From positions 62,001-126,000 of the forward strand of contig JAFGDP010000113.1 in the NCBI GenBank assembly GCA_016932075.1: a DNA stretch of 64,000 nucleotides, in the 5' to 3' direction. Every line of letters begins with the position of its first letter. Position 1 is the first letter of the stretch. Under the pieces are notes generated by a model. The model was given only the letters and a program-made list of their open reading frames with translations. It was not told where the DNA came from and searched no databases. This DNA is from Chitinispirillaceae bacterium (lineage in GTDB: Bacteria; Fibrobacterota; Chitinivibrionia; Chitinivibrionales; Chitinispirillaceae). Of the stretch, positions 1 to 64,000 are shown one piece after another. A program made the position numbers and the translations under genes.

Positions 1-140
1 TAAATGTTCAGAATATGTATACGGTCTACTACGAAGCACGGATTCAGGTAACAACGGCAGACCATCCGTTTGCCGAACCGCTGTTCCGGAAATTCGATTG
101 CCCGGAGGAGTTGGTCGTTGAGGTGAAAAAGGAGGAGTAA
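1..140 (+). CDS. 3' end of an unrecognised protein (partial)
   Basis: An open frame enters from the left edge and ends at the TAA at 138-140, giving about 46 C-terminal residues with the ending VEVKKEE. The tail is mixed in charge, with no membrane segment and no motif I recognise. The gene begins outside the window, so its family and length cannot be judged. The stretch from 141 to 225 shows no clear terminator. Confidence 0.5.
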   Translation, partial: NVQNMYTVYYEARIQVTTADHPFAEPLFRKFDCPEELVVEVKKEE

Positions 141-225
141 GGGGTTCGCACCTGCAGGGAAAGGCTTGCATGGAGTAATGAAACCGGTTTCGTTAACGAT
201 GCCCTTACTGCCGCATCCATACGTA

Positions 226-684
226 TCAGCCGAATATCATTGATTTTTTGTATTCTTTTATTATCCGGATGAAACGGTACAGGGACGATATGGTGCGGGC
301 GGAGACAGCGAGCCAGCCGGGATTATTGACAAGGTCGCCCATAAAAGAGGTTTTCCGCAGCTTGTCTGAAAGATCGCGCAGTACCTCAACCTGGTCAAGC
401 GTCAAATGGACCATTACCTTGCCTGCCGCAGGATCGACAAATCCATCATATATCTCTGCAAGGTCCGCAATTTCCTGCGTGATGGGAAAGCGGCCTTTGA
501 GTTCAATAGAAAAAGAGCTTTTTTTCCCCACGCTGCAGAAAATATTGCAGAACTGCTCGATAGAGTCGTTGTCATCCTGGTCATCGATCTGCAGCGGCGG
601 TGTTTTCAGGTGTTTTTTGGGAAGATAAAAATTACGAGGACATTTATAAGCTTCGTAGAGGTATTGGCGAAGATGTGCGGACAT
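226..684 (-). CDS. Hypothetical protein, 152 aa
   Basis: The ATG at 682-684 opens a 152-residue soluble protein that I do not recognise. It has an Asp/Asn-rich stretch near residues 34-41 and an acidic-helical middle (LAEIYDGF, LTLDQVEVLRDL), and it ends in a basic helix rich in Ile, Arg and Lys. There is no signal peptide or membrane segment. A plus-strand frame overlaps it (248-628) but is Ser/Arg-rich and looks like an antisense shadow. Its neighbours are unrelated housekeeping genes, so context gives no clue to its job. Confidence 0.6.
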   Translation of the reverse strand: MSAHLRQYLYEAYKCPRNFYLPKKHLKTPPLQIDDQDDNDSIEQFCNIFCSVGKKSSFSIELKGRFPITQEIADLAEIYDGFVDPAAGKVMVHLTLDQVEVLRDLSDKLRKTSFMGDLVNNPGWLAVSARTISSLYRFIRIIKEYKKSMIFG

Positions 685-898
685 AGACTCTATTCACACG
701 TTATGTAAAACAGTGATCCGGCAATTCCCCTTCATACCCTTCACCGGTTTATCAAACGCGTTTTCAAGCATACAGTGCTGTTGTTAAAATATACATAACA
801 GACTTAAACGGGTATGGGACGATTATTCATATATTTTATGCTCCCTGGTTTTTCAGCACGGGCTTCCGGTATTTTGCCGCAAAAAGGGCAGAAACCAG

Positions 899-2326
899 TT
901 AAAGATCCACATCGCCGCTGATCAGAGTGCCGTGGCCAATGACCGCCTGTTTTGCTGAATTGTTGGTTATTCGGGCCATACCCCGCACCCTCACTTCACG
1001 ACCGAACCGCACATCCCCATGGACGGTCAGTGACTCTGCCCCAATAAGGGAGGGTGCCCCATATGGAAAGCGTTCTTCAAGCAGGTCCGCCCGGGAATAG
1101 AACCGCGGATCCAGTGAAAGGCGGATCTTCTTCAAGATTCTGTCGGGATTGACGCATATACTGTAATCTTCATTCAGCAGGTAATAATCTGACCGGAGAA
1201 GCAGCAGCTCCTCGCAATTTTTAACCGGGGCGAACCGCGACCGGGGTACGCGAATTGCGCCGCTTTTATCAAAAATCGAAATTGCCGATCCGAGAGTCGA
1301 TTCCAGTTGCACGATTTCTGGCGTCGCAGGATCGGTCGGATCAAGGTGCTTGCGGTTGATAACCAGCGACAGCTCATAGTGTTTTTTTTCATTGAGCGCA
1401 CGCTGGACTGATTCAAGACGCAGCCAGATATTGTTGGTATTGAAAAAAGGGTGGCGCACGGTGTTTGAAAAATAACAGGTGTCTTTATCTTCGCACTGGC
1501 TTGCTTCCCGAAGCAGGAGCCGTTTATCACCGGCACGTCTTGCCAGATGGCCGCCTTTGCGGTCCATGACGGTCCGGTTAGTGACTTCCATGAGAACATC
1601 GAGGTTCTGGCTGCTCAAATACCCAAGGATCGAAAGGTTGAGCGTCGCTCCGAGGTTGTCAATATTGGATATAAACAGGTACTGATACCCATTGTCCAAC
1701 AAATGCGCGAGCGTTCCAGAGGTATCGAGTGAAAGAAGAAGGTCCCCATGACCTCCGGGATACCATTCAAGCAAAGGATCTGCCGGATAGGAAGCCGCTT
1801 CAAGCGAGGAGGCGGTGATTTTGGGAAACATATGTTGAAGAAAATGATGCATCTGTCCGGTGGGTAATGCTGTGCCTTTTTCAAGTAGCTCCCTTGTTGC
1901 AGCATAGGTAAAAAAGCTGCTCATGAGGAGCAGGGGTATGTTGTTTCCATACTGCTTGCTGAGCTGTTTGATCTGGCGCATTGCAACGTCGAGAAAAGAG
2001 AGTCCGTTCTTTACCCTGATCAGGGATTTGGGTCCGGCAAGTCCCATGGTAGTGCCGAGTCCGCCGTTCAATTTTAAAACAGCGGTTTTGGGCAGGATCT
2101 CCTGTCCTAATCCTGCATATTGTTTTAAGGAAGCCAGATCCGGAATATCATTGGAGTGCAGCGGAATAATGTCCGGTTCAGAAATTGTTGACGAAGAGCC
2201 GCTTTTCAGAATGTGGAAATAGTGCATGAACACTTCGATGGCAGATGCAGGCAACAGCTTGTCACGCATTTTTTCATATAACCGGTCTTCCGGTTGAGTT
2301 GAATGACGATGCGACATATTGTTCAT
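899..2326 (-). CDS. UTP--glucose-1-phosphate uridylyltransferase, eukaryotic (UDPGP) type
   Basis: Predicted to make UDP-glucose and pyrophosphate from UTP and glucose-1-phosphate in the cytoplasm. The diagnostic nucleotide-binding motif LNGGLGTTMGLAGPKS is intact, as is the later sugar-binding region around FISNIDNLGATLN. The C-terminus looks like the left-handed beta-helix tail of this family (SLTVHGDVRFG, GTLISGDVDL). I start at the ATG at 2326 (475 aa), which matches the usual family length. The frame also stays open to a TTG at 2440, but that extension is unlike the family. It is not the GalU type common in bacteria. UDP-glucose would feed the polysaccharide locus that follows, although the gene points the other way. 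Confidence 0.88.
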   Translation of the reverse strand: MNNMSHRHSTQPEDRLYEKMRDKLLPASAIEVFMHYFHILKSGSSSTISEPDIIPLHSNDIPDLASLKQYAGLGQEILPKTAVLKLNGGLGTTMGLAGPKSLIRVKNGLSFLDVAMRQIKQLSKQYGNNIPLLLMSSFFTYAATRELLEKGTALPTGQMHHFLQHMFPKITASSLEAASYPADPLLEWYPGGHGDLLLSLDTSGTLAHLLDNGYQYLFISNIDNLGATLNLSILGYLSSQNLDVLMEVTNRTVMDRKGGHLARRAGDKRLLLREASQCEDKDTCYFSNTVRHPFFNTNNIWLRLESVQRALNEKKHYELSLVINRKHLDPTDPATPEIVQLESTLGSAISIFDKSGAIRVPRSRFAPVKNCEELLLLRSDYYLLNEDYSICVNPDRILKKIRLSLDPRFYSRADLLEERFPYGAPSLIGAESLTVHGDVRFGREVRVRGMARITNNSAKQAVIGHGTLISGDVDL

Positions 2327-2440
2327 GCTGAAATGGAGATATCCTGAATCATGATGGAAATCCGCTATTGAATCAAGACCTCTGCTATAGCAAATAACGC
2401 TGATTAAAAATAAATCCGATTGATGCAATAAGGTAGCCAA

Positions 2441-2527
2441 TTTTACCAGAAAAACCTTATTCTGGCAAAGATAGACCTTGGATAGTATTTTTACAGGTAC
2501 GAGAACGAACGTACATTCGAGCCTTGC
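2441..2527. promoter_or_regulatory. Divergent intergenic region, UGPase and larE
   Basis: The two genes diverge from this short A/T-rich gap, so it should hold both promoters, or part of them if the UGPase starts at 2326. I cannot pick out convincing -35/-10 pairs by eye. Confidence 0.3.
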
Positions 2528-3325
2528 ATGATCGATAAGCTTGAAGCGTTAAAGAAGATCATCCGCCGGTATCCGTCCGCACTTATTGCGTATTCGGGTG
2601 GGGTTGACAGCGTCTTTCTGGCGCATGTGGCAGGCGAGGTTCTTGGCAAAAAGGTTCTGCTCGTCACCGCCTCCTCATCCACCTATCCCTTGTCTGAACA
2701 GAAAGAGGCCGAACAATTGGCGGTAACCCTGGGGCTTCCCCACCGCATCATTGTTTCCGAAGCGGCGGAAATCGACGGATTTGCCGATAACACTCTGAAA
2801 CGGTGTTATTTCTGCAAGCGAATGCTTTTCGGTACATTGACCGCGCTCGCCGAGAAGGAGGGGTATGCGGTGGTGTTTGACGGAAGCAATGCCGATGACC
2901 TCGGCGATTACCGGCCGGGCAGAAAGGCGTTGAAAGAGTTAAAAATTATTTCACCGCTCTGCGAAGCCGGATTGACCAAGCCTGAGATTAGAGAGTTTTC
3001 CCGGGAACGCGGATTACCCACCGCGGATAAGCCTTCATACGCCTGTCTTGCGTCACGTTTTCCCTACGGTGAAAAAATAACAAAGGAAAAACTCAATCGC
3101 GTTGAAAGAGCCGAGGATGAACTCAAGCGGCTTGGTTTCAGGCGGTTCCGGGTACGAAGCCACCAGGATCTTGCACGGATCGAGGTCGCGCCCCCGGAGA
3201 TGGAGCTGGCATGGAACAAACGATCAGAGATGCATGATGCGGTCAAAGCATGCGGCTTCACCTTCGTCGCACTGGATCTGCAGGGTTACCGGACCGGTGC
3301 AATGAATGAGGCATTGGGAAGATAG
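2528..3325 (+). CDS. larE: ATP-dependent sacrificial sulfur transferase LarE
   Basis: A PP-loop ATP pyrophosphatase of 265 aa. The SGGVDS loop is at residues 23-28. LarE donates sulfur to the pyridinium dicarboxylate precursor of the nickel-pincer nucleotide cofactor of lactate racemase and related enzymes. The conserved segment ACLASRFPYG carries Cys173, which aligns with the sacrificial cysteine of Lactobacillus LarE. A further pair, CYFC at 93-96, gives three cysteines. Some LarE proteins with three cysteines are reported to hold a 4Fe-4S cluster and act catalytically rather than sacrificially, and this one may be of that kind (inference). No larA, larB or larC is seen in the window, so the client enzyme is unknown. 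Confidence 0.9.
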   Translation: MIDKLEALKKIIRRYPSALIAYSGGVDSVFLAHVAGEVLGKKVLLVTASSSTYPLSEQKEAEQLAVTLGLPHRIIVSEAAEIDGFADNTLKRCYFCKRMLFGTLTALAEKEGYAVVFDGSNADDLGDYRPGRKALKELKIISPLCEAGLTKPEIREFSRERGLPTADKPSYACLASRFPYGEKITKEKLNRVERAEDELKRLGFRRFRVRSHQDLARIEVAPPEMELAWNKRSEMHDAVKACGFTFVALDLQGYRTGAMNEALGR

Positions 3326-3405
3326 CCGTTCATTCTTGCCGATAGTACCTTCCTGCTGGTGTGGAATATATTTTCTCCATGCAGATTTATTGTGGAGGTC
3401 TTTTG

Positions 3406-5532
3406 ATGCGAACGACAAGCATTTCCATCATCACTGTCATAACCTTGTTGCTCTGCATGAAGTGCGGCGGATCTGGATGCAAGACCCCCCACGATTGTTT
3501 TCAGCAAGGGAGCGTTGCCTTAAAAACCGGTGATAAGGCAAAAGCCTATCGGTATTTTGCGGCAGCGGCCAATGATGATCCTGCAAATGTAACGTATCAG
3601 TGGGCCGCCGCGCATGTCGCGCCAAATCCTCAATTCGCCCTTTTTCATGTCAAAACCGCCTGGGATAACGGCTTCAGAACGTTGGAAGCGTTGGACGCGT
3701 ATCTTAGACTCACGCGGATCACCGAGGCGGCACCGAGCCTGCTTTTTGCGCTGCAGCTCTATCGGCAGCTACCAGACAGCCTAAGGACCGATGAAGTGCG
3801 GGCCGGCATTTACTTGAATTTTAAAATGCACGATTCGACCATTGCTCTATTAACGGGAATTTTTGAAAAAAAACGTTCTTGTGCCGCGGCAAACGGTCTT
3901 GCCAAGGCATATCTTGCCAAAGGAGACAACGGCAAGGCTAAAGAATTCCTGCTTGAATGCAATGGCAAAAAGCTTCTCAACACCGAAGGGTACACCCTCC
4001 TCAATCTTGCATGTCTCCGTGACTTTGATTTTTCCGGTTGCGCGTCGGTATTTGAAGCAGCGAAAAAAGAAGGATTGTATTCGGATGAATTGAAACTGAT
4101 TCATGCAAGAGGATTGGTCGCGCAGGAGCAATACAATGACGCGGAAGCAATACTCAAACCGTTCATTCAAGTCTCCAATACCGATAAAAACAGCGATTTT
4201 CTTAAAAATATTCGGATGGTGCTGGCATACATTTACTTTGTCAATAAAAACAGGGATGCAATCGCGGTTTTGAAGAAAAGCCTGCCGGGCGATACCGGGA
4301 AAGCTCGTGTTGAGGGGCTGTTTTATGAAGCAATCATGAAAAGGATTGCCGATACCTCCTCGCTGGTACCCATTGTAACGGAACTCTTGAAAAAAATCCC
4401 CGCTTATCCTGAAATTGAAATCATCCTGGCCCAGGAGCTTGCCCGAATGGGGAAAAACAATGAGGCGGTGAAGGTATATCAAAACCTGCCCGATGTTTAT
4501 CGGGGAGCGCCGCGGTTCATAATCGAAAGAGCCCGGTTGCTGGATCTTTCAGGCAAGTTCTCCGATGCCTTGGTCATGTTGAGTCTTCTTCATTCAAAAA
4601 AGATAGTGACGAGATCTTCGCTTGAACTGTTCCGTGATATCAGTTTTAAGAGAAATATGACCGACGAGGCGGCTAAGGCCCAAAAAATCCTCGAAACGGC
4701 CTATAAAAACGATGTCGGCGTCCGTTGGGCGCGGGGAGTCATGGGTTTAAGGAATGGAACCTATGATTCCGCAATCACCCTGTTTTCTTCTCTTGTAAAA
4801 GAATATCCCGATGAACCCCGTTTTTTATATGCGCTGGTCTCCGCGTATTTCGCAAAAGGCGAATACGATCGGGTGATACAGAGGTGCTCCATGAAGCCGT
4901 CCACGATGAGTTCAATCCTTCGGCTGCAGGCGCGCGCCTATATAAAGCTCGCGAAACCTTCGCAAGCTGATTCATTATACAAGTTCGCAATTGCGGTAAA
5001 TAAAAACGATATCGGGACTAAAATGGAATACGCTGAATTTCTGCAGCATCACGGAAGCCCCGAAAAAGCTGTCGCGCTTTACCGTGAGCTGATTGAAAAG
5101 GATAAGGATGCCATGGGCGGTGACAGCGGCCAGGCCGCCGCGATAGTGCTGAACAATCTTGCCTGGTCCCTGCTGCAATCACCGGGGGGCGATAAGGAAG
5201 TGGTGCTGTCCGCTATTAAGAAAGCATATGGAATAGACCGACAAAACAGTTCCATTCTTGATACCTACGCGGAAGCATTACTCCGGTATAATGATTTCAA
5301 CGGTTGTATACTACTTCTTGAAAACAGTCCTTTGACTGCACACGAGGCGGCTTTGTTATTCAAATTATCCACAGCATATGAAAAAAACAATAATATAACC
5401 AAAGCAATACGGACACTTCAGGATGCAAAGAAACTGATCGAATCCAGATCTCCGGGCAGGATTTCTATTACCATGAGTGCTGGAGATGTGGAATCCCGCA
5501 TTGGATCACTATTAGCTATGATTAAAGAGTGA
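3406..5532 (+). CDS. Secreted TPR-repeat protein, possibly a lipoprotein (PrsT-like candidate)
   Basis: I start at ATG 3406 because GGAGG at 3394-3398 sits seven bases before it; a GTG at 3361 is upstream in the same frame. The 708-aa product opens with a basic and hydrophobic signal segment ending in cysteines (LLLC at 14-17, then CGGSGC), so lipidation is possible, though the lipobox is imperfect. The rest is helical repeats with TPR spacing (for example LAKAYLAKGDNGKAKEFL and LVSAYFAKGEYDRVI). TPR solenoids scaffold protein complexes. A large TPR lipoprotein (PrsT) is a known companion of PEP-CTERM polysaccharide loci, and this gene lies just upstream of such a locus, but I cannot confirm that family by eye. 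Confidence 0.8.
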   Translation: MRTTSISIITVITLLLCMKCGGSGCKTPHDCFQQGSVALKTGDKAKAYRYFAAAANDDPANVTYQWAAAHVAPNPQFALFHVKTAWDNGFRTLEALDAYLRLTRITEAAPSLLFALQLYRQLPDSLRTDEVRAGIYLNFKMHDSTIALLTGIFEKKRSCAAANGLAKAYLAKGDNGKAKEFLLECNGKKLLNTEGYTLLNLACLRDFDFSGCASVFEAAKKEGLYSDELKLIHARGLVAQEQYNDAEAILKPFIQVSNTDKNSDFLKNIRMVLAYIYFVNKNRDAIAVLKKSLPGDTGKARVEGLFYEAIMKRIADTSSLVPIVTELLKKIPAYPEIEIILAQELARMGKNNEAVKVYQNLPDVYRGAPRFIIERARLLDLSGKFSDALVMLSLLHSKKIVTRSSLELFRDISFKRNMTDEAAKAQKILETAYKNDVGVRWARGVMGLRNGTYDSAITLFSSLVKEYPDEPRFLYALVSAYFAKGEYDRVIQRCSMKPSTMSSILRLQARAYIKLAKPSQADSLYKFAIAVNKNDIGTKMEYAEFLQHHGSPEKAVALYRELIEKDKDAMGGDSGQAAAIVLNNLAWSLLQSPGGDKEVVLSAIKKAYGIDRQNSSILDTYAEALLRYNDFNGCILLLENSPLTAHEAALLFKLSTAYEKNNNITKAIRTLQDAKKLIESRSPGRISITMSAGDVESRIGSLLAMIKE

Positions 5533-5896
5533 GATTTGATTTCCTTATTTAATACATAATCAACATGTTATAATTATTCCTTGTAGTCTGGCAAGACGGC
5601 TATAGGTTATCCTGCTTTTTTCAAGGTCCTTATTTGCATTTCAGATGAGTAGGTAAGTATTTTATAACGCGGGAAAGAGGGTTGGAGGACCCCTGTCGCG
5701 GGATTCAAACCTGCAGTGCTGTGAGATAACACTCCCTATTGAAATCGTTCCAGGCTTGATGCGATGACGGGCTCTCTGTAAAAGGGGACTAAACGACGGT
5801 ATAATTACCAGGTACCGCCGACGGGGGTGGGGTATGTCCGGACCACTTTTCAGGCACAAATAGCGTTCCGCTGACTTTCTCTAAAGGATAAATCCT
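5533..5896. other. Intergenic region before the polysaccharide locus
   Basis: This 364-bp gap has no credible coding frame. It holds a perfect -10 hexamer (TATAAT, 5800-5805) listed separately and a second isolated TATAAT at 5569-5574 without a matching -35. I see no strong terminator after the TPR gene. Confidence 0.5.
5777..5805 (+). promoter_or_regulatory. Candidate sigma-70 promoter for the exopolysaccharide operon
   Basis: TATAAT at 5800-5805 is a perfect -10 element about 92 bases before the first gene of the locus. The -35 region at the right spacing (about 5777-5782) is a weak match. Its place in front of a long co-directional gene run is the main support. Confidence 0.35.
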
Positions 5897-6907
5897 ATGG
5901 CATTGAAAATCGGAGTGGTAGGGTATGGTTACTGGGGGCCTAATATCGTCCGCAATTTTATGGCGGCAAACAACGCAACCGTTGTCGCGGTTGCCGACCG
6001 GCGCAATGAGGTTCTCAAAAAAGTTCAGAAGAATTATCCGGCTATACGAGTAACGAATGATCCTAAAGAGATTGTCAGTGATCATTTGGTTGATGCGGTG
6101 GCCATAGTAACCCCGGTTTCAACCCATTTTGCCCTTGCCATGGCTGCGTTGAATGAGGGCAAGCATCTGCTTGTCGAAAAGCCGTTCACCCAGACCGTTG
6201 AGCAGGCGCACAAAATCTTGGAACTGGCGGAAAAGAAAAAGAAAACCGTCATGGTTGATCATACCTTTTTATTCACCGGCGCCGTACGCAAGGCAAAGGA
6301 GCTTATCGATTCAAAACAACTGGGTGATATTTACTACTATGATTCCACGAGAGTCAATCTCGGCCTTTTTCAGCATGATGTAAATGTCGTTTGGGATCTT
6401 GCACCGCATGACCTGTCCATTATGCGCTATGTGCTTCCGCAAAAGCCGGTTGCCCTGAACGCCACGGGCAAGGTTCATGTCGGGAAATTCGAGGACACGG
6501 CGTATATTACCGTGCATTTCCAGAATAACCTGGTGGCCCACTTTAACGTCAACTGGCTTTCTCCGGTTAAATTGCGCATGACCCTTATCGGCGGCAGTAA
6601 AAAAATGCTGGTTTGGAATGATGTATACCCTGATGAAAAGGTCCGCATTTACGACAAGGGCGTCGATACGGCAAAGGTCAATGCCGAAGGGATTTACGAT
6701 CTTCTTGTCAACTACCGGACCGGTGATATGTGGGTCCCCAAACTCGATCCCACAGAGGCGCTGAAACTGGAAGCAGAACATTTCGTTGATTGCGTGCGCA
6801 ACGGAAAAAGGCCGATCAGTGACGGCCATTTGGGGCTCGAAGTGGTTCGCATGCTCGAAGCGTGCGATGAGTCCATACGGTCCATGGGAAAGCTGGTGGA
6901 ATTATGA
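5897..6907 (+). CDS. wbpB: Gfo/Idh/MocA oxidoreductase, WbpB-like sugar-nucleotide 3-dehydrogenase
   Basis: An NAD(P)-dependent oxidoreductase of 336 aa with an N-terminal Rossmann motif (GVVGYGYWGPN, about residues 6-16) and the family EKP motif at 94-96. In the WbpA-B-E-D pathway this enzyme oxidises C3 of UDP-N-acetylglucosaminuronic acid before transamination. AAAGGA at 5883-5888 is a good ribosome site for the ATG at 5897. The stop overlaps the next start by four bases (ATGA), and that gene is a WbpD-like acetyltransferase, followed by a WbpE-like aminotransferase and a nucleotide-sugar dehydrogenase. This context favours the WbpB assignment over other members of the broad family. Confidence 0.85.
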   Translation: MALKIGVVGYGYWGPNIVRNFMAANNATVVAVADRRNEVLKKVQKNYPAIRVTNDPKEIVSDHLVDAVAIVTPVSTHFALAMAALNEGKHLLVEKPFTQTVEQAHKILELAEKKKKTVMVDHTFLFTGAVRKAKELIDSKQLGDIYYYDSTRVNLGLFQHDVNVVWDLAPHDLSIMRYVLPQKPVALNATGKVHVGKFEDTAYITVHFQNNLVAHFNVNWLSPVKLRMTLIGGSKKMLVWNDVYPDEKVRIYDKGVDTAKVNAEGIYDLLVNYRTGDMWVPKLDPTEALKLEAEHFVDCVRNGKRPISDGHLGLEVVRMLEACDESIRSMGKLVEL

Positions 6908-7389
6908 ATGAGTATTGCGCCATTGCTCCGGATGTGAAGCTTGGCAAAGGCGTCACGCTGTCGAAATTCATCAATTGCTATGGCTGCTCGATCGGCGATG
7001 GGACCAAAATCGGTGCGTTCGTGGAAATACAGAAGAATGCATTTGTGGGAAAGAACTGCAAAATATCGAGCCACACGTTTATCTGCGAAGGCGTGCATAT
7101 CGATGACGGCGTGTTTATCGGCCACGGCGTCATGTTCACCAATGACAAGTATCCCCGGGCCGTTAATCCCGACGGTTCGATGCAGACCGATGCCGACTGG
7201 AAGGTCATTCCCACCTCCGTGAAAAAAGGCGCGTCAATTGGCAGTAACGCCACTATCGTATGCGGCGTGACCATTGGCGAGCGGGCCATTGTCGGGGCAG
7301 GGGCGGTGGTCACGAAAGACGTGCCGGCGGACACGGTCGTGGCGGGGGTTCCGGCACGGCAGATGAAGAAGAAGACTACCGTCACCTGA
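6904..7389 (+). CDS. wbpD: Hexapeptide-repeat N-acetyltransferase, WbpD-like
   Basis: A 161-aa left-handed beta-helix protein built of hexapeptide repeats (IGDGTKIGAFVEI, IGSNATIVCGVTIG, IVGAGAVVTKDV). It is expected to acetylate the 3-amino group of UDP-2-acetamido-3-amino-2,3-dideoxyglucuronic acid with acetyl-CoA. Length and the terminal motif VVAGVPARQ fit the WbpD/WlbB group of sugar N-acetyltransferases. It is translationally coupled to the upstream WbpB-like gene through an ATGA overlap. It might act on another amino sugar, but the neighbouring aminotransferase supports this role. Confidence 0.85.
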   Translation: MNEYCAIAPDVKLGKGVTLSKFINCYGCSIGDGTKIGAFVEIQKNAFVGKNCKISSHTFICEGVHIDDGVFIGHGVMFTNDKYPRAVNPDGSMQTDADWKVIPTSVKKGASIGSNATIVCGVTIGERAIVGAGAVVTKDVPADTVVAGVPARQMKKKTTVT

Positions 7390-7410
7390 TATAATCGGTG
7401 TTTTTGCTTA

Positions 7411-7450
7411 GACCTCACCCCCTGGCCCCCTCTCCTGAAGGGAGAGGGGG
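7411..7450. repeat. GC-rich hairpin, intergenic palindrome
   Basis: CCCCCTCTCC at 7426-7435 pairs perfectly with GGAGAGGGGG at 7441-7450 around a five-base loop, preceded by CTCACCCCCTGGC. No T-run follows, so it is not a normal intrinsic terminator. Palindromes of this type are often dispersed repeats, and this one may stabilise the upstream mRNA end or cause polarity. Confidence 0.6.
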
Positions 7451-7501
7451 AAGAAATTAGAGAAATATTGTGCGATACCTCTTTCCCCGTTAGGAGAAAT
7501 C

Positions 7502-8674
7502 ATGACCCAACAGATTCCGTTTCTTGATTTAATCACTCCCCATAAGGAAATGAAAGCCGAACTCCTGGCCGTCCTCGACAAGGCCATCGACACCGCCGGG
7601 TACATCGGCGGGCCGATGGTCAAAAACCTGGAAGAGGAGTTCGCCCGTTTCTGCGGCGTCAAGCACTGCGTGGCTGTCAACAGCGGGACCGACGCCCTGC
7701 GGTTCGCCTATATCGCCGGCGGCATCAAGCCTGGCGACGAGGTCATTTCCGTGCCCAACACCTTTATCGCGACAACCGAGGCTATTACCCAGGCTGGCGG
7801 AAATATCGTGTTCGTCGATATCGACGAGCGTACCTATAATCTCGATCCGGAAAAACTGCGCGCATTTCTGGAAGGGTCATGCAGCAAAGACCGTAAAAAA
7901 ACGAAAAATAAAAAAACAGGCAGGCCCGTCACCGCCCTCGTCCCTGTCCACCTATACGGCCAGATGGCCGACATGGACGCGATTGCGGCGATTGCTGAGG
8001 AATGGAACCTGATGGTCGTTGAAGACGCATGTCAGGCCCATGGCGCAGAGTACCATTCGAAAAAATCAGGAAAATGGTGCAAGGCCGGCTCCATGGGAAA
8101 AGCTGCCGGGTTCAGTTTTTATCCGGGCAAGAACCTCGGCGCACTCGGCGAGGGCGGCGCAATCACCACGAACGACGACGAGATCGCCCGCACATGCCGC
8201 CAGCTCCGCGACCATGGCCAGGCCAAGAAATACTACCATGACATGGAAGGGTATAACGGCCGTCTTGACGCCATCCAGTGCGGATTCTTGAGCGCCAAGC
8301 TCAAGCGGCTGCCTGCATGGACCGACGCGCGGCGCAATAATGCGCAAAAATACAATGAACTGTTAACGTCGGTCAGAGGTGTAATAACACCGTTTGAACC
8401 TGAGTGGAGCAAGGCGGTCTACCACCTGTATGTGGTGCGGGTCAAGGACCGGGAAGCGTTGCAGAAAAAACTCGAAGAAAAGGGCCTACATACCGGTCTC
8501 CATTACCCCGTCCCGCTCCATCTGCAGAAGGCGTATTCGACACTTGGATACAAAACCGGGGATTTTCCGATCACGGAACAGGCCGCAGCCGAAATATTTT
8601 CCCTACCCATGTTCCCGGGCTTGACCGAAGAACAGGTTAAGGCGGTGGTGTCAGGAATTAAAGAAGCTGTTTAA
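7502..8674 (+). CDS. wbpE: DegT/DnrJ/EryC1 aminotransferase, WbpE-like
   Basis: A PLP-dependent sugar aminotransferase of 390 aa. The PLP-binding lysine is K210 in SFYPGKNLGALGEGGA, the typical motif of this family. It is expected to place an amino group on C3 of the keto sugar made by the WbpB-like enzyme, using glutamate. AGGAGA just before the ATG at 7502 supports the start. A short Lys-rich insertion at about residues 128-140 (SKDRKKTKNKKTG) interrupts an otherwise regular fold and is probably a surface loop. Gene order here is B, D, E, A rather than the usual A, B, D, E. Confidence 0.87.
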   Translation: MTQQIPFLDLITPHKEMKAELLAVLDKAIDTAGYIGGPMVKNLEEEFARFCGVKHCVAVNSGTDALRFAYIAGGIKPGDEVISVPNTFIATTEAITQAGGNIVFVDIDERTYNLDPEKLRAFLEGSCSKDRKKTKNKKTGRPVTALVPVHLYGQMADMDAIAAIAEEWNLMVVEDACQAHGAEYHSKKSGKWCKAGSMGKAAGFSFYPGKNLGALGEGGAITTNDDEIARTCRQLRDHGQAKKYYHDMEGYNGRLDAIQCGFLSAKLKRLPAWTDARRNNAQKYNELLTSVRGVITPFEPEWSKAVYHLYVVRVKDREALQKKLEEKGLHTGLHYPVPLHLQKAYSTLGYKTGDFPITEQAAAEIFSLPMFPGLTEEQVKAVVSGIKEAV

Positions 8675-8727
8675 CCACGAAACACACGAAAAATAAGAAT
8701 TTCCTGAATTTTCGTGTGTTTTTTGGT
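8674..8727. repeat. Dispersed ACACGAAA-type repeat, hairpin copy
   Basis: CCACGAAACACACGAAAA (from 8675) is followed after a short loop by TTTTCGTGTGTTTTTTGG (from 8709), so the segment folds on itself. It is a short member of the family that recurs at 10441-10614, 35161-35237 and 36081-36157. Confidence 0.75.
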
Positions 8728-8777
8728 TCGATCGTTGATTTCCACTACTATAACAATAAAGGGAAAAGGAATAATAC

Positions 8778-10424
8778 ATGGAAAATCCCAAAAAACTCGA
8801 ATCCGTAAGCCCTAAAGGCGAAGTATATGCAATCCCTACAAAGCAGGAATACGCTCCGGAACTCGAACGGCTCAAGAAGCTCACTGACCAGGCTCGGTCA
8901 GAAGGCAGGGAAATCGTGGTCGTTGTCGGCGTCGGTTTTGTCGGCGCGGTCATGGCCGCGATCGTTGCCGATACCGTTGACAAGAAAACCGGCAAACCAT
9001 CCAAGTTCGTCATTGGCATGCAGCGTCCGAGCACGCGGAGCTATTGGAAAATCCAACTTCTCAATCGCGGCATATCCCCTGTAAAGGCCGAAGACCCCGA
9101 AGTCGATCCCATGATCCGCCGCTGCGTACTTGACAAGAAAACGCTCGTCGCCACCTTTACCGAAGACGCGCTCACGCTCGCCGACGTGGTCGTGGTGGAT
9201 GTCCAGTGCGACTACCTCAAGGAGTCGCTCGGCGACCTCAAGGCCGGCCGGGCCGATATGGAAGCGCTTGAAAAATCACTGCATACCATAGCTGAAAAGA
9301 TCCCGGCTTCAGCGTTAGTGCTTATCGAAACAACGGTCGCGCCTGGAACCACCGAGCAGGTCGCTTACCCGATCATGAAAAAGAGCTTTGAAAAACGGGG
9401 AATCGCCACGGAACCGCTTCTCGCCCACAGCTACGAGCGCGTCATGCCCGGACGCGAATATGTTAAAAGCATCCGCGACTTCTGGCGCGTGTGCAGCGGC
9501 GTCAACGATGAATCTAAAAAACGGGTCGCGAAATTCCTCCATGAAGTCCTGAATACCAAGGATTTCCCGCTTACCGTGCTCGACCGCCCTATCGAATCCG
9601 AAACCGCGAAAATCGTTGAAAACAGCTATCGCGCCACCATCCTCGCATTTCTCGACGAGTGGAGCATGTTCGCCGAACAAAACGGCGTGGACCTGACCAA
9701 GGTCATTAAAGCCATAAAAATGCGTCCTACGCACAGCAACATGATCTTCCCCGGACCCGGCATCGGCGGTTACTGCCTGCCCAAGGACGGCGGACTCGGC
9801 ATGTGGGCATACAAACACATCCTTGGCTTTGAAGACAATATCTTCAAGATCACCCCAACAGCGATCAACATCAATGATACCCGCGCATTGCGCGTAGGCG
9901 CAATGACCCGCGATGCCCTGCGTAATATGGACCGGCCTATTGCCGCGGCTGAAATCCTTGTCCTTGGCGCATCCTACCGCGAAGACGTGGGCGACACCCG
10001 TTACAGCGGATCAGAGCTCATTGTGCGCAAGCTCACCGAAATGGGAGCCGAACTGCGCGTTCATGACCCATACGTCCAGCACTGGTGGGAGTTCGAGTCC
10101 CAGGACACCTACCCGACCCCCGGCTACTCCTGGGCCCGGTTCTTCCGCAACCAGGAAAAGCTCAAAAACCTGAGGATCAACCAGAATCTATCCGGTGCCC
10201 TCAAAAACTGCGACGCCGTGATCTTTGCCGTGCGCCATGAACAGTACCTCAAGCTCAAGCCTGAAGAGGTAGTCAAGCAGATTGGCAACCCCGCAGCCAT
10301 TATCGACTGCTTCGGCATTCTTGACGACGTTGCAATCAAGCGCTACTTTGAGCTCGGGTGCGAGGTCAAAGGCTTGGGCAGGGGACAGGTAAACAGGATT
10401 AAAAAGGCAGTGAGGGGGGTGTGA
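8778..10424 (+). CDS. Nucleotide-sugar (UDP-GlcNAc/UDP-ManNAc-type) 6-dehydrogenase, long form
   Basis: A member of the UDP-glucose/GDP-mannose dehydrogenase family. The NAD-binding motif GVGFVG is at residues 51-56, IETTVAPGTT near 183-192, SETAKIVENSYRA near 274-286, and the catalytic Cys333 lies in GGYCLPKD. Such enzymes oxidise the C6 alcohol to a carboxylate in two steps. Given its WbpB/D/E-like neighbours it probably makes UDP-N-acetylglucosaminuronic acid, the WbpA step. At 548 aa it is about 110 residues longer than typical members, with an N-terminal extension of about 45 residues and extra sequence around 405-450. It could instead be a UDP-ManNAc or UDP-glucose dehydrogenase. Confidence 0.85.
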   Translation: MENPKKLESVSPKGEVYAIPTKQEYAPELERLKKLTDQARSEGREIVVVVGVGFVGAVMAAIVADTVDKKTGKPSKFVIGMQRPSTRSYWKIQLLNRGISPVKAEDPEVDPMIRRCVLDKKTLVATFTEDALTLADVVVVDVQCDYLKESLGDLKAGRADMEALEKSLHTIAEKIPASALVLIETTVAPGTTEQVAYPIMKKSFEKRGIATEPLLAHSYERVMPGREYVKSIRDFWRVCSGVNDESKKRVAKFLHEVLNTKDFPLTVLDRPIESETAKIVENSYRATILAFLDEWSMFAEQNGVDLTKVIKAIKMRPTHSNMIFPGPGIGGYCLPKDGGLGMWAYKHILGFEDNIFKITPTAININDTRALRVGAMTRDALRNMDRPIAAAEILVLGASYREDVGDTRYSGSELIVRKLTEMGAELRVHDPYVQHWWEFESQDTYPTPGYSWARFFRNQEKLKNLRINQNLSGALKNCDAVIFAVRHEQYLKLKPEEVVKQIGNPAAIIDCFGILDDVAIKRYFELGCEVKGLGRGQVNRIKKAVRGV

Positions 10425-10440
10425 AGAGGAAGAGATATAA

Positions 10441-10614
10441 CCACGAAACACACGAAATACACGAAAAGGAAACAAGAAGAAAAAATGAATTTCATTGTAA
10501 TGCGGGGGCATTTTCCGAATTATTCTCCCTGAGATTCGTGTGGTTCGTGGTTAACGTTTCTTCGGAACTCTGACCTTTATTGATTTTCTTTCGTGTATTT
10601 CGTGTGTTTCGTGG
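10441..10614. repeat. Dispersed ACACGAAA-type repeat with 26-bp perfect inverted arms
   Basis: The left arm at 10441-10466 (CCACGAAACACACGAAATAC then ACGAAA) is the exact reverse complement of 10589-10614. The 122-bp centre holds a third partial copy (ATTCGTGTGGTTCGTGG, about 10534-10550). The block fills most of the gap between two genes. It encodes nothing obvious and has no transposase, so it looks like a non-autonomous intergenic element or a compound of several copies. Confidence 0.85.
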
Positions 10615-10647
10615 CAAAATGGTTTCCTTTCGTGATTTCATAAATAG

Positions 10648-11691
10648 ATGCCCGATATCCAAATCGTCAACCCGTTAGACATCCCCGACTGGGACACCCG
10701 TGTTCTTTCTTTTCCCGAAGCCACCATCTTCCATTCCGCTGCCTGGGCAAGGGTTCTGATTGAATCGTATGGATTCCTACCGCATTATTGCGTAAATCGG
10801 CAAGGGGATGAAATAACCGGCATCCTGCCGCTCATGGAAGTCCGCGACATTCTCGGAAGAAAAAAAGCTGTTTCGCTGCCCTTTACCGATTTCTGCGAGC
10901 CATTGTTTAACGATACGGATGATTTCCAGAAGACCTTTGAGCATATTGCCGGTATCGCGCAAAATAAAAAATGGCGCTCCATCGAGCTGCGCGGCGGGCA
11001 TCAGAATCTTGCCAACCAACCGGTGTACGACGAAATTTTTACCCATGAAATTGACCTTACTCCTGAACCTGATGCGATATTCAAATCATTCGCAGATTCA
11101 AACCGCCGAAATATCCGAAAAGCCAAGAAATCAGGTATTACCGTGACGCATGAGAATTCGCTCGATGCCATGAAGTCCTTTTATTTTCTCAATTGCCTCA
11201 CCCGCCGCGAACACGGCCTACCGCCCCAGCCGTGGATTTTTTTCTATAAACTGTTGGAAACAATTTTGAGGCATGAAAAGGGCTTTATTACCCTGGCAAC
11301 GTACCAGCATAAACCTGTTGCGGCAAACCTCTATATGACTTTTGGCAAAAAAGCGCTCTATAAATACGGCGCATCCGACCGCCGGTTTCAGCATCTTCGA
11401 CCCAACAATATGGCAATGTGGGAAGGAATCAGAAAATGCAAATCGCTCGGAGCCGTTGCGATTAACCTCGGCAGGACAGAGATCCATCATACTGGATTGC
11501 TTCAGTTTAAACGAGGATATGGTTGTCAGGCGTCGACGGTCAATTATTATCGTTTTGATTATATACGAAATAAATTCGAACGTAATTCTGGTTCTCAGCA
11601 TACATTGAAAATTCAGTCTTTTATTTTTTCCCATTTGCCAATACCCATATCACGGCTTGTGGGTCAAATGATATTTAAATATGCCGGTTAG
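10648..11691 (+). CDS. FemAB-like GNAT-fold protein (PEP-CTERM/exosortase-associated type)
   Basis: A 347-aa protein with the double-GNAT layout of the FemAB/BioF2-like group. The first half includes IFHSAAWARVLIESYG and SLPFTDFCEP; the second half includes FGKKALYKYGASDRRF and NLGRTEIHHTGLLQFKRGYG. Members transfer aminoacyl or acyl groups to cell-wall or polysaccharide substrates. A FemAB-like protein is a regular member of exosortase-linked polysaccharide loci, and one lies 27 kb downstream here. The donor and acceptor cannot be read from sequence. Confidence 0.8.
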   Translation: MPDIQIVNPLDIPDWDTRVLSFPEATIFHSAAWARVLIESYGFLPHYCVNRQGDEITGILPLMEVRDILGRKKAVSLPFTDFCEPLFNDTDDFQKTFEHIAGIAQNKKWRSIELRGGHQNLANQPVYDEIFTHEIDLTPEPDAIFKSFADSNRRNIRKAKKSGITVTHENSLDAMKSFYFLNCLTRREHGLPPQPWIFFYKLLETILRHEKGFITLATYQHKPVAANLYMTFGKKALYKYGASDRRFQHLRPNNMAMWEGIRKCKSLGAVAINLGRTEIHHTGLLQFKRGYGCQASTVNYYRFDYIRNKFERNSGSQHTLKIQSFIFSHLPIPISRLVGQMIFKYAG

Positions 11692-11717
11692 ACTATTTAA
11701 TAGAGTATACTCCAATA

Positions 11718-12662
11718 ATGAAGTTGCATTTTCTTAATTTCCGAAATCGTTTTTTTTATGCGATAAAACCTGCTATCCCGCGTTCGATCCAGATTGCCGT
11801 ACGGCGCTGGCTTATTCAAAGGAAATTGCCTAAGTGTAGTAATGTCTGGCCTATTGACGAAAGAGCTGGAATGGTTCCTAAAGGTTGGCAAGGATGGCCT
11901 GAGGGAAAAAAATTTGCTTTGATACTTTTACATGATGTTGAGTCCAGCGCCGGCCGGGATAAGTGCCGTCAGATAATGGATCTTGAAGAAGAACTCGGCT
12001 TTCGGTCGTGTTTTAGTTTTGTTCCCGAAGATTACCAAATGAGTGCAGATTTAAGAAAGGAAATGGAGAAACGAGGATTCGAAGTAGCGATACACGGCTT
12101 GAAGCATGATGGAAAGCTATTTGCCTCCCGAAAGATATTCAAAGAAAGGACTGCTAAAATCAATCAATACCTTAAGGAGTGGAATGCCGTGGGATTCAGC
12201 TCACCCTCAATGCACCATAACCTTGAGTGGATGCATGAATTAAATATCAAATATGATATATCAACTTTTGACACTGACCCATTTGAACCCCAGTCTGACG
12301 GTGTTTGCACCATTTTCCCTTTCCAGGTAAAAAGACCAAACGGAAAATTCTATATAGAACTGCCGCATACATTACCCCAAGACTTTACCCTTTTTGTGTT
12401 AATGCAAAATAAGACAATCGATATCTGGAAGAAAAAGCTTGATTGGATTGCACAAAAAGGTGGAATGGTTCTGGTGAACACGCATCCGGACTATATTGAT
12501 TTCGGTTCGAGTGCTGTGCACAGATGCCGCTATCCTGTTGAGTATTATACGTATTTCCTGCGCTATGTACGGTTGCGCTATGGCGAATGCTGCCACTTTG
12601 CGTGCCCCGCAGAGGTGGCGGGGCTGATTGCAAATATGAGTGAGTGCCAGCAGACCGTGTGA
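11718..12662 (+). CDS. Polysaccharide deacetylase-like (NodB-fold) protein
   Basis: A 314-aa protein resembling carbohydrate esterase family 4. A metal-binding HDVE motif is near residues 75-78, and a second histidine motif, HGLKHDG, near 129-135 may supply the metal-binding HxxxH; later FSSPSMHHNLEWM resembles the catalytic-arginine region, although the arginine itself is not evident. Expected to remove N- or O-acetyl groups from sugars. There is no clear signal peptide. It is followed by a second, larger deacetylase-like gene, so the two may act on the same polysaccharide or lipid-linked intermediate. Activity is uncertain because the usual TFDDG motif is replaced. Confidence 0.72.
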   Translation: MKLHFLNFRNRFFYAIKPAIPRSIQIAVRRWLIQRKLPKCSNVWPIDERAGMVPKGWQGWPEGKKFALILLHDVESSAGRDKCRQIMDLEEELGFRSCFSFVPEDYQMSADLRKEMEKRGFEVAIHGLKHDGKLFASRKIFKERTAKINQYLKEWNAVGFSSPSMHHNLEWMHELNIKYDISTFDTDPFEPQSDGVCTIFPFQVKRPNGKFYIELPHTLPQDFTLFVLMQNKTIDIWKKKLDWIAQKGGMVLVNTHPDYIDFGSSAVHRCRYPVEYYTYFLRYVRLRYGECCHFACPAEVAGLIANMSECQQTV

Positions 12663-12690
12663 ATGCGCAGCAATAGTACAGGGGTTGTAT

Positions 12691-14484
12691 TTGATTAACT
12701 GTTATTCGTTACCGAAGAGCAGTTTTGCCGCAATGGCACGCGCCGCGTGCGATTTTTACGGCATCGACGTGCAGTTTCTGCCGCCCGACGATACTCTTTT
12801 CGCGCGGCTGCCAGATGAAGGCGGTCAGGCCGATGCATTTATCATCGACACAGAGGCTGTCAAATCGACCGGATTCAACTGGCGTGAAACGCCGTTATGC
12901 GTTTTTAAGACCATCTCCAAGCCGCTGCTGCTTGCACAGGTAGGGCAGGGCGGCAGGGAGCCGACGGCGGCTGTTTTCCATCCAGTACTCAGGCCGTTGC
13001 CGCGGCTGTACCGTTTCGCAGACAACACTGAAGATTCATTTGAACTGGCCGGAATCGATGTGCCGGTCGGGGGAAGTCGGCCACGGCTGCAGTATGGCCT
13101 TCCCGGGGCTAATCAATGCATAGATAGTCTGTTGAGCACAATCGATTCCGATGGAATTACATGGACCATCTATTGTCGTCTTGCAGGAACCCGAACTCAT
13201 GTCTGGTTCGCCAGCGAGGAGATTGAGGACACTGGCCGGTCTGAACCGGTATCCGGGCGCTTTGACATGGATAAGTTCGTTCAAATCGCCCCGCTCCTTC
13301 TATTCCTGAGGCGGACGCTCAATGAGAAATGCTGGTCGTTTCCGCATCGATATGCGAATTTAACTATCGACGATCCTTGGCTTTGCCGGCGATACGGCTA
13401 TATAGATTACACCCAGCTACTTTCTCGCATGAAAGCTGCCGGTTTTCATACGACAATAGCTTTCATACCGTGGAATTACCGGCGCAATAATCCGGAGGTA
13501 ATCAGGCTTTTCCGCGATAACAATAAGTATTATTCCCTCTGTTTCCACGGTAACAATCACGATCACCGGGAATTCAGGGTATCCCGTACCATGGAGTGCC
13601 ACGCGGCAAATATCGGCGAGGCAGTTGAGCGTATGAAGCTTATGCGTCAGGAGACCGGTCTTACTGTTGATCCGGTGATGGTGTTTCCTCAGAAGATAGC
13701 GCCCGCCGGGGTGTTCAACTTTTTGCGTGATTCGGGTTTTCTTGCAACGGTGAACGGCGACAATATTCCGGCCGGAGAGTTGGGTCCGGACGGGCCATGG
13801 CGCTTCCTTCGGTCGGTTGAGACCGCCTATTCCGGAATTCCCAGCCTGCGGAGGATGGGCGCGCGATCAACGCTTACGCCCGGATACACCGCCCGTATTG
13901 CGGCCGATATGTTTCTCGGTAACCCGCTCTGTTTCTACTCGCATCACGATTTTTTCAGAAGTTCCATTGAGGCCTTCGATGCTACAGCCTCATTTGTCAA
14001 TGCGCGACTGCCGCAGGTGCGGTGGGTCGGCCTCGCCGAGATCGCCCGCAGCCTCAGTCTTGTCCGCGGCCACGGATCGGCAGTCGAGGCGCATTTCCTC
14101 GGATTTGCGGTTGACCTTTGCAACAGCGGTGCCGAAGCTCGGGAATACCGTTGTACCCTTGAAAGGGCGGAATGGAACAGTGAAGCAGCTTTCGTGAACG
14201 GCGAACAGAGGCCGATCGAGAGTTGTGGCGGAACAAAGGCCCTTACGGTTATGGTTGCACCCGGGGAGACGGTGGAGGTCCGTGATCGTGTGCAATTCAC
14301 GCCACCTGCCGTTTGTCACCGGGCCGCGCTACAGCTCTATGCCGCCGGGGTACGATTTTTTTCCGACCTGCGGGACATTTACTTTCCGAAGTTTTTATTA
14401 GGACGGGTAATAAACAGCATTCACGCTGCTGTACTTAAAAAATGGCGTAAACGGAAACTGAGGTCGTTGAGTTGTTGCTCATGA
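12691..14484 (+). CDS. Large polysaccharide-deacetylase-like protein
   Basis: A protein of about 597 aa. A TIDDPWL motif near residue 225 and FHGNNHDHREF near 286 match the metal-binding motifs of NodB-fold enzymes. The N-terminal 200 residues are a separate domain that I do not recognise, and the C-terminal 150 residues look like a beta-sandwich. I place the start at TTG 12691 because AGGGG at 12680-12684 lies six bases before it; the frame also runs back to a GTG at 12640 inside the previous gene. The stop overlaps the next gene by ATGA. Probably a sugar-modifying enzyme of the locus. Confidence 0.7.
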   Translation: MINCYSLPKSSFAAMARAACDFYGIDVQFLPPDDTLFARLPDEGGQADAFIIDTEAVKSTGFNWRETPLCVFKTISKPLLLAQVGQGGREPTAAVFHPVLRPLPRLYRFADNTEDSFELAGIDVPVGGSRPRLQYGLPGANQCIDSLLSTIDSDGITWTIYCRLAGTRTHVWFASEEIEDTGRSEPVSGRFDMDKFVQIAPLLLFLRRTLNEKCWSFPHRYANLTIDDPWLCRRYGYIDYTQLLSRMKAAGFHTTIAFIPWNYRRNNPEVIRLFRDNNKYYSLCFHGNNHDHREFRVSRTMECHAANIGEAVERMKLMRQETGLTVDPVMVFPQKIAPAGVFNFLRDSGFLATVNGDNIPAGELGPDGPWRFLRSVETAYSGIPSLRRMGARSTLTPGYTARIAADMFLGNPLCFYSHHDFFRSSIEAFDATASFVNARLPQVRWVGLAEIARSLSLVRGHGSAVEAHFLGFAVDLCNSGAEAREYRCTLERAEWNSEAAFVNGEQRPIESCGGTKALTVMVAPGETVEVRDRVQFTPPAVCHRAALQLYAAGVRFFSDLRDIYFPKFLLGRVINSIHAAVLKKWRKRKLRSLSCCS

Positions 14485-15734
14485 ACCGGATAACGAATAT
14501 GGAACAGCATGCCGGTCGCGAACTGTGCGTACGAAGAACCGCCGCAGTCGTGGTGTTTTCGCATTTTCCCGATGATCCGCGGGTCTGCCGGGAAGCGGAG
14601 GCGGTGGAGGCACTGGGGTTTGAGATAGACGTTTTCTGTATTCCCAAAAACGGGCAGAGCAGCCGTGAACGCCGGGGTTCCATCGCCGTTTACCGCTTCG
14701 GCCCGCACCGTCGGCGGGGAGCGAGGCTGCGTTACCTGGTCGAATATGTCCTGTTCATTCTCGGATGCACGGTGCGTTTGTCGGTGGCTCATTTGAAACG
14801 ACGCTATGCGTTTGTCCATGTTCACAACATGCCGGATTTCCTTGTGTTCTGCGCAGTGGTCCCAAAGCTGCTCGGGGCTAGGATCATTCTGGACCTGCAC
14901 GATCCGACACCGGAGGTATACCGGACGAAATACCTTAAACCCGACGACTCTTGGATGGTGGCGTTGCTTCGCACTATCGAGCGGGTGTGCATCGGTTTCG
15001 CTAGCGTTGTTTTTACCCCGAACCTTGCGTTCAAGCGTCTGTTCGTCGCGCGGGGTTGCCCTGAACAGAAGATTTCCATCATCATGAACTCGCCGCTGAG
15101 TCGGGTGTTCCAGTCTGCACAGCCGGCCGTCATTGAGGGGCCTTCGCGGTTCCGCGTTATGTACCATGGAACAATTGTCAAGCGCCACGGCCTGGACATC
15201 GCCCTCAAGGCCGTTCAAAAGCTCCGGACAACCATGCACGACATCGAATTTATCGTTTTCGGCGGCGGAGACGGTTTCATCGACATTTTCCTGCGGCTCG
15301 TGGAGCAGCACCGGATAACGGATGTCGTCCGGTATCTGGGTGAACAGAGCATCGAGACAATCGCCCGGTACGTTAAGGCCGTCGACGTCGGTATCATACC
15401 GAATCGCAAGACCGTTTTCACGGAGATCAATTTTCCAACCAGGATTTTCGAGTACCTTATTGCGGGCAAGCCGGTCATTGTGCCCCGGACGCAGGGAATT
15501 CTCGATTATTTCGACGACAACTCGCTCTTCTTTTTCGAGGCGGGCAGCGCCGAGAGCCTTGCCGGGATGGTATCGTTGGTACGCAACGACCCGATGCGGA
15601 CCAAGGCCATCCTCGAACGGGCATCCGAGCGTTTCCGGGCTAACCGTTGGGAACTCCAGCAGCAGCGGCTTCAGGAGATAGTGGGCGCGCTCGTGCCAAG
15701 TGCCGGAACCGCGGAGGCGCTACGCCATGGCTGA
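14481..15734 (+). CDS. Glycosyltransferase family 4 (GT-B fold)
   Basis: A 417-aa GT-B enzyme. The N-terminal domain begins after a short leader with VVVFSHFPDDPRVCREAEA. The C-terminal donor domain starts near FRVMYHGTIVKRHGLDIALK and ends with the nucleotide-sugar motif FPTRIFEYLIAGKPVIVP, in which the glutamate contacts the donor. Predicted to add one sugar to a lipid-linked repeat unit on the cytoplasmic face. The ATG at 14481 overlaps the previous stop by four bases (ATGA); an upstream TTG in frame is less likely. Sugar specificity cannot be predicted. Confidence 0.87.
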   Translation: MNRITNMEQHAGRELCVRRTAAVVVFSHFPDDPRVCREAEAVEALGFEIDVFCIPKNGQSSRERRGSIAVYRFGPHRRRGARLRYLVEYVLFILGCTVRLSVAHLKRRYAFVHVHNMPDFLVFCAVVPKLLGARIILDLHDPTPEVYRTKYLKPDDSWMVALLRTIERVCIGFASVVFTPNLAFKRLFVARGCPEQKISIIMNSPLSRVFQSAQPAVIEGPSRFRVMYHGTIVKRHGLDIALKAVQKLRTTMHDIEFIVFGGGDGFIDIFLRLVEQHRITDVVRYLGEQSIETIARYVKAVDVGIIPNRKTVFTEINFPTRIFEYLIAGKPVIVPRTQGILDYFDDNSLFFFEAGSAESLAGMVSLVRNDPMRTKAILERASERFRANRWELQQQRLQEIVGALVPSAGTAEALRHG

Positions 15735-16596
15735 TTCAATTGAACGCTATATCATCATTAGTCCGGTCCGGGACGAAGCGCAGCACCTGCCGAAGGCCAT
15801 TGAGAGCGTCTGTTGCCAGACCATTGCGCCGCAGCAGTGGATCGTAGTCAACGATGGTTCGCGCGACAATTCGCTTGACATCCTCAGGCAGCATGCGCGG
15901 CCCTTCATGACCATCGTCGACCGGCAGGACCGCGGCTTCCGCAAGTCCGGCGCCGGCGTCATCGAAGCGTTCAATGAAGGCCTGTCGCAGGTGCGGAGCA
16001 TCGACTGGGACGTTCTTGTCAAGCTCGACGGCGACCTGTCGTTTGCGCCGGATTATTTCGCCTCGTGCTTTGAACGGTTCCGCCTCGATTCGCGGCTCGG
16101 TATCGCCGGCGGCGCGGTATATCACAGCATAGACGGCAGGCTTCTGCTCGAAAAAAACCCGCTGTTCCACGTGCGGGGTGCTACTAAAATCTACCGGCGG
16201 GGCTGTTGGGAGGCCATAGGAGGTCTCAGACCGCTCACCGGCTGGGACACCATCGACGAGGTCATGGCGAACATGCACGGGTGGTCAACCCGTACGTTTG
16301 AAGATCTCGTCGTCACGCACCACCGCTACACCGGCAGCGCCGATGGCGCCTGGAAGAACCTCGTGAAAAACGGTATCGCCAATTATGCGTCCTGCTACCA
16401 CCCGCTTTTCATGGCGGTAAAATGCCTCAAACGGATTTTTCGTGAACCGGTCTTAACGGGATCCGCGGCGCTCATGTACGGCTTCTGCCGGGGGTACTTA
16501 CGCCGCCTTCCGCGGGTCGAGGAGAGAGAGTATCGAACATACATCCGCAGGCAGCAGTTCAACCGTCTTGTAGGGAGAGAGTCGATTTGGCATTGA
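15727..16596 (+). CDS. Glycosyltransferase family 2
   Basis: A 289-aa GT-A enzyme. It opens with IIISPVRDEAQHLPKAIESV, has VVNDGSRDNS and a metal-binding DGD (VKLDGDLSF), and carries a likely acceptor/catalytic region GWDTIDEVMA. GGAGG at 15713-15717 supports the ATG at 15727, which overlaps the upstream stop. The C-terminal third has a hydrophobic stretch but no sure transmembrane helix. Expected to transfer a hexose-type sugar in repeat-unit assembly. The gene stops inside the start of the ligase/polymerase gene. Confidence 0.87.
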   Translation: MADSIERYIIISPVRDEAQHLPKAIESVCCQTIAPQQWIVVNDGSRDNSLDILRQHARPFMTIVDRQDRGFRKSGAGVIEAFNEGLSQVRSIDWDVLVKLDGDLSFAPDYFASCFERFRLDSRLGIAGGAVYHSIDGRLLLEKNPLFHVRGATKIYRRGCWEAIGGLRPLTGWDTIDEVMANMHGWSTRTFEDLVVTHHRYTGSADGAWKNLVKNGIANYASCYHPLFMAVKCLKRIFREPVLTGSAALMYGFCRGYLRRLPRVEEREYRTYIRRQQFNRLVGRESIWH

Positions 16597-17981
16597 CCAT
16601 CGGGCTTTTTATCGTGGTGACGGCTATTGTGGTTACCGCGTACGGCAGGAACTATATGCAGGGTGTAATTTGTTCAATATTCCTCATGCTGTTCCTGCCG
16701 TACAATATCTGTCTTAAAATGGGAGGGCTGCCCAACTTAACAGTACATAGGGCCCTCGTATTGGTCATGGCTGGGTACTGGCTATTTAATGCGCTGGTGC
16801 GTAAGTCACCGACCGGGCTGCCGGCGTTCAAATCCTTCACCGCCGTGCTGCTGACTGGGCTTTTCGCAGCGGTTCTTTCGGTTATCCCTGCTACGAGCAT
16901 CAAGGCGTCGCTCTCGATGATAATAGAATGGTACCTGCTCTATGTAATCATCGGTACGAGTTTCATGTCGCTACAAAATGAAGATGCCGTCATGGTGCGG
17001 ACCTGGCTGTGCAGAGCCATCGTTTATGCCGCGGTTGCGGTGGCAATACTCGGTGTTATCGAACGGTGGACCGGGTTCAATTTTGTAAATTTTCTGCCCC
17101 GCGTCTCCGAAATGCCCGAGTTTCTAGATAACCTCCACACCTACCAGGGGCGGGTCAAGGCGACCTATCCGCATGCGATTCTCTTGGGGTACGGTCTCGC
17201 CATGTGCTTTCCGCTGGTTTTGCTTTTCGCGCGCGACGTCACCGGGAGATTCAGAAAATGGGCGATGTATTTCTGTTTCTTTCTGGTCGGTTCCTGCATA
17301 TTTTTTACCGAGAGCCGGGGAGCGTGGATTGGCGCCATTCTTTCAGCCGTAGTTTTGGTACTGGCGGTTCCTTCCATGAGAAAACAGCTCTTTCTTTTCG
17401 GCTGCCTCCTTGCACTGGTCCTCGTTGTCCGGCCCCAGGTGACGAAGAGTATTTTAAATCTCGTAGGCTCGACAAGCAACGTCCAGAGTCTTAAGGGAAG
17501 ATCCGCGAATTACCGCATGGAGCTTTGGATAAAGGCTTATACCGAAGTAGCGCGGTCGCCACAGCGGTTCGCATTGGGGTATGGCGAAAACAGCCACTCC
17601 TATGTGGATTGGTCGGGATACGAGGTGCGGACCGGCAGATTTAGCCATTTCTGGAGCTGGGACAACGAATATGCTGTTATTCTCCTGGAACGTGGTGTAT
17701 TGGGACTGGCCGCGTTCGGTTTTCTTATAGCAAGCGTTCTTACGGCCATCGCTAGGCAGTTCCGGCGAGTAGCGCCAGGTCTGCGGCCGGTGTTCGTTGC
17801 TATGTGTGTTCCAGTGCTTGTATATTTTTTCATGATGACAAATGTGAAAATATTTTCCCCACAAATCAAGGTCCTATTTCTGGTCTGCGTGGCTGTGCTC
17901 GGTACGTTCGACTGGTCATATGCCCGCAGCGACGAGCCGGTGGAGGACAAAGTACCGGTAGGAGAAGGAGCAGTATTATGA
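16587..17981 (+). CDS. O-antigen ligase/polymerase (Wzy/WaaL-type) membrane protein
   Basis: A 464-aa integral membrane protein with ten or more hydrophobic segments and one large periplasmic loop (about residues 295-360) containing NYRMELWIKAYTEVARSP, LGYGENSHSY and FWSWDNEYAVILLERG. This layout is that of the Wzy_C/O-antigen ligase family, which joins lipid-linked glycans in the periplasm. The start is TTG at 16587, with GGGAGAG a few bases before it, and it overlaps the previous gene by ten bases. It may be the polymerase of the exopolysaccharide or a ligase; sequence alone does not decide. Confidence 0.82.
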   Translation: MALTIGLFIVVTAIVVTAYGRNYMQGVICSIFLMLFLPYNICLKMGGLPNLTVHRALVLVMAGYWLFNALVRKSPTGLPAFKSFTAVLLTGLFAAVLSVIPATSIKASLSMIIEWYLLYVIIGTSFMSLQNEDAVMVRTWLCRAIVYAAVAVAILGVIERWTGFNFVNFLPRVSEMPEFLDNLHTYQGRVKATYPHAILLGYGLAMCFPLVLLFARDVTGRFRKWAMYFCFFLVGSCIFFTESRGAWIGAILSAVVLVLAVPSMRKQLFLFGCLLALVLVVRPQVTKSILNLVGSTSNVQSLKGRSANYRMELWIKAYTEVARSPQRFALGYGENSHSYVDWSGYEVRTGRFSHFWSWDNEYAVILLERGVLGLAAFGFLIASVLTAIARQFRRVAPGLRPVFVAMCVPVLVYFFMMTNVKIFSPQIKVLFLVCVAVLGTFDWSYARSDEPVEDKVPVGEGAVL

Positions 17982-20080
17982 TGCTCGCACGGTTGTCTAG
18001 TTATACAGCATCGTTTTTATCCGTTCTGCTCGCCGCGGTCGTTGCTGCCGCGGGAAACATCCATATCGTTCCCGACGGTTCTGGAGTCGGGGATCGTTCG
18101 GGCCGTGATTGGGCGAATGCCTTCGACGGTTTCCCGCCGCCTTCAGCAGCTTGGTGGGGCTCAGCCGTAGGTGGCGACACCCTTTTCGTTTCCGGTGGGA
18201 CCTATTCGGAAAATTGGGAGATTCCTATTGGCGGGAATGCGCAGCCGCTTTTAATCCGCAGGGCGACAGCTTTGCAACACGGCAGTGATGAAGGCTGGCA
18301 GGAATGGTTCGATTCAACGGTAGTCATTAAAGACGCGGGGATACTCCTACACAGTGGCAATATTACGGTGGACGGAGCTGTGGAGGGGGGAATTTGGATT
18401 CTGGTCGCGGCACGCAATCCTTCGAATGGGGTCGAGCTGGACAAACCAGGCAATCATCTTGTCCTTCGGCGTCTCCGGATTCAAGGTCCCGGCTACAACG
18501 ATCCGAACCCGACGCGCGGCATAGACTGCACGCCTTCCGGTGGCACGAGCACTGGGCTGTTGGTTGACAGTTGCATTATTTACGATCTCTCGAGCGGTAT
18601 CTACACGCTCCGTTTCGACAGCGTCATCGTTCAGCATTCGGTTATCCATGACATTCATAATGGCGCCGATATTCACGAGAACGCCTGGTATTCCGAGGAC
18701 TGCAACCATTGCATTTTCCGCTACAATATCGTGTACAACTCGTCCTCAGAAGGCGTCTTCATCCGTTCAACGCAGAACGACTGGGTTATTCATAACAACC
18801 TCTTTTACAATTCGAACTATGGCGTGGCTACTAAGGAAGGATTTACCCATACGGCAATAGTTATTTATAACAACACGTTCGCCAACTTGCGGGTGCCTAT
18901 CGTGCTCAAAGACCCAACCGATGTCGGCGTAGTGAAGAACAACCTGATTGTTCCCGACGAAAGCGGGATCGGCTATACGGGCCAGACCGTTCATGACTTC
19001 AATTATTATGGAGGTTCGTCGACCGTAGACGAGCCGAACGGTGTTGCTGGAATGGGCGTGAATCCGTTCGTTGACACAGCACGGCACGACTACCGCTTAA
19101 GGCCGGGCACCGCTCCGGTGGAGGCCGGCGTCGCACTCGACAGTACGTTTCGCCGAGACCTCGCCGGCATCCTCCGGCCCCGCGGTCGCGGGTGGGACAT
19201 CGGCGCGTTGGAGTTCGACGCACCCGGTGGTTTTATTTCTTTCGAGGATTCGCTGATGGCCCTGCAGGAGGAGGGTGGCACCGCGACGGTGCGTATTCTG
19301 CGCTGGGGCGCGAATGCGGGGAGTGTGGGCGTTTCGCTGTCCGTAATAAACGGGACCGCCATGCAGGGTGTCGACTTCCAGTGCCAGCCGGGCAGGATTG
19401 AATTCGCGGTTGGGGATACGCTCCGGGAATTCGTCGTCACAGCCATTAACAACGCCGACTCCGATGGCGTGCGTAGTGCGCAGCTCTGGCTCCACGACGC
19501 TGACTCGTCCGCGGCACTCGCATACCCGAAAATTCTCACGCTTCTGATTATGGACGACGAACGGATCAACCATTCTCCGGAGGCTCCCCGGCTTCTGGCG
19601 CCGCAGAACGGGGCTGTAATCGGAGACTCGATGGTCGATTTTTCATGGTCGAAGTGCAAAGATCCCGATGGAGACTCGGTCGCCTACCACCTTCAGGTGG
19701 CGATGGATTCTCTTTTCTCAACCGTCGTTCTGAACCATACCGTTCCGCCGTCTGGCAGTTGTTCTGCCGCGGTCCCGGCCATGCTCCTCGGCGCGTGGTG
19801 TCTTTCTATTATTCCCTTCTGGAAACGTCGCCGGCGTACGAAAGCCCGCGGCTGTCGCCTGGCAGCCGGGAACGCGGCGATCCTCCTCATGGTTCTGCTA
19901 TTGCAGCCTTTGTGCCGGACCATGTCGAAAGACAATCCCGCAGGCATTTCACCGTCGGACCGGATCAGTATCAGAGAGACGCTTCCCGGCAAAGGCGCTT
20001 ATTTCTGGCGTGTTCAGAGCGATGATCGTCGTGGCGGGACCGCAATAAGCGAAACCAGGAAGCTGCTGATCGGGCAATAA
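17978..20080 (+). CDS. Secreted right-handed beta-helix protein with Calx-beta and fibronectin-like domains
   Basis: The ATG at 17978 follows a GGAGAAGGAG site and overlaps the upstream stop. The 700-aa product has a signal peptide (residues 1 to about 27), then a parallel beta-helix region of the pectate-lyase/polysaccharide-binding kind (about 28-410, with repeats such as LVDSCIIYDLSSGIYTL). Next is a Calx-beta-like domain (about 420-525), then a fibronectin-like module (DGDSVAYHLQVAMDSLF and later YFWRVQSDDRRGG). That last module is split by about 85 residues holding a hydrophobic stretch, the basic run WKRRRR and a second hydrophobic stretch. Likely a surface or periplasmic polysaccharide lyase or epimerase acting on the locus product. 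Confidence 0.8.
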   Translation: MMLARLSSYTASFLSVLLAAVVAAAGNIHIVPDGSGVGDRSGRDWANAFDGFPPPSAAWWGSAVGGDTLFVSGGTYSENWEIPIGGNAQPLLIRRATALQHGSDEGWQEWFDSTVVIKDAGILLHSGNITVDGAVEGGIWILVAARNPSNGVELDKPGNHLVLRRLRIQGPGYNDPNPTRGIDCTPSGGTSTGLLVDSCIIYDLSSGIYTLRFDSVIVQHSVIHDIHNGADIHENAWYSEDCNHCIFRYNIVYNSSSEGVFIRSTQNDWVIHNNLFYNSNYGVATKEGFTHTAIVIYNNTFANLRVPIVLKDPTDVGVVKNNLIVPDESGIGYTGQTVHDFNYYGGSSTVDEPNGVAGMGVNPFVDTARHDYRLRPGTAPVEAGVALDSTFRRDLAGILRPRGRGWDIGALEFDAPGGFISFEDSLMALQEEGGTATVRILRWGANAGSVGVSLSVINGTAMQGVDFQCQPGRIEFAVGDTLREFVVTAINNADSDGVRSAQLWLHDADSSAALAYPKILTLLIMDDERINHSPEAPRLLAPQNGAVIGDSMVDFSWSKCKDPDGDSVAYHLQVAMDSLFSTVVLNHTVPPSGSCSAAVPAMLLGAWCLSIIPFWKRRRRTKARGCRLAAGNAAILLMVLLLQPLCRTMSKDNPAGISPSDRISIRETLPGKGAYFWRVQSDDRRGGTAISETRKLLIGQ

Positions 20081-20091
20081 AGGAACGCCGC

Positions 20092-20955
20092 TTGTTCAAA
20101 CGCCTCGCAAAGATATGCCTGGGTTGCCTGTGGCTCCTGTATTGGTTGCCGCTGCTGGCCGTGGTCCGGGTGCGCAAGTCAGCGTTCCGGAGCGTTCTGA
20201 TTGTTCTCTATTACCATGCAGTCCCTGCCCGCGCCGCCGCGCGTTTCTCACGGCAGATGTGGATTTTACATCGCTTGGGAATCGCGGCTTCGCCCCTTGA
20301 ATTGACAGCGGACCGCCGCAGAAACGGCATCCGCGTGCTCGTTACGTTTGACGACGGTTTCGAGTCGGTGATCGAGCATGCTCTTCCCCATTTGCGGCAG
20401 TTTGGCATTCCTGCAATCGTTTTCGTTCCAAGCGGATATATAGGGCGCGCGCCGGGATGGGTACCGGAGCATTCGCCCCTTCGGCAGGAGCGCGTGATGA
20501 ACGAACAGCAGCTGTGCCTGCTTGCCCGCGATCCCCTCATCACCATTGGATCGCACTGCCGTTCTCACCGAAAACTCACCGGCCTGTCTCAGGAAACGGC
20601 GGAACTGGAGATCAGGGAAAGCAAGCGCGAAATCGAAAGCATTCTCGGCACGCCGGTCATTTGGATCAGTTTCCCGCACGGTGCCTGCAATTCATCACAT
20701 GCTGCAATTACGCGTGAGGCGGGGTACAGCCGTGTTTTCACGATCCAACCGCATCTGCTCAAGGGCTTGCGTGAGGAGTATGCCGTCGGTCGATTCCCGG
20801 TGTCTGCCGAGAGCTGGTGGATCGAATATCTTCTTACCATATCCGGCGGCTGCGGCTGGCGGTCGCTGGGCGCCCGGCTGCGGCGCTTCGTGCAAGCGGG
20901 GGCGCAGCGCAGTGAACCGGACGGAGATGTCCCGATAGCGGGAGCTTCATCGTGA
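20092..20955 (+). CDS. Polysaccharide deacetylase (NodB domain)
   Basis: A 287-aa carbohydrate esterase 4 protein with canonical motifs: VTFDDGFES near residues 84-92, SHCRSHRKLT (the HxxxH metal site) near 149-158, and SFPHGACNSSH for the later active-site motif. The N-terminus carries a membrane segment (CLGCLWLLYWLPLLAVV), so it is probably anchored facing the periplasm. TTG at 20092 is the start, with AGGA at 20081-20084. It should remove acetyl groups from amino sugars. It is the third NodB-fold gene of this locus and the one with the clearest active-site motifs. Confidence 0.87.
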   Translation: MFKRLAKICLGCLWLLYWLPLLAVVRVRKSAFRSVLIVLYYHAVPARAAARFSRQMWILHRLGIAASPLELTADRRRNGIRVLVTFDDGFESVIEHALPHLRQFGIPAIVFVPSGYIGRAPGWVPEHSPLRQERVMNEQQLCLLARDPLITIGSHCRSHRKLTGLSQETAELEIRESKREIESILGTPVIWISFPHGACNSSHAAITREAGYSRVFTIQPHLLKGLREEYAVGRFPVSAESWWIEYLLTISGGCGWRSLGARLRRFVQAGAQRSEPDGDVPIAGASS

Positions 20956-22205
20956 ACATGGAAAAAAAAATCCGTACCATAGACGATATTGCGGCCTGGC
21001 GCCTGTGTTGCGGCTGCGGCGCCTGCGCTGCGGTATGCAGCCGGGGCGCGATCCGTCTTGTCAATTATTTCGACGACGGTATTCGGCCGGTGCGCCTGAA
21101 AAATTTGTGCGTCGCATGCGGTGAATGCCTGGCGGTCTGCCCGGGAAAAGAGGTTCTGGTGAGGTCACAAAACACAGCGCAGGGTAATGGAGCGGCGACG
21201 GCAGGCGGACAGCCCCTGCCGCAGGTCTGGGAAGGATATTCGTGTGATCCCGAGATACGGCTGACCGGTTCCTCAGGCGGTGCAATAACCGCGCTCGCCC
21301 TGCACTGTCTTGAACATGAGGGTGTGCGGCGCGTGGTGCATGTTTGCTCCCGGCCGGACATCCCGTGGCTTAATGAGACCTGCCTGAGCTACGGCAGAGC
21401 CGATCTGCTGCGCGGGTGTGGGTCTCGCTATTCTCCCGCCTCGCCGTGTGAAGTGCTCAACCGCTGCTCGGTTGAAGACGGACCGGTGGTTTTTGTCGGG
21501 AAGCCGTGCGATATTGCGGCATTGCGGAATTTCCAGCGGCTTCGTCCCGAGTTAAAACGCTCGATCGGGGTGGCAGTCTCGCTGTTTTGCGCAGGCACAC
21601 CCTCGACCGTGGGAACTCTTTCGCTTATTAAAAAGGGCGGCCTGTCGCCCGACCGGGTGGAGCGAATGCGCTACCGCGGAGAGGGATGGCCTGGGACCGC
21701 TCTTGCGGAGCAGCGTAATCCGGAAAAACGAGCCTCCTTCACTTACGCCGAATGCTGGGGTTTTCTAAAAAAATTCCGCCCGTTCCGGTGTCATCTCTGC
21801 CCAGACGGCATGGGCGACTGCGCCGATATTGCCTGCGGTGATCCCTGGTACCTATCTTCCAGCGACCAGGAGCCGGGCCGGTCGCTGGTTATAGCGCGGA
21901 CGCCTGCGGGCGCGAAGATCGTGGAATCGGCGATGCGCAGCGGTGCCATAACGCTGGAGCAGCGTACGGAGGAAGCGCTAACCGTTGCCCAGAAAAATCT
22001 TTTCACAAAACGGGGTGCCATCGCGGGAAGGATTGCAGCCCTGCGTCTGCTCAATCTCCCACGGCCGGCCTATCGCGGTTTTAATCTCGCACAGTCATGG
22101 CGGGGTCTTACCCTGCGCGAAAGGGCTGTGAGCATTTTAGGTACGATGAGACGCGTGTGGCAGCGCGGATATGCCCATCCTGAGTCGAGGTATTTGCAGC
22201 CGTAA
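20952..22205 (+). CDS. Ferredoxin-type/coenzyme F420 hydrogenase beta-subunit family oxidoreductase
   Basis: A 417-aa protein with two N-terminal 4Fe-4S motifs (CGCGACAAVC and CVACGECLAVCPGK) followed by the FrhB/FdhB-like domain that binds flavin (SSGGAITALALHCLE; VFVGKPCDIAALRNFQ). A late CHLCPDGMGDCADIACGD segment could bind another cluster. The GTG at 20952 overlaps the previous stop; an ATG at 20958 is also possible. Proteins of this family appear in many capsule and EPS loci next to polysaccharide pyruvyl transferases, as here, but their reaction is not established. A flavin-dependent reduction of a sugar or lipid intermediate is a guess. Confidence 0.8.
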   Translation: MNMEKKIRTIDDIAAWRLCCGCGACAAVCSRGAIRLVNYFDDGIRPVRLKNLCVACGECLAVCPGKEVLVRSQNTAQGNGAATAGGQPLPQVWEGYSCDPEIRLTGSSGGAITALALHCLEHEGVRRVVHVCSRPDIPWLNETCLSYGRADLLRGCGSRYSPASPCEVLNRCSVEDGPVVFVGKPCDIAALRNFQRLRPELKRSIGVAVSLFCAGTPSTVGTLSLIKKGGLSPDRVERMRYRGEGWPGTALAEQRNPEKRASFTYAECWGFLKKFRPFRCHLCPDGMGDCADIACGDPWYLSSSDQEPGRSLVIARTPAGAKIVESAMRSGAITLEQRTEEALTVAQKNLFTKRGAIAGRIAALRLLNLPRPAYRGFNLAQSWRGLTLRERAVSILGTMRRVWQRGYAHPESRYLQP

Positions 22206-22213
22206 CGTCAACT

Positions 22214-23731
22214 ATGCTTGGAAAAGCAAAGAATCTTTTTTCGCAGAGCGGCATAAGGGGTCGCTTTGTCCGAGGTGCCGGCCTTTTATCGGTGGTGTCA
22301 GGGGTTGAAAACGGCATCGGCATGCTTCGGACCATGCTGCTGGCCCGGTTGCTGGCCCCTGCGGAATTCGGCACCATGGCGGCTGTCTTGGCGATAACAG
22401 TTTGCCTGCGCGCGTTCATTCAGGTCGGCGTACAGCAATGTATTATTCAAAGTAGGCAGGGCAGGGAATACGAGTTTCTCAATGTCGCCTGGTGGTTCAG
22501 GGCCGCACTTTCTTGTGCGATTTTCGCACCCACCTTTCTGGCTGCTCCGCTTCTGGCAGGGCTCTTCAGCAATTCCGGCATCACCTCGCTGCTCCGGGTC
22601 GCCTTGATCACCATTGTTCTCGATTCGATTGTGAGCCCGCGCATTTTTATTCTAGAAAAAGAAATGCGGTTCGGCCGCTGGGCGGTGATTATGCAGGGCG
22701 CCGCGTTCATCAACGTGGTTACATCCATTATCTTCGCCCTGGTGCTGAAAAACGTATGGGCACTTGTGCTCGGACTGCTTTTCGAAAGCGTGAGCAGGTT
22801 CCTGCTCTCCTTTATACTTTGCCCTTTCCTGCCAAGGTTGCGGATTCACCACAGACATCTGGCTGAAATCCGCGCGTTTGCCGGCGGGGCATTCGGACTG
22901 CCGGTGCTGCTCATGCTGTATCAGCAGGTCGATGTTTTTTTTCTGGGACGTATGGTTTCCATGAGCGAATTGGGAGCCTATAGCCTCGCCCTGACGCTTG
23001 CGCGGATCCCGTATATGATATACACCGCGACCGTGAGCAAACTGGTGCTGCCTCTCCTGTCGTCGCTGCGCGACGACCGTGAAAAGTCGGTTCGCGCGTT
23101 CTCTGGCCTTACCGCGGTGCTGAGTTCTGCCGGAATTCCGCTCATTATTTTTTTCATCCTGTTTGCCAAACCGGTTCTTCATCTGGCCTACGGTGCTCCG
23201 TATGTCAGATCGTGGGTTCCGTTCATGTTTCTCGCGACCTGTTTCTTCCTTCGCATCTTCAACGAAACTGCGGTGGGCGTTTTTATCGCCCAAGGCCGGC
23301 CCGCCGTATACCGCAATTATTCAGTAATCCGCCTGGTTGCGGCCGCATCCCTTCTGTTTCCGTTCATCACGGTCTGGAAGACCGCGGGCGCGGCGGCGGC
23401 AGTGCTTGTTTCGGCCGCTGTGTTCTGGCTACTCGTCATCATGAAACTCAGGACCTCGTTCAGTATTTCCCTCTGGCAGTATACTTCACTTTTTATACAC
23501 GGTGGTCTGTGGGGGCTTCTTGTTGTGCCAACGTCCGCGGTCATGTTCTTCGATGGTATTTTCTCGGTGCCGATGGTACAGGTTTTCATCGGCGGTGCCT
23601 GCAGCCTGTGCGCAAGCGGGTTTGCCCTGCGAAAAACGCTCCGCGGTCACGAGGATTTGTTCGAAAAACCGGCGGCAGCGAAAAACCGTTATAACTCAGC
23701 AAACCACCCGGAGCCCGAAGGTTTGGCGTAG
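22214..23731 (+). CDS. Polysaccharide flippase, Wzx-type (MOP superfamily)
   Basis: A 505-aa integral membrane protein with about 12-14 hydrophobic helices. It opens with a membrane-proximal amphipathic segment (GRFVRGAGLLSVVSGVENG), followed by MLRTMLLARLLAPAEFGTMA, typical of Wzx/MATE-type oligosaccharide exporters. It should flip undecaprenyl-linked repeat units from cytoplasm to periplasm. The gene sits among glycosyltransferases and follows an oxidoreductase gene with a short gap of about eight bases. Antisense frames over it (22652-23293) are shadows. Confidence 0.85.
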   Translation: MLGKAKNLFSQSGIRGRFVRGAGLLSVVSGVENGIGMLRTMLLARLLAPAEFGTMAAVLAITVCLRAFIQVGVQQCIIQSRQGREYEFLNVAWWFRAALSCAIFAPTFLAAPLLAGLFSNSGITSLLRVALITIVLDSIVSPRIFILEKEMRFGRWAVIMQGAAFINVVTSIIFALVLKNVWALVLGLLFESVSRFLLSFILCPFLPRLRIHHRHLAEIRAFAGGAFGLPVLLMLYQQVDVFFLGRMVSMSELGAYSLALTLARIPYMIYTATVSKLVLPLLSSLRDDREKSVRAFSGLTAVLSSAGIPLIIFFILFAKPVLHLAYGAPYVRSWVPFMFLATCFFLRIFNETAVGVFIAQGRPAVYRNYSVIRLVAAASLLFPFITVWKTAGAAAAVLVSAAVFWLLVIMKLRTSFSISLWQYTSLFIHGGLWGLLVVPTSAVMFFDGIFSVPMVQVFIGGACSLCASGFALRKTLRGHEDLFEKPAAAKNRYNSANHPEPEGLA

Positions 23732-23741
23732 GGCGCCTAGC

Positions 23742-25097
23742 ATGAATATGACCAGCCATACTTCCGATACAGACGCATCTTCCCTCCGCAGGATTGCGCT
23801 TGTCGGCGCGTTGCCGACGGCAGACAACCGCGGCTGCGCCGCCCTCGCGTACGGTGCCCGAAAAGCGCTGCGTGAAGCGTTTCCCGCCACCGGACTATTC
23901 TACATGGGATATCTTAAACCGGAACAGATCGAGGAACTACACCGGCAGGAAGATCTTCCTGGCATGGAAATCATCGATCTCCGGTTTTCGAAAAACGTAA
24001 CGAGCGCCAATCATATCGTTCTTCTCATAGCCGCTTCGCTGATTACCCGATTTTTTCCCATCCGCACTCTCGTATCTCTGGTGGCCAAGCGCTTGCCCCA
24101 TCTGAAGCGGATAATGGAACTCGACGCGGTTTTCGCGCTCTCAGGCGGCGACAGCTTCACCGATCTCTACGGGTTCGGCCGTTTTCTCTACTCCGTGCTT
24201 CCGCAGGTGCTCGCGCTGTGCTGCCGGGTGCCGGTAGTTTTGCTCCCGCAGACCATCGGGCCCTTTCGCGGTACCGTGTCGCGCATGGCGGGCAGGGCGG
24301 TGCTCAAACGCTGCAGGCGCGTCTTGGTGAGAGAACATGGGAGCCTTGAAACCGTTTGGCGCCTGCTGAATGACGGCATACTGTCCACTGCTGCAGCATT
24401 CGCGCCCGATGTCGGTTTTCTTCTTGATCCGCAGTCGGTTCCGGAGTTGGAGCATGAGGTAACGTCACTGAAAAAGGAAGCTGCACCGCTCATTGGTTTC
24501 AATATCAGCGGGCTACTCTGGAATGGCGGTTACACGGGACGCAACCAGTTCCGGCTCAGGCACGACTACCGGGAAACAGTCATGCTGCTGTTGGAGACTC
24601 TCATGCAGGTTCATCAGAAGCGGGTCCTGCTGGTGCCGCATGTGTTTGGAAACCGGTTGGAGAGCGACGCGCATGCCTGTCGTGAAGCGCTCGGCGCCCT
24701 TCCCTCGGTAGCGCGGTCCAATGTGGCCTTTTTCGAGCGCAATTTCTCCGCCGGAGAGATCAAATGGCTCATCGGCCGCTGCGACCTTTTCGTGGGTTCG
24801 CGCATGCATGCCTGCATCGCGGCGCTGTCGCAGGGGGTTCCGGCCTTGGCCTTGGCCTATAGCGATAAATTCAGGGGAATATATGAATCGATAGGAATCG
24901 CACCACTGGCGCTCGATCTGCGCAGTCGCGCCATTGAAGAGATAAGGAGCCGCTTGGAATCGTTTTTAAAAGAGCGGGATCAATTGCATCTCGTTTTGCG
25001 CGAACGCATACCGGATTTTAAAAATCAGACCGTGCGTTCTATCGCCGGATCGCTGGGCCGGGAAAAGCCGGCGCAAAACCACTTCCATTTCAAATAG
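23742..25097 (+). CDS. Polysaccharide pyruvyl transferase (CsaB/WcaK family)
   Basis: A protein of 451 aa starting at ATG 23742; the frame is open upstream but that part overlaps the flippase. Family features are [27 protein letters not shown] and, near the C-terminus, [27 protein letters not shown], which together mark the pyruvyl transferase fold. It would add a pyruvate ketal, using phosphoenolpyruvate, to a sugar of the repeat unit, giving the polymer negative charge. The adjacent FrhB-like gene is a recurring partner of this family in polysaccharide loci. Confidence 0.87.
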
Positions 25098-25104
25098 AGG
25101 AAGG

Positions 25105-25767
25105 ATGCTTAAACCAATGCTGTTTTCCCGGGTGTTATTCCATTTGTATAAATTCGACAGTCCCAGAGTGCGCGAGATGGTCCTGAATTTGGTCAGACGG
25201 CTGGAGCGGGGGGATATTTATTCGCATACCTTGCGCGACATTTTCCGTGTATACCATGAAGTATCCATCGGTCTTTACACTCACGGTGGATGCTTCCGCA
25301 GCAACGCTATGGATCGTCATACCACCATCGGCAGGTACTGCTCTATCGCATCCGGAGTCAGGGCTATGAACCGGAACCACCCCCTCTCTTTCAAGTCCAT
25401 GCACGCATTTTTCTTCAATCCGCGGTTGGGATATACGGAAAAGGATCTGCTTGAATATACGCCGCTGGTTATTGGCAGCGATGTCTGGATTGGGGCCAAC
25501 GCACTTATTCTTCCCGGGGTCAGGAGCATCGGTCATGGAGCCGTAATTGCTGCTGGTGCAGTGGTGCCCAAGCAAGTTCCGCCCTACAGCGTGGTGGTCG
25601 GCAATCCGGCCCGGGTCGTAAGATACCGTTTCTCTCCGTCACTTATCGAGAAGCTGCTCGCCTCAAATTGGTGGGAGCGGCCGATAGAGGAGATACAGCA
25701 GGGTATTGGCGAATTCACGCGACTGTATGAAGCAGCCCCGGTCGGCAGCCAGGAGTCCGTCGGATAG
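25105..25767 (+). CDS. Hexapeptide acyltransferase (CatB/XAT-like)
   Basis: A 220-aa trimeric-type acyltransferase. Hexapeptide repeats run through [30 protein letters not shown] and [13 protein letters not shown], and HPLSF near residue 93 may be the region of the catalytic histidine seen in xenobiotic acyltransferases. GAGGAAGG sits immediately before the ATG at 25105. Likely O-acetylates a sugar of the exopolysaccharide using acetyl-CoA. The N-terminal 50 residues are helical and unassigned. Confidence 0.83.
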
Positions 25768-25790
25768 TTCGACCGGTAGCAACCATAATC

Positions 25791-26768
25791 ATGATCCTAG
25801 ACAAGCAATTACCGGCAATCGACGTCAGCATCGTCATCGTGAACTGGAATACGCGTCTGATGCTACTTGACTGCCTGCGGTCACTCAAAGAGCAGACGGT
25901 TGCCAGCAGCATTGAAGTTATCGTGGTTGACAACGGCTCGACCGACGGTTCTGTTGCCGCGGTGAATGCGGCCTTCCCGGACGTGACGATGATAGTTAAT
26001 CCCGACAACCGTGGTTTCAGCCGCGCCAACAATCAGGGCATAGCCGTAAGCCGCGGGCGGTATGTCTGTCTGGTCAATTCCGACATCAAGGTGCTCGACA
26101 GCTGCGTCGATAAAATGGTCGGTTATATGGAAAGCCATCACGACATCGGGCTCCTCGGACCCCGCACAGTATCGGAAAACATGCAGCTGCGTCAGAACTG
26201 CCGCAGGTTTCCTTCCTTGTCGACCCTCGTTGCTGACTCCTTCTTCCTCCGATATCTCACCGGCGGGAGGCCTCCGTTCACCGGCCGCACCTTGCGCGCG
26301 TCGACCTACCTGACCACGCACGACGCTGAAGTTGTGTCCGGATGTTTTCTCATGGCGCGGCGGACTGCCATGGAATCGGTCGGGCTGCTCGACGAGCGCT
26401 TTTTTATTTACGGAGAAGACGTTGATTGGTGTAAAAGGTTTCACGACGCCCGGTGGCGAATCGTCTTCTTTGCGGACGCGTACGCGATTCATTACGGCGG
26501 CGCCAGTTCCGCCGCGCTGCCGGCCCGATTCGCGGCCGAGATGCAGAAATCGGAAATGCAATACTGGCTCAAGCATCACGCACAGGCTTCGGTGACGCTG
26601 TTTCGCGCGATAAAGGTGCTATCTCTGGCCATCCATGTACTCTGCTGGCCGTTCAATGTTCTTCTCGCACGTCCGGCCCGGATTCAGGCGCAGGAAACTA
26701 TGCGTGGCTACATTGCATGCCTGCGCGTGGTATTGTTCCCCGACTTGATTCAGGAGCGCAGAATATGA
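25791..26768 (+). CDS. Glycosyltransferase family 2 (rhamnosyltransferase-like)
   Basis: A 325-aa GT-A enzyme. SIVIVNWNTRLMLLDCLRSL leads to VVDNGSTDGS, then NRGFSRANNQGI and the metal site LVNSDIKVLD. The later GEDVDWCKR gives the catalytic ED. The motif set matches the WbbL/rhamnosyltransferase branch, although the sugar is not certain. Its stop overlaps the next gene by ATGA. It is one of three glycosyltransferases of the locus. Confidence 0.87.
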   Translation: MILDKQLPAIDVSIVIVNWNTRLMLLDCLRSLKEQTVASSIEVIVVDNGSTDGSVAAVNAAFPDVTMIVNPDNRGFSRANNQGIAVSRGRYVCLVNSDIKVLDSCVDKMVGYMESHHDIGLLGPRTVSENMQLRQNCRRFPSLSTLVADSFFLRYLTGGRPPFTGRTLRASTYLTTHDAEVVSGCFLMARRTAMESVGLLDERFFIYGEDVDWCKRFHDARWRIVFFADAYAIHYGGASSAALPARFAAEMQKSEMQYWLKHHAQASVTLFRAIKVLSLAIHVLCWPFNVLLARPARIQAQETMRGYIACLRVVLFPDLIQERRI

Positions 26769-27961
26769 ATACACCAACCCATCAGCCCCGCCCTCAGGAG
26801 GGCGTCTCCCGCCAGGCCGTTACGGTTAGGCAGGCGGAACCTATCGACCGTCCCGAAATCTGGGAATTCATCAAGAACGCGTACGGCCGCCGTGCCGCCC
26901 AGAAAATCCCGGCCCGGTGGAACTGGGAATACCGGGCTAACCCATTCTGGAGGGAAGAGCGGCTTCCTGTATGGCTGGCGTTTGATAATGGCAAAATCAT
27001 CGGCCAGAACTGCGCGATGTACGTGCCGCTCAAGATAGGGTCCCGGACCATCCACGCCGCCTGGTCGGTTGACACCATAGTGCTGTCGCAGTACCGCGGA
27101 CAGGGTGCGGGATCGCTTCTGCAAAAAGCGAGTTCCCGCCACCACCAAGTGTTCATGAGCCTGTCAATGTCCAAAGCGAACCGCCGCGTCAAGAGCAAGA
27201 TCGGCTCAATGCCGCTGCCGCCGGTGACGGTATACCGGAAATTTTTGAAGCTGACGTCGGGGGCGGTGCGGCTATATATACAGTCATTGGAGCAGAAACA
27301 GCCGACAAAATCGCGGTTATTTCGCCTCGCCTGCTCCATTTTCCGGGTTCATCAGCTTATTCCGTTTTTCTTGAACCCGCTCATTGTGGCCTACCAACTG
27401 CTGTATGCTATGCGCGGCAAACCGCAGCCCGTCCAGATCGAAGAGATTGCGGAGTTTGGACCGGAAGTCGACACGTTCTGGGAAGAAGTCCGCACCGATT
27501 ATGATATCCTCGTGGAAAAAAATGCGCAATATCTGAACTGGAAGTACGTCTGTCAGCCTGACACGAGGTACCGGCTTTTTACCGCAAAAAAAGGTGGCAC
27601 GGTTGCCGGGTTCATGGTTGTGCGGCAGTTCGGTCCGGGCGAGCTGGAGTTCGGCATAATCGCCGAACTGTTCACCGCGCGCTCCGATGCGGATACACGA
27701 AGTGTAATGCTCCGGCACGCTGAAGAATTTTTCCGCGGCCGCGTGAATTACATGGAGAGCGCCGCCTCGATGCGCGAGTTCGGTGAAACGTTCAGGTCGG
27801 CTGGGTTTATCGCCTGCGAAAAGGTGGCGCCTCAGTTCAGTTGCGCCGAATCGCTTGCCGATGTCCGGGCCGAGGCCGTTTCAGGGACCTGGTTTTTGAG
27901 TCGGGGCGATCACGACTGGGATGCGTACCGGCCGGTGGTTGCGCAACAGGAAAAAGCCTGA
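26765..27961 (+). CDS. GNAT-fold acyltransferase
   Basis: The ATG at 26765 overlaps the upstream stop by four bases; the frame stays open further back within the glycosyltransferase. The 398-aa protein has a GNAT acetyl-CoA motif (LSQYRGQGAGSLLQKA, near residues 114-129) in its N-terminal part and a second GNAT-like half (WKYVCQPDTRYRLFTAKKGG). This resembles the FemAB/BioF2-like double-GNAT group that occurs in exosortase loci. It probably acylates a sugar, lipid or amino group. No signal peptide is seen. Confidence 0.75.
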   Translation: MNTPTHQPRPQEGVSRQAVTVRQAEPIDRPEIWEFIKNAYGRRAAQKIPARWNWEYRANPFWREERLPVWLAFDNGKIIGQNCAMYVPLKIGSRTIHAAWSVDTIVLSQYRGQGAGSLLQKASSRHHQVFMSLSMSKANRRVKSKIGSMPLPPVTVYRKFLKLTSGAVRLYIQSLEQKQPTKSRLFRLACSIFRVHQLIPFFLNPLIVAYQLLYAMRGKPQPVQIEEIAEFGPEVDTFWEEVRTDYDILVEKNAQYLNWKYVCQPDTRYRLFTAKKGGTVAGFMVVRQFGPGELEFGIIAELFTARSDADTRSVMLRHAEEFFRGRVNYMESAASMREFGETFRSAGFIACEKVAPQFSCAESLADVRAEAVSGTWFLSRGDHDWDAYRPVVAQQEKA

Positions 27962-27980
27962 AATGGAAGGAGGCGTTTTT

Positions 27981-29024
27981 TTGAAACGGACAACACTGCT
28001 TTTTGCACTGGGTATCGTTGCGGTCGGGCGCTACAGCCCCTGTTTCCCGGTGCCAGTCATCGCTGATCATTCGGTTGTTGTAATGGCCGAGAAAATCCCC
28101 GCCCGTTGGATTGACAGCGTCAAGACGATGCAGCTGGCATATCCGGGAGAGTCGCATGGAAAGGGGCTGCTCTACGGCATGAAGCTTCTGCAGGCCGTGG
28201 ACAACCGGTTTGCAGTAGATACCGCGTACGGAAAGGCCCCGCGCGTGGCAACGAAAGACAACCTTCGTGTTCACCGAGCCCGGTACGACAATTCCCCGGC
28301 GCTGCGGTATCCAGCCGGCTCTTCGCTCCGCTGGAGGGAAAGTGGCGGTGAGGAACATATGTGGACCAGCAGTTTTGCGGTCAGCGCCGTAAAAGCGCAG
28401 ATCACCATGGCGCGCGACACGTTGCGGAATCCATATCGCGCGTTTACGTTTGGCTGGTGTTGGGACATGTGCTGGCAGGCACCGTGTGTTGCAATCGGCG
28501 AATGGGCCGGACGTGCCTACTACTGGGGCGATAGCTCCTGCACCGGGACTTCTTGCTGGCGTGAGAGTTATGTCAATAATTGGGACACGACAGAAACCAG
28601 AATCAACCTGCAGATGTATCTCGATGTATGGGACGCCCTTGGGAAGGCGTTTCCTTCAACGGCAATGATTTATAGTACCGGTCCGGTGGATGGAAGCTGC
28701 AAATCCGGTTGTAAGGGTTTTCAGCGCAACCGGAAACATGAATTCATCAGGAATTGGGTGAAACGAAACGTCGCCGGCGAGCGGTTTCTTTTTGATTATG
28801 CCGACATACTCTCATGGAATAATGAAGGAGAACGGCATACGGTTACCGAAGGAGGGTACACCTTTCAGGCGATTCATCCGGATAATGATGCTGAATATGA
28901 CGGAGGAACCGGAAGCTGTCATATAAGCGAGGAGGGCACGGTAAGACTGGCCAAGGCAATGTGGTGGCTTCTGGCACGTGTTGCGGGTTGGGATGGCGTG
29001 ACGGACGGGACCGGGATCAGGTAA
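27981..29024 (+). CDS. Secreted Cys-rich SGNH-like hydrolase or transferase
   Basis: AAGGAGG at 27967-27973 places the start at TTG 27981, seven bases on; an ATG at 27963 is also in frame but lies before the ribosome site. The 347-aa product begins with a signal peptide (MKRTTLLFALGIVAVG) and looks secreted. Possible SGNH blocks are YPGESHG near residues 52-58 (serine in block I) and SCHISEEG for the catalytic histidine. It has many cysteines (WCWDMCWQAPC, SCTGTSC, SCKSGC), suggesting disulfides. It may add or remove O-acetyl groups on the polysaccharide outside the cytoplasm. Confidence 0.6.
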   Translation: MKRTTLLFALGIVAVGRYSPCFPVPVIADHSVVVMAEKIPARWIDSVKTMQLAYPGESHGKGLLYGMKLLQAVDNRFAVDTAYGKAPRVATKDNLRVHRARYDNSPALRYPAGSSLRWRESGGEEHMWTSSFAVSAVKAQITMARDTLRNPYRAFTFGWCWDMCWQAPCVAIGEWAGRAYYWGDSSCTGTSCWRESYVNNWDTTETRINLQMYLDVWDALGKAFPSTAMIYSTGPVDGSCKSGCKGFQRNRKHEFIRNWVKRNVAGERFLFDYADILSWNNEGERHTVTEGGYTFQAIHPDNDAEYDGGTGSCHISEEGTVRLAKAMWWLLARVAGWDGVTDGTGIR

Positions 29025-29152
29025 AAGGGGAAATGCAATATCATTCTTGACAATGGCACACAAGATTTCCCAGGCTCTATATCATTGAGCTGCGGGTGGG
29101 CGGACTGAAAGTTGAAAGGCGCATGTGTATGTGAACGAAAGGATTATTTGCC

Positions 29153-29998
29153 ATGCCTGAACGTCCACTGCTAAAAAGAGAGTGCCGTATTCACCGGCAC
29201 CCTGAATTGCTGTTTTTTTTGACGCTGTTTTTCGTTTCCTGCCAGAACGGCATGAAAGATTGCGCACCAGTAAAAATCAAAACAGAAAAGGGCGTTACGC
29301 AAACGATGGGTTCAAAGAGTGTTCTGTTCGCCCACCAATCCGTGGGAAGGAATATTCTTGAAGGGGTACAGCGGCTCGGTGTCGGTATCCCGATTGTTGA
29401 GGTGGTGGACGTCGCCATCCTTGCGGATACGGTTGCACCGGGTATCTGGCATGCGCGGCTAGGAAAAAACGGCGATCCGTACGGGAAGATCACGGCATTT
29501 CGGTCAATGCTTGCCGCCGGCAACGCTGGGAAAAAGTTCGACATCGCACTCATGAAATTGTGCTATGTTGATATTAAACCTACGACAGATATCAATGCGC
29601 TTTTTTCGGTATATTCGCAGGAGATAATAAACATCAAAAAAACCTTTCCTTTCCTCACTATTATTCATTGCACGATCCCGCTCAAAACGTCTATGCCCGC
29701 TGGTATTAAGGAGCGGCTACTGCAGATGTTTACCGGTGACCAAGCCAATATTTGCAGAAATAAGTTCAACGAGCTCATGCGACTACAATATGCAGAAAAA
29801 GAGCCGATTTTCGACCTGGCTGCTACAGAATCATCCAAGCCGGATGGACAACGTGAAACGTTTTCCTTCAAGGGAAAGACCTGCGAAGCGTTATATCCCG
29901 GATACACCACGGACGGTGGCCATTTGAACGAAGCGGGCCAGGACAGAGCGGCGACGGAGTTCCTTCGGACAATCGCACAGGCAGGTGAGAAGAAGTGA
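29153..29998 (+). CDS. SGNH-like hydrolase-family protein, predicted lipoprotein
   Basis: A 281-aa protein. Its N-terminus is basic, then hydrophobic (LLFFLTLFF), then FVSCQN, close to a lipobox with cysteine at residue 30. FAHQSVGRN near 59-67 is the likely block I serine region, and DGGHLNEAG near the end gives the Asp and His of block V. Predicted to be an exported esterase or acetyltransferase partner. The start codon lies 128 bases after the previous gene, a larger gap than elsewhere in this locus. It overlaps the next gene by four bases (GTGA). Confidence 0.65.
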   Translation: MPERPLLKRECRIHRHPELLFFLTLFFVSCQNGMKDCAPVKIKTEKGVTQTMGSKSVLFAHQSVGRNILEGVQRLGVGIPIVEVVDVAILADTVAPGIWHARLGKNGDPYGKITAFRSMLAAGNAGKKFDIALMKLCYVDIKPTTDINALFSVYSQEIINIKKTFPFLTIIHCTIPLKTSMPAGIKERLLQMFTGDQANICRNKFNELMRLQYAEKEPIFDLAATESSKPDGQRETFSFKGKTCEALYPGYTTDGGHLNEAGQDRAATEFLRTIAQAGEKK

Positions 29999-31572
29999 TC
30001 AATCCTCCGTTATTGCTCCACCATTTTCTCGAACAAAGCAGCGAGCGCTGTCCGGAAAAGACAGCGGTTGTCTGTAACGAAATTCGGGCGACGTATAAGA
30101 GGATCAATAATGAAGCTGATTGTATTGCCCGCGCGCTTTGCTCGCATGGCGTTGAAAAAGGCAATAGGGTGGCTCTCCTGTTCGAGAATGGTCTCGAGTA
30201 CATAACATCCTATTACGGCATACTGAAAGCTGGCGCCGTGGCAGTGCCCCTTTCATCGGAACTTAAAGAGGAGCAGTGCGCTGCGCTTATTGACAGGATA
30301 GATGCACGCGCGTTTCTATTCGGGTCCAAATGGGAGGCAATGGCGCGGAATGCGCTTGTGCGGATACACGGGCCGTGTGTGGCTGTGGTTCCCGGACCGA
30401 AAACAGCGCATGCTTTCTGGCCCTCAGGTCTCCATGATCTGCATGAATGGCAGACGGCCGGAGTGTTTAAGGCGGTAAACCGGACTATTGATGAAAACGA
30501 CATTGCCAGTATCATTTTTACCTCAGGCTCAACTGGCACGTCCAAGGGTGTGGTGCTGTCGCATAGGAACATTGTGGCAAACACGCTGAGCATCATCGAA
30601 TATCTGCAATTGACCGACCGCGATGTTCAGATGGTCGTGTTGCCGTTTTTCTACGTCATGGGAAAATCGCTGCTCAATACCCATATTGCGGTTGGCGGAA
30701 CCGTGGTCATCAACAATCGGTTCGCCTTTGCCGCGGCAGTGCTCAATCAGATGGTCGAGGAGAAGGTGACCGGTTTTTCCGGTGTTCCTTCAACCTATGC
30801 CTATCTGCTTAACCGGTCTCCGCTGGCAAAATACCGCGACAAACTGACAACGCTGCGGTACTGCTCCCAGGCAGGAGGGCATATGCCCACGGCAGTAAAG
30901 CAGGAGCTGCGTCAGGCCCTGCCGGATCATACGCGGATCGTGATCATGTACGGTGCAACCGAGGCGTCGGCCCGGCTGACCTGGCTGGATCCTGCCTGGT
31001 TTGAAAAAAAGATCGGTTCTATCGGTAAACCGATTCCCGGGGTGAAGGTTCGTGTTATTGATGAACAGGGAAACGATGCGGCACCCAACCAGGTCGGTGA
31101 ACTGGTCGCGAGCGGTTCCAATATCATGCAGGGATACTGGAAGGATCCGGATGCGACCGCCAGGGTTCTTGACAAAAACGGCTACCATACCGGTGATCTC
31201 GGCTATTACGACGAAGATGGTTTTTTATTCATAAGCGGCAGGAAAGACAGTATCCTCAAGGTCGGTGGACACAAGATAAATCCTCAAGAGATCGAAGAGG
31301 CCATCATGGCGGACGGGTACGCCATAGAGGTTGCTGTTGTGGGCATGGACGACCCGATTTTGGGAAAGAAACTGGTTGCTATAATTGTACCGCGCGATGG
31401 AACATGCGATGAAAAAATGGTACTCTCGGCATGCTCCTCGCGCTTGCCGCGTTATAAAGTGCCTTCCTTGGTACTACCCGTTTCCTCACTGCCGAAGACC
31501 GCGAATGGAAAGACCGACCGCGAGCGCTGCTCGCTGCTTGTTCATGAGAATGAAAACAAGATAATGTCATAA
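29995..31572 (+). CDS. AMP-forming acyl/amino-acid ligase (exosortase-associated type)
   Basis: An adenylate-forming enzyme of 525 aa. The ATP-binding loop TSGSTGTSKG is at residues 176-185. A5-like YGATEASARL and the A7-like region HTGDLGYYDEDGF follow, with the catalytic lysine in PKTANGKTDR near the C-terminus. It should activate a carboxylic acid with ATP and pass it to CoA or, more likely here, to the acyl carrier protein encoded next. The start is GTG 29995. An AMP-ligase, a carrier protein and an AsnB-like amidotransferase occur together in some exosortase A loci. The acid substrate is unknown. Confidence 0.85.
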   Translation: MINPPLLLHHFLEQSSERCPEKTAVVCNEIRATYKRINNEADCIARALCSHGVEKGNRVALLFENGLEYITSYYGILKAGAVAVPLSSELKEEQCAALIDRIDARAFLFGSKWEAMARNALVRIHGPCVAVVPGPKTAHAFWPSGLHDLHEWQTAGVFKAVNRTIDENDIASIIFTSGSTGTSKGVVLSHRNIVANTLSIIEYLQLTDRDVQMVVLPFFYVMGKSLLNTHIAVGGTVVINNRFAFAAAVLNQMVEEKVTGFSGVPSTYAYLLNRSPLAKYRDKLTTLRYCSQAGGHMPTAVKQELRQALPDHTRIVIMYGATEASARLTWLDPAWFEKKIGSIGKPIPGVKVRVIDEQGNDAAPNQVGELVASGSNIMQGYWKDPDATARVLDKNGYHTGDLGYYDEDGFLFISGRKDSILKVGGHKINPQEIEEAIMADGYAIEVAVVGMDDPILGKKLVAIIVPRDGTCDEKMVLSACSSRLPRYKVPSLVLPVSSLPKTANGKTDRERCSLLVHENENKIMS

Positions 31573-31612
31573 TTATATGGAGCATACTTTGCAGCAAAAA
31601 AAGGAGGATATG

Positions 31613-31861
31613 TTGGATGTCATAACGCCGGTACGTGCCTTTATTGTGGAGAATTTTCTGTTCGGTGATGCGGCCAAGCTCGCGGCTGATGATACGTCGT
31701 TTCTAAACAGTGGCATTATCGATTCCACCGGTTTGCTCGAGGTGATTCAGTTTCTTGAAGAGACGTTCGCCATCAAGATTGAAGATGATGAGCTGCTTCC
31801 GGAAAACCTTGACAGCCTGGTGAACATACAGAAATTTGTCGAGCGGAAAAAAACAAACTGA
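31613..31861 (+). CDS. Acyl carrier protein
   Basis: A small acidic helical protein with the phosphopantetheine attachment motif IIDSTGLLE (serine at residue 38 of the 82-aa form). AAGGAGG at 31601-31607 fits a TTG start at 31613 best; ATG 31577 gives 94 aa but has no ribosome site, and ATG 31610 is too close. It is not accompanied by ketosynthase or fatty-acid synthesis genes, so it probably carries the acid activated by the upstream ligase. Substrate transfer to sugar or amine would then be made by a neighbour such as the AsnB-like enzyme. Confidence 0.87.
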   Translation: MDVITPVRAFIVENFLFGDAAKLAADDTSFLNSGIIDSTGLLEVIQFLEETFAIKIEDDELLPENLDSLVNIQKFVERKKTN

Positions 31862-31919
31862 TCTCATTATGGAAAATTCTCGTCGCGCGATGGAAACCAC
31901 GAAATAGGGATGGTCTGAG

Positions 31920-33902
31920 ATGTGCGGAATAGCCGGATTTATCAATCCCGGCGGACATGCCTTTGGTCAGGAAACGCTGACGCGCATGATTGCGTCCATT
32001 CGTTACCGGGGTCCTGACGCCTCAGGGATGTATCTTGACGACCATGCTGGCCTGGGTCAGGTGAGACTTTCCATTATCGATCTGGAAAGCGGAAATCAGC
32101 CGGTCCGCAATGAGCGTGAAGACCTGTGGATCGTCTTTAACGGCGAGATATTCAATTACGTTGAACTGCGGGCCGATCTGCAGAAAAAGGGGCACCGGTT
32201 TTATACCGCCTCTGACACCGAAGTGCTTGTTCATCTGTACGAAGAGTACGATACCGGATTCCTTAGCATGTTGAACGGCCAGTGGGCGTTCGCGCTGTGG
32301 GACAGCAGGCGCCGGAAATGCTTTATCGCACGGGACCGTGTGGGTATTCGGCCGCTGTATTATACGACCCATGATGGCACGTTTCTGTTCGCTTCTGAGA
32401 TCAAGGCGCTTTTTACCATTCCAGAGGTCAAGCGGGAGCTCGATCCGGCAGGCCTTGACCAAGTGTTCACCTTCTGGACAACCTTGCCGGGACAGACCAT
32501 TTTTAATGGAATCAGCGAGTTGCCTCCGGCCCATTACATGACCGTAACGGACAACGGCATTGCGGTTGAAAAATACTGGGATATTCCGCTGTATGAAAAG
32601 GATGCCTGGGAAACCGCTTCGCCGGAAGTTCTGGCTGAAAAGACGAGGGATCTTCTATGTGATGCGGTGAGAATACGGCTTCGCGCAGACGTGCCGGTCG
32701 CGACCTACCTGAGCGGCGGCCTTGACTCCTCAGGGATCACCGCTATTGTCGCTAAAAAGTTTAATCCTGACGTTCAGACGTTCGGCATACGGTTCGAAGA
32801 GGAGGTTTTTGACGAAGGCCGGCACCAAAACGAAATGGTGCGGTTTCTCGGGGTTAAACACCACGAAGTCTACGCGACGAATAAGGCCATAGGAGAGTCT
32901 TTCGCGGAGGTTGTCCGGCATTGCGAAAAGCCGGTCCTGCGTACCGCGCCGGTACCGCTCTACCTTCTGGCGAAACTGGTACGGGAAAACGGCATCAAGG
33001 TGGTTTTGACCGGCGAAGGAGCGGACGAGTTCCAAGGAGGATATGATATCTTCAAAGAAGCACTTGTCCGTCAATTTTGGGCTCGAAAGCCGGATTCATC
33101 CTGGCGGGGCCACTTGACCGGGCGGCTCTATCCTGACATCTTTCGCGACGAGCGCACGCGGAAATCGGTCCAGTCGTTTTTCAGGCGGGGATTGGCAGGC
33201 GCGCAGGACCCTCTCTCCTCTCATATGCTCAGGTGGAACAATACGTCCCGGATAAAACTGTTTTTTACCCGGCCTTTTCAGGAGGAGATGAATGCGCATG
33301 ATCCGATTGCCGATTGCCGCTCGCTCCTGCCTCCAGGATTCGCATCCTGGCATCCTTTGCACCGGGCGCAATATCTGGAGATCTCGATTTTCCTGAGCAA
33401 TTATCTGCTCTCGTCGCAGGGGGACCGGATGGGCATGGCGCATTCGGTGGAGGTCAGGATGCCATACCTTGATCACCGCCTGAACGATTTCCTCGGACGG
33501 GTGCCGCCCTGGTGGAAGATCTGCGGATTACATGAGAAACATGTCCTGAAAAAAGCGCTTGCCCCGTTTTTGCCTGAATCAATAACCGCGCGGGTCAAAC
33601 ATCCGTACCGCGCCCCGATTCACCGGAGCCTTCTTTCCATTCTCGCCACCGATGCCGGCGACGCTTATTTATCCGAAGACGCGCTTGCCTCAGCCGGTTT
33701 ATTTGATACTGGCCGGGTCCGCGCCCTGGTGCGGAAATTGTCTGAGAAGCAGGCAGGCAGTGAAACAGATACCATGGCTCTTGCTGGCATCCTGTCTGCG
33801 CAGATGATTGCCAGGGACTTTATTCCGGCACCCTGGCAGGTTGAAGTTTCCGATAGACCGCCGGATATAGTAATCGACAAACGGACAAAACAAGGACCTT
33901 GA
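31920..33902 (+). CDS. Asparagine synthase-type glutamine amidotransferase (exosortase-associated)
   Basis: A 660-aa AsnB-like enzyme. Cys2 after the start methionine begins the glutaminase domain (MCGIAGFINPGG; RYRGPDASG near 29-36; VFNGEIFNY near 72-80). The synthetase domain has the PP-loop SGGLDS at 265-270. It adenylates a carboxylate and amidates it with ammonia from glutamine. Related enzymes in exosortase loci probably make an amide or an amino-acyl link instead of asparagine. A start near GGGATGGTCTGAG, with a weak ribosome site, fits ATG 31920. Located between the carrier protein and a NadE-like ligase. Confidence 0.87.
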   Translation: MCGIAGFINPGGHAFGQETLTRMIASIRYRGPDASGMYLDDHAGLGQVRLSIIDLESGNQPVRNEREDLWIVFNGEIFNYVELRADLQKKGHRFYTASDTEVLVHLYEEYDTGFLSMLNGQWAFALWDSRRRKCFIARDRVGIRPLYYTTHDGTFLFASEIKALFTIPEVKRELDPAGLDQVFTFWTTLPGQTIFNGISELPPAHYMTVTDNGIAVEKYWDIPLYEKDAWETASPEVLAEKTRDLLCDAVRIRLRADVPVATYLSGGLDSSGITAIVAKKFNPDVQTFGIRFEEEVFDEGRHQNEMVRFLGVKHHEVYATNKAIGESFAEVVRHCEKPVLRTAPVPLYLLAKLVRENGIKVVLTGEGADEFQGGYDIFKEALVRQFWARKPDSSWRGHLTGRLYPDIFRDERTRKSVQSFFRRGLAGAQDPLSSHMLRWNNTSRIKLFFTRPFQEEMNAHDPIADCRSLLPPGFASWHPLHRAQYLEISIFLSNYLLSSQGDRMGMAHSVEVRMPYLDHRLNDFLGRVPPWWKICGLHEKHVLKKALAPFLPESITARVKHPYRAPIHRSLLSILATDAGDAYLSEDALASAGLFDTGRVRALVRKLSEKQAGSETDTMALAGILSAQMIARDFIPAPWQVEVSDRPPDIVIDKRTKQGP

Positions 33903-33951
33903 AAAGCTCTGAATATCATCTCTGCATTTCCGCTGCAATCGTGGAGGGATT

Positions 33952-34911
33952 ATGCTGCATAAATGGATGACCATTGATCTTGAAAAAGAGACCGAGCGTA
34001 TTTGTTCAAAACTCAAAGAGTATCTGGTTTCCTTTAAACGGCGCGGCTATGTTCTTGGCGTCAGCGGTGGCATTGACAGCAGCGTCACCCTTGGTCTGTG
34101 TGCCAGGGCCCTTGGGCCGGAAAAGGTGATCGCTTTGCAGATGCCTGAGCGTCATTCAGCGGATGAAACCCTTGCGCTTAGCGCGCTGGTCGCAGACGCT
34201 TTCAATGTCCGCAAGGAGCACGAGGACATATCCGGCATCCTTGAGGCCATTGGATTCTACCGTCGATACGACAATGCGGTGAAGGTGGTCATACCGGAAT
34301 ACGATCCTGGATGGAAATCGAAAATTGTGCTCCATACCGGATTGCAGGGTTCATTTGTGTCGGTATTCCACATCGTTGCTCAATCACCGGATGGCAAAAA
34401 GGTTGATAAACGTCTTCCGCTGAATTCTTATCTTGAAATCGTCGCCTCTACTAATTTCAAGCAGCGCACGCGAAAAATGCTGGAATATTACTATGCAGAC
34501 CGTTTCAATTATGCGGTAGCCGGAACCCCGAATCGTTTAGAATACGATCAGGGTTTTTTCGTCAAACTGGGGGATGGTGCGGCTGACATCAAACCGATAG
34601 CGCATCTTTATAAAACGCAAGTGTATGAACTTGCGGAATATCTTGGAGTTCCGGAAGATATACGAAAACGCCCTCCCACAACCGATACGTATTCATTACC
34701 TCAGGGCCAGGACGAGTTTTATTTCGCGCTGCCGTATGATAAAATGGACCTTTGCCTGTATGGTAAGAACACCGGAAAAAGCCCGGGTGAGGTTGCAAAG
34801 GAGATTGGGTTGGCTCCTGAACAGGTTGCTCTTGTCTATAAGGATATTGATACAAAGAGGTCAACGACACGGTATCTGCATGAGCCGCCGGTGTTGATTG
34901 AAAAAAAATAG
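33952..34911 (+). CDS. nadE: NAD+ synthase (NadE)-type amide ligase
   Basis: A 319-aa PP-loop ligase. SGGIDSS lies at residues 38-44, followed later by GTPNRLEYDQGFFVKLGDGA and RPPTTDTYSLPQGQDEFYF, the NadE deamido-NAD and ATP site regions. NadE converts nicotinic acid adenine dinucleotide to NAD+. There is no N-terminal nitrilase-type glutaminase domain. The sequence between 80 and 180 differs from the usual enzyme, and the gene closes an operon of ligase, carrier protein and AsnB-like genes, so a specialised amidation role in the polysaccharide pathway is possible (inference). A terminator follows. Confidence 0.8.
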   Translation: MLHKWMTIDLEKETERICSKLKEYLVSFKRRGYVLGVSGGIDSSVTLGLCARALGPEKVIALQMPERHSADETLALSALVADAFNVRKEHEDISGILEAIGFYRRYDNAVKVVIPEYDPGWKSKIVLHTGLQGSFVSVFHIVAQSPDGKKVDKRLPLNSYLEIVASTNFKQRTRKMLEYYYADRFNYAVAGTPNRLEYDQGFFVKLGDGAADIKPIAHLYKTQVYELAEYLGVPEDIRKRPPTTDTYSLPQGQDEFYFALPYDKMDLCLYGKNTGKSPGEVAKEIGLAPEQVALVYKDIDTKRSTTRYLHEPPVLIEKK

Positions 34912-34939
34912 ATTTTACTGAAAGGTATAATTACATAGG

Positions 34940-34971
34940 GACCGGAAGCATTTTGTTTCCGGTCTTTTTTT
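34940..34971 (+). terminator. Intrinsic terminator after the NadE-type gene
   Basis: GACCGGAA at 34940-34947 pairs with TTCCGGTC at 34957-34964, followed by a run of seven T residues. It ends the long polysaccharide operon. Confidence 0.88.
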
Positions 34972-34990
34972 GTCATAACAAACCGGCTTT

Positions 34991-35143
34991 TTAGGCCGCC
35001 TTGTTTTTCGCTTCCGCTGCAGGCTCCTTTGCCGCGCTGTTTTTGATCCTTGTCCTGCGGCTGCGGGCTATTGCTTCAATATCCGCGATAATGGTTCGCA
35101 CATCAGCGCCGAGGCTGGTAAATACCGGGTCGTTGCCGGATAG
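34991..35143 (-). pseudogene. Truncated C-terminal coding remnant
   Basis: On the minus strand a frame of 50 codons ends at TAA 34991-34993 and reads LGADVRTIIADIEAIARS, then a Lys/Ala-rich tail (KEPAAEAKNKAA), which looks like a real protein C-terminus. Its upstream end meets an in-frame stop at 35144-35146 right before the dispersed repeat at 35161. A GTG inside could still start a product of about 36 aa. I read it as a gene cut short at the repeat, but no parent family is recognised. Confidence 0.4.
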
Positions 35144-35160
35144 TTAAATGGATTGGGTAA

Positions 35161-35237
35161 TTTTCGTGTGTTTCGTGTTTTTCGTGGTTAATGGTTTTCT
35201 CGCCATGGCGGACAAAGAAATGAACCACGAAAGACAC
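35161..35237. repeat. 77-bp dispersed repeat, copy C
   Basis: TTTTCGTGTGTTTCGTG at the left and AACCACGAAAGACAC at the right are inverted to each other, around a unique centre containing CATGGCGGACAAAGAAATG. It matches 36081-36157 over all 77 bases with four differences and no gaps. The two copies are in the same orientation, 920 bp apart, and bracket the toxin-antitoxin pair. Confidence 0.92.
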
Positions 35238-35402
35238 AAACGGTGGTACGTGGGGGCAAATCCTGATGAGCCCCGGCGGGGTGGCATGAGTCCGGAAATC
35301 TGAACCCTGGTTGATTTCATCAACAGGCCATGGTTTTTTATTCTCCATGCAGGTCCTTTCTTTTCAACCATACTTCATTGTATCTTTATATAGGTTATTT
35401 TT

Positions 35403-35696
35403 ATGAAACTTTTATCTGAAATCCAATCCATTCTGCATTCTCATACCCGGGAATTGCAGGAGCGATACGGTCTTACGAACCTGGCTGTTTTCGGTTCTGT
35501 GGTCAGGGGTGAGGCTAACGACGACAGCGATGTGGACATTTTAACCGATTTTTGCAGACCAATCAGTTTGTTAACACTTGTCGAAGCTGAATATTATATC
35601 GGAGATTTGTTAGAGTCGAAGGTCGATCTTGTTCCCGCGCGCAGCGTCCGGCCGGAGCTAAAAAAGCGGATTTTTTCCGAGGCTGTGCCGGTATGA
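35403..35696 (+). CDS. mntA: MntA-type nucleotidyltransferase antitoxin
   Basis: A 97-aa minimal nucleotidyltransferase. The active-site pattern GSx10DxD is complete: G31-S32 (GSVVRG) and D43-x-D45 (DSDVDIL). In MntA/HepT modules this protein adenylylates a tyrosine of the HepT toxin and so blocks its RNase activity. The gene overlaps the next start by four bases (ATGA), the usual arrangement. The module lies between two repeat copies. Confidence 0.9.
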
Positions 35697-36037
35697 AAAG
35701 GGACATTCTGTTGTATCTTTCCGATATGATCGAAAACATCGGTGATACCGAAATTTTTATTTCCGCCCTTACCTACGACGAATTCATTCGTGATAAAAAG
35801 ACAGTGAATGCCGTTATCCGTTCGATTGAAATCATCGGTGAAGCGGCAAAGCATATTCCACTGGAGATACGGTTGCACTGCCCCGATATCCCTTGGAAAA
35901 ATATAGCCGGGATGCGCGACAAGTGCATTCATGATTATGCGGGCGTCGACCATGAGACAATATGGTATGTTGTCAAGGATGACCTTCCGAAGCTGCGTCC
36001 CCTGCTGCAGGCGCTACTTGATGATCTCCGCCGCTGA
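35693..36037 (+). CDS. hepT: HepT-type HEPN ribonuclease toxin
   Basis: A 114-aa all-helical HEPN protein. The catalytic motif RX4HXY is intact: R75, H80 and Y82 in RDKCIHDY. HepT toxins cleave RNA, and the tyrosine is the usual AMP-modification site for the MntA partner encoded upstream. The upstream nucleotidyltransferase and coupling through ATGA make this a standard type VII (MntA/HepT) toxin-antitoxin pair. No promoter was identified upstream of the pair. Confidence 0.9.
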
Positions 36038-36067
36038 CCATAGACAAGCGCAAGCGAAAAACATCGT

Positions 36068-37282
36068 TTATGGGTTGGTTTTTTCGCGTGTTTCGTGTTT
36101 TCCGTGCTTAATGGTTTTCTCGTCATGGCGGACAAAGAAATGAACCACGAAAGACACGAAATACACGAAAGGTTTTAACGAGACTGCATGGGGTCTGCAA
36201 ATCGCGCGCCGGACATAGCAGCGTTTAGCCATCACCGCCCCTGCAATGGTCCCAAGCACATTCAACACCACGTCCGACATCTGCGAGCTTCGGGTCGGAA
36301 TATATGCCTGTGCCAGTTCGAAAAGCAGGCTGATCGCAATGCCGGCAAGAACGGTTGCCAGCAGTTTGTGGCGTCTTGCAGAACCGCCCAAAGACCAAAG
36401 GAGCGCGGAAAAGAAAAAACCGAACGGAACAAAGCCGAACAGGTTTACTACGACGTCGGATGCATAATGCGCGGTAAATTTAAAGTCTTCCCACGGCATG
36501 CTGAGAATGCGTTTCTGCGGAATGGAAAACAGGGCAGGGATGGTGATGTTGCACATTTTTCCACTGCGATCGCGCGCTATGTCTCCGTTGCGCTCGTCAA
36601 AGGAGTAGGAAGCCAAGGAAGCTTCGGTATCCTGCATTGTCAGTGAACTCAGCCATTGATGATAGCGCTCCAGCACGTTCTCTTTGCTGAATACGGTGCC
36701 ATGCAAGGATAAGGAATACAGTTCGCCTCTCCAGGGATTGGTTGCGCTGGCGGAATTCCCGAGTATCAGCCGGCCGAGCGATCCGTTGCTGTCACAGAGA
36801 TCAAACCTGCGCGTAGAGCTTGCGTGAATGCCGTTTATATACAGATCGGTCCCCTGATTGCGGCTTGAGGTGATGGTGACGAAACAGGGTTTTTCCGGAC
36901 TCGCAAATTTGCCGATGTGCAGTCTGCTGTTTTTAAGGTATTTGGCAGGCGATTTCATGACCATGAGCGAGCTGTCCCACTGGCACAGGGCCGCATGGCT
37001 TTGGCCGCGGTTGTCCCACAAGTTGAAAATCACTGCAAGATGTTTTCTGCGCTGCATGGGCGGCTTTAGAGCCAGTTCGATGGAGAGCGATTCGGGAGAC
37101 CGTGCCAGGCAAGGTTTACCGGCAAAGGCTATGCCCATTTTGCCGAAACGTATGCCGTTTTGATCGGCGATCCAGGATGCGGTGTTACGAAACCTGAACC
37201 CCTCGGGTCTGAGCCCTGCGGCGAACATGATCGCACAACACAGTACGGTGCAAGAGGAAAAAATCACGCTCTGTCGGTTCAT
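36068..37282 (-). CDS. LamG-like/VanZ membrane protein with repeat-encoded C-terminus
   Basis: A 404-aa protein from ATG 37282 (the frame is open to 37516, with another ATG at 37339). An N-terminal membrane segment is followed by a beta-sandwich, LamG/concanavalin-like region (VTITSSRNQGTDLYINGI; LGNSASATNPWRGELYSL), then a VanZ region of three to four helices (VNLFGFVPFGFFFSALLWS; RSSQMSDVVLNVLGTIAG). VanZ-family proteins occur with exosortases in some lineages. The final 30-odd residues (for example VSFVVHFFVRHDEKT) come from dispersed repeat copy D. Its paralog is at 50594-51661. The gene diverges from the exosortase gene. Confidence 0.78.
   Translation of the reverse strand: MNRQSVIFSSCTVLCCAIMFAAGLRPEGFRFRNTASWIADQNGIRFGKMGIAFAGKPCLARSPESLSIELALKPPMQRRKHLAVIFNLWDNRGQSHAALCQWDSSLMVMKSPAKYLKNSRLHIGKFASPEKPCFVTITSSRNQGTDLYINGIHASSTRRFDLCDSNGSLGRLILGNSASATNPWRGELYSLSLHGTVFSKENVLERYHQWLSSLTMQDTEASLASYSFDERNGDIARDRSGKMCNITIPALFSIPQKRILSMPWEDFKFTAHYASDVVVNLFGFVPFGFFFSALLWSLGGSARRHKLLATVLAGIAISLLFELAQAYIPTRSSQMSDVVLNVLGTIAGAVMAKRCYVRRAICRPHAVSLKPFVYFVSFVVHFFVRHDEKTIKHGKHETREKTNP
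36081..36157. repeat. 77-bp dispersed repeat, copy D
   Basis: Near-identical direct copy of 35161-35237 (four mismatches, no gaps). It extends on the right with the ACGAAATACACGAAA motif seen at 10441. Read on the minus strand it supplies most of the last 30 or so codons of the upstream VanZ-family protein. Confidence 0.92.
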
Positions 37283-37575
37283 GCGCCGGTAAAATACAAC
37301 ATATGCAAACACCGGTGTAGTCTCCGCATATATGCTCATGGAATATCGTATTCGAATGTCCCTTTTTGCACCATGCCTTGATGCAACTTCAGCTTCTCCC
37401 CGGCTGCTTTTTTCCCATTCGTGTCCTGGAAGCGGGCTATAGCTTTCATATTCGGAGAGGCCCCCGCGTGCCGATAGTATCGAATTTAACGGCAGGAAAT
37501 AGTATTTTCTTCCCATATCGCCGCATTTTTGATTGTTTGGCCTGTCGTGTACATTACACTAGACTGATACGCGCT
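37283..37575. promoter_or_regulatory. Divergent region between the VanZ-family and exosortase genes
   Basis: About 293 bp between the two chosen starts. Open frames reach into it from both sides but lack clear ribosome sites, so I treat it as control DNA for both genes. No sigma-54 motif is present. Confidence 0.35.
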
Positions 37576-38496
37576 ATGGGTATGCTTAATCCGTTTGAGA
37601 AAAAAAGATTGTCAATTTTTATAATTGCAGCGGTGTTTTTCATAGCCGTTTTTCATGGGACCGTCATTCTCCTTGTACGGTTCGCTTTTTCAAGCGATGC
37701 TTTTTCCTATATCCCGCTGGTCCCCATGGTCTCCCTTTTCTTTTTGTTCAAGGATAGAAAGGCGATCTTTGAAAAAACAGAATATTCGTTTTTCTTTGGT
37801 ACCGGGATCACCTCATGCGGCATGCTGCTCCATGTCATATCCTTGGTCTGGGGAGGTTCTATTTCCAGGGAAAATGGACTTACGCTGGATACCATTTCGC
37901 TGCTTGTCTCGCTGTGGGGGATATTTGTCCTCTGCTTCGGCATTGGGTCATTCAGGAAAGCGCTCTTCCCATTGCTGTTTTTGGTGTTTATCATTCCGCT
38001 ACCCAAGCTGGTCGAGCGACTGATCGTTGAAATGTTCCGTGCCGGTTCCGCCGAAATGGTCGCTTTTTACTTTACTATTATCGGGGTTCCTTTTTTTAGG
38101 GAAGGCGATACGTTTCAACTCGAGCATTTGAGGTTTTGTGTCGCGAGCCAGTGCAGCGGGATAAATTCCGGGCTTTCGCTGTTTATTGTGAGTGTCATCG
38201 CGGCAAAGGTTTTTTTAAAAAACACATGGGTTCGGGTACTGTTTATTCTGTCTGTTGTCCCTATCGGGTGGTCGAAAAACGGTTTGCGTATAGCCACTCT
38301 GACGCTTTTAGGCAGTTACGTGAATCCGGATTTTTTATCTGGTCCGTTGCATAGGCAGGGGGGCAGGCCGTTTTTTATTGTAGCCTTGTTGTTTCTGGGA
38401 GGGTCACTGTTTTTATGCAGGGTTATTGAGAAACAGATATGGAAAAAAATATCGGTTTCTGATACTTCGATGAGTGCCGAGGATGCCAAGCAATAA
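37576..38496 (+). CDS. Exosortase (EpsH/XrtA-like transpeptidase)
   Basis: A 306-aa inner-membrane protein with about eight helices, started at ATG 37576 because the open frame before it is unlike the family. The catalytic set is complete: Cys193 in SQCSGINSG, Arg238 in KNGLRIATL and His259 in LHRQGG. Exosortases cut proteins at a C-terminal PEP motif and pass them to an unknown acceptor, by analogy to sortase. The cognate substrate gene and the PrsK/PrsR regulators follow directly. Confidence 0.93.
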   Translation: MGMLNPFEKKRLSIFIIAAVFFIAVFHGTVILLVRFAFSSDAFSYIPLVPMVSLFFLFKDRKAIFEKTEYSFFFGTGITSCGMLLHVISLVWGGSISRENGLTLDTISLLVSLWGIFVLCFGIGSFRKALFPLLFLVFIIPLPKLVERLIVEMFRAGSAEMVAFYFTIIGVPFFREGDTFQLEHLRFCVASQCSGINSGLSLFIVSVIAAKVFLKNTWVRVLFILSVVPIGWSKNGLRIATLTLLGSYVNPDFLSGPLHRQGGRPFFIVALLFLGGSLFLCRVIEKQIWKKISVSDTSMSAEDAKQ

Positions 38497-38554
38497 ACAC
38501 GAGAGTACAGATCTGGATAGGGTAGATGGCAGGAAAGTCCATTTTATATGGAAC

Positions 38555-38592
38555 ATGTAAGGTTTTCCGACACAAATTTTATTTTTTTACAT
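38555..38592 (+). promoter_or_regulatory. Candidate upstream activator site (inverted ATGTAA/TTACAT)
   Basis: ATGTAA at 38555-38560 and TTACAT at 38587-38592 are inverted copies, ending 46 bases before the sigma-54 promoter. An enhancer is expected near here for a sigma-54 activator such as PrsR. This is a weak visual match. Confidence 0.3.
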
Positions 38593-38638
38593 CTTTTGGC
38601 TGAAATTAATTAAAAATGGGGATTTTATCCTATTTTTA

Positions 38639-38655
38639 TTGGCACGGATATTGCA
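38639..38655 (+). promoter_or_regulatory. Sigma-54 (RpoN) promoter of the PEP-CTERM gene
   Basis: TTGGCACGGATATTGCA carries the -24 GG and -12 GC elements exactly ten bases apart and matches the YTGGCACG-N4-TTGCW consensus at every fixed position. Transcription should begin near 38665, giving a leader of about 40 bases before the ATG at 38707. PEP-CTERM genes in PrsK/PrsR-containing genomes are known to be under sigma-54 control. Confidence 0.93.
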
Positions 38656-38706
38656 ATATAAACATGTGCAATATAATATGCATTTTAAAAAATGAGAGGT
38701 TTTTTT

Positions 38707-39522
38707 ATGAAAAAGGTGATGGTGATGATGGCAGGAGCAGTGATTTTCGCGGCAGGGGTTTTTGCGGATGATATTACCATTTATGATGGTAACTCCGATA
38801 ATGGTTCATATTCAGGCGGTGGGTGGTACAATAACGGTTGGAAATATGACACGCGAGGCGTTAAAGAAGATCATGAGGTTGAACCCAATTGCATAGGTTC
38901 TCAGGTATGGGATCTTGAAGCGTTCACTCTTGATCAGAATAATAACCTTGGAATGGTGGGCGGGTATAATTTTAATAACGGCGTGGAAAATGTGAGAGGG
39001 GGAGACATTTTTATCGCGGTTGATAATGCCCCGGTGTATGGTAAATCAAACCGTGGAAGCGGCAGTGGAAACAGCATAGTAAATAATGCTTTTAATTATG
39101 ACTATGCAATTGATCTTGTTTTTAATGAGGATGGTACAGGAGGTACCTATTACGTTTATGAATTGACAGAGGCTTCCACCGTCACCGTATATTATGGCCA
39201 GAATGATGAATCCAATCCATGGCAGTACAATAGCGGCGGTACGCTAAAAGAATCGGGTACCTTTGCCTACGCCACCAACCTTTCTGATTCAGACGTAGGC
39301 TTTGTCGGGGGATCCCATTACCAGATTTCAGGCATTGACCTTTCATTTATCGGCGGCGATAAGGAGTTCTGGGCTCATTACACAATGGAATGCGGAAACG
39401 ACAACCTCATGGGCAGGGGTACGACTCATGCGGTTCCCGAGCCGGGCTCGCTTTTACTCTTCGGCACTGGTCTGCTCGGTCTTATCGGTATTTCGGTCAT
39501 CAGAAGGAAAAAGAGAGACTAG
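38707..39522 (+). CDS. PEP-CTERM sorting-domain protein (exosortase substrate)
   Basis: A 271-aa exported protein. ATG 38707 has AGAGG upstream at a good distance; ATG 38692 is less likely. A signal peptide ends about residue 20 (FA before DDITIY). The middle is Gly/Asn/Tyr-rich, low in charge and beta-prone. The last 29 residues are a textbook sorting signal: VPEPG, a hydrophobic helix (LLLFGTGLLGLIGISVI), then RRKKRD. It is the only such protein seen in the window and is expected to be processed by the adjacent exosortase, probably to become part of the biofilm or cell-surface matrix. A strong terminator follows. Confidence 0.93.
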   Translation: MKKVMVMMAGAVIFAAGVFADDITIYDGNSDNGSYSGGGWYNNGWKYDTRGVKEDHEVEPNCIGSQVWDLEAFTLDQNNNLGMVGGYNFNNGVENVRGGDIFIAVDNAPVYGKSNRGSGSGNSIVNNAFNYDYAIDLVFNEDGTGGTYYVYELTEASTVTVYYGQNDESNPWQYNSGGTLKESGTFAYATNLSDSDVGFVGGSHYQISGIDLSFIGGDKEFWAHYTMECGNDNLMGRGTTHAVPEPGSLLLFGTGLLGLIGISVIRRKKRD

Positions 39523-39546
39523 CTTCGGTACATAATAAATCTGAAC

Positions 39547-39590
39547 AAAAGGCCGCTCCTTTAAGAAAAGGAGTGGCCTTTTGTTTTTTT
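39547..39590 (+). terminator. Intrinsic terminator after the PEP-CTERM gene
   Basis: AAAAGGCCGCTCCTTT at 39547-39562 pairs with AAAGGAGTGGCCTTTT at 39567-39582, with one G-T wobble, and is followed by a T-run to 39590. It isolates the sigma-54 transcription unit from prsK. Confidence 0.92.
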
Positions 39591-39658
39591 AACTGATGGA
39601 AGAATAGTATTTTATTACCTGCCCTGGTTCCCTGTCATTTACTTTAGGTACCATATCC

Positions 39659-41815
39659 ATGTCAATTACCCTTTTTATAATCACGTACGGGGTCCTTACA
39701 GCAGGGTTATGTTTTGCCGTATTTTTTAAGCACAAGAAGAGGCGTTCGCTATTCATTCCCGTCGTTCTTATTGCCGTAATGGCGATCGTACATGGGTTTG
39801 CCGGGAAGGCGCTTCTCCGTTTTCCGATAGGTGATGCCGGTATCGAGGTAATTAAAATTTATTATCTCTCCGCGCTGCTCATGCTGTTCGGAATGCTCGA
39901 GTCGATCCGCATTTTCTTCAGGCCTATCGCGACGAAAACCGTATTTTTAACCGATAGTGTTGAAAAGAAATCCCTGTTTTTTTCGCTGTTCCCCTGGCGT
40001 GTTTTGGTTGTTGTTTCGGCAGTCATTATTGTTTTTCTTCCCGACCCTAAACCGGTTTTATTGCCGGATTTGACGGCTGGATATGTGCTCAGCCGATTCC
40101 ACATGATTGTGCTGTATCTGCGGCTTATCCTATGCCTGGGGATACTGTTTTCCATTGAAAACATCTACCGCTACGCGCAACCGAGGCATCGGCGGATGGC
40201 GAGAATCAGCTTTATCGCTTTTGCGCTGTGTGCGATTTTTGATGGGGTGTTCACCATCCGTTTGCTGCTTTTTTCGTATCTTGATCCGCACTACCTGCAG
40301 GCCTCGATAATACTCTATGGCGTATGTATTACCACCGGCCTGTTCGGGTTTTTGCACTACCGGATCATGGATCAGAAAGTGGTGATCTCACGGGCAGGGA
40401 TCTACTCTTCAATGACGCTCATTCTGGCCGGAATGCTATTGCTTCTTCTCGGCGCAACCGCGGCATTCGTGCAAAGAGCGGGAATGCGCTTCAGCTATTT
40501 CGAGGAATTTCTCGTTGTTTTTTCAATACTGTCTTTTCTTATCATCGGGGCAAGTTCCAAATGGGTTCGATTGCGAATCGCCGGTTTTATCAACCGTCAT
40601 TTTTATCGAAGCAAGTATGATTACCGCGATCAGTTTTTCAGGTTGCACCATACCTACATGGCAGGCAGCCAGTTGAGTGATTCCATTAATCTGTTGCTTG
40701 AAAATCTGACCTATACGTTGGGAATAGGCGAGACCTTCGTTTTCCTGCGACATGCGGTAAGCGGCCATTTCTGCCTGCACCACGATCCAGATCAGGCGGA
40801 TCAGGATCAAACGGTAATAAAAGCCGATAGCCCGTTGGTATCTGTTTTCCACGACGGCGATTCCCCGTGTTTTTTTCCGGACAATTCCTATGATCGCAGG
40901 GAGATGGCCAAAAACGAGCCTTTAATCGGCAAAATGGGATTGAACGCGGTTTTTCCCATAAAAAACAACAATGAACTCGTAGGACTGTTATCCATAAAGA
41001 AACCCTCCAATAAAAACCTTGATAAAGAAGACCAGGAAATCATAAAGGTATTCGCCGTTTCGATAGGAAATGTGTACACGGCCTATCAGATGCTTCAGGA
41101 ACGATCGGAACTCAAACAGTTTGAGTCTCTCCATCACATTACCTCATTCATCATCCACGATATTAAAAATCAGGTTGCCACGTTGACACTGCTTTCGAAG
41201 AATGCCCGGACCAATATGGCAAACCCTGAGTTTCAACAGAGTCTTTTGCGGTCGATTCAGGGGTGCGCCGCGAATCTGCAGGCATTGGTTGATAAATTAT
41301 CAATGCCGGTCAATCGCGCCGTTTCCGAGGTCCAAAAGGAGGATATCAACAACATCGTCCAATCATCATTAGAGTCAACGGGAGCGCGTTCTCTTCCTTT
41401 ACTGCGGATCGAAACGTTTTTCAACGCCACCGGCACCGTACCGATCGACCGCAGATCGTTATTGTACGTACTGGACAATTTGATAAAAAATGCGATAGAG
41501 GCGATGAATGAGAATGGGACGCTCACCATAGAAACCGGCGATTGCGAGCACCTCTCTACAGCAACGCGGGAGGAAGTAGGCCTGAGCGAGCGCCAGTTGG
41601 GGGGGAAGCATGTTTTTGTGCTGGTTCGCGATACCGGTACGGGAATGGACAGCGAGTTCATGCAGCAGAACCTCTTTCACCCTTTCAGCAGTACCAAAGA
41701 TAAAGGGATCGGTATCGGGCTGTACCAGAGCAAGACCCTGGTTGAACGGATGGGCGGTTATTTGCTCTGCGTTTCCAGACTTGGCGTTGGAACGACCTTC
41801 TGTTGTATATTATAA
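39659..41815 (+). CDS. prsK: PEP-CTERM system sensor histidine kinase PrsK
   Basis: A 718-aa membrane histidine kinase. The first 310 or so residues contain about eight membrane helices, then a GAF-like domain (near 340-470; MGLNAVFPIKNNNELVGLL), then a dimerisation segment with the phospho-accepting His500 in IIHDIKNQVATL, and an ATPase domain (DNLIKNAIEAMNENG; RDTGTGMD; FHPFSSTKDKGIGIGLYQSK). PrsK phosphorylates PrsR, encoded immediately downstream. The start ATG 39659 lies about 70 bases after the PEP-CTERM terminator. The signal sensed by the membrane part is unknown. Confidence 0.92.
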   Translation: MSITLFIITYGVLTAGLCFAVFFKHKKRRSLFIPVVLIAVMAIVHGFAGKALLRFPIGDAGIEVIKIYYLSALLMLFGMLESIRIFFRPIATKTVFLTDSVEKKSLFFSLFPWRVLVVVSAVIIVFLPDPKPVLLPDLTAGYVLSRFHMIVLYLRLILCLGILFSIENIYRYAQPRHRRMARISFIAFALCAIFDGVFTIRLLLFSYLDPHYLQASIILYGVCITTGLFGFLHYRIMDQKVVISRAGIYSSMTLILAGMLLLLLGATAAFVQRAGMRFSYFEEFLVVFSILSFLIIGASSKWVRLRIAGFINRHFYRSKYDYRDQFFRLHHTYMAGSQLSDSINLLLENLTYTLGIGETFVFLRHAVSGHFCLHHDPDQADQDQTVIKADSPLVSVFHDGDSPCFFPDNSYDRREMAKNEPLIGKMGLNAVFPIKNNNELVGLLSIKKPSNKNLDKEDQEIIKVFAVSIGNVYTAYQMLQERSELKQFESLHHITSFIIHDIKNQVATLTLLSKNARTNMANPEFQQSLLRSIQGCAANLQALVDKLSMPVNRAVSEVQKEDINNIVQSSLESTGARSLPLLRIETFFNATGTVPIDRRSLLYVLDNLIKNAIEAMNENGTLTIETGDCEHLSTATREEVGLSERQLGGKHVFVLVRDTGTGMDSEFMQQNLFHPFSSTKDKGIGIGLYQSKTLVERMGGYLLCVSRLGVGTTFCCIL

Positions 41816-41944
41816 CAGCGGAAAGGCGCAATGAATTTTTATTCAGATGAGGCAACTACGAGAACAGGGTAGTTACCGGAACAGACCGATCCTGAACAAT
41901 ACCAACGATCGGTAACGCCTGCTCACCAGCGAAATCGCAGCCAA

Positions 41945-43297
41945 ATGAATACCGTGCTCATCGTCGAAGACAATGCCGCCCTTCGTGAACAGATGAAGTG
42001 GGCGTTACAGGGCGAATACAGCGTTTTAGAGGCGGATTCGTCAGCGAGCTGCGCGATGGCCGTTGAAAAACATAATCCTGACCTTGTCTGCCTGGACATG
42101 GGCCTCGATAATATCCCGGATAAAGGTCTTGTGGTTATCGATGCGGTCCTGACGCTGAATCGCCGGGCCAAAATCATTGTTATTACCGCGAACACTTCCG
42201 AAACGCTTGGCGCCGAAGCCATCCGCAGGGGCGCGTTCGACTACCTTAAAAAGCCGGTTGATATCGACCACCTTAAGGTCATTCTTTCGCGCGCCGTTCG
42301 CCTCTTGTCGTTTCAGGCCGAGCCGCTGGAAAATGGAAACAGACCGGGGATCGAAAGCGCACCGTCGCAATATATTATCGGCCAAAGCGAAAGCATGCGG
42401 CATATTTTTGAACTGGTGCGGAAACTGGGCATGACCGACGTCAATGTGCTCATTACCGGGGAGAGCGGGACCGGTAAGGAGGTGTGCGCACGGGCCATAC
42501 ACCATAACAGTCCTCGGCGCGAGCAGCCTTTTGTTCCCATCAACTGCGGTGCGATCCCGGAAACGCTCCTGGAATCGGAACTGTTCGGTTATACGAAGGG
42601 CGCATTTACCGGAGCCGTCTCGGATAAAAAGGGACTCATCGAGTCCGCGGAAAACGGCACGCTTTTTCTCGATGAAATTGGCGATATGCCTAAGAATCTT
42701 CAGGTTAAATTGCTCAGGTTCATAGAGGACCAGAAGTACCAGCCGCTCGGGAGTATGGCATTGCTTTCAAGCAATGTACGGATCATCGCGGCAACGCATA
42801 GCGCACATGCGAAAGACGCTGAAAAGGGCGTTTTGCGTTCGGACCTCTATTACCGGTTAAGCGAGTTTGAAATCCATCTGCCGCCGTTGCGGGAACGGGG
42901 GGAAGATGTTCTGCTGCTTGCCGGAGCGATTATCGAACGCAATCGCGAAAAGTTCAACCTCCCCCGTCTTGCACTCAGTTCCCGTGCGAAAAAAGCACTG
43001 CAGACCTATGCATGGCCGGGCAATGTCAGGGAACTGGAAAATAAATTGAGCAGGGCCGCAATAGTATGCGTAAACCAGACGATAGAGGAGGAAGATCTGC
43101 AGCTTTCCTCGGGGGCCGACATGCGCATGGGGTTGAAAGATGCACGGGAACAATTCGAAAAGGAGTATCTGCAGAAAGCGCTTCAAAAGTCACATTTCGT
43201 GATTTCCACCGCTGCGGAGCTTTTGGGGATCAGCCGTCCGACATTGTACGATATGATCAAAAAGCATGGAATATCGGTCAAGGAACCTTCCGCGTAA
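41945..43297 (+). CDS. prsR: PEP-CTERM system sigma-54 response regulator PrsR
   Basis: A 450-aa NtrC-class activator. The receiver domain has acidic E8/D9, phospho-acceptor D51 and the YLKKP lysine. The AAA+ domain has Walker A GESGTGKE (173-180) and the sigma-54 contact loop GAFTGA at 219-224. A Fis-type helix-turn-helix ends the protein (TAAELLGISRPTLYDMIKK). It should activate the sigma-54 promoter at 38639. The 129-bp gap after prsK has no obvious terminator, so the two are probably co-transcribed. Confidence 0.93.
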   Translation: MNTVLIVEDNAALREQMKWALQGEYSVLEADSSASCAMAVEKHNPDLVCLDMGLDNIPDKGLVVIDAVLTLNRRAKIIVITANTSETLGAEAIRRGAFDYLKKPVDIDHLKVILSRAVRLLSFQAEPLENGNRPGIESAPSQYIIGQSESMRHIFELVRKLGMTDVNVLITGESGTGKEVCARAIHHNSPRREQPFVPINCGAIPETLLESELFGYTKGAFTGAVSDKKGLIESAENGTLFLDEIGDMPKNLQVKLLRFIEDQKYQPLGSMALLSSNVRIIAATHSAHAKDAEKGVLRSDLYYRLSEFEIHLPPLRERGEDVLLLAGAIIERNREKFNLPRLALSSRAKKALQTYAWPGNVRELENKLSRAAIVCVNQTIEEEDLQLSSGADMRMGLKDAREQFEKEYLQKALQKSHFVISTAAELLGISRPTLYDMIKKHGISVKEPSA

Positions 43298-43311
43298 AAG
43301 ACATAGTCAGG

Positions 43312-45678
43312 TTAATAATATTTGGAATATTTATAATAATTCAACTTGCTGTCAATGGCTGCATGATTTAATACGAGGCCGATGAGCTGCGTTTGAAGGG
43401 CCGAATATTCCTTGATTTTCTTTTTAAGGTCATAGACGTTCGTTTTACCGGCCTTTATAACGATCAGATATTGTGAAAAACAGTTGCTGATCGATACGCC
43501 ATCAGCGGATACACCAACAGGCGGGGAGTCGCACAGCAAGAATTCAAATTTTTGGGAAAGCATGCTTTTAAGCCGGCTGAACCGTTCCGATGAAATAAGT
43601 TCTGCAGCATTGACGGCGTAGCGACCACTCGGGATAACGAACAGATTGGGGATCTCGGTAGATCGTATAATCGGTGTTACGAATTCATCGGTTATTGGGA
43701 GGTCTGAGGCAAGGAATTCCGAAAGGCCCGGATTTTTTTCCATTTTAAAAAACTGGTGAATGGTCCCTAACCGCAGATCGCCGTCGATGATGATCGTTTT
43801 CCGGTTCTGCTGAGCTAAAGCAATGCCGATATTCGAACATATGGTCGATTTGCCGGCACCGGCGTCAAGGCTGGTAACGATCAGGCTTTTATCAGGAGAA
43901 TCCTGAAGCAGGTGGAGAATTTTTGTACGCAGGGATCTGAAAAGCTCCTTGATGTACTCCTGGTCGCCCTTAAATTCGTTTATTATGAGTTTGCTCTCGA
44001 AATCTGAGGGTTTCCTGCCCTTTGTACCCTTTGGGTTCCATTGTTTTGATTTCGATGCGATCGGGGGTATGCTTTCCAGAACCATGTAGGGCAATCTGGC
44101 ACGCAACTCTTGTTCGGTACGCACTGTTCTGGTAAGAAAGTCAGCGGCAATCACCGGTCCGAATATGGTTCCCAGGCATATCGCCAGGCAGATGCCGAGG
44201 AGCTTTTTAGGGTCAGGCGGCGGAGGGATCGGCGCGACGGCATAATCCATTACATAAACATCCGAAACTTCGACCACGTCCGAAACCTTTGATTGATTGT
44301 ATTTATCTAGGATCCGGGCGTAGATGTCAGCATGTACCTGCTGCTGGCGCGTGAGTTTGGCGAGCCGGAGCTCTTTTGCCGGAAGGACGCGCATTTTGCC
44401 CGACAATGCTGAAATGCCGGCCTTGCGTTCCGTTTGCGCGGTTTCGGTGGAGCGAATGTAGTTGAAAATTTCCAGAATGGTCTTTGACACGATGGCGTTT
44501 ATTGCGCTGAGATTCTCCACGAGTTTCGGGTGATTGGCGTCATAAGAGTTTTGAAGGCCTCTCCGCTCCTCAAGGAGCCGCGTGATTTCGGCATCGAGTA
44601 CCGGAGCGGTAGTGTTGCCGCGTGCATTGAGAAAAAGCAACACTTCGCGCGTGGTTGAAAAGACATCTTTTTTCGATGACTTGACCAGTTTTTGCTGCAG
44701 TTCGCGCGCGGTTGCCAGGTCGCTTGCGGTCGTGGAAGAACCGCGTTCCAGCTCGGAAAGATCATTCACCGTTTGCTGTGTCGTCAGGGCGAGGCCTACC
44801 GTCGGATTGGCGCTCTGGAACGCCCGCAACTGGCTTTCGGAAAGCTCCAGCTCGGCTTTTGCCTTGGCGAGCTGTTTTTCAAGGATCGCCATCACGCTCC
44901 GGTTGCGTGCCTGGCGAAGGCTGAGGTTTTTTTCGACGTATTGGTCGGCGATGGTGTTGGCAATGGTGGTGATTGACGCGTAATCCTTTCCCTTGACCGA
45001 AATAGAAAATGAGGGATTGCGTTCCCTGACGTTCGGCGTACCAATAGACAAATTGTTGTATAACATTTCTACTGCCGTTCGCGTATCGATTATTGAAAAG
45101 GAAAAATCTTGAGGGTCAGTCAAAAATGCGCGGTTGAATCCGAGAAAAACCCCGGGAAGCGTTAAGGAATTCAGATCGGCGAGTTTCCCGCGGGTGATAG
45201 GTTCTTTCCCAAACAGGTTTTTTTTGCGAAGTACCGTATAGATTTCATTGTTGCTTTTGTCAATAATAAAAGCATATTTTCCGGGTTGTGCCGCGGAATC
45301 GACAAACACCGAATCAAACACGGCGCTCCGTACCGTACCGGCGACTCGAAGCCGCAGCGAAAGCGTGTTGACGGTATTCTGAAGGAAGTTCCTGCTGCTG
45401 ATGAGTTGCGTTTGAGAGGTGATTTCAGGTGTCTGCTGCATCCGTTCTTCGACGTCAATCATCCCCGCGATCGGTTCCATGCCGATAAGCGCGGTTGCCG
45501 AAAGTTCGGGGGTGGCGTCGGAAAGTTTGAGAAAGACAATAAAAGCCCCGCCAAGGGCGAGCGGGGTGGCTGTGAGCATCCACCACTTCCAGCGCCAAAG
45601 CAGGGACGCATAGTGCCGGACATAGTGGCCGAAATCGATTTCTTTGATGCCAGTCTGTTGCTGAGGTGCTGGGGGCAT
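43312..45678 (-). CDS. Wzz-type chain-length protein fused to BY-type tyrosine kinase
   Basis: About 788 aa from ATG 45678 (12 more residues if the ATG at 45714 inside the upstream gene is used). Two membrane helices flank a long periplasmic coiled-coil region (Wzz domain), with the Pro-rich APIPPPPDP before the second. The kinase has Walker A LDAGAGKST, A' IIIDGDLR and Walker B FLLCDSPP. The C-terminus is Tyr-rich (NYYKYSKYY), the usual autophosphorylation cluster. It controls length and export of the polysaccharide together with the Wza-type protein encoded just upstream. Confidence 0.9.
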   Translation of the reverse strand: MPPAPQQQTGIKEIDFGHYVRHYASLLWRWKWWMLTATPLALGGAFIVFLKLSDATPELSATALIGMEPIAGMIDVEERMQQTPEITSQTQLISSRNFLQNTVNTLSLRLRVAGTVRSAVFDSVFVDSAAQPGKYAFIIDKSNNEIYTVLRKKNLFGKEPITRGKLADLNSLTLPGVFLGFNRAFLTDPQDFSFSIIDTRTAVEMLYNNLSIGTPNVRERNPSFSISVKGKDYASITTIANTIADQYVEKNLSLRQARNRSVMAILEKQLAKAKAELELSESQLRAFQSANPTVGLALTTQQTVNDLSELERGSSTTASDLATARELQQKLVKSSKKDVFSTTREVLLFLNARGNTTAPVLDAEITRLLEERRGLQNSYDANHPKLVENLSAINAIVSKTILEIFNYIRSTETAQTERKAGISALSGKMRVLPAKELRLAKLTRQQQVHADIYARILDKYNQSKVSDVVEVSDVYVMDYAVAPIPPPPDPKKLLGICLAICLGTIFGPVIAADFLTRTVRTEQELRARLPYMVLESIPPIASKSKQWNPKGTKGRKPSDFESKLIINEFKGDQEYIKELFRSLRTKILHLLQDSPDKSLIVTSLDAGAGKSTICSNIGIALAQQNRKTIIIDGDLRLGTIHQFFKMEKNPGLSEFLASDLPITDEFVTPIIRSTEIPNLFVIPSGRYAVNAAELISSERFSRLKSMLSQKFEFLLCDSPPVGVSADGVSISNCFSQYLIVIKAGKTNVYDLKKKIKEYSALQTQLIGLVLNHAAIDSKLNYYKYSKYY

Positions 45679-45682
45679 GCTT

Positions 45683-46441
45683 TTATCTCGATGTATAGTA
45701 TTGGTAGGTAGCATAAACCGATGCGGCGGTCAGCACAATGGTGAAAAAAGGCAGCACATTGGTCTGAATGCTCTCCATCAGTTGCCTTCGCGGCATCGGG
45801 GTGACGCAGAGTTGGTCGCCGGATTTAAAGCCAATGGAATAGAGGGATGCGCCTGATTGGAAATACGGCAGGATATTTTTGGTCACCCGCCCGGAATCGC
45901 GCACCCACCGTATTTTTTTTATTCCGTCATCACGATGGGTACCTCCGGCTTTTTGAACGGCATTCCAGAGGCTTTCGCGCGGATCGATCCAGTAGAGACC
46001 GGGCTGCAAAAATCCGCCTAAAAGACTTATGCGATAGACTGGCCGGACAATAACGCTCAATCGCGGAAGGTAGGCCGCATATTTTTCGATGAGCAGTTCT
46101 TCAATCTGCTTGGGCGCCGTTTCGACGACGTTGATATACCCGACGATAGGCAGGTCGGCATAGCCATGACTGTCTATCGCATATACGCCGCTTGGAAATC
46201 CCGCTGAATCCGGGTAGGCAATGATCCGTATCCCGTCGCCTGCCTGGAACCGCAATGCCGCGTCTGGAAGGGCGGCGGAAGGAACAGCGTCAAGGCTTTT
46301 CGGCGCAACCGCTTGCGCGGGCTGGTGTTCGATATCCGGTGATTGCTGCGTTTGCGCATAATTTCCAGTAGAGAGTGACAATAGGGAAACGAATAAAAAA
46401 AACGCATTGCCATGTCTGGGAAGAAATCGGAAGCTTTTCAT
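45683..46441 (-). CDS. Polysaccharide export protein, Wza/SLBB-type
   Basis: A protein of 252 aa. GAAGG just before the ATG at 46441 supports this start over the ATG at 46453. A signal segment (FFLFVSLLSLSTG) leads to the polysaccharide export domain (FQAGDGIRIIAYPD, DLPIVGYINV) and an SLBB-like repeat (SLLGGFLQPGLYWID). A C-terminal hydrophobic helix (FFTIVLTAASVYATYQYY) is unusual for Wza proteins. Shares the operon with the Wzz/BY-kinase downstream and is expected to form the outer-membrane or envelope channel. Confidence 0.85.
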   Translation of the reverse strand: MKSFRFLPRHGNAFFLFVSLLSLSTGNYAQTQQSPDIEHQPAQAVAPKSLDAVPSAALPDAALRFQAGDGIRIIAYPDSAGFPSGVYAIDSHGYADLPIVGYINVVETAPKQIEELLIEKYAAYLPRLSVIVRPVYRISLLGGFLQPGLYWIDPRESLWNAVQKAGGTHRDDGIKKIRWVRDSGRVTKNILPYFQSGASLYSIGFKSGDQLCVTPMPRRQLMESIQTNVLPFFTIVLTAASVYATYQYYTSR

Positions 46442-46482
46442 GGTAACCTTCATTCCTGATACAGGATGTCCGTCGGTTGCTC

Positions 46483-46644
46483 TTAATTGTATGGTACTGC
46501 CCCGGTCCTGTAAAGATAACGCTTACCGTATGCCGCTTTCCTCGATACGCTCAAGAGCAACAACCCGGTGAACAGCGTGGCGAGGAAACCGGTCAGGGAA
46601 TAACCCTGATAGTATTTGCAAAGACCTGCTTCATATAGGGACCG
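46483..46644 (-). other. Short open frame with one membrane segment, no start codon seen
   Basis: A minus-strand frame of 53 sense codons between stops reads KYYQGYSLTGFLATLFTG, then a hydrophobic run and a basic stretch (SRKAAYGKRY). It has no ATG or GTG, so it may be a remnant or simply chance. It lies in the 298-bp gap between the Wza-type gene and the kinase gene, where nothing else is evident. Confidence 0.3.
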
Positions 46645-46751
46645 TCACAGCTATCATTTTATTGCCATTAGCATGTATAGTCACGGGAGGATCGTTTCGA
46701 TGCCGGCGTGATTGGAAAATACATTTTGCCAAACGATCGCTTCGCTGGTGC

Positions 46752-48755
46752 TCACTCTTTTTCCATCTCAATTTGGATACGGCTTTCCTCACCCGCGGTA
46801 ATCTGGATATTTTGAATATAGGGCTGAAATCCTTTTCGCTGTAATCGAAGAGAATGCGTCCCTTCGGATAATGACACGAGATTTGGCGTTGGCGCCTGCC
46901 CCCGATAGGAACCGTCGATATACAGGTCAGCCCAGGGGAAGCAATACACATGGAGAAAACCATTCCCGGCGGACATGGGTTTTAAGGTAATAGCAAGCTT
47001 CACCGTGGAGTCCGTCTCAATTATCACGGCTTGCCTGAACGATTGATGTCCGTCAGCGATCGCGCTGACGACATGAGGGCCGGTCGCCAGCGGCTTGCCG
47101 CTGTAAAGCTCCTGGCGGGGTACGCCGATTTCATCGATAAATACGTATGAGGATGCAGGATCGACGGTAACGACGAGGGTGCCGGAAGGGGAGCTCTCTT
47201 TCCGCTTTGTCGTATACGGTTGTCGCTGGATAGCGCTCGTGGTGCCGCTGAACATTTTTCGGGCTTTCCTGGTTTTTTGGACTGGCGCTCGATTCTGATC
47301 CGGCGTTTTTCGCTTCGCCGGCTTTTGGACCATGGCGTGAGGTGCACTGGCAGGTGATGCCGATTGTGTTGGCGCCGGTGTGATGACATCGGGTGAGGAA
47401 CGCTGCTCGGATTGCATGGAGGGCGTTGGTTGGGGAGCCTTTGTTGATGCCGCTACCCTTTGAATAACCGAGACGGTAAAGGTGATTCCTGTCAATAATA
47501 ACATAAGAACGAGCAATCCGATAAACGCGGTAATTATCCGTTTGGGAGAAAGTACTTTCGGTAAAAAAGAAAATGCATTGGAAAAAAAGGCGTCTCTGGT
47601 TCTGTTCGATTCCTCTTGTACGGCAAGTTTGGGTTGTGTCTGCCATGGAAAGAGCGTGATGGGTTGGTCTTTTTTTGATGGATCAAAGACGATCCGTTTC
47701 GCCGCTTCAAAATGGACCTGGGATTTCGCACTGTTTCCCGCAGCCTTGAATTCATTTCCCTTTCTGACATGATACCCTATCACGTTCTTTTCGATACCGC
47801 TGGCATAGGCGGCAGTATCAGCGAAGAATTGGCGGATTTCCTGTTCGCCGTCTCGTACGCCCATGTCAAAGATCAGCTCCTGCAATTCTCTTTGCAAGGG
47901 TTCAAGCGAGGAGAGCCTTTGACGGGGTTCTTTTATTAAACTGGCATCGATATGGGCCGAAAGCTCGTCTGGAAGGGTGGGAAGGAAGGTGGTAATCGGC
48001 GCAAGCGCCGAACGTTCTATGGACAGAACGGTTGCCATGGCCGTTTGACCGTTAAATGGATGTTTTCCTGAAAGAATCCGATAGAGAAGTACCCCGACAG
48101 ACCAGATGTCTTTCCGGAGATCCAGGTCTGAAATCAAACCGGTTGAGTCTTCACTGACAATGACCGGAATAGTATCAATGGTCGCATCGCTGCTCATGAC
48201 CTGTTCATGGATATGAATGGCTTGCTCGGGAGGGATATAGGCCGGGGTGATGAGCATTTTTTTCGACGGGGTACGGGTATGCGCGTGCGCCGAAGCGTTG
48301 GCGATGCCAAAATCCGTTACCACCACTCTGCCGGTTTTGGAAACAAGAATATTGTTCGGTTTCAGATCGCAGTGGGCGATGTTTCTGGAGTGGGCGAAAC
48401 AGAGTCCCTTAAGCGCCAAATGCATTATGATGAGAGCTGTTTCCTTGGGAAATGGATTCCATGTCAAGAGCTGCGCCAGCGTATAGCCATCGATATATTC
48501 CATGGCGATATAAAAGGAGCCGTTGTCCTCACCGAAATCATGAATTCTGATGATATTGGCGTGGTCGAGCGAAGCGGCGATTCTGGCCTCGTTTTCAAAT
48601 GTTTTCACAAGCGTTGAATCGTTTTGGTGGACGATTGCCATCTTTTTTATCGCGACTTTTCTCCCCAGAGAACGCTGCATCGCGGAATACACATCTCCCA
48701 TCCCGCCTGATCCGATGCGTTCAAAGTTGCTGTAATCGTTGAGTGAAAAAGCCAT
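46752..48755 (-). CDS. Membrane Ser/Thr protein kinase with PEGA domains
   Basis: A 667-aa protein. The kinase domain holds GSGGMGDVY (15-23), catalytic Lys37, HCDLKPNN (128-135, Cys replacing the usual Arg of HRD), and DFG at 148-150. A Pro/Ser/Lys-rich linker follows a single helix (about residues 407-432). Two PEGA-like beta repeats close it (DPASSYVFIDEIGVPRQELY and FPWADLYIDGSYRGQAP). Such kinases are common in envelope signalling. Sits between the export genes and the sugar transferase on the minus strand, so it may respond to polysaccharide assembly. Confidence 0.87.
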   Translation of the reverse strand: MAFSLNDYSNFERIGSGGMGDVYSAMQRSLGRKVAIKKMAIVHQNDSTLVKTFENEARIAASLDHANIIRIHDFGEDNGSFYIAMEYIDGYTLAQLLTWNPFPKETALIIMHLALKGLCFAHSRNIAHCDLKPNNILVSKTGRVVVTDFGIANASAHAHTRTPSKKMLITPAYIPPEQAIHIHEQVMSSDATIDTIPVIVSEDSTGLISDLDLRKDIWSVGVLLYRILSGKHPFNGQTAMATVLSIERSALAPITTFLPTLPDELSAHIDASLIKEPRQRLSSLEPLQRELQELIFDMGVRDGEQEIRQFFADTAAYASGIEKNVIGYHVRKGNEFKAAGNSAKSQVHFEAAKRIVFDPSKKDQPITLFPWQTQPKLAVQEESNRTRDAFFSNAFSFLPKVLSPKRIITAFIGLLVLMLLLTGITFTVSVIQRVAASTKAPQPTPSMQSEQRSSPDVITPAPTQSASPASAPHAMVQKPAKRKTPDQNRAPVQKTRKARKMFSGTTSAIQRQPYTTKRKESSPSGTLVVTVDPASSYVFIDEIGVPRQELYSGKPLATGPHVVSAIADGHQSFRQAVIIETDSTVKLAITLKPMSAGNGFLHVYCFPWADLYIDGSYRGQAPTPNLVSLSEGTHSLRLQRKGFQPYIQNIQITAGEESRIQIEMEKE

Positions 48756-48892
48756 TGTTTCGCCTTATGGTGGTGCCACGCGGATGCGGTCAGGAAGGAA
48801 ATGCACTATACATCATGCTGTTCCGCGCTCTCAAGCCTTTTGCCCTCTCTCTACGATGGCTATAGGTATACGGCTTGGCGGGGGTCCGTTCC

Positions 48893-50032
48893 TCAATACG
48901 CTCCTTTTACCGTCAGAAGCGCTACCGGCGTTTTAAAAAGCAGTTTCAGATCCATAAAGAGGTTCCAGGTGCGAATATAGTGGATATCCATTCTGACCAT
49001 TGAATCGAACGCCGTGATGCTGCGGCCATACACCTGCCAGAATCCGGTGATGCCCGGCTTTATATGAACAAACCTGCGTTTATGCCATGCGTCGTATTCC
49101 TCGGTTTCATAGGGAATTGCCGGCCGTGGACCGACCAGTGACATGGTCCCGGCCAAAACGTTGAAGAACTGCGGCAGTTCATCAAGGCTGGTTTTTCTGA
49201 TGAGTCTGCCGAAAGGCGTGACACGGGGATCATTCACTATTTTGAAGACCTTGGTGTCCGCATTCGCTGATCCCTGGTTCTTGATATAGTCTTGCATAAA
49301 CTTTTTATGAAGCGAAGGGTCATTGTTGACGAGCATGGACCTGAATTTCAGCATATAGAAAATCTTTCCGTTATAGCCGACCCGTTTTTGAGCAAAAAAG
49401 ACCGGTCCTTTGGATGTACATTTGATAAGAATCGGAATCAACAGGAAAAAGGGAAGGAAAATGATGCAACCGGCGATGCTTCCCGTAATATCGATGGCCC
49501 TCTTTACGGCCTTTGCAAAGAGCGTTGGAGTGGAAGGATGGGTCGTGTCTGGTAGCGCATCAAGCGCGTCGATTGAATCAGGGGTACCCTCTTTTCCCAG
49601 GTCTTCAGGGTAGAGAAAGGTATTAATGTAAGCATGATTGGGAATATCATGACCGAAAATTTTTTTAAGCCCGTCTTTGACCTTTCTGAGGATCAGCTGG
49701 CGGTTCTGGGTGGACATGTCGGTATAGATGATACCGACGGTCTTGTTTTCCCGATACCATCCTTTGATATCAGTCTCCCGCGTCATGTTTTCGAGCGTCT
49801 CCCTGAACCGTTCGAGCGTTTTCCGGTCAATCGAATTGATGATGGCTTCATTGATCGTGACCAGAACGAGCAGAAACGGTTTCTGGGACCGCTCGGTCCG
49901 CCTGATCTCAAAGTTCAGCATGTTCCGGAAATAGGATTGGATGTAGAGCCCCCACTCCTCGTCAGTCAGTGCGTCAACAATTTTAATTGAAACAATGCCA
50001 TTCTGTCTGCCGGCGCGCGTTTTTTTAAACAT
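48893..50032 (-). CDS. Undecaprenyl-phosphate sugar phosphotransferase (initiating transferase)
   Basis: A 379-aa protein whose C-terminal half is a bacterial sugar transferase (monotopic PGT): AVKRAIDITGSIAGCIIFLP, FFAQKRVGYNGKIFYMLKFR, SLDELPQFFNVLAGTMSLVG and the GPRP motif. It moves a sugar-1-phosphate to undecaprenyl phosphate and so begins the repeat unit. The N-terminal 180 residues are cytoplasmic and do not match the usual four-helix WbaP N-domain; they may be regulatory. AAGGAG before the ATG supports the start. This is the only such enzyme seen in the window. Confidence 0.88.
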   Translation of the reverse strand: MFKKTRAGRQNGIVSIKIVDALTDEEWGLYIQSYFRNMLNFEIRRTERSQKPFLLVLVTINEAIINSIDRKTLERFRETLENMTRETDIKGWYRENKTVGIIYTDMSTQNRQLILRKVKDGLKKIFGHDIPNHAYINTFLYPEDLGKEGTPDSIDALDALPDTTHPSTPTLFAKAVKRAIDITGSIAGCIIFLPFFLLIPILIKCTSKGPVFFAQKRVGYNGKIFYMLKFRSMLVNNDPSLHKKFMQDYIKNQGSANADTKVFKIVNDPRVTPFGRLIRKTSLDELPQFFNVLAGTMSLVGPRPAIPYETEEYDAWHKRRFVHIKPGITGFWQVYGRSITAFDSMVRMDIHYIRTWNLFMDLKLLFKTPVALLTVKGAY

Positions 50033-50593
50033 GCGTACTCCTTTTGCTGCTTGGCAATATAAAAAGATGCCCCGCCGAAACCCGGGTTTTGCACATCAGC
50101 TTTACTGGAACTCCGAATAAAAATCCGGATAAAGCAAACAGGAATGTGGCGCGAAGCCCCTTACACAGTTCTCATCCCAGGAGTTGCACGGTTTTATTAC
50201 GCAGCCGGTGCACAACTCCCTCCCCCATCTTGCATCCATGCCACATTTTTAACGAGGATCAAAATAGCTGATTATTGAAAACAGAGTCAAGGGAAAAGAT
50301 TAATTGCAGCAGAAGAGAAAATATCCATAAGTATGCAAAGACGCGCAACCATACTAACTTGTTGATATTAAATGAGATTGGTTTTCTTACATGTTTTTTC
50401 GCAATGACAGGCTTCTGCCGATTCTCTGCATCATCCATGGAACAGGGTAGCGTATTGAATCACGAGCTAGCCAGATTAAACCATTCCAGATGCAACTGGT
50501 TTCATGAAAACCATTCCCTCATTTATTTTCCTCCATCGTTACTATTTTTTCGCAATCTCTTTTCTTAATAGATAGAAGGCTGATGGTGATTAC
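50033..50593. other. Intergenic region before the second LamG-VanZ gene
   Basis: A 561-bp gap with small frames that I do not credit (for example 50275-50568, which has no ribosome site and an unlikely composition). It should contain the divergent promoters of the sugar transferase and VanZ-family genes, but I cannot point to one. No repeat of the ACACGAAA family is present. Confidence 0.45.
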
Positions 50594-51661
50594 ATGAGTG
50601 AGAATCAATATTCAATATACAAAATCCTGCGTATTCGGTTTCCGATACCTCTGAACCAAAAGTCATTCTATTTTGTTGCGTTTTTTCTGCTTTTTGGAAT
50701 GCTTGCCGCATGTCTTCGTCCCTTTGGCATAAGACCGGTCAACAAAGTGGTCATTAAGCAGGAAAGGGCTGGTGCATACATACAGGAGCCGGGAATCATC
50801 TTTTCGGATCCATTCAGCGTACCCGAAGCGTTGGATTCATGCAGGATCGACCTGGTAATCACTCCTGATCCTCAGGAAAAAGACGGCATTCGTTCAATTG
50901 CCGTCATTGTTGACTCTGGATGGAATGAACGGTTGCTTATCGCACAGTGGAAATCCGCTCTTCTTTTCTGGAGAATGAGACATGACCGCCGTATTCCGGA
51001 ATATGAGCTTATTTGTCAGAAAATATTCTTGCCGGGGAAAAGAACCGGGATCTCTGTTGTTCAAGCCGGAGAAAAATGTGCTGTCTATATCGATTCGATC
51101 CTGAAGCAAAGGATAGAGCAACCACTTTTTCAGCCGGCATATGGTGGACCATTGAGGATATGCATGGGCAATTCCCCGATCATGAACCGGAATTGGGAAG
51201 GGACTATTCATTCGCTGCGATTTCAGTGCGGCCCTGATGTCGTCAGGTTCACTCCGGATACGTCCGCCAACAGAACTACCTTACATGTCCGGTTCCATAT
51301 GCCGAAGCGCATGCCTTTTGTAGCAACGCCTTTTCTGACCATGCCGGAGGAGTACCGGACTTCGCTTGGTTATGTTCTAGACCTCATTTTCAATGTGCTT
51401 GGTTTTATTCCATGGGGATTCGCGGTGGGACTTTTTTTCCTCATGATACGGCGGCGATCCGTTGCAGCGGCCATGGTAGGCGCCGTACTTAGCGGATTGC
51501 TCATAAGCCTCTGCATTGAAGGCATGCAGACCTTTCTTTATGGTCGCTCCTCTCAAATGACCGACCTGATCCTGAATACCCTCGGTTCGATGTCGGGAGC
51601 GCTGGTGGTCAGATGGGGTCGTGCTTTTTTTGCCCGCTTTATCCGCATCCCTGCCAGGTAA
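50594..51661 (+). CDS. LamG-like/VanZ membrane protein, second copy
   Basis: A 355-aa paralog of 36068-37282. A membrane helix near residues 26-42 is followed by a beta-sandwich region of about 190 residues (CAVYIDSIL; NRNWEGTIHSLRFQ), then a VanZ domain (FNVLGFIPWGFAVGLFFL; SQMTDLILNTLGSMSG). The two proteins share the RSSQM(S/T)D-x-x-LN-x-LG segment in their VanZ parts. VanZ-like proteins accompany some exosortase systems, but a role is not known. It is transcribed away from the sugar transferase and toward an opposing ATPase gene. Confidence 0.8.
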   Translation: MSENQYSIYKILRIRFPIPLNQKSFYFVAFFLLFGMLAACLRPFGIRPVNKVVIKQERAGAYIQEPGIIFSDPFSVPEALDSCRIDLVITPDPQEKDGIRSIAVIVDSGWNERLLIAQWKSALLFWRMRHDRRIPEYELICQKIFLPGKRTGISVVQAGEKCAVYIDSILKQRIEQPLFQPAYGGPLRICMGNSPIMNRNWEGTIHSLRFQCGPDVVRFTPDTSANRTTLHVRFHMPKRMPFVATPFLTMPEEYRTSLGYVLDLIFNVLGFIPWGFAVGLFFLMIRRRSVAAAMVGAVLSGLLISLCIEGMQTFLYGRSSQMTDLILNTLGSMSGALVVRWGRAFFARFIRIPAR

Positions 51662-51684
51662 CCGGTTGCACGGATGCATTGCAT

Positions 51685-52407
51685 TTATGGGGAATACCGT
51701 TTTTTCTCGAAAAAATCCTTGTACACACGAAAATGCTCGGTTTCCTGGAAGCTCGTCTCGGATATTTTCCTGCTGTCAAAAGAAAAAATCGAGGCTCCAT
51801 GCACGCTCAAAATGATGGGTGAATGCGTGGCAATGATGAATTGTGCATGGCCATCGTTGCCCATTTTCTGCAGAAGCGCCGCGAATTCGATCTGCCGTTT
51901 AGGTGAAAGCGCTGTCTCGGGTTCGTCGAGCAGGTAGAGTCCTTCAATGGCATACCGCGACTTGAAAAAGGCCATGATTGATTCACCATGGGATAACTCC
52001 ATGAGCGACGTACCGCCGAAATAGTCAAGAAGTCCGGGATCATCCGAGGCCCAGAGTTCTATCATTCTGGTCATATGATCATACGTTTCAGCAGAGAAGA
52101 AGCATCCTGGCCTGGGACCGTTCGACCAGGTAACGGTCATAAAATTGAAGAGCGCCTCTTCATACCGGTTGTAGTGAGAACGCGACCAGCACTCTTCAGC
52201 CCAGATGTGGATACCGCACCTTTTCGATAGAGCCCGCAGCAACGTGGATTTGCCGCTTCCGTTTTCTCCGGCAAAAAAAGCGATGTTTGACCTGAATTCA
52301 ATTCGTCCGCTATTCTGAAATACCGGAAGACTGAAGGGATATATTGCCCTGTCCGGAAACCGGTCTGCATGCAGGGTAAGGCTGGTAAGGTGCATGATAC
52401 TGTACAT
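51685..52407 (-). CDS. AAA/ABC-type ATPase
   Basis: A 240-aa soluble ATPase. Walker A is ENGSGKST near residues 48-55, the ABC-like signature is SHGESIMAFF, Walker B is GLYLLDEPETALSP, and a final His switch appears in IIATHSPIIL. The organisation matches the short AAA_21/AAA_15-like group, often found as stand-alone proteins with unknown roles or with nucleases. No partner nuclease is adjacent. It is convergent with the VanZ-family gene. Confidence 0.83.
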   Translation of the reverse strand: MYSIMHLTSLTLHADRFPDRAIYPFSLPVFQNSGRIEFRSNIAFFAGENGSGKSTLLRALSKRCGIHIWAEECWSRSHYNRYEEALFNFMTVTWSNGPRPGCFFSAETYDHMTRMIELWASDDPGLLDYFGGTSLMELSHGESIMAFFKSRYAIEGLYLLDEPETALSPKRQIEFAALLQKMGNDGHAQFIIATHSPIILSVHGASIFSFDSRKISETSFQETEHFRVYKDFFEKKRYSP

Positions 52408-52498
52408 GGAAAATAAATTGATTTCAAACGTTCAAGCGTTATAAAAATCCGTTCAGGCTCTGGAGAGGAGTGCTAGTGAATATCTATTTTCCGGGCAT

Positions 52499-55024
52499 AT
52501 GCTTCCGATTCTTTCGTATCGTGCTCAGATAACAGCCCAGCTTGAAAAGCATGGTTCTCTTGTCGTAACAGCGCCGCCCGGCACCGGAAAATCGACACAG
52601 ATACCGCAGTTTTTTCTGCCCGACGGCACGCCCCAGCGGCGAATCATTGTTCTGGAGCCGCGAAGGATCGCGACACGCAGCCTTGCCTGCAGGGTCGCCA
52701 GGGAGCTCGGCGAACCGGTGGGAGCTACCGTGGGGTATCAGATACGGTTCGAGCGCAGGGTGTCGGACGCGACCAGGATTCTTTTCACCACGTACGGGAC
52801 GTTTCTTCAGCTGCTCATGGACGGTCCCGAGGCGGCCGGCTGCGCACTGGTCCTGTTCGATGAGTTCCATGAACGTACGCTGGAGGCGGATGCAGCGCTT
52901 GCCTGGGTGCGGTATCTCAAAAGGACAATACGCGCAGATCTGCGCTGTGCCGTTCTCTCCGCGACCATTGAGGCACCGCCGCTCGGTGAGTTCCTCGGCA
53001 GATGCGGCATAATTACGGTGGAGGATCAGTCATATCCCGTTACGGTGCAGTACCAAGCTCCTTGGCCGGCGGAGCGCGTGGCTGATCAGGTCCTTCGCGC
53101 GTTTTCCTCGCTTGTTGCGTTGGGTCACCGCGGTTCGGTTCTGGTGTTTCTTCCGGGTGTTTTTGAAATTGAGCGCGCAGCTGAAAACCTGTTCGATGCG
53201 TGCAAGCGGCACCAGTATCGAATTCTTATGCTGCATGGAAGAATGGCTGCTGACAGGCAGCAGGAGGCATTGACAGCTCCTTCGCAGGAACAGTGCGTGA
53301 TCCTTTCCACCAATGTCGCTGAGACGTCGCTGACCATTCCGGGTGTGAATGCTGTCATTGATTCCGGTTTTGCCCGAATGGCGGCATACGATCCGGTGCG
53401 TGACCGCAATACCCTGTATCTTTCGCGGATCAGCATGCAGAACGCCGAGCAGCGTGCAGGCAGGGCCGGAAGGCTCGGGCCCGGGACCTGTATCCGGCTC
53501 TGGAGCCATGACGATGAAACCGCCATGGCGTCAGCTATTATTCCTGAGATACTGAGGCTCGATCTGGCGAGGATTGTTCTTACTCTCGGCGCGTACGCAA
53601 CAACGTTGATCAGCAAAGGAATAGCAGCTCAATTCGATCTCCGCTGGCTTACCGCGCCACCCCGCGAGCGCTGGGAAAAGGCGATCAGAGATCTCGAAAC
53701 GTGTGAAGCGGTCCAGTGCAACGTTCCTCGCACAATGGACGGATTCCCAAAAGGAACTACCACGATTGTTCCGCTCACTCCCGGTGGTATGCGGTTGAGC
53801 TCCCTGCCCCTTGATCCCCGGATCGGGAAGGTTTTGCTCGAAACCCGGAAAGGCGCGGAACAGGAGATCGCCATAGCCATGGCGGCACTATGGGAGAGCG
53901 GCAACATCGTCACCGGGGAAAGCCATGACCTCTTTGCGCTTGCCTGCGATTTTCTCTCCGGTGCAACGGGCAGCGCATTCAGCGGGGAGGTGCCAGAGAC
54001 GTTTGATCAGATCGCCCGGATACTTGGCAGGCAGCCCGAAAGAAAAAGAAAGAATGCTTCGGCTGTTCGCGACAATACAAGGGAGTCTGTCAGCAGAACT
54101 TGGATGCGCGTCTTTTCTCACCGGATTGCCGGACGAAGCGGCCAGGGGTTAGTGTATGATTGTGCCGACGGCAGAAGCGCGCGGCTTGCAGCACAAAAAA
54201 CAGCCGGTAATTCTGAAAAAACGCCCCCCTGTATTCTGGCATTGTCGATTCATGAGCAGGCAGGCAGGGGGCAGGCAAAGCGCGCTGTGGTTCCGCTGTT
54301 TCTGCCGCTTGATACCGGATGGATCCTTGCCGATTTTCCTCACCGGTTCCGCACAGAAGTCGAATGCACATGGGATGATGGGAAGAAACGGGTCAATCTT
54401 GAACGGGTCATGCGGTTTGACGGGATCATATGCGGCCGCGAAGAGGTCAATAATCCAGCACCCTTTCGTGAAGAGATCGCTGCGTGCCTGGCGCGCCAGA
54501 TGTGCAAAGGCGGTTGGGACTGGCAATCGCGCGAGCCCAAGGCGGTGCAGTGGCTGTTCAGGATGAAGCTCGTTGCCGCGCATTATCCCAAGGAAAAAAT
54601 TCCTGCAATGAACGACGACGACTGGGAGCTTGTGTTTCATGATCTCTGCCTTGGGAAAAGGAGTCGTGACGACGTCATGAGCGCCTCGATGCTGCATGCG
54701 CTAAAAGCATATGTCGGCGGGCACCTGGCCGGTTTAATTGAAAGAAAGGCGCCGGACACGGTCATACTGCCTTCCGGAAAAAAAGGCCGTATCACCTATT
54801 GTGAAAACGCTCCGCCGGAACTCAGCGCCCGGCTTGGCGACCTGATCGGCCACCCTGCGCGCTTCACCCTTATGAACGGACGGGTACCGGGTGTATTTGT
54901 TATTCTCGCCCCGAATTTCCGGACCGTACAAAAGACTGCTGATCTCGGGGCTTTCTGGAAAACCGCATATCCCCGAATCAAACAGGAGCTGAAGCGAAGG
55001 TATCCGAAGCATCCGTGGCCATGA
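52499..55024 (+). CDS. hrpB: ATP-dependent RNA helicase HrpB
   Basis: An 841-aa DEAH-type helicase. Motif I is APPGTGKST (26-33, lysine at 31), motif II is DEFHER (121-126, the HrpB variant of DEAH), with helicase-C motifs STNVAETSLTIPGV and QRAGRAGRLGPG. A long C-terminal part of the HrpB type follows. The stop overlaps a THUMP-domain methyltransferase by ATGA. The biological substrate of HrpB is not well defined. Antisense frames on the opposite strand are shadows. Confidence 0.92.
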   Translation: MLPILSYRAQITAQLEKHGSLVVTAPPGTGKSTQIPQFFLPDGTPQRRIIVLEPRRIATRSLACRVARELGEPVGATVGYQIRFERRVSDATRILFTTYGTFLQLLMDGPEAAGCALVLFDEFHERTLEADAALAWVRYLKRTIRADLRCAVLSATIEAPPLGEFLGRCGIITVEDQSYPVTVQYQAPWPAERVADQVLRAFSSLVALGHRGSVLVFLPGVFEIERAAENLFDACKRHQYRILMLHGRMAADRQQEALTAPSQEQCVILSTNVAETSLTIPGVNAVIDSGFARMAAYDPVRDRNTLYLSRISMQNAEQRAGRAGRLGPGTCIRLWSHDDETAMASAIIPEILRLDLARIVLTLGAYATTLISKGIAAQFDLRWLTAPPRERWEKAIRDLETCEAVQCNVPRTMDGFPKGTTTIVPLTPGGMRLSSLPLDPRIGKVLLETRKGAEQEIAIAMAALWESGNIVTGESHDLFALACDFLSGATGSAFSGEVPETFDQIARILGRQPERKRKNASAVRDNTRESVSRTWMRVFSHRIAGRSGQGLVYDCADGRSARLAAQKTAGNSEKTPPCILALSIHEQAGRGQAKRAVVPLFLPLDTGWILADFPHRFRTEVECTWDDGKKRVNLERVMRFDGIICGREEVNNPAPFREEIAACLARQMCKGGWDWQSREPKAVQWLFRMKLVAAHYPKEKIPAMNDDDWELVFHDLCLGKRSRDDVMSASMLHALKAYVGGHLAGLIERKAPDTVILPSGKKGRITYCENAPPELSARLGDLIGHPARFTLMNGRVPGVFVILAPNFRTVQKTADLGAFWKTAYPRIKQELKRRYPKHPWP

Positions 55025-56205
55025 GTCGTCCTTCGAAATGTATTTTCCGTCCAATGCATACCTCCTCGATCATGGTCACAACGGCACGCGGTCTGGAAAA
55101 GCTGCTTTGTGCCGAAATACGGGCCATCAATCTGCCGGTCCTGTGGGCCGGAGCTTCAGGAGTCAAAACCAGTGGCACGTTGGTTGACTGCATGAAACTC
55201 AATTTGCATTTGCGTACCGGCCACCGTGTGCTTTTCCTTCTTGAATCGTTTCCCTGTTCAACCACCGATGATTTGTACGCTCGGGTTGCTGCCCTTCCCT
55301 GGGAGACGATCATTCCGGCAGACGGGTATGTGAGCGTTACGTCCAATGTGGTGACCGCCGCGGTACGTGATACCCGTTTCCCGAACCTGCGCTGCAAAGA
55401 CGCGATCGTGGACCGTTTGTACCGCCGCAAAGGCAGGCGTCCTGACGCCGGTCCTCTCCGTAATCGCGCTGTTGTGCATCTGTTCTGGCGTGATGACCGG
55501 TGTGACCTCTATCTCGACACCTCGGGTGAGCCGCTGTCAAAACGGGGATACCGCAGGAACCCGCTTTGCGCGCCCATGCAGGAGACGCTCGCGGCGGCCG
55601 TCATCATGACAGCGGGGTGGAACGGCCGCGGGCATTTCATCAATCCAATGTGCGGAAGCGGCACGCTTGCCATTGAGGCGGCGCTCATTGCCACAAACCG
55701 CGCGCCAGGACTTGTGCGTCCGTCCTTTTCGTTCATGCATACCTTGCTTTTTAATAAAGAGCCGTGGGCGGCGCTTAAGAAGCAGGCGCGGTCCGTCGCT
55801 GTGCCGTTCAAGGAAAGGATTATTGCCACGGACAGGGAACCTGAGGCGGTCAACGCAACGCTTGCCAATGCCATGACCGCGGGTGTTGAACGGATCATCG
55901 AATCTTCAATAGGCGACTTTGCCGATACCACGGTTCCGGCGGGAGGCGGCGTGGTGATCCTCAATCCGGGATACGGTATCCGGCTTGATACCGAAAAAGA
56001 GCTGGCGGCAACCTACCGCAGGATCGGCGATTTTTTCAAGAAAAAGTGTCAGGGCTATACCGGCCATGTATTCACCGCTTCGACTGCTCTTGCCGGGAAA
56101 ATAGGCCTCAAATCAAGCAGGAGAGTCAGTTTCCAGAGCGGTGATCTGCCATGCAGGCTGTATATCTACAAGATCCATGGGAGAAACGGCACCGGCACTG
56201 CCTAG
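55021..56205 (+). CDS. THUMP-domain RNA methyltransferase (RlmL/YpsC-like)
   Basis: A 394-aa class I methyltransferase. The N-terminal part has THUMP-like sequence (about 50-150), the SAM-binding motif MCGSGTLAIEAALIA lies near 210-224, and a DREPEAV motif follows. These enzymes modify guanine N2 in 23S rRNA. The catalytic site, normally NPPYG in this group, reads NPGYG, so activity or specificity may differ. Start ATG 55021 overlaps the HrpB stop by four bases; a GTG six bases upstream is also in frame. Confidence 0.87.
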   Translation: MSRPSKCIFRPMHTSSIMVTTARGLEKLLCAEIRAINLPVLWAGASGVKTSGTLVDCMKLNLHLRTGHRVLFLLESFPCSTTDDLYARVAALPWETIIPADGYVSVTSNVVTAAVRDTRFPNLRCKDAIVDRLYRRKGRRPDAGPLRNRAVVHLFWRDDRCDLYLDTSGEPLSKRGYRRNPLCAPMQETLAAAVIMTAGWNGRGHFINPMCGSGTLAIEAALIATNRAPGLVRPSFSFMHTLLFNKEPWAALKKQARSVAVPFKERIIATDREPEAVNATLANAMTAGVERIIESSIGDFADTTVPAGGGVVILNPGYGIRLDTEKELAATYRRIGDFFKKKCQGYTGHVFTASTALAGKIGLKSSRRVSFQSGDLPCRLYIYKIHGRNGTGTA

Positions 56206-56343
56206 GGGTGCCTCGGTATGCGGCGGATCAGGTATTCTTCCATTGAAAAACTCTTGTATCGGAATTTTTGATCATTTATACTATGAGGTATTTCAAGAGC
56301 GATACCGATGAAATGGCCATCATTGCCAGGAACGGAAACACCG

Positions 56344-58176
56344 ATGAAAAAAACGATACTGTGTCTTGCCGGAATGCTTTTATTGACGGCGCCTGAGAGC
56401 GGTTGGGCCAATGATCTGAATGCAGGCGGCCAGAAAGCCGTAGTGCGGACCCTTTCGGCATACACGCTTGGGAAAACCGGTATCGTTACCGGAGGCGGGC
56501 TCAAGTACGCGACCGAATATGACTATGTCAGTGGTCAGGGGGGTGGTTCCCCCGTGACCGATGGTTCCGGCAACGCGGTTTCACGCGATGCCCCGCACCT
56601 GCTTTCCGGAAATGTATACGCCGGATACGGCCTGTTCAGCTGTCTTGACATGAGTATCGACCTTCCTCTCTATGCGGATATCACCGGCTGGGGCGACACG
56701 GCTAGCGGGATCGGCGATCTGGAGCTGGCGATCAAGGCAGCCTATCCCTTCCAGACACCGCATGCATTCCTTTCCCATGCCTATTATCTCAATGTCATCT
56801 TTCCAACGGGTGATAAAGACGTGGGTTTTTTCCCCCGCCACTCTTACTACATAAAGAACGATCCGAACAATTCCGGCCTTGAAGCATTCTCCGTTAATGC
56901 GGTCTATTTCAACCCGATAATTGCATGGACGTGCGATTTTACCCGCATCAAATACCCGGCGCCCGTGTACTTTCACGCAAACTTCGGCGGCGTGGTTGCG
57001 AAGGCGAAAAGCGGGAGCGCGGTAATGGCCGCACTGGCCCTTGAGGTGAAACCGCTTCCCTTTTTGACGCTGTTCACCGAACTCACCGGTGAATCGCGCG
57101 TGAAATACTATACCGATTTTTTCTCGATACGTTCCTTTAATAACGACCCGTTCCGTCTTACCCCCGGGGTACGCTTCGATTTTTCCAACGGATTGTATGC
57201 GATTGTATCAGGGGACTTCGGCTTTTCTGATGACAGTCTCAAGTACCGCGCCAACTGGGACCGCGGAGGATATCACTATTCGACGAAGGCAATCCCGCGC
57301 TGGGCAGGGCAGATATGTTTCGGGTGGACCGGCTGGATCAGGAAGCCGGACCGGGACAGGGACGGGATTATTGATAGTAAAGACAAGTGTCCCGGCCTCC
57401 CTGAAGACCGCGACGGCTGGGACGATGATGACGGCTGTCCTGATCCGGACAATGACGGTGATTTGATCCCTGACGAGCATGACCAGTGCCCGGACAAGCC
57501 CGCCCGATGCAGCGGGTGTCCCCAGCTTGATGCGGACAAGGACGGCGTTATGGACGACAAGGACGCTTGTCCGCAGGAGAAGGAAGACATGGACGGCTTT
57601 GAGGATGGGGACGGCTGCCCGGATCCTGACAATGACCAGGACGGCTTGAGAGACATTGATGACAAGTGTCCGAATCTCAGTGAAGATAAGGACGGTTTCG
57701 AAGACGTGGACGGTTGTCCGGAAAGCGATAATGACGACGACGGTATATTTGATGTGGCGGACAAATGCCCGAACGAAGCCGGAACGGTTGAGCACAACGG
57801 CTGTCCGGCGCCGAAAAGGACCGAAGAGCTCGGACGCACGCCACTGGTGTTGACCGGCGTCACGTTTGAAAGCGGCCGTGCCGTGCTCACCCAGCGCTCC
57901 TTTGCCGTGATGAACCGGGTCGCAGAGTCCTTGCGGGAATGGCCGCAGGTTACAATTGAAGTTCAGGGCCATACCGACAGCAGGGGGGACAACGCTATGA
58001 ATCTGCAGTTGTCACAGGCGCGCGCAGAGGCGGTGCGGTTATACCTTATTCAGCAGGGAGTCGCGCCCGAACGTCTGACAGCGGTTGGCTATGGAGAGGA
58101 TCGTCCGGTTGCGAGCAATAATACCGCGGCAGGCCGCCGGCAGAACAGGAGGGTGGAGCTGCAGAGGGTCTATTGA
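56344..58176 (+). CDS. OmpA-family outer-membrane protein with thrombospondin-3 repeats
   Basis: A 610-aa protein with a signal peptide (KKTILCLAGMLLLTAPESG). The N-terminal part is a predicted beta-barrel with an aromatic-rich, strand-like pattern. A calcium-binding thrombospondin type 3 region follows (about 340-490), with repeated D-x-D-x-D-G and CP units such as DKDGVMDDKDACP. It ends in an OmpA peptidoglycan-binding domain (GVTFESGRAVLT; EVQGHTDSRGDNAMN). The protein links the outer membrane to the cell wall. I start at ATG 56344 (the frame opens earlier at 56308). Confidence 0.92.
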   Translation: MKKTILCLAGMLLLTAPESGWANDLNAGGQKAVVRTLSAYTLGKTGIVTGGGLKYATEYDYVSGQGGGSPVTDGSGNAVSRDAPHLLSGNVYAGYGLFSCLDMSIDLPLYADITGWGDTASGIGDLELAIKAAYPFQTPHAFLSHAYYLNVIFPTGDKDVGFFPRHSYYIKNDPNNSGLEAFSVNAVYFNPIIAWTCDFTRIKYPAPVYFHANFGGVVAKAKSGSAVMAALALEVKPLPFLTLFTELTGESRVKYYTDFFSIRSFNNDPFRLTPGVRFDFSNGLYAIVSGDFGFSDDSLKYRANWDRGGYHYSTKAIPRWAGQICFGWTGWIRKPDRDRDGIIDSKDKCPGLPEDRDGWDDDDGCPDPDNDGDLIPDEHDQCPDKPARCSGCPQLDADKDGVMDDKDACPQEKEDMDGFEDGDGCPDPDNDQDGLRDIDDKCPNLSEDKDGFEDVDGCPESDNDDDGIFDVADKCPNEAGTVEHNGCPAPKRTEELGRTPLVLTGVTFESGRAVLTQRSFAVMNRVAESLREWPQVTIEVQGHTDSRGDNAMNLQLSQARAEAVRLYLIQQGVAPERLTAVGYGEDRPVASNNTAAGRRQNRRVELQRVY

Positions 58177-58186
58177 GAAAAATGAA

Positions 58187-58257
58187 GATTGATGATTGAA
58201 GATTGCAGAATTAAAATATTCGCATTTTCAATCTGCAATCTGCATTCTACAATTTGA
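58187..58257. repeat. AATCTGCAATC-type intergenic hairpin
   Basis: GATTGCAGA at 58201-58209 pairs perfectly with TCTGCAATC at 58232-58240; further tandem AATCTGCA units make the stem longer but imperfect. It lies between two convergent genes. It may be a dispersed repeat or a bidirectional transcription stop. Confidence 0.6.
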
Positions 58258-58265
58258 AAGTGTTA

Positions 58266-58514
58266 TTACACCATGCATCGGGATGCCTGCATAAGCACCA
58301 CCTTGTCCTCTTTCCTTCGCAAAAACGCGTAGAGTTTTTCTATTTCCTCTTTTTTCAGCGTGGAGATGCTGAGTGTTTTTGTGCTGAGATAATAAATGAC
58401 CGTGTGCATCTGCGCGGTTTCGTTCGGGTTGGCGTCTGGAACACCGCGCCATTCGATAAGAATGTATTCGCCCCCAGGACCTTTTGAGCTTTCCCGCAGT
58501 GAAATGACCTGCAT
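58266..58514 (-). CDS. Small hypothetical protein, 82 aa
   Basis: ATG 58514 has GGAG seven bases upstream; the frame also runs back to a TTG at 58544. The 82-aa protein has a beta-then-helical profile (MQVISLRE; EYILIEWRGV; HTVIYYLSTKTLSI) and a helical, basic C-terminus (KKEEIEKLYAFLRRKEDK). I do not recognise it. It is convergent with the OmpA-family gene across a hairpin. Confidence 0.6.
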   Translation of the reverse strand: MQVISLRESSKGPGGEYILIEWRGVPDANPNETAQMHTVIYYLSTKTLSISTLKKEEIEKLYAFLRRKEDKVVLMQASRCMV

Positions 58515-58693
58515 TGTAATGCTCCGATGAAAATTGTTTTTCAAACCCGGCGTTGAAGCGGTTAATAAAATGACCTGTCACCGTATCCAATTATAATACA
58601 ATTACCGCCCTATGGGAAGATCGTATTTTCCACCAGTATAGTCAATAGGCGATGCGGTGGTGTACCGCTTAGTTGCCGGGATTGGGTTGCCGT

Positions 58694-59230
58694 ATGCTAC
58701 GTGTGATGCATGGTGACATTACCAAACTTCAAGTCGATGCCATTGTGAATGCGGCCAATCCAACGCTGCTTGGCGGCGGCGGAGTGGACGGTGCGATTCA
58801 CCGCGCAGCAGGGCCGGAGCTTTTGGATGAGTGCGCCGCACTTGGTGGATGCCGTACCGGCGAGGCGAAAATCACGAGGGGGTACTCCTTGCCGGCACGC
58901 TACATCATTCATACTGTTGGTCCGGTGTGGAGGGGAGGAACCGGCAATGAGCAGGAGCTGCTGCGCGGCTGCTACGTATCGTCACTTGAAATCGGCCGCA
59001 GAAACGGGGTACGGTCGATCGCGTTTCCCTGCATCAGTACTGGAGTATACGGGTATCCTCAGGAAAAGGCAGCCAGGACGGCCATTAGAGCGGTACGGGA
59101 GTTTCTGGAAATGTCCGGCTATGCAATGGAAGTCGTTTTCTGCTGTTTCTCTCAAAACGATGCTATCCTCTATCGGCAGCTGCTCGGCCGGCGGATGGAA
59201 CGGCCGGATCTGACAGCAGGTAAAAAATGA
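58694..59230 (+). CDS. Macro-domain protein (ADP-ribose or O-acetyl-ADP-ribose deacetylase, YmdB type)
   Basis: A 178-aa macro domain. The ribose/adenine site is [22 protein letters not shown], split here as [18 protein letters not shown], and the phosphate loop is [11 protein letters not shown]. YmdB-like proteins remove acetyl from O-acetyl-ADP-ribose or release ADP-ribose from proteins. The ATG at 58694 is chosen over an upstream TTG. It is convergent with a transglycosylase gene, and no ADP-ribosyltransferase partner is seen. Confidence 0.9.
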
Positions 59231-59272
59231 TGCATGACTCCGGGATGGGGCGACAGAAAAAGAGGAAAAGGA

Positions 59273-60016
59273 TTATTCGATTTCCCGGGCGATTTTTTTC
59301 AGCCGGTAATAACTCCGTAATACCTTCCGATAGTATGCTATGGGCAGGGGTTCCCTGTTTGTCAGCGTCTGACGCACCGTACCAGGCCCGAGATTGTACG
59401 CAAGCAGGCCCAGTTTGAAGCTCCTGAACTGCTTTACGAGCTGCGTCAGATAGGCGACACCGAGCACAAGGTTTATTCCGGGATTGAACAGGTCGTCCCG
59501 TTCGAGCTTGGGCATTTCAAGCTGTCGGGCCACCTCCTGCGCCGTTTCAAACTTGAGCTGCATGAGCCCGAGCGCGCCGCTCTCCTTTCCGCTCCTGAAC
59601 CGGCCGAGCGCATTCGGGTTGAACACGCCCTCGACCCTGATTACCGCGACGAGCAGAAGCGGATCATAACCGAACTGTCTGCTTGAACGGTACACCAATG
59701 CCGCCACGTCGCACAACGTCCGGTCCGCAACCCTCTGGCCTGCCAGCTTCCGCATGACCGCAAGAATGCGTGCCTGTTCTTTAAGGGCGTCAATCGCATA
59801 GCTGTTATGGATTTTTTCCGATTCGAGGGACGCGATGCTGGCGTCGAGGTGGCGAATGGTCAGGGAGTTGAGCAGGGTGACGGCGGTCAGCGACATGAAA
59901 CAGACAAGCATGAGCGCCACAAAGGCGTTGGCGAGCAGTTCGGAAAGCCAGAGAGCGCCGTGCCGGAAAAAAAAACCCACATGGACTTTTTTCCGCGATG
60001 CGGGCTGTATTGCCAT
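59273..60016 (-). CDS. Lytic transglycosylase (SLT fold) with membrane anchor
   Basis: A 247-aa protein. An N-terminal helix (LANAFVALMLVCFMSLTAV) anchors it to the inner membrane facing the periplasm. A coiled-coil stretch is followed by the SLT domain: VIRVEGVFNPNALGR holds the catalytic glutamate, and SGALGLMQLKFETA and LLAYNLGPGTVRQ are typical. The start is ATG 60016 with a GGAAG site. It cuts peptidoglycan. It is last in a three-gene minus-strand operon with a STAS-domain membrane protein and a GH57 enzyme. Confidence 0.88.
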   Translation of the reverse strand: MAIQPASRKKVHVGFFFRHGALWLSELLANAFVALMLVCFMSLTAVTLLNSLTIRHLDASIASLESEKIHNSYAIDALKEQARILAVMRKLAGQRVADRTLCDVAALVYRSSRQFGYDPLLLVAVIRVEGVFNPNALGRFRSGKESGALGLMQLKFETAQEVARQLEMPKLERDDLFNPGINLVLGVAYLTQLVKQFRSFKLGLLAYNLGPGTVRQTLTNREPLPIAYYRKVLRSYYRLKKIAREIE

Positions 60017-60020
60017 GGTG

Positions 60021-60641
60021 CTACTTCCGGACCGTATCACGAAGGATACCGAGCTGTTCAAGCGGGCGCACCCGTTCGCGAAGGGCATTGAGTTCGATTG
60101 TTGAATGGTCTTTCCACTGATTCAGCTCATAGAACTCTTTCTGCTGCTCGGCGATCCGCTGATTCTGCATGTTGATGATGAAGAGAAGGGAAAAAAACCA
60201 TCCGCACAGGACAAACAGCAGGAACAGCGCGACCGGCAGGGAAATACGCACGCCGGTTTTTTTGGTAAGCACCCTGCTCCGTCGCATGATTCTTCCGAAA
60301 AATCCTCCGGAAGCGAGGGTCTCGGCATCGGGATAAACGGTAAAAAGGTGGTAGTAGGGGCCGAAGGCCTGTGAGACAGGTTCATTTTTAAAAATAAACT
60401 TGACGTCGCCGCCTTTGGCACGCACATCGCTGACAACGGTGAGGAACAAATCGACGGCGGCGGGATCGATCGTCGAAACCGCCTCAAGGTCAACGACAAA
60501 GGAGCGGTTGCCGTCTTCAAGGAGCGTGGTGAATTTACTGCGTATGTTGGCGACCTGTTCTTTATGAAATGGTCCTGATAACGCGAGCCACGTTATGTCG
60601 CCCCGACCTTCAATAACGATGTCGAGAGCTTCAAATCGCAT
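60021..60641 (-). CDS. STAS-domain protein with membrane helix and coiled coil
   Basis: A 206-aa protein from ATG 60641, which overlaps the end of the upstream GH57 gene; the frame is also open to a TTG at 60716. The N-terminal STAS-like domain (ITWLALSGPFHKEQVANI; SFVVDLEAVSTIDPAAVDLF) resembles anti-sigma-factor antagonists and the STAS tails of sulfate transporters; the central serine that is phosphorylated in SpoIIAA is represented only by the STIDPA stretch. A single helix (ISLPVALFLLFVLCGWF) and a coiled coil follow. Role unknown. Confidence 0.75.
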   Translation of the reverse strand: MRFEALDIVIEGRGDITWLALSGPFHKEQVANIRSKFTTLLEDGNRSFVVDLEAVSTIDPAAVDLFLTVVSDVRAKGGDVKFIFKNEPVSQAFGPYYHLFTVYPDAETLASGGFFGRIMRRSRVLTKKTGVRISLPVALFLLFVLCGWFFSLLFIINMQNQRIAEQQKEFYELNQWKDHSTIELNALRERVRPLEQLGILRDTVRK

Positions 60642-62568
60642 CGAGACGGTGCCGCCTTTCCCGGATTTTTTTGCATGAGAGCGCTCCGATGAGCGACCAT
60701 GATGCGCTGGCGTCAAGGGACACCGGTGAGGTGAGAATTATTTTAATGCCGCACGACGGATCAATACGTCCTTCCTCTCCTTTGATAGGCAGGCAGAAGA
60801 CGTCGAGCGGCTTTTGTGAAACGAACCCAATCCGGACGCCGAGGGCGTGGTCGCTGAGACTCCACTTGACCGCCTTTTCAATCATGATCGTTTCCCAGCC
60901 GACATTCTGGTACATGTGTTTGCCGTGAATCAGCCTCAGTGCGTGATCGTGCACGCCGGCAAGCGAGAAGTGCAGTTCTGATGCAAAGATGAATGAGCAT
61001 TTTGTCAACGAAGGATTGGAAAGCTGGTACACGAACGAAAGAACAGCATCGTCTTTTTCAATGCCCAGCACCTTTTCAAGGTGGAGCGGAAAAACCTTCT
61101 GGTCAAAGGCATAGGAACCTTCGCGCGTGAAAACGGTTTTAACGCTGCTGGACGTTTTTTTTATGGCATAATCGAATGCCCCGTTGGAGAAGCTCCCTAT
61201 ATCACCGGCAGTACCGTTTATGATCATCTCCGGTGTCGTCTGAACATGATAGATTCGGTCTACAAAGGTTGAATAGGTCTGATCCGGAGCGATTATTTCT
61301 GGCGTGGTATGCCGTGAGTGGTTATAGGTGGCGCAAAGGTTCAGGAGCCGGTCGTTGTAGTCAAGTTCATAGAGGCGCCCGCCGTTTTTATAGTCGCAGT
61401 ATGCCCGCAGACATCTGTTCGACATAATGATCGATTTCGTCCCATTGCGTAAAAAATCGGTTATGTGTATACGGCCGCCGGTATGTTCGTTTTTCCCGGT
61501 GCAGTGCCGCTCCAGTTCGATAAGCCCGGCGTATGACCACATGCGGTCAAAAAGCACGGTGAATCCGCTGGACCTGGCAGGCAGGTAGCGGTTTATGTCC
61601 TGGAGAAAATAGAGCTTACGTTTCAGGTTCGCGGCAAGGCGATTATCGGTTATGGAGGTGACGCGGTCGCTAGCATCGAGCATCTTTCTCTGCAGGATGC
61701 CCACCTGGTCGTAGGAGTGGAGCCGGTTGTGGAAAAAATGGTGATCCGGTTCCTCCGTGGTGGTACTGAATGGCAATGCAGGCGGGAGGTGCTGGAGACC
61801 GACCGGCGGCCGCATGGAACGGGCCTCCTGCAGAAGCAGGGAACGGTAGTGGAGAACATATTTGTCCAGTTCCCCGACGATATGTTTCAATTTACGGAAG
61901 GGATCAATACCGCCTTCAGGGAAAAGCGATAGAAGGTACTGCACGGTTATGAATTTCTCACCGCCGGTGTCTTTCCCGTCCAACGCTATGATTTTTTCAA
62001 CCCAGTCGATGACATCCGCCGGTGCCGAATAGTGGTGCAACACATGACTCGGAAACAGCGCTATTGCATCGCCCCCGTGTTCCGTGTGCCAGTAACCGCA
62101 GGTGGTTCGGGCGTCGTGCGGCAATACCAGATGCGACAGCACGGTGTAATTGAGGCCAAGCGTGCGGAGAATGGTGCAGTATGATGGTTCCCAGTTTGAA
62201 AACGGCGGCATGAAGCCAGTTGGGGTGGTTCCGGTAAGCTCTGCGAACACCTCAAGTCCGTGACGGATGTTGGCAGCGGAAAGCCAGCCAGGCGAAAAGC
62301 TGAGAAAGGGTTCGGTATATCCGGTCAGCAGCCATTCAAGGCAACCGCGTTTCTGCATTTCGCGGAGCTGGGAAAGGAGCAGGGGATTGATGCTTTCAAG
62401 GATATATCCGGGCACGAGGACGTTGCAGTGAAAATTCGGATATGCGGCGGTGAGCGCCAGAAGCTGCTCGCAAAAACCATCGATTGCTGTTTTGAGCTTT
62501 TCCCGGTCAACAAGCCGGTTTTTATAGGGCTGCAATATAAATGCGATGGCATGCCGTTTCATATGCAT
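60631..62568 (-). CDS. Glycoside hydrolase family 57-like enzyme
   Basis: A 645-aa protein resembling 4-alpha-glucanotransferase/alpha-amylase members of GH57. It opens with HAIAFILQPY, where the family's HQP motif is changed to LQP. GCLEWLLTGYTEPFLSF and GFMPPFSNWEPSY follow as candidates for the second and third conserved regions, and the C-terminal half resembles the DUF1925/1926 beta-rich part. It may act on intracellular glycogen or on a polysaccharide; no signal peptide is seen. First gene of the operon with the STAS and transglycosylase genes. Catalytic residues cannot be assigned with confidence. Confidence 0.78.
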   Translation of the reverse strand: MHMKRHAIAFILQPYKNRLVDREKLKTAIDGFCEQLLALTAAYPNFHCNVLVPGYILESINPLLLSQLREMQKRGCLEWLLTGYTEPFLSFSPGWLSAANIRHGLEVFAELTGTTPTGFMPPFSNWEPSYCTILRTLGLNYTVLSHLVLPHDARTTCGYWHTEHGGDAIALFPSHVLHHYSAPADVIDWVEKIIALDGKDTGGEKFITVQYLLSLFPEGGIDPFRKLKHIVGELDKYVLHYRSLLLQEARSMRPPVGLQHLPPALPFSTTTEEPDHHFFHNRLHSYDQVGILQRKMLDASDRVTSITDNRLAANLKRKLYFLQDINRYLPARSSGFTVLFDRMWSYAGLIELERHCTGKNEHTGGRIHITDFLRNGTKSIIMSNRCLRAYCDYKNGGRLYELDYNDRLLNLCATYNHSRHTTPEIIAPDQTYSTFVDRIYHVQTTPEMIINGTAGDIGSFSNGAFDYAIKKTSSSVKTVFTREGSYAFDQKVFPLHLEKVLGIEKDDAVLSFVYQLSNPSLTKCSFIFASELHFSLAGVHDHALRLIHGKHMYQNVGWETIMIEKAVKWSLSDHALGVRIGFVSQKPLDVFCLPIKGEEGRIDPSCGIKIILTSPVSLDASASWSLIGALSCKKIRERRHRLDAI

Positions 62569-62947
62569 TCGCTTTTTTGTAACGTCTTTTTCGGTTCAGC
62601 CATTGTGATCCGGTCTTTTTCGCACCTATCGCGTCATTACAAGGAAAGCCCCCACGATGGCGGCGTTGTATGCACACCTCCGTCTGTACAGAGAAAATAA
62701 TAACGGTCCTCCAACAAAGGAACATTATACTTTAGCAGGGCCTGTTTCCATGAATGGAAAAAACATATGGCGCTAAAAATATGATCTTCAATTGGTATGA
62801 AAAGCATTCCCGCCTAAGGGCGGATTTTGCGCAGTTCGGGCAATTTGATATATATTAAGAATCTTTTCACGGGGACAAGGGTACCTTTTCTTGACCTGTT
62901 CCATACGAGGATAATCTATAACCATCTCTTAATTCGGAGGATATGAT
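62569..62947. other. Divergent region between the GH57 gene and ppdK
   Basis: A 379-bp gap with no credible gene. It should hold promoters for both sides. A candidate for ppdK is listed separately. Short antisense frames overlapping its left half are shadows. Confidence 0.45.
62827..62856 (+). promoter_or_regulatory. Candidate sigma-70 promoter for ppdK
   Basis: TATATT at 62851-62856 could be a -10 with TTGCGC at 62827-62832 as a partial -35, spaced 18 bases. It lies about 92 bases before the ATG. Confidence 0.35.
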
Positions 62948-64000
62948 ATGCCGAAGTATGTCTATTTTTTTGGCGGTGGAAAAGCCGATGGCAATGAATC
63001 AATGAAAAATCTCCTTGGTGGAAAGGGGGCTAACCTTGCCGAAATGGCGGGTCATCCGGACCTCAAACTGCCGGTGCCGCCCGGTTTTACCATCACCACC
63101 GAAGTATGTACCTATTATTATGCGAAAAAGCGGACCTACCCCAAAGAGCTGAAAAAGCAGGTTGAGGAAGCGATGCGAAAGGTGGAAAAGCTCATGGGAA
63201 AAAAATTCGGGGATGCTTCGGATCCGCTTCTTATGTCGGTCAGGTCAGGAGCCCGGCGTTCAATGCCCGGTATGATGGATACCGTACTCAATATCGGTCT
63301 CAATGATGTTACTATTCAGGGACTTATCGCAAAAACAGGGAATCCCAGATTTGCGTACGATGCCTACCGCCGGCTTATCATGATGTATGCCGATGTCGTG
63401 ATGGAAAAAGCTGAGGGGATCGAGCCAAAGGGCGGCAAGGGAATACGAAAGCAGCTTGATGAGCGCCTGGAAGCGGTCAAGCATCAGAAGGGGTATACGC
63501 TCGATACGGAACTCACGGCCGATGACCTTAAACAGCTGGTGGTAGAGTTCAAGCAAACCGTCCTGGAGGAGCTTGGTCATCCGTTTCCTGAGGAACCGGA
63601 GGATCAGCTCTGGGGAGGAATCGGGGCGGTGTTTATGAGCTGGAACGGCAAGCGTGCGGTTGAATACCGCCGAATAGAAAAAATTCCTGATGAGTGGGGA
63701 ACCGCGGTCAATGTGCAGTCGATGGTCTTCGGCAACATGGGCGAGCAGTCTGCGACCGGCGTTGCGTTCACGCGCAATCCCGGGAGCGGCGAAAACAATT
63801 TCTACGGCGAGTATCTGGTGAATGCGCAGGGCGAAGACGTGGTTGCCGGCATCAGGACGCCTGCGCCGATCAATGATTATTCCATGAACGATCAGAGCAG
63901 GCACCTCCCCACGCTCGAATCGCTCATGCCTGGAAATTACAAAAAGCTGTTCGATTTTCAGAAGCGGCTTGAAAAACACTACCGGGACATGCAGGACATT
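62948..64000 (+). CDS. ppdK: Pyruvate, phosphate dikinase, N-terminal part (runs off the window)
   Basis: The first 351 residues of PPDK. The ATG at 62948 follows GGAGG at 62936-62940. The N-terminal ATP-grasp domain shows GGKGANLAEMAGHPDLKLPV, PPGFTITTEVC, SVRSGARRSMPGMMDTVLNI and ATGVAFTRNPGSGENNFYGE, which are diagnostic. PPDK interconverts pyruvate and phosphoenolpyruvate with ATP and phosphate, giving AMP and diphosphate. The phosphohistidine and PEP domains lie beyond the edge. Phosphoenolpyruvate is also the donor for the pyruvyl transferase in the polysaccharide locus, though a link is only an inference. Confidence 0.95.
   Translation, partial: MPKYVYFFGGGKADGNESMKNLLGGKGANLAEMAGHPDLKLPVPPGFTITTEVCTYYYAKKRTYPKELKKQVEEAMRKVEKLMGKKFGDASDPLLMSVRSGARRSMPGMMDTVLNIGLNDVTIQGLIAKTGNPRFAYDAYRRLIMMYADVVMEKAEGIEPKGGKGIRKQLDERLEAVKHQKGYTLDTELTADDLKQLVVEFKQTVLEELGHPFPEEPEDQLWGGIGAVFMSWNGKRAVEYRRIEKIPDEWGTAVNVQSMVFGNMGEQSATGVAFTRNPGSGENNFYGEYLVNAQGEDVVAGIRTPAPINDYSMNDQSRHLPTLESLMPGNYKKLFDFQKRLEKHYRDMQDI

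Follow-up and report, generated by a model that had tools for sequence, protein, structure and literature searches.

A recurrent ligase, carrier protein, AsnB and NadE gene set beside an exosortase gene in a Chitinispirillaceae bacterium, with a possible role in decorating a surface polysaccharide

Related systems and the locus

Loading of a carrier protein by an AMP-forming ligase is established for the families discussed here, as in the Dlt-type system, and amide formation with ATP-driven activation of a carboxylate is common to enzymes of the AsnB and NadE types. In the Wbp/Vim linking-sugar pathway, sorted proteins are joined to a sugar that is the substrate of a deacetylase, a transferase and an AsnB-type amidotransferase; the authors draw attention to PEP-CTERM loci (PMC7468200, available sections). 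For single-domain NadE, the available part of De Ingeniis et al. 2012 (PMC3376133) states that no alternative glutaminase partner was found in genome contexts. Cell extracts of A. brasilense were shown to contain a third NadE, which lacks a glutaminase domain (PMC7646526, available part).

Within a window of 64,000 nucleotides from a Chitinispirillaceae bacterium (contig JAFGDP010000113.1, the whole stretch that was analysed), we have identified four consecutive plus-strand ORFs encoding a ligase, a carrier, an AsnB and a NadE, separated by gaps of 4, 58 and 49 nt (Table 1) and bearing the motifs GIIDSTGL (carrier), MCGIAG and SGGLDSSG (AsnB) and SGGIDSS (NadE). The families, motifs and positions assigned to these genes in the preliminary description agree with the ORFs and with the Pfam and NCBIfam matches. 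It had also remarked on the absence of a ketosynthase, a thioesterase and a PLP decarboxylase, and indeed none, the decarboxylase being sought as fold III, came up in the Pfam scan of the larger ORFs of the window; a DegT-type aminotransferase is present at 7502-8674 in the same scan. Overall, its interpretation of the four genes is partly supported. The SGNH gene overlaps the start of the ligase gene (ligase GTG at 29995, SGNH TGA ending at 29998), and the exosortase and PEP-CTERM protein sit just downstream of the set (37366..39522); neither the overlap nor these downstream genes had figured in that description. A PDB sequence search with the SGNH protein gave no match, and terminator-like sites such as the hairpin behind nadE number 13 in the region, against 7.5 expected in shuffles.

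Table 1. Features of the window considered in this study
Feature	Position	Strand	Evidence and remarks
Dehydrogenase, hexapeptide transferase, DegT aminotransferase, UDP-sugar dehydrogenase	5897..10424	+	Pfam, NCBIfam
FemAB-type protein	10648..11691	+	PF02388; TIGR03019 130 bits, below cut-off 260
Polysaccharide deacetylase	20092..20955	+	PF01522 73 bits
GNAT-type acyltransferase	26765..27961	+	PF13527 31 bits, PF00583 28 bits
SGNH-fold protein, 281 aa	29153..29998	+	Signal- or lipoprotein-like start; Ser63, Asp254, His257 likely catalytic
AMP-forming acid ligase, 525 aa	29995..31572	+	PF00501 280 bits, PF13193 57 bits
Acyl carrier protein, 94 aa	31577..31861	+	Attachment Ser in DSTG; PCP 2my5 match
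AsnB-type glutamine amidotransferase, 660 aa	31920..33902	+	PF00733, PF13537, TIGR01536; distinct clade (R341, R564)
NadE paralogue, 319 aa, PP-loop ligase	33952..34911	+	PF02540, NF002048; PRK00876 subfamily
Terminator-like hairpin with T run	34937..34967	+	3' of nadE, 14 pairs
Exosortase	37366-38496	+	PF09721 141 bits
PEP-CTERM protein	38692-39522	+	PF07589 28 bits, above cut-off 20.7

The locus resembles the XrtA/PEP-CTERM system in containing an exosortase and in that TIGR03098 (XrtA-associated ligase) and TIGR03108 (XrtA amidotransferase/WbpS) are the best or second-best models for its ligase and AsnB. However, neither protein reaches its curated cut-off (359 of 592 bits for the ligase, 406 of 817 bits for AsnB), and the XrtA/PEP-CTERM system, as far as the available descriptions go, includes neither a NadE nor a carrier like that of the window. 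Similarly, it shares with the Wbp/Vim pathway Wbp-like genes, a deacetylase, a FemAB/GNAT-type transferase, an AsnB-type amidotransferase and a sortase-bearing locus, although, set against WbpA, B, D, E, VimA and VimE, these are relatives at the family level, the FemAB protein reaching only half the TIGR03019 cut-off. The window adds a ligase, a carrier and a NadE, none of them named for that pathway in the available sections of PMC7468200, and its AsnB is of another clade. With Dlt-type loading it has in common a ligase, a carrier and an SGNH protein, and it differs by the addition of AsnB and NadE; the Pfam scan of window ORFs gave no match to an MBOAT transferase (DltB). No published description of the four-gene module was found in searches of open-access PMC papers, nor was the module found in the available parts of PMC11340318, PMC7726332, PMC8035330 and PMC7196632.

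Sequence features of the four proteins

The pocket stretch of the ligase reads FFYVMGKSLLNTH. Two pocket types occur among the loci, F.Y..G.S.L, to which the window's ligase belongs, and LSF(D/G)YGLYQ. Naming the acid from the alignment column that we take to correspond to the Asp which binds the amino acid in NRPS A domains was tried and abandoned, since this column holds Val in the window and Asp or Gly in ligases of the other type, so that the acid is not nameable in this way. The carrier has no Pfam match and lies below the cut-off of every NCBIfam ACP model that it matches (E 1e-13 to 3e-4; NF052616 51 bits, cut-off 130), yet it aligns with the PCP 2my5 (E 5e-10), DS site included, and belongs to the ACP fold family with its attachment Ser. 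The DSTG motif is found in 83 of 88 carrier proteins encoded close to NadEs of this clade.

With Cys2 and SGGLDS intact and 508 bits to TIGR01536 (cut-off 267), the AsnB is a glutamine amidotransferase. The AsnBs of the module have in common two clade motifs, E.P..R (R341) and R.K.PYRAP (R564), whose extra Arg residues may serve to hold a second acidic group. The motifs are missing from four other AsnB-like proteins of these loci (in L022 and L032, and second copies in L041 and L058), those of L022 and L032 having DEP..D and RPK.GF in their place. The best solved chain for the window AsnB is the hydroxyamidotransferase 7ylz (228 bits alone, 363 with a profile), which does not share the stretch around R341 in the printed alignment.

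The NadE scores 492 bits to NF002048, the PRK00876 subfamily NAD synthase model (cut-off 313), and 158 bits to TIGR00552 nadE (cut-off 64), and it stays below the cut-off of the equivalog NF010587, the PRK13980 NAD synthase (185 of 255 bits). At least 8000 relatives were found at E 1e-10 or better, and the 120 matches listed are 67-100% identical. The clade has tree support of 100/99, where rows named as module stand for loci found by NadE similarity whether or not partners were seen, and where the branch of one NadE used for comparison (L091) is very long. In the window protein the PP loop is kept, and of the residues that we take to form the NaAD (deamido-NAD) site, namely R172, R174, K205, D212, K302 and the usual HK pair, the five numbered ones are present while the His of the pair is replaced by Thr. 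K205 is absent from 11 of the 13 other NadEs compared. There are, moreover, many clade-conserved differences and an insertion relative to these 13, with conserved columns counted over 90 rows, 3 of them sister NadEs. The protein differs from NAD synthetase and from the NMN synthetase 3fiu in the insertion, in an altered P2-loop stretch (TTDT, where the 13 have mostly SAEL, SADL or TAEL), in having module partners and in being an extra copy in relatives. In fact, 33 of 34 relatives have another NadE, and it is well supported that the clade NadE is an extra copy there. The conditions under which the preliminary description would have given up a dedicated second NadE have a divided outcome: relatives do carry other nadE genes, but the catalytic and most of the presumed NaAD-site residues are kept, next to changes conserved in the clade, so that the enzyme may still make NAD. 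NF002048 also matches in the control genome Methanosarcina acetivorans. The third NadE detected in A. brasilense is probably the module clade NadE.

Ten survey loci have a more distant, sister NadE (312-389 bits to the module profile) and no module-type AsnB nearby. In three of them a ligase, a carrier and a WbuX-like PP-loop protein are found, the two WbuX-like proteins scanned scoring 148 and 146 bits to TIGR03573, below its cut-off of 203; the other seven are without ligase, carrier or WbuX-like protein. Two further NadE loci (L104, L106) stand alone.

Distribution of the set across genomes

The contig scan by NadE similarity was represented by its best 80 of at least 560 loci, to which seven plasmid loci were added (87 loci, two S. 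meliloti strains included). Where nadE has 8 kb or more on either side, which holds for 42 loci, ligase, carrier and AsnB all lie within 8.5 kb in 29, two partners in 9, one in 2 and none in 2, so that 38 of the 42 have at least two. The hosts come from about ten phyla and include Desulfobacterota, Geobacter relatives, Chitinispirillaceae, other Fibrobacteria, Latescibacterota, Omnitrophota, Verrucomicrobia, Planctomycetota, Acidobacteria, Manganitrophus, Actinobacteria, Proteobacteria, Gemmatimonas and Myxococcales, among others. The same four-gene order, for which a survey of neighbourhoods had been proposed earlier, is not borne out elsewhere: the set recurs in distant groups, but its order varies and is mostly not conserved; on Azospirillum plasmids it reads deacetylase, carrier, ligase, AsnB, NadE, GNAT. 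Polysaccharide and exosortase genes are close to many loci, and in Azospirillum and Rhizobiales the set is also bordered by GNAT-like genes, while a conserved deacetylase or GNAT is found in a minority of loci only. WbpA-like matches occur in 7 of the 87 loci (flanks of up to 10 kb), and two Rhizobiales plasmid loci (L001, L003) carry the set without obvious polysaccharide genes alongside. NadE and carrier alone are kept together in eight loci of related genomes (L077, L156-L162). The idea of these two as an irreducible pair was considered but not adopted, as over 99 loci NadE adjoins the ligase (35), the carrier (34) and AsnB (38) about equally often. No fusion proteins were seen in the frames read, and the phage records searched gave no match.

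In surveys drawn by phylum, NF002048 was matched in 12 of 198, 14 of 247 (a survey overlapping the first), 8 of 246, 5 of 240 and 22 of 167 genomes, and at least one partner was nearby in 39 of 42 module-clade survey loci (24 of 26 where at least 6 kb was available on either side). The 167 genomes represent one phylum, around Chitinispirillaceae. Here, AsnB of the module type, taken as 670 bits or more to profile A3, was found in 20 of 22 genomes with the NadE and in 1 of 145 without it. For the module ligase, taken as 520 bits or more to profile A4, the corresponding figures are 20 of 22 and 0 of 145. The Fisher p values (1.3e-22 for AsnB, 6.5e-24 for the ligase) overstate independence because the genomes are related. 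Both bit cut-offs were placed at score gaps after the scores were seen, the nearest genomes below them having 519 bits for AsnB and, in two genomes without the NadE, 483 and 443 bits for the ligase; some absences may be false, since scoring was confined to the top 7 or 9 first-look candidates of each genome. The exceptions are G780 and G028, which have NadE but no AsnB, although a contig edge in G028 carries 187 aa of an AsnB; G783, which has AsnB but no NadE; and G027 and G796, which have NadE but no ligase. One lineage has the genes dispersed, with NadE beside the carrier, AsnB after Wza/Wzc-like genes and the ligase elsewhere; their co-occurrence even there indicates that more than linkage keeps the set. 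It is therefore well supported that the four genes belong together as a set, which recurs in distant groups and whose members are jointly present or absent. That common families merely happen to be neighbours here, as the varying order and the commonness of the families in bacteria might suggest, is scarcely credible and can be ruled out by their joint presence in distant groups, by the 29 of 42 long loci with all partners and by the co-presence across the 167 genomes.

A possible pathway and its alternatives

We give about an even chance to a dedicated carrier-based pathway which builds an amide-bearing acyl group and passes it to a surface polysaccharide. The ligase would activate an acid and load it onto the carrier. 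AsnB, drawing on glutamine, and NadE, using free or AsnB-released ammonia, would each activate a carboxylate with ATP and convert it into an amide, and at least one of the two amides would be formed while the group is bound to the carrier. Transfer of the group to an amino-sugar amine freed by the deacetylase would then fall to a GNAT or FemAB-type enzyme, and the SGNH protein might trim or move it outside the cell. In the window, the GNAT-type protein is a candidate for the transfer step with the FemAB-type protein as an alternative, and the deacetylase may free the sugar amine. The Azospirillum order, running from deacetylase to GNAT, suggests attachment of the finished group to a sugar amine that has first been freed, which resembles the Wbp/Vim linking sugar. 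Besides this order, we count in favour of the pathway the recurrence of the set in the long loci and its co-presence across the 167 genomes, the extra NadE in relatives, the support of the NadE clade, the DSTG motif of the carriers, the polysaccharide and exosortase genes close to many loci, the AsnB after Wza/Wzc-like genes in the lineage with dispersed genes, and the third NadE of A. brasilense. We count against the polysaccharide role the two Rhizobiales plasmid sets, and against the pathway itself the rarity of a conserved deacetylase or GNAT.

The genes at 5897..10424 probably constitute a Wbp-like set for a diacetamido uronic acid, their NCBIfam matches being below equivalog cut-offs and that to the NDP-sugar dehydrogenase subfamily TIGR03026 above. 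Their presence lends some weight to another possible, though rather doubtful, explanation in which two separate jobs share the locus; AsnB, and perhaps NadE, would amidate a nucleotide-activated uronic acid, and an N-acyltransferase would receive from ligase and carrier an acyl group that has nothing to do with this amidation. The usual dinucleotide substrate of NadE would resemble UDP-uronate, and uronamide formation by WbpS is described in the available sections of PMC7468200. Nevertheless, the AsnB scores below the WbpS/XrtA model and has other pocket motifs, and the genes are present or absent jointly also where Wbp-like genes were not seen nearby. It is quite improbable that NadE is a true NAD synthase, a second isoenzyme tied to the set for NAD+ supply or regulation. 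The kept PP loop and most of the presumed NaAD contacts, the passing of the TIGR00552 cut-off and the family member in Methanosarcina acetivorans speak for it and were likewise counted against the carrier-based pathway. On the other hand, nearly all relatives have another NadE, the PRK13980 cut-off is missed, the protein shows clade-conserved changes and an insertion, and it is tightly linked to ligase, carrier and AsnB, none of which has a role in NAD synthesis.

Proteins of this clade, named NAD synthase in the sources, probably serve a different pathway. In contrast to the lack of an alternative glutaminase partner in the available part of PMC3376133, one NadE clade is here inherited alongside an AsnB that has a glutaminase domain. 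If the carrier-based pathway holds, the set would mark a polysaccharide decoration detectable by NMR or mass spectrometry in cultured hosts such as Azospirillum brasilense, Sinorhizobium meliloti or Geomonas, and it has a bearing on the question of what PEP-CTERM proteins are joined to by exosortases. Perhaps, in an unlikely but more specific form of this pathway, a NAD synthase paralogue has turned into a carrier-dependent amide synthetase with AsnB as its glutaminase partner, the product at exosortase loci being part of the sugar joined to PEP-CTERM proteins, and the sister clade doing the same with a WbuX-like PP-loop partner.

Genes beside the set in the window

Between nadE and the exosortase gene of the window lies a nucleotidyltransferase and HepT-like pair, which by its families is of the predicted MNT/HEPN toxin-antitoxin type. 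None of the subtype models reaches its cut-off with the exosortase itself, which perhaps represents an unnamed subtype. A further PP-loop protein, of LarE type, is encoded in the window, and the 367-aa protein found no match in Pfam or NCBIfam.

Coordinates of the features (L, genome loci with NadE relatives)
Feature	Position	Remark
Nucleotidyltransferase (PF01909) and HepT-like (PF01934) pair	window 35403-36037	Pfam families
Exosortase	window 37366-38496	nearest subtype XrtC (TIGR04151, 154 bits)
LarE-type PP-loop protein	window 2528-3325	TIGR00268, 318 bits (cut-off 150)
Secreted-looking protein, 367 aa	window 27921-29024	adjoins SGNH gene
WbuX-like PP-loop protein	L123 10386-11429; L126 12359-13369; L128 6320-7318
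Set and neighbours, Mesorhizobium ciceri	L085 13009-19963
Two adjoining ligases	L043 6692-9944	beside nadE

Variation of the set in other genomes

The set (AMP-forming ligase, carrier protein, AsnB-type amidotransferase and NadE paralogue) is reduced at eight loci (L077 and L156-L162), where NadE and the carrier are the sole adjoining members; in these genomes the ligase sits at another place, as does AsnB, except in one of the eight (G780), in which no AsnB was found. At three loci the WbuX-like protein replaces AsnB, with the ligase, the carrier and a NadE of the more distant sister clade as neighbours. The two ligases of L043 differ in pocket type. In M. ciceri, the neighbours of the set are genes for a GNAT-like protein and a methyltransferase, along with a GT2/HEAT/YaiO group, possibly a glycan synthase system.

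Control genomes

NF002048, the model for NadE of the PRK00876 subfamily, was matched in one of the 14 control genomes, that of Methanosarcina acetivorans.
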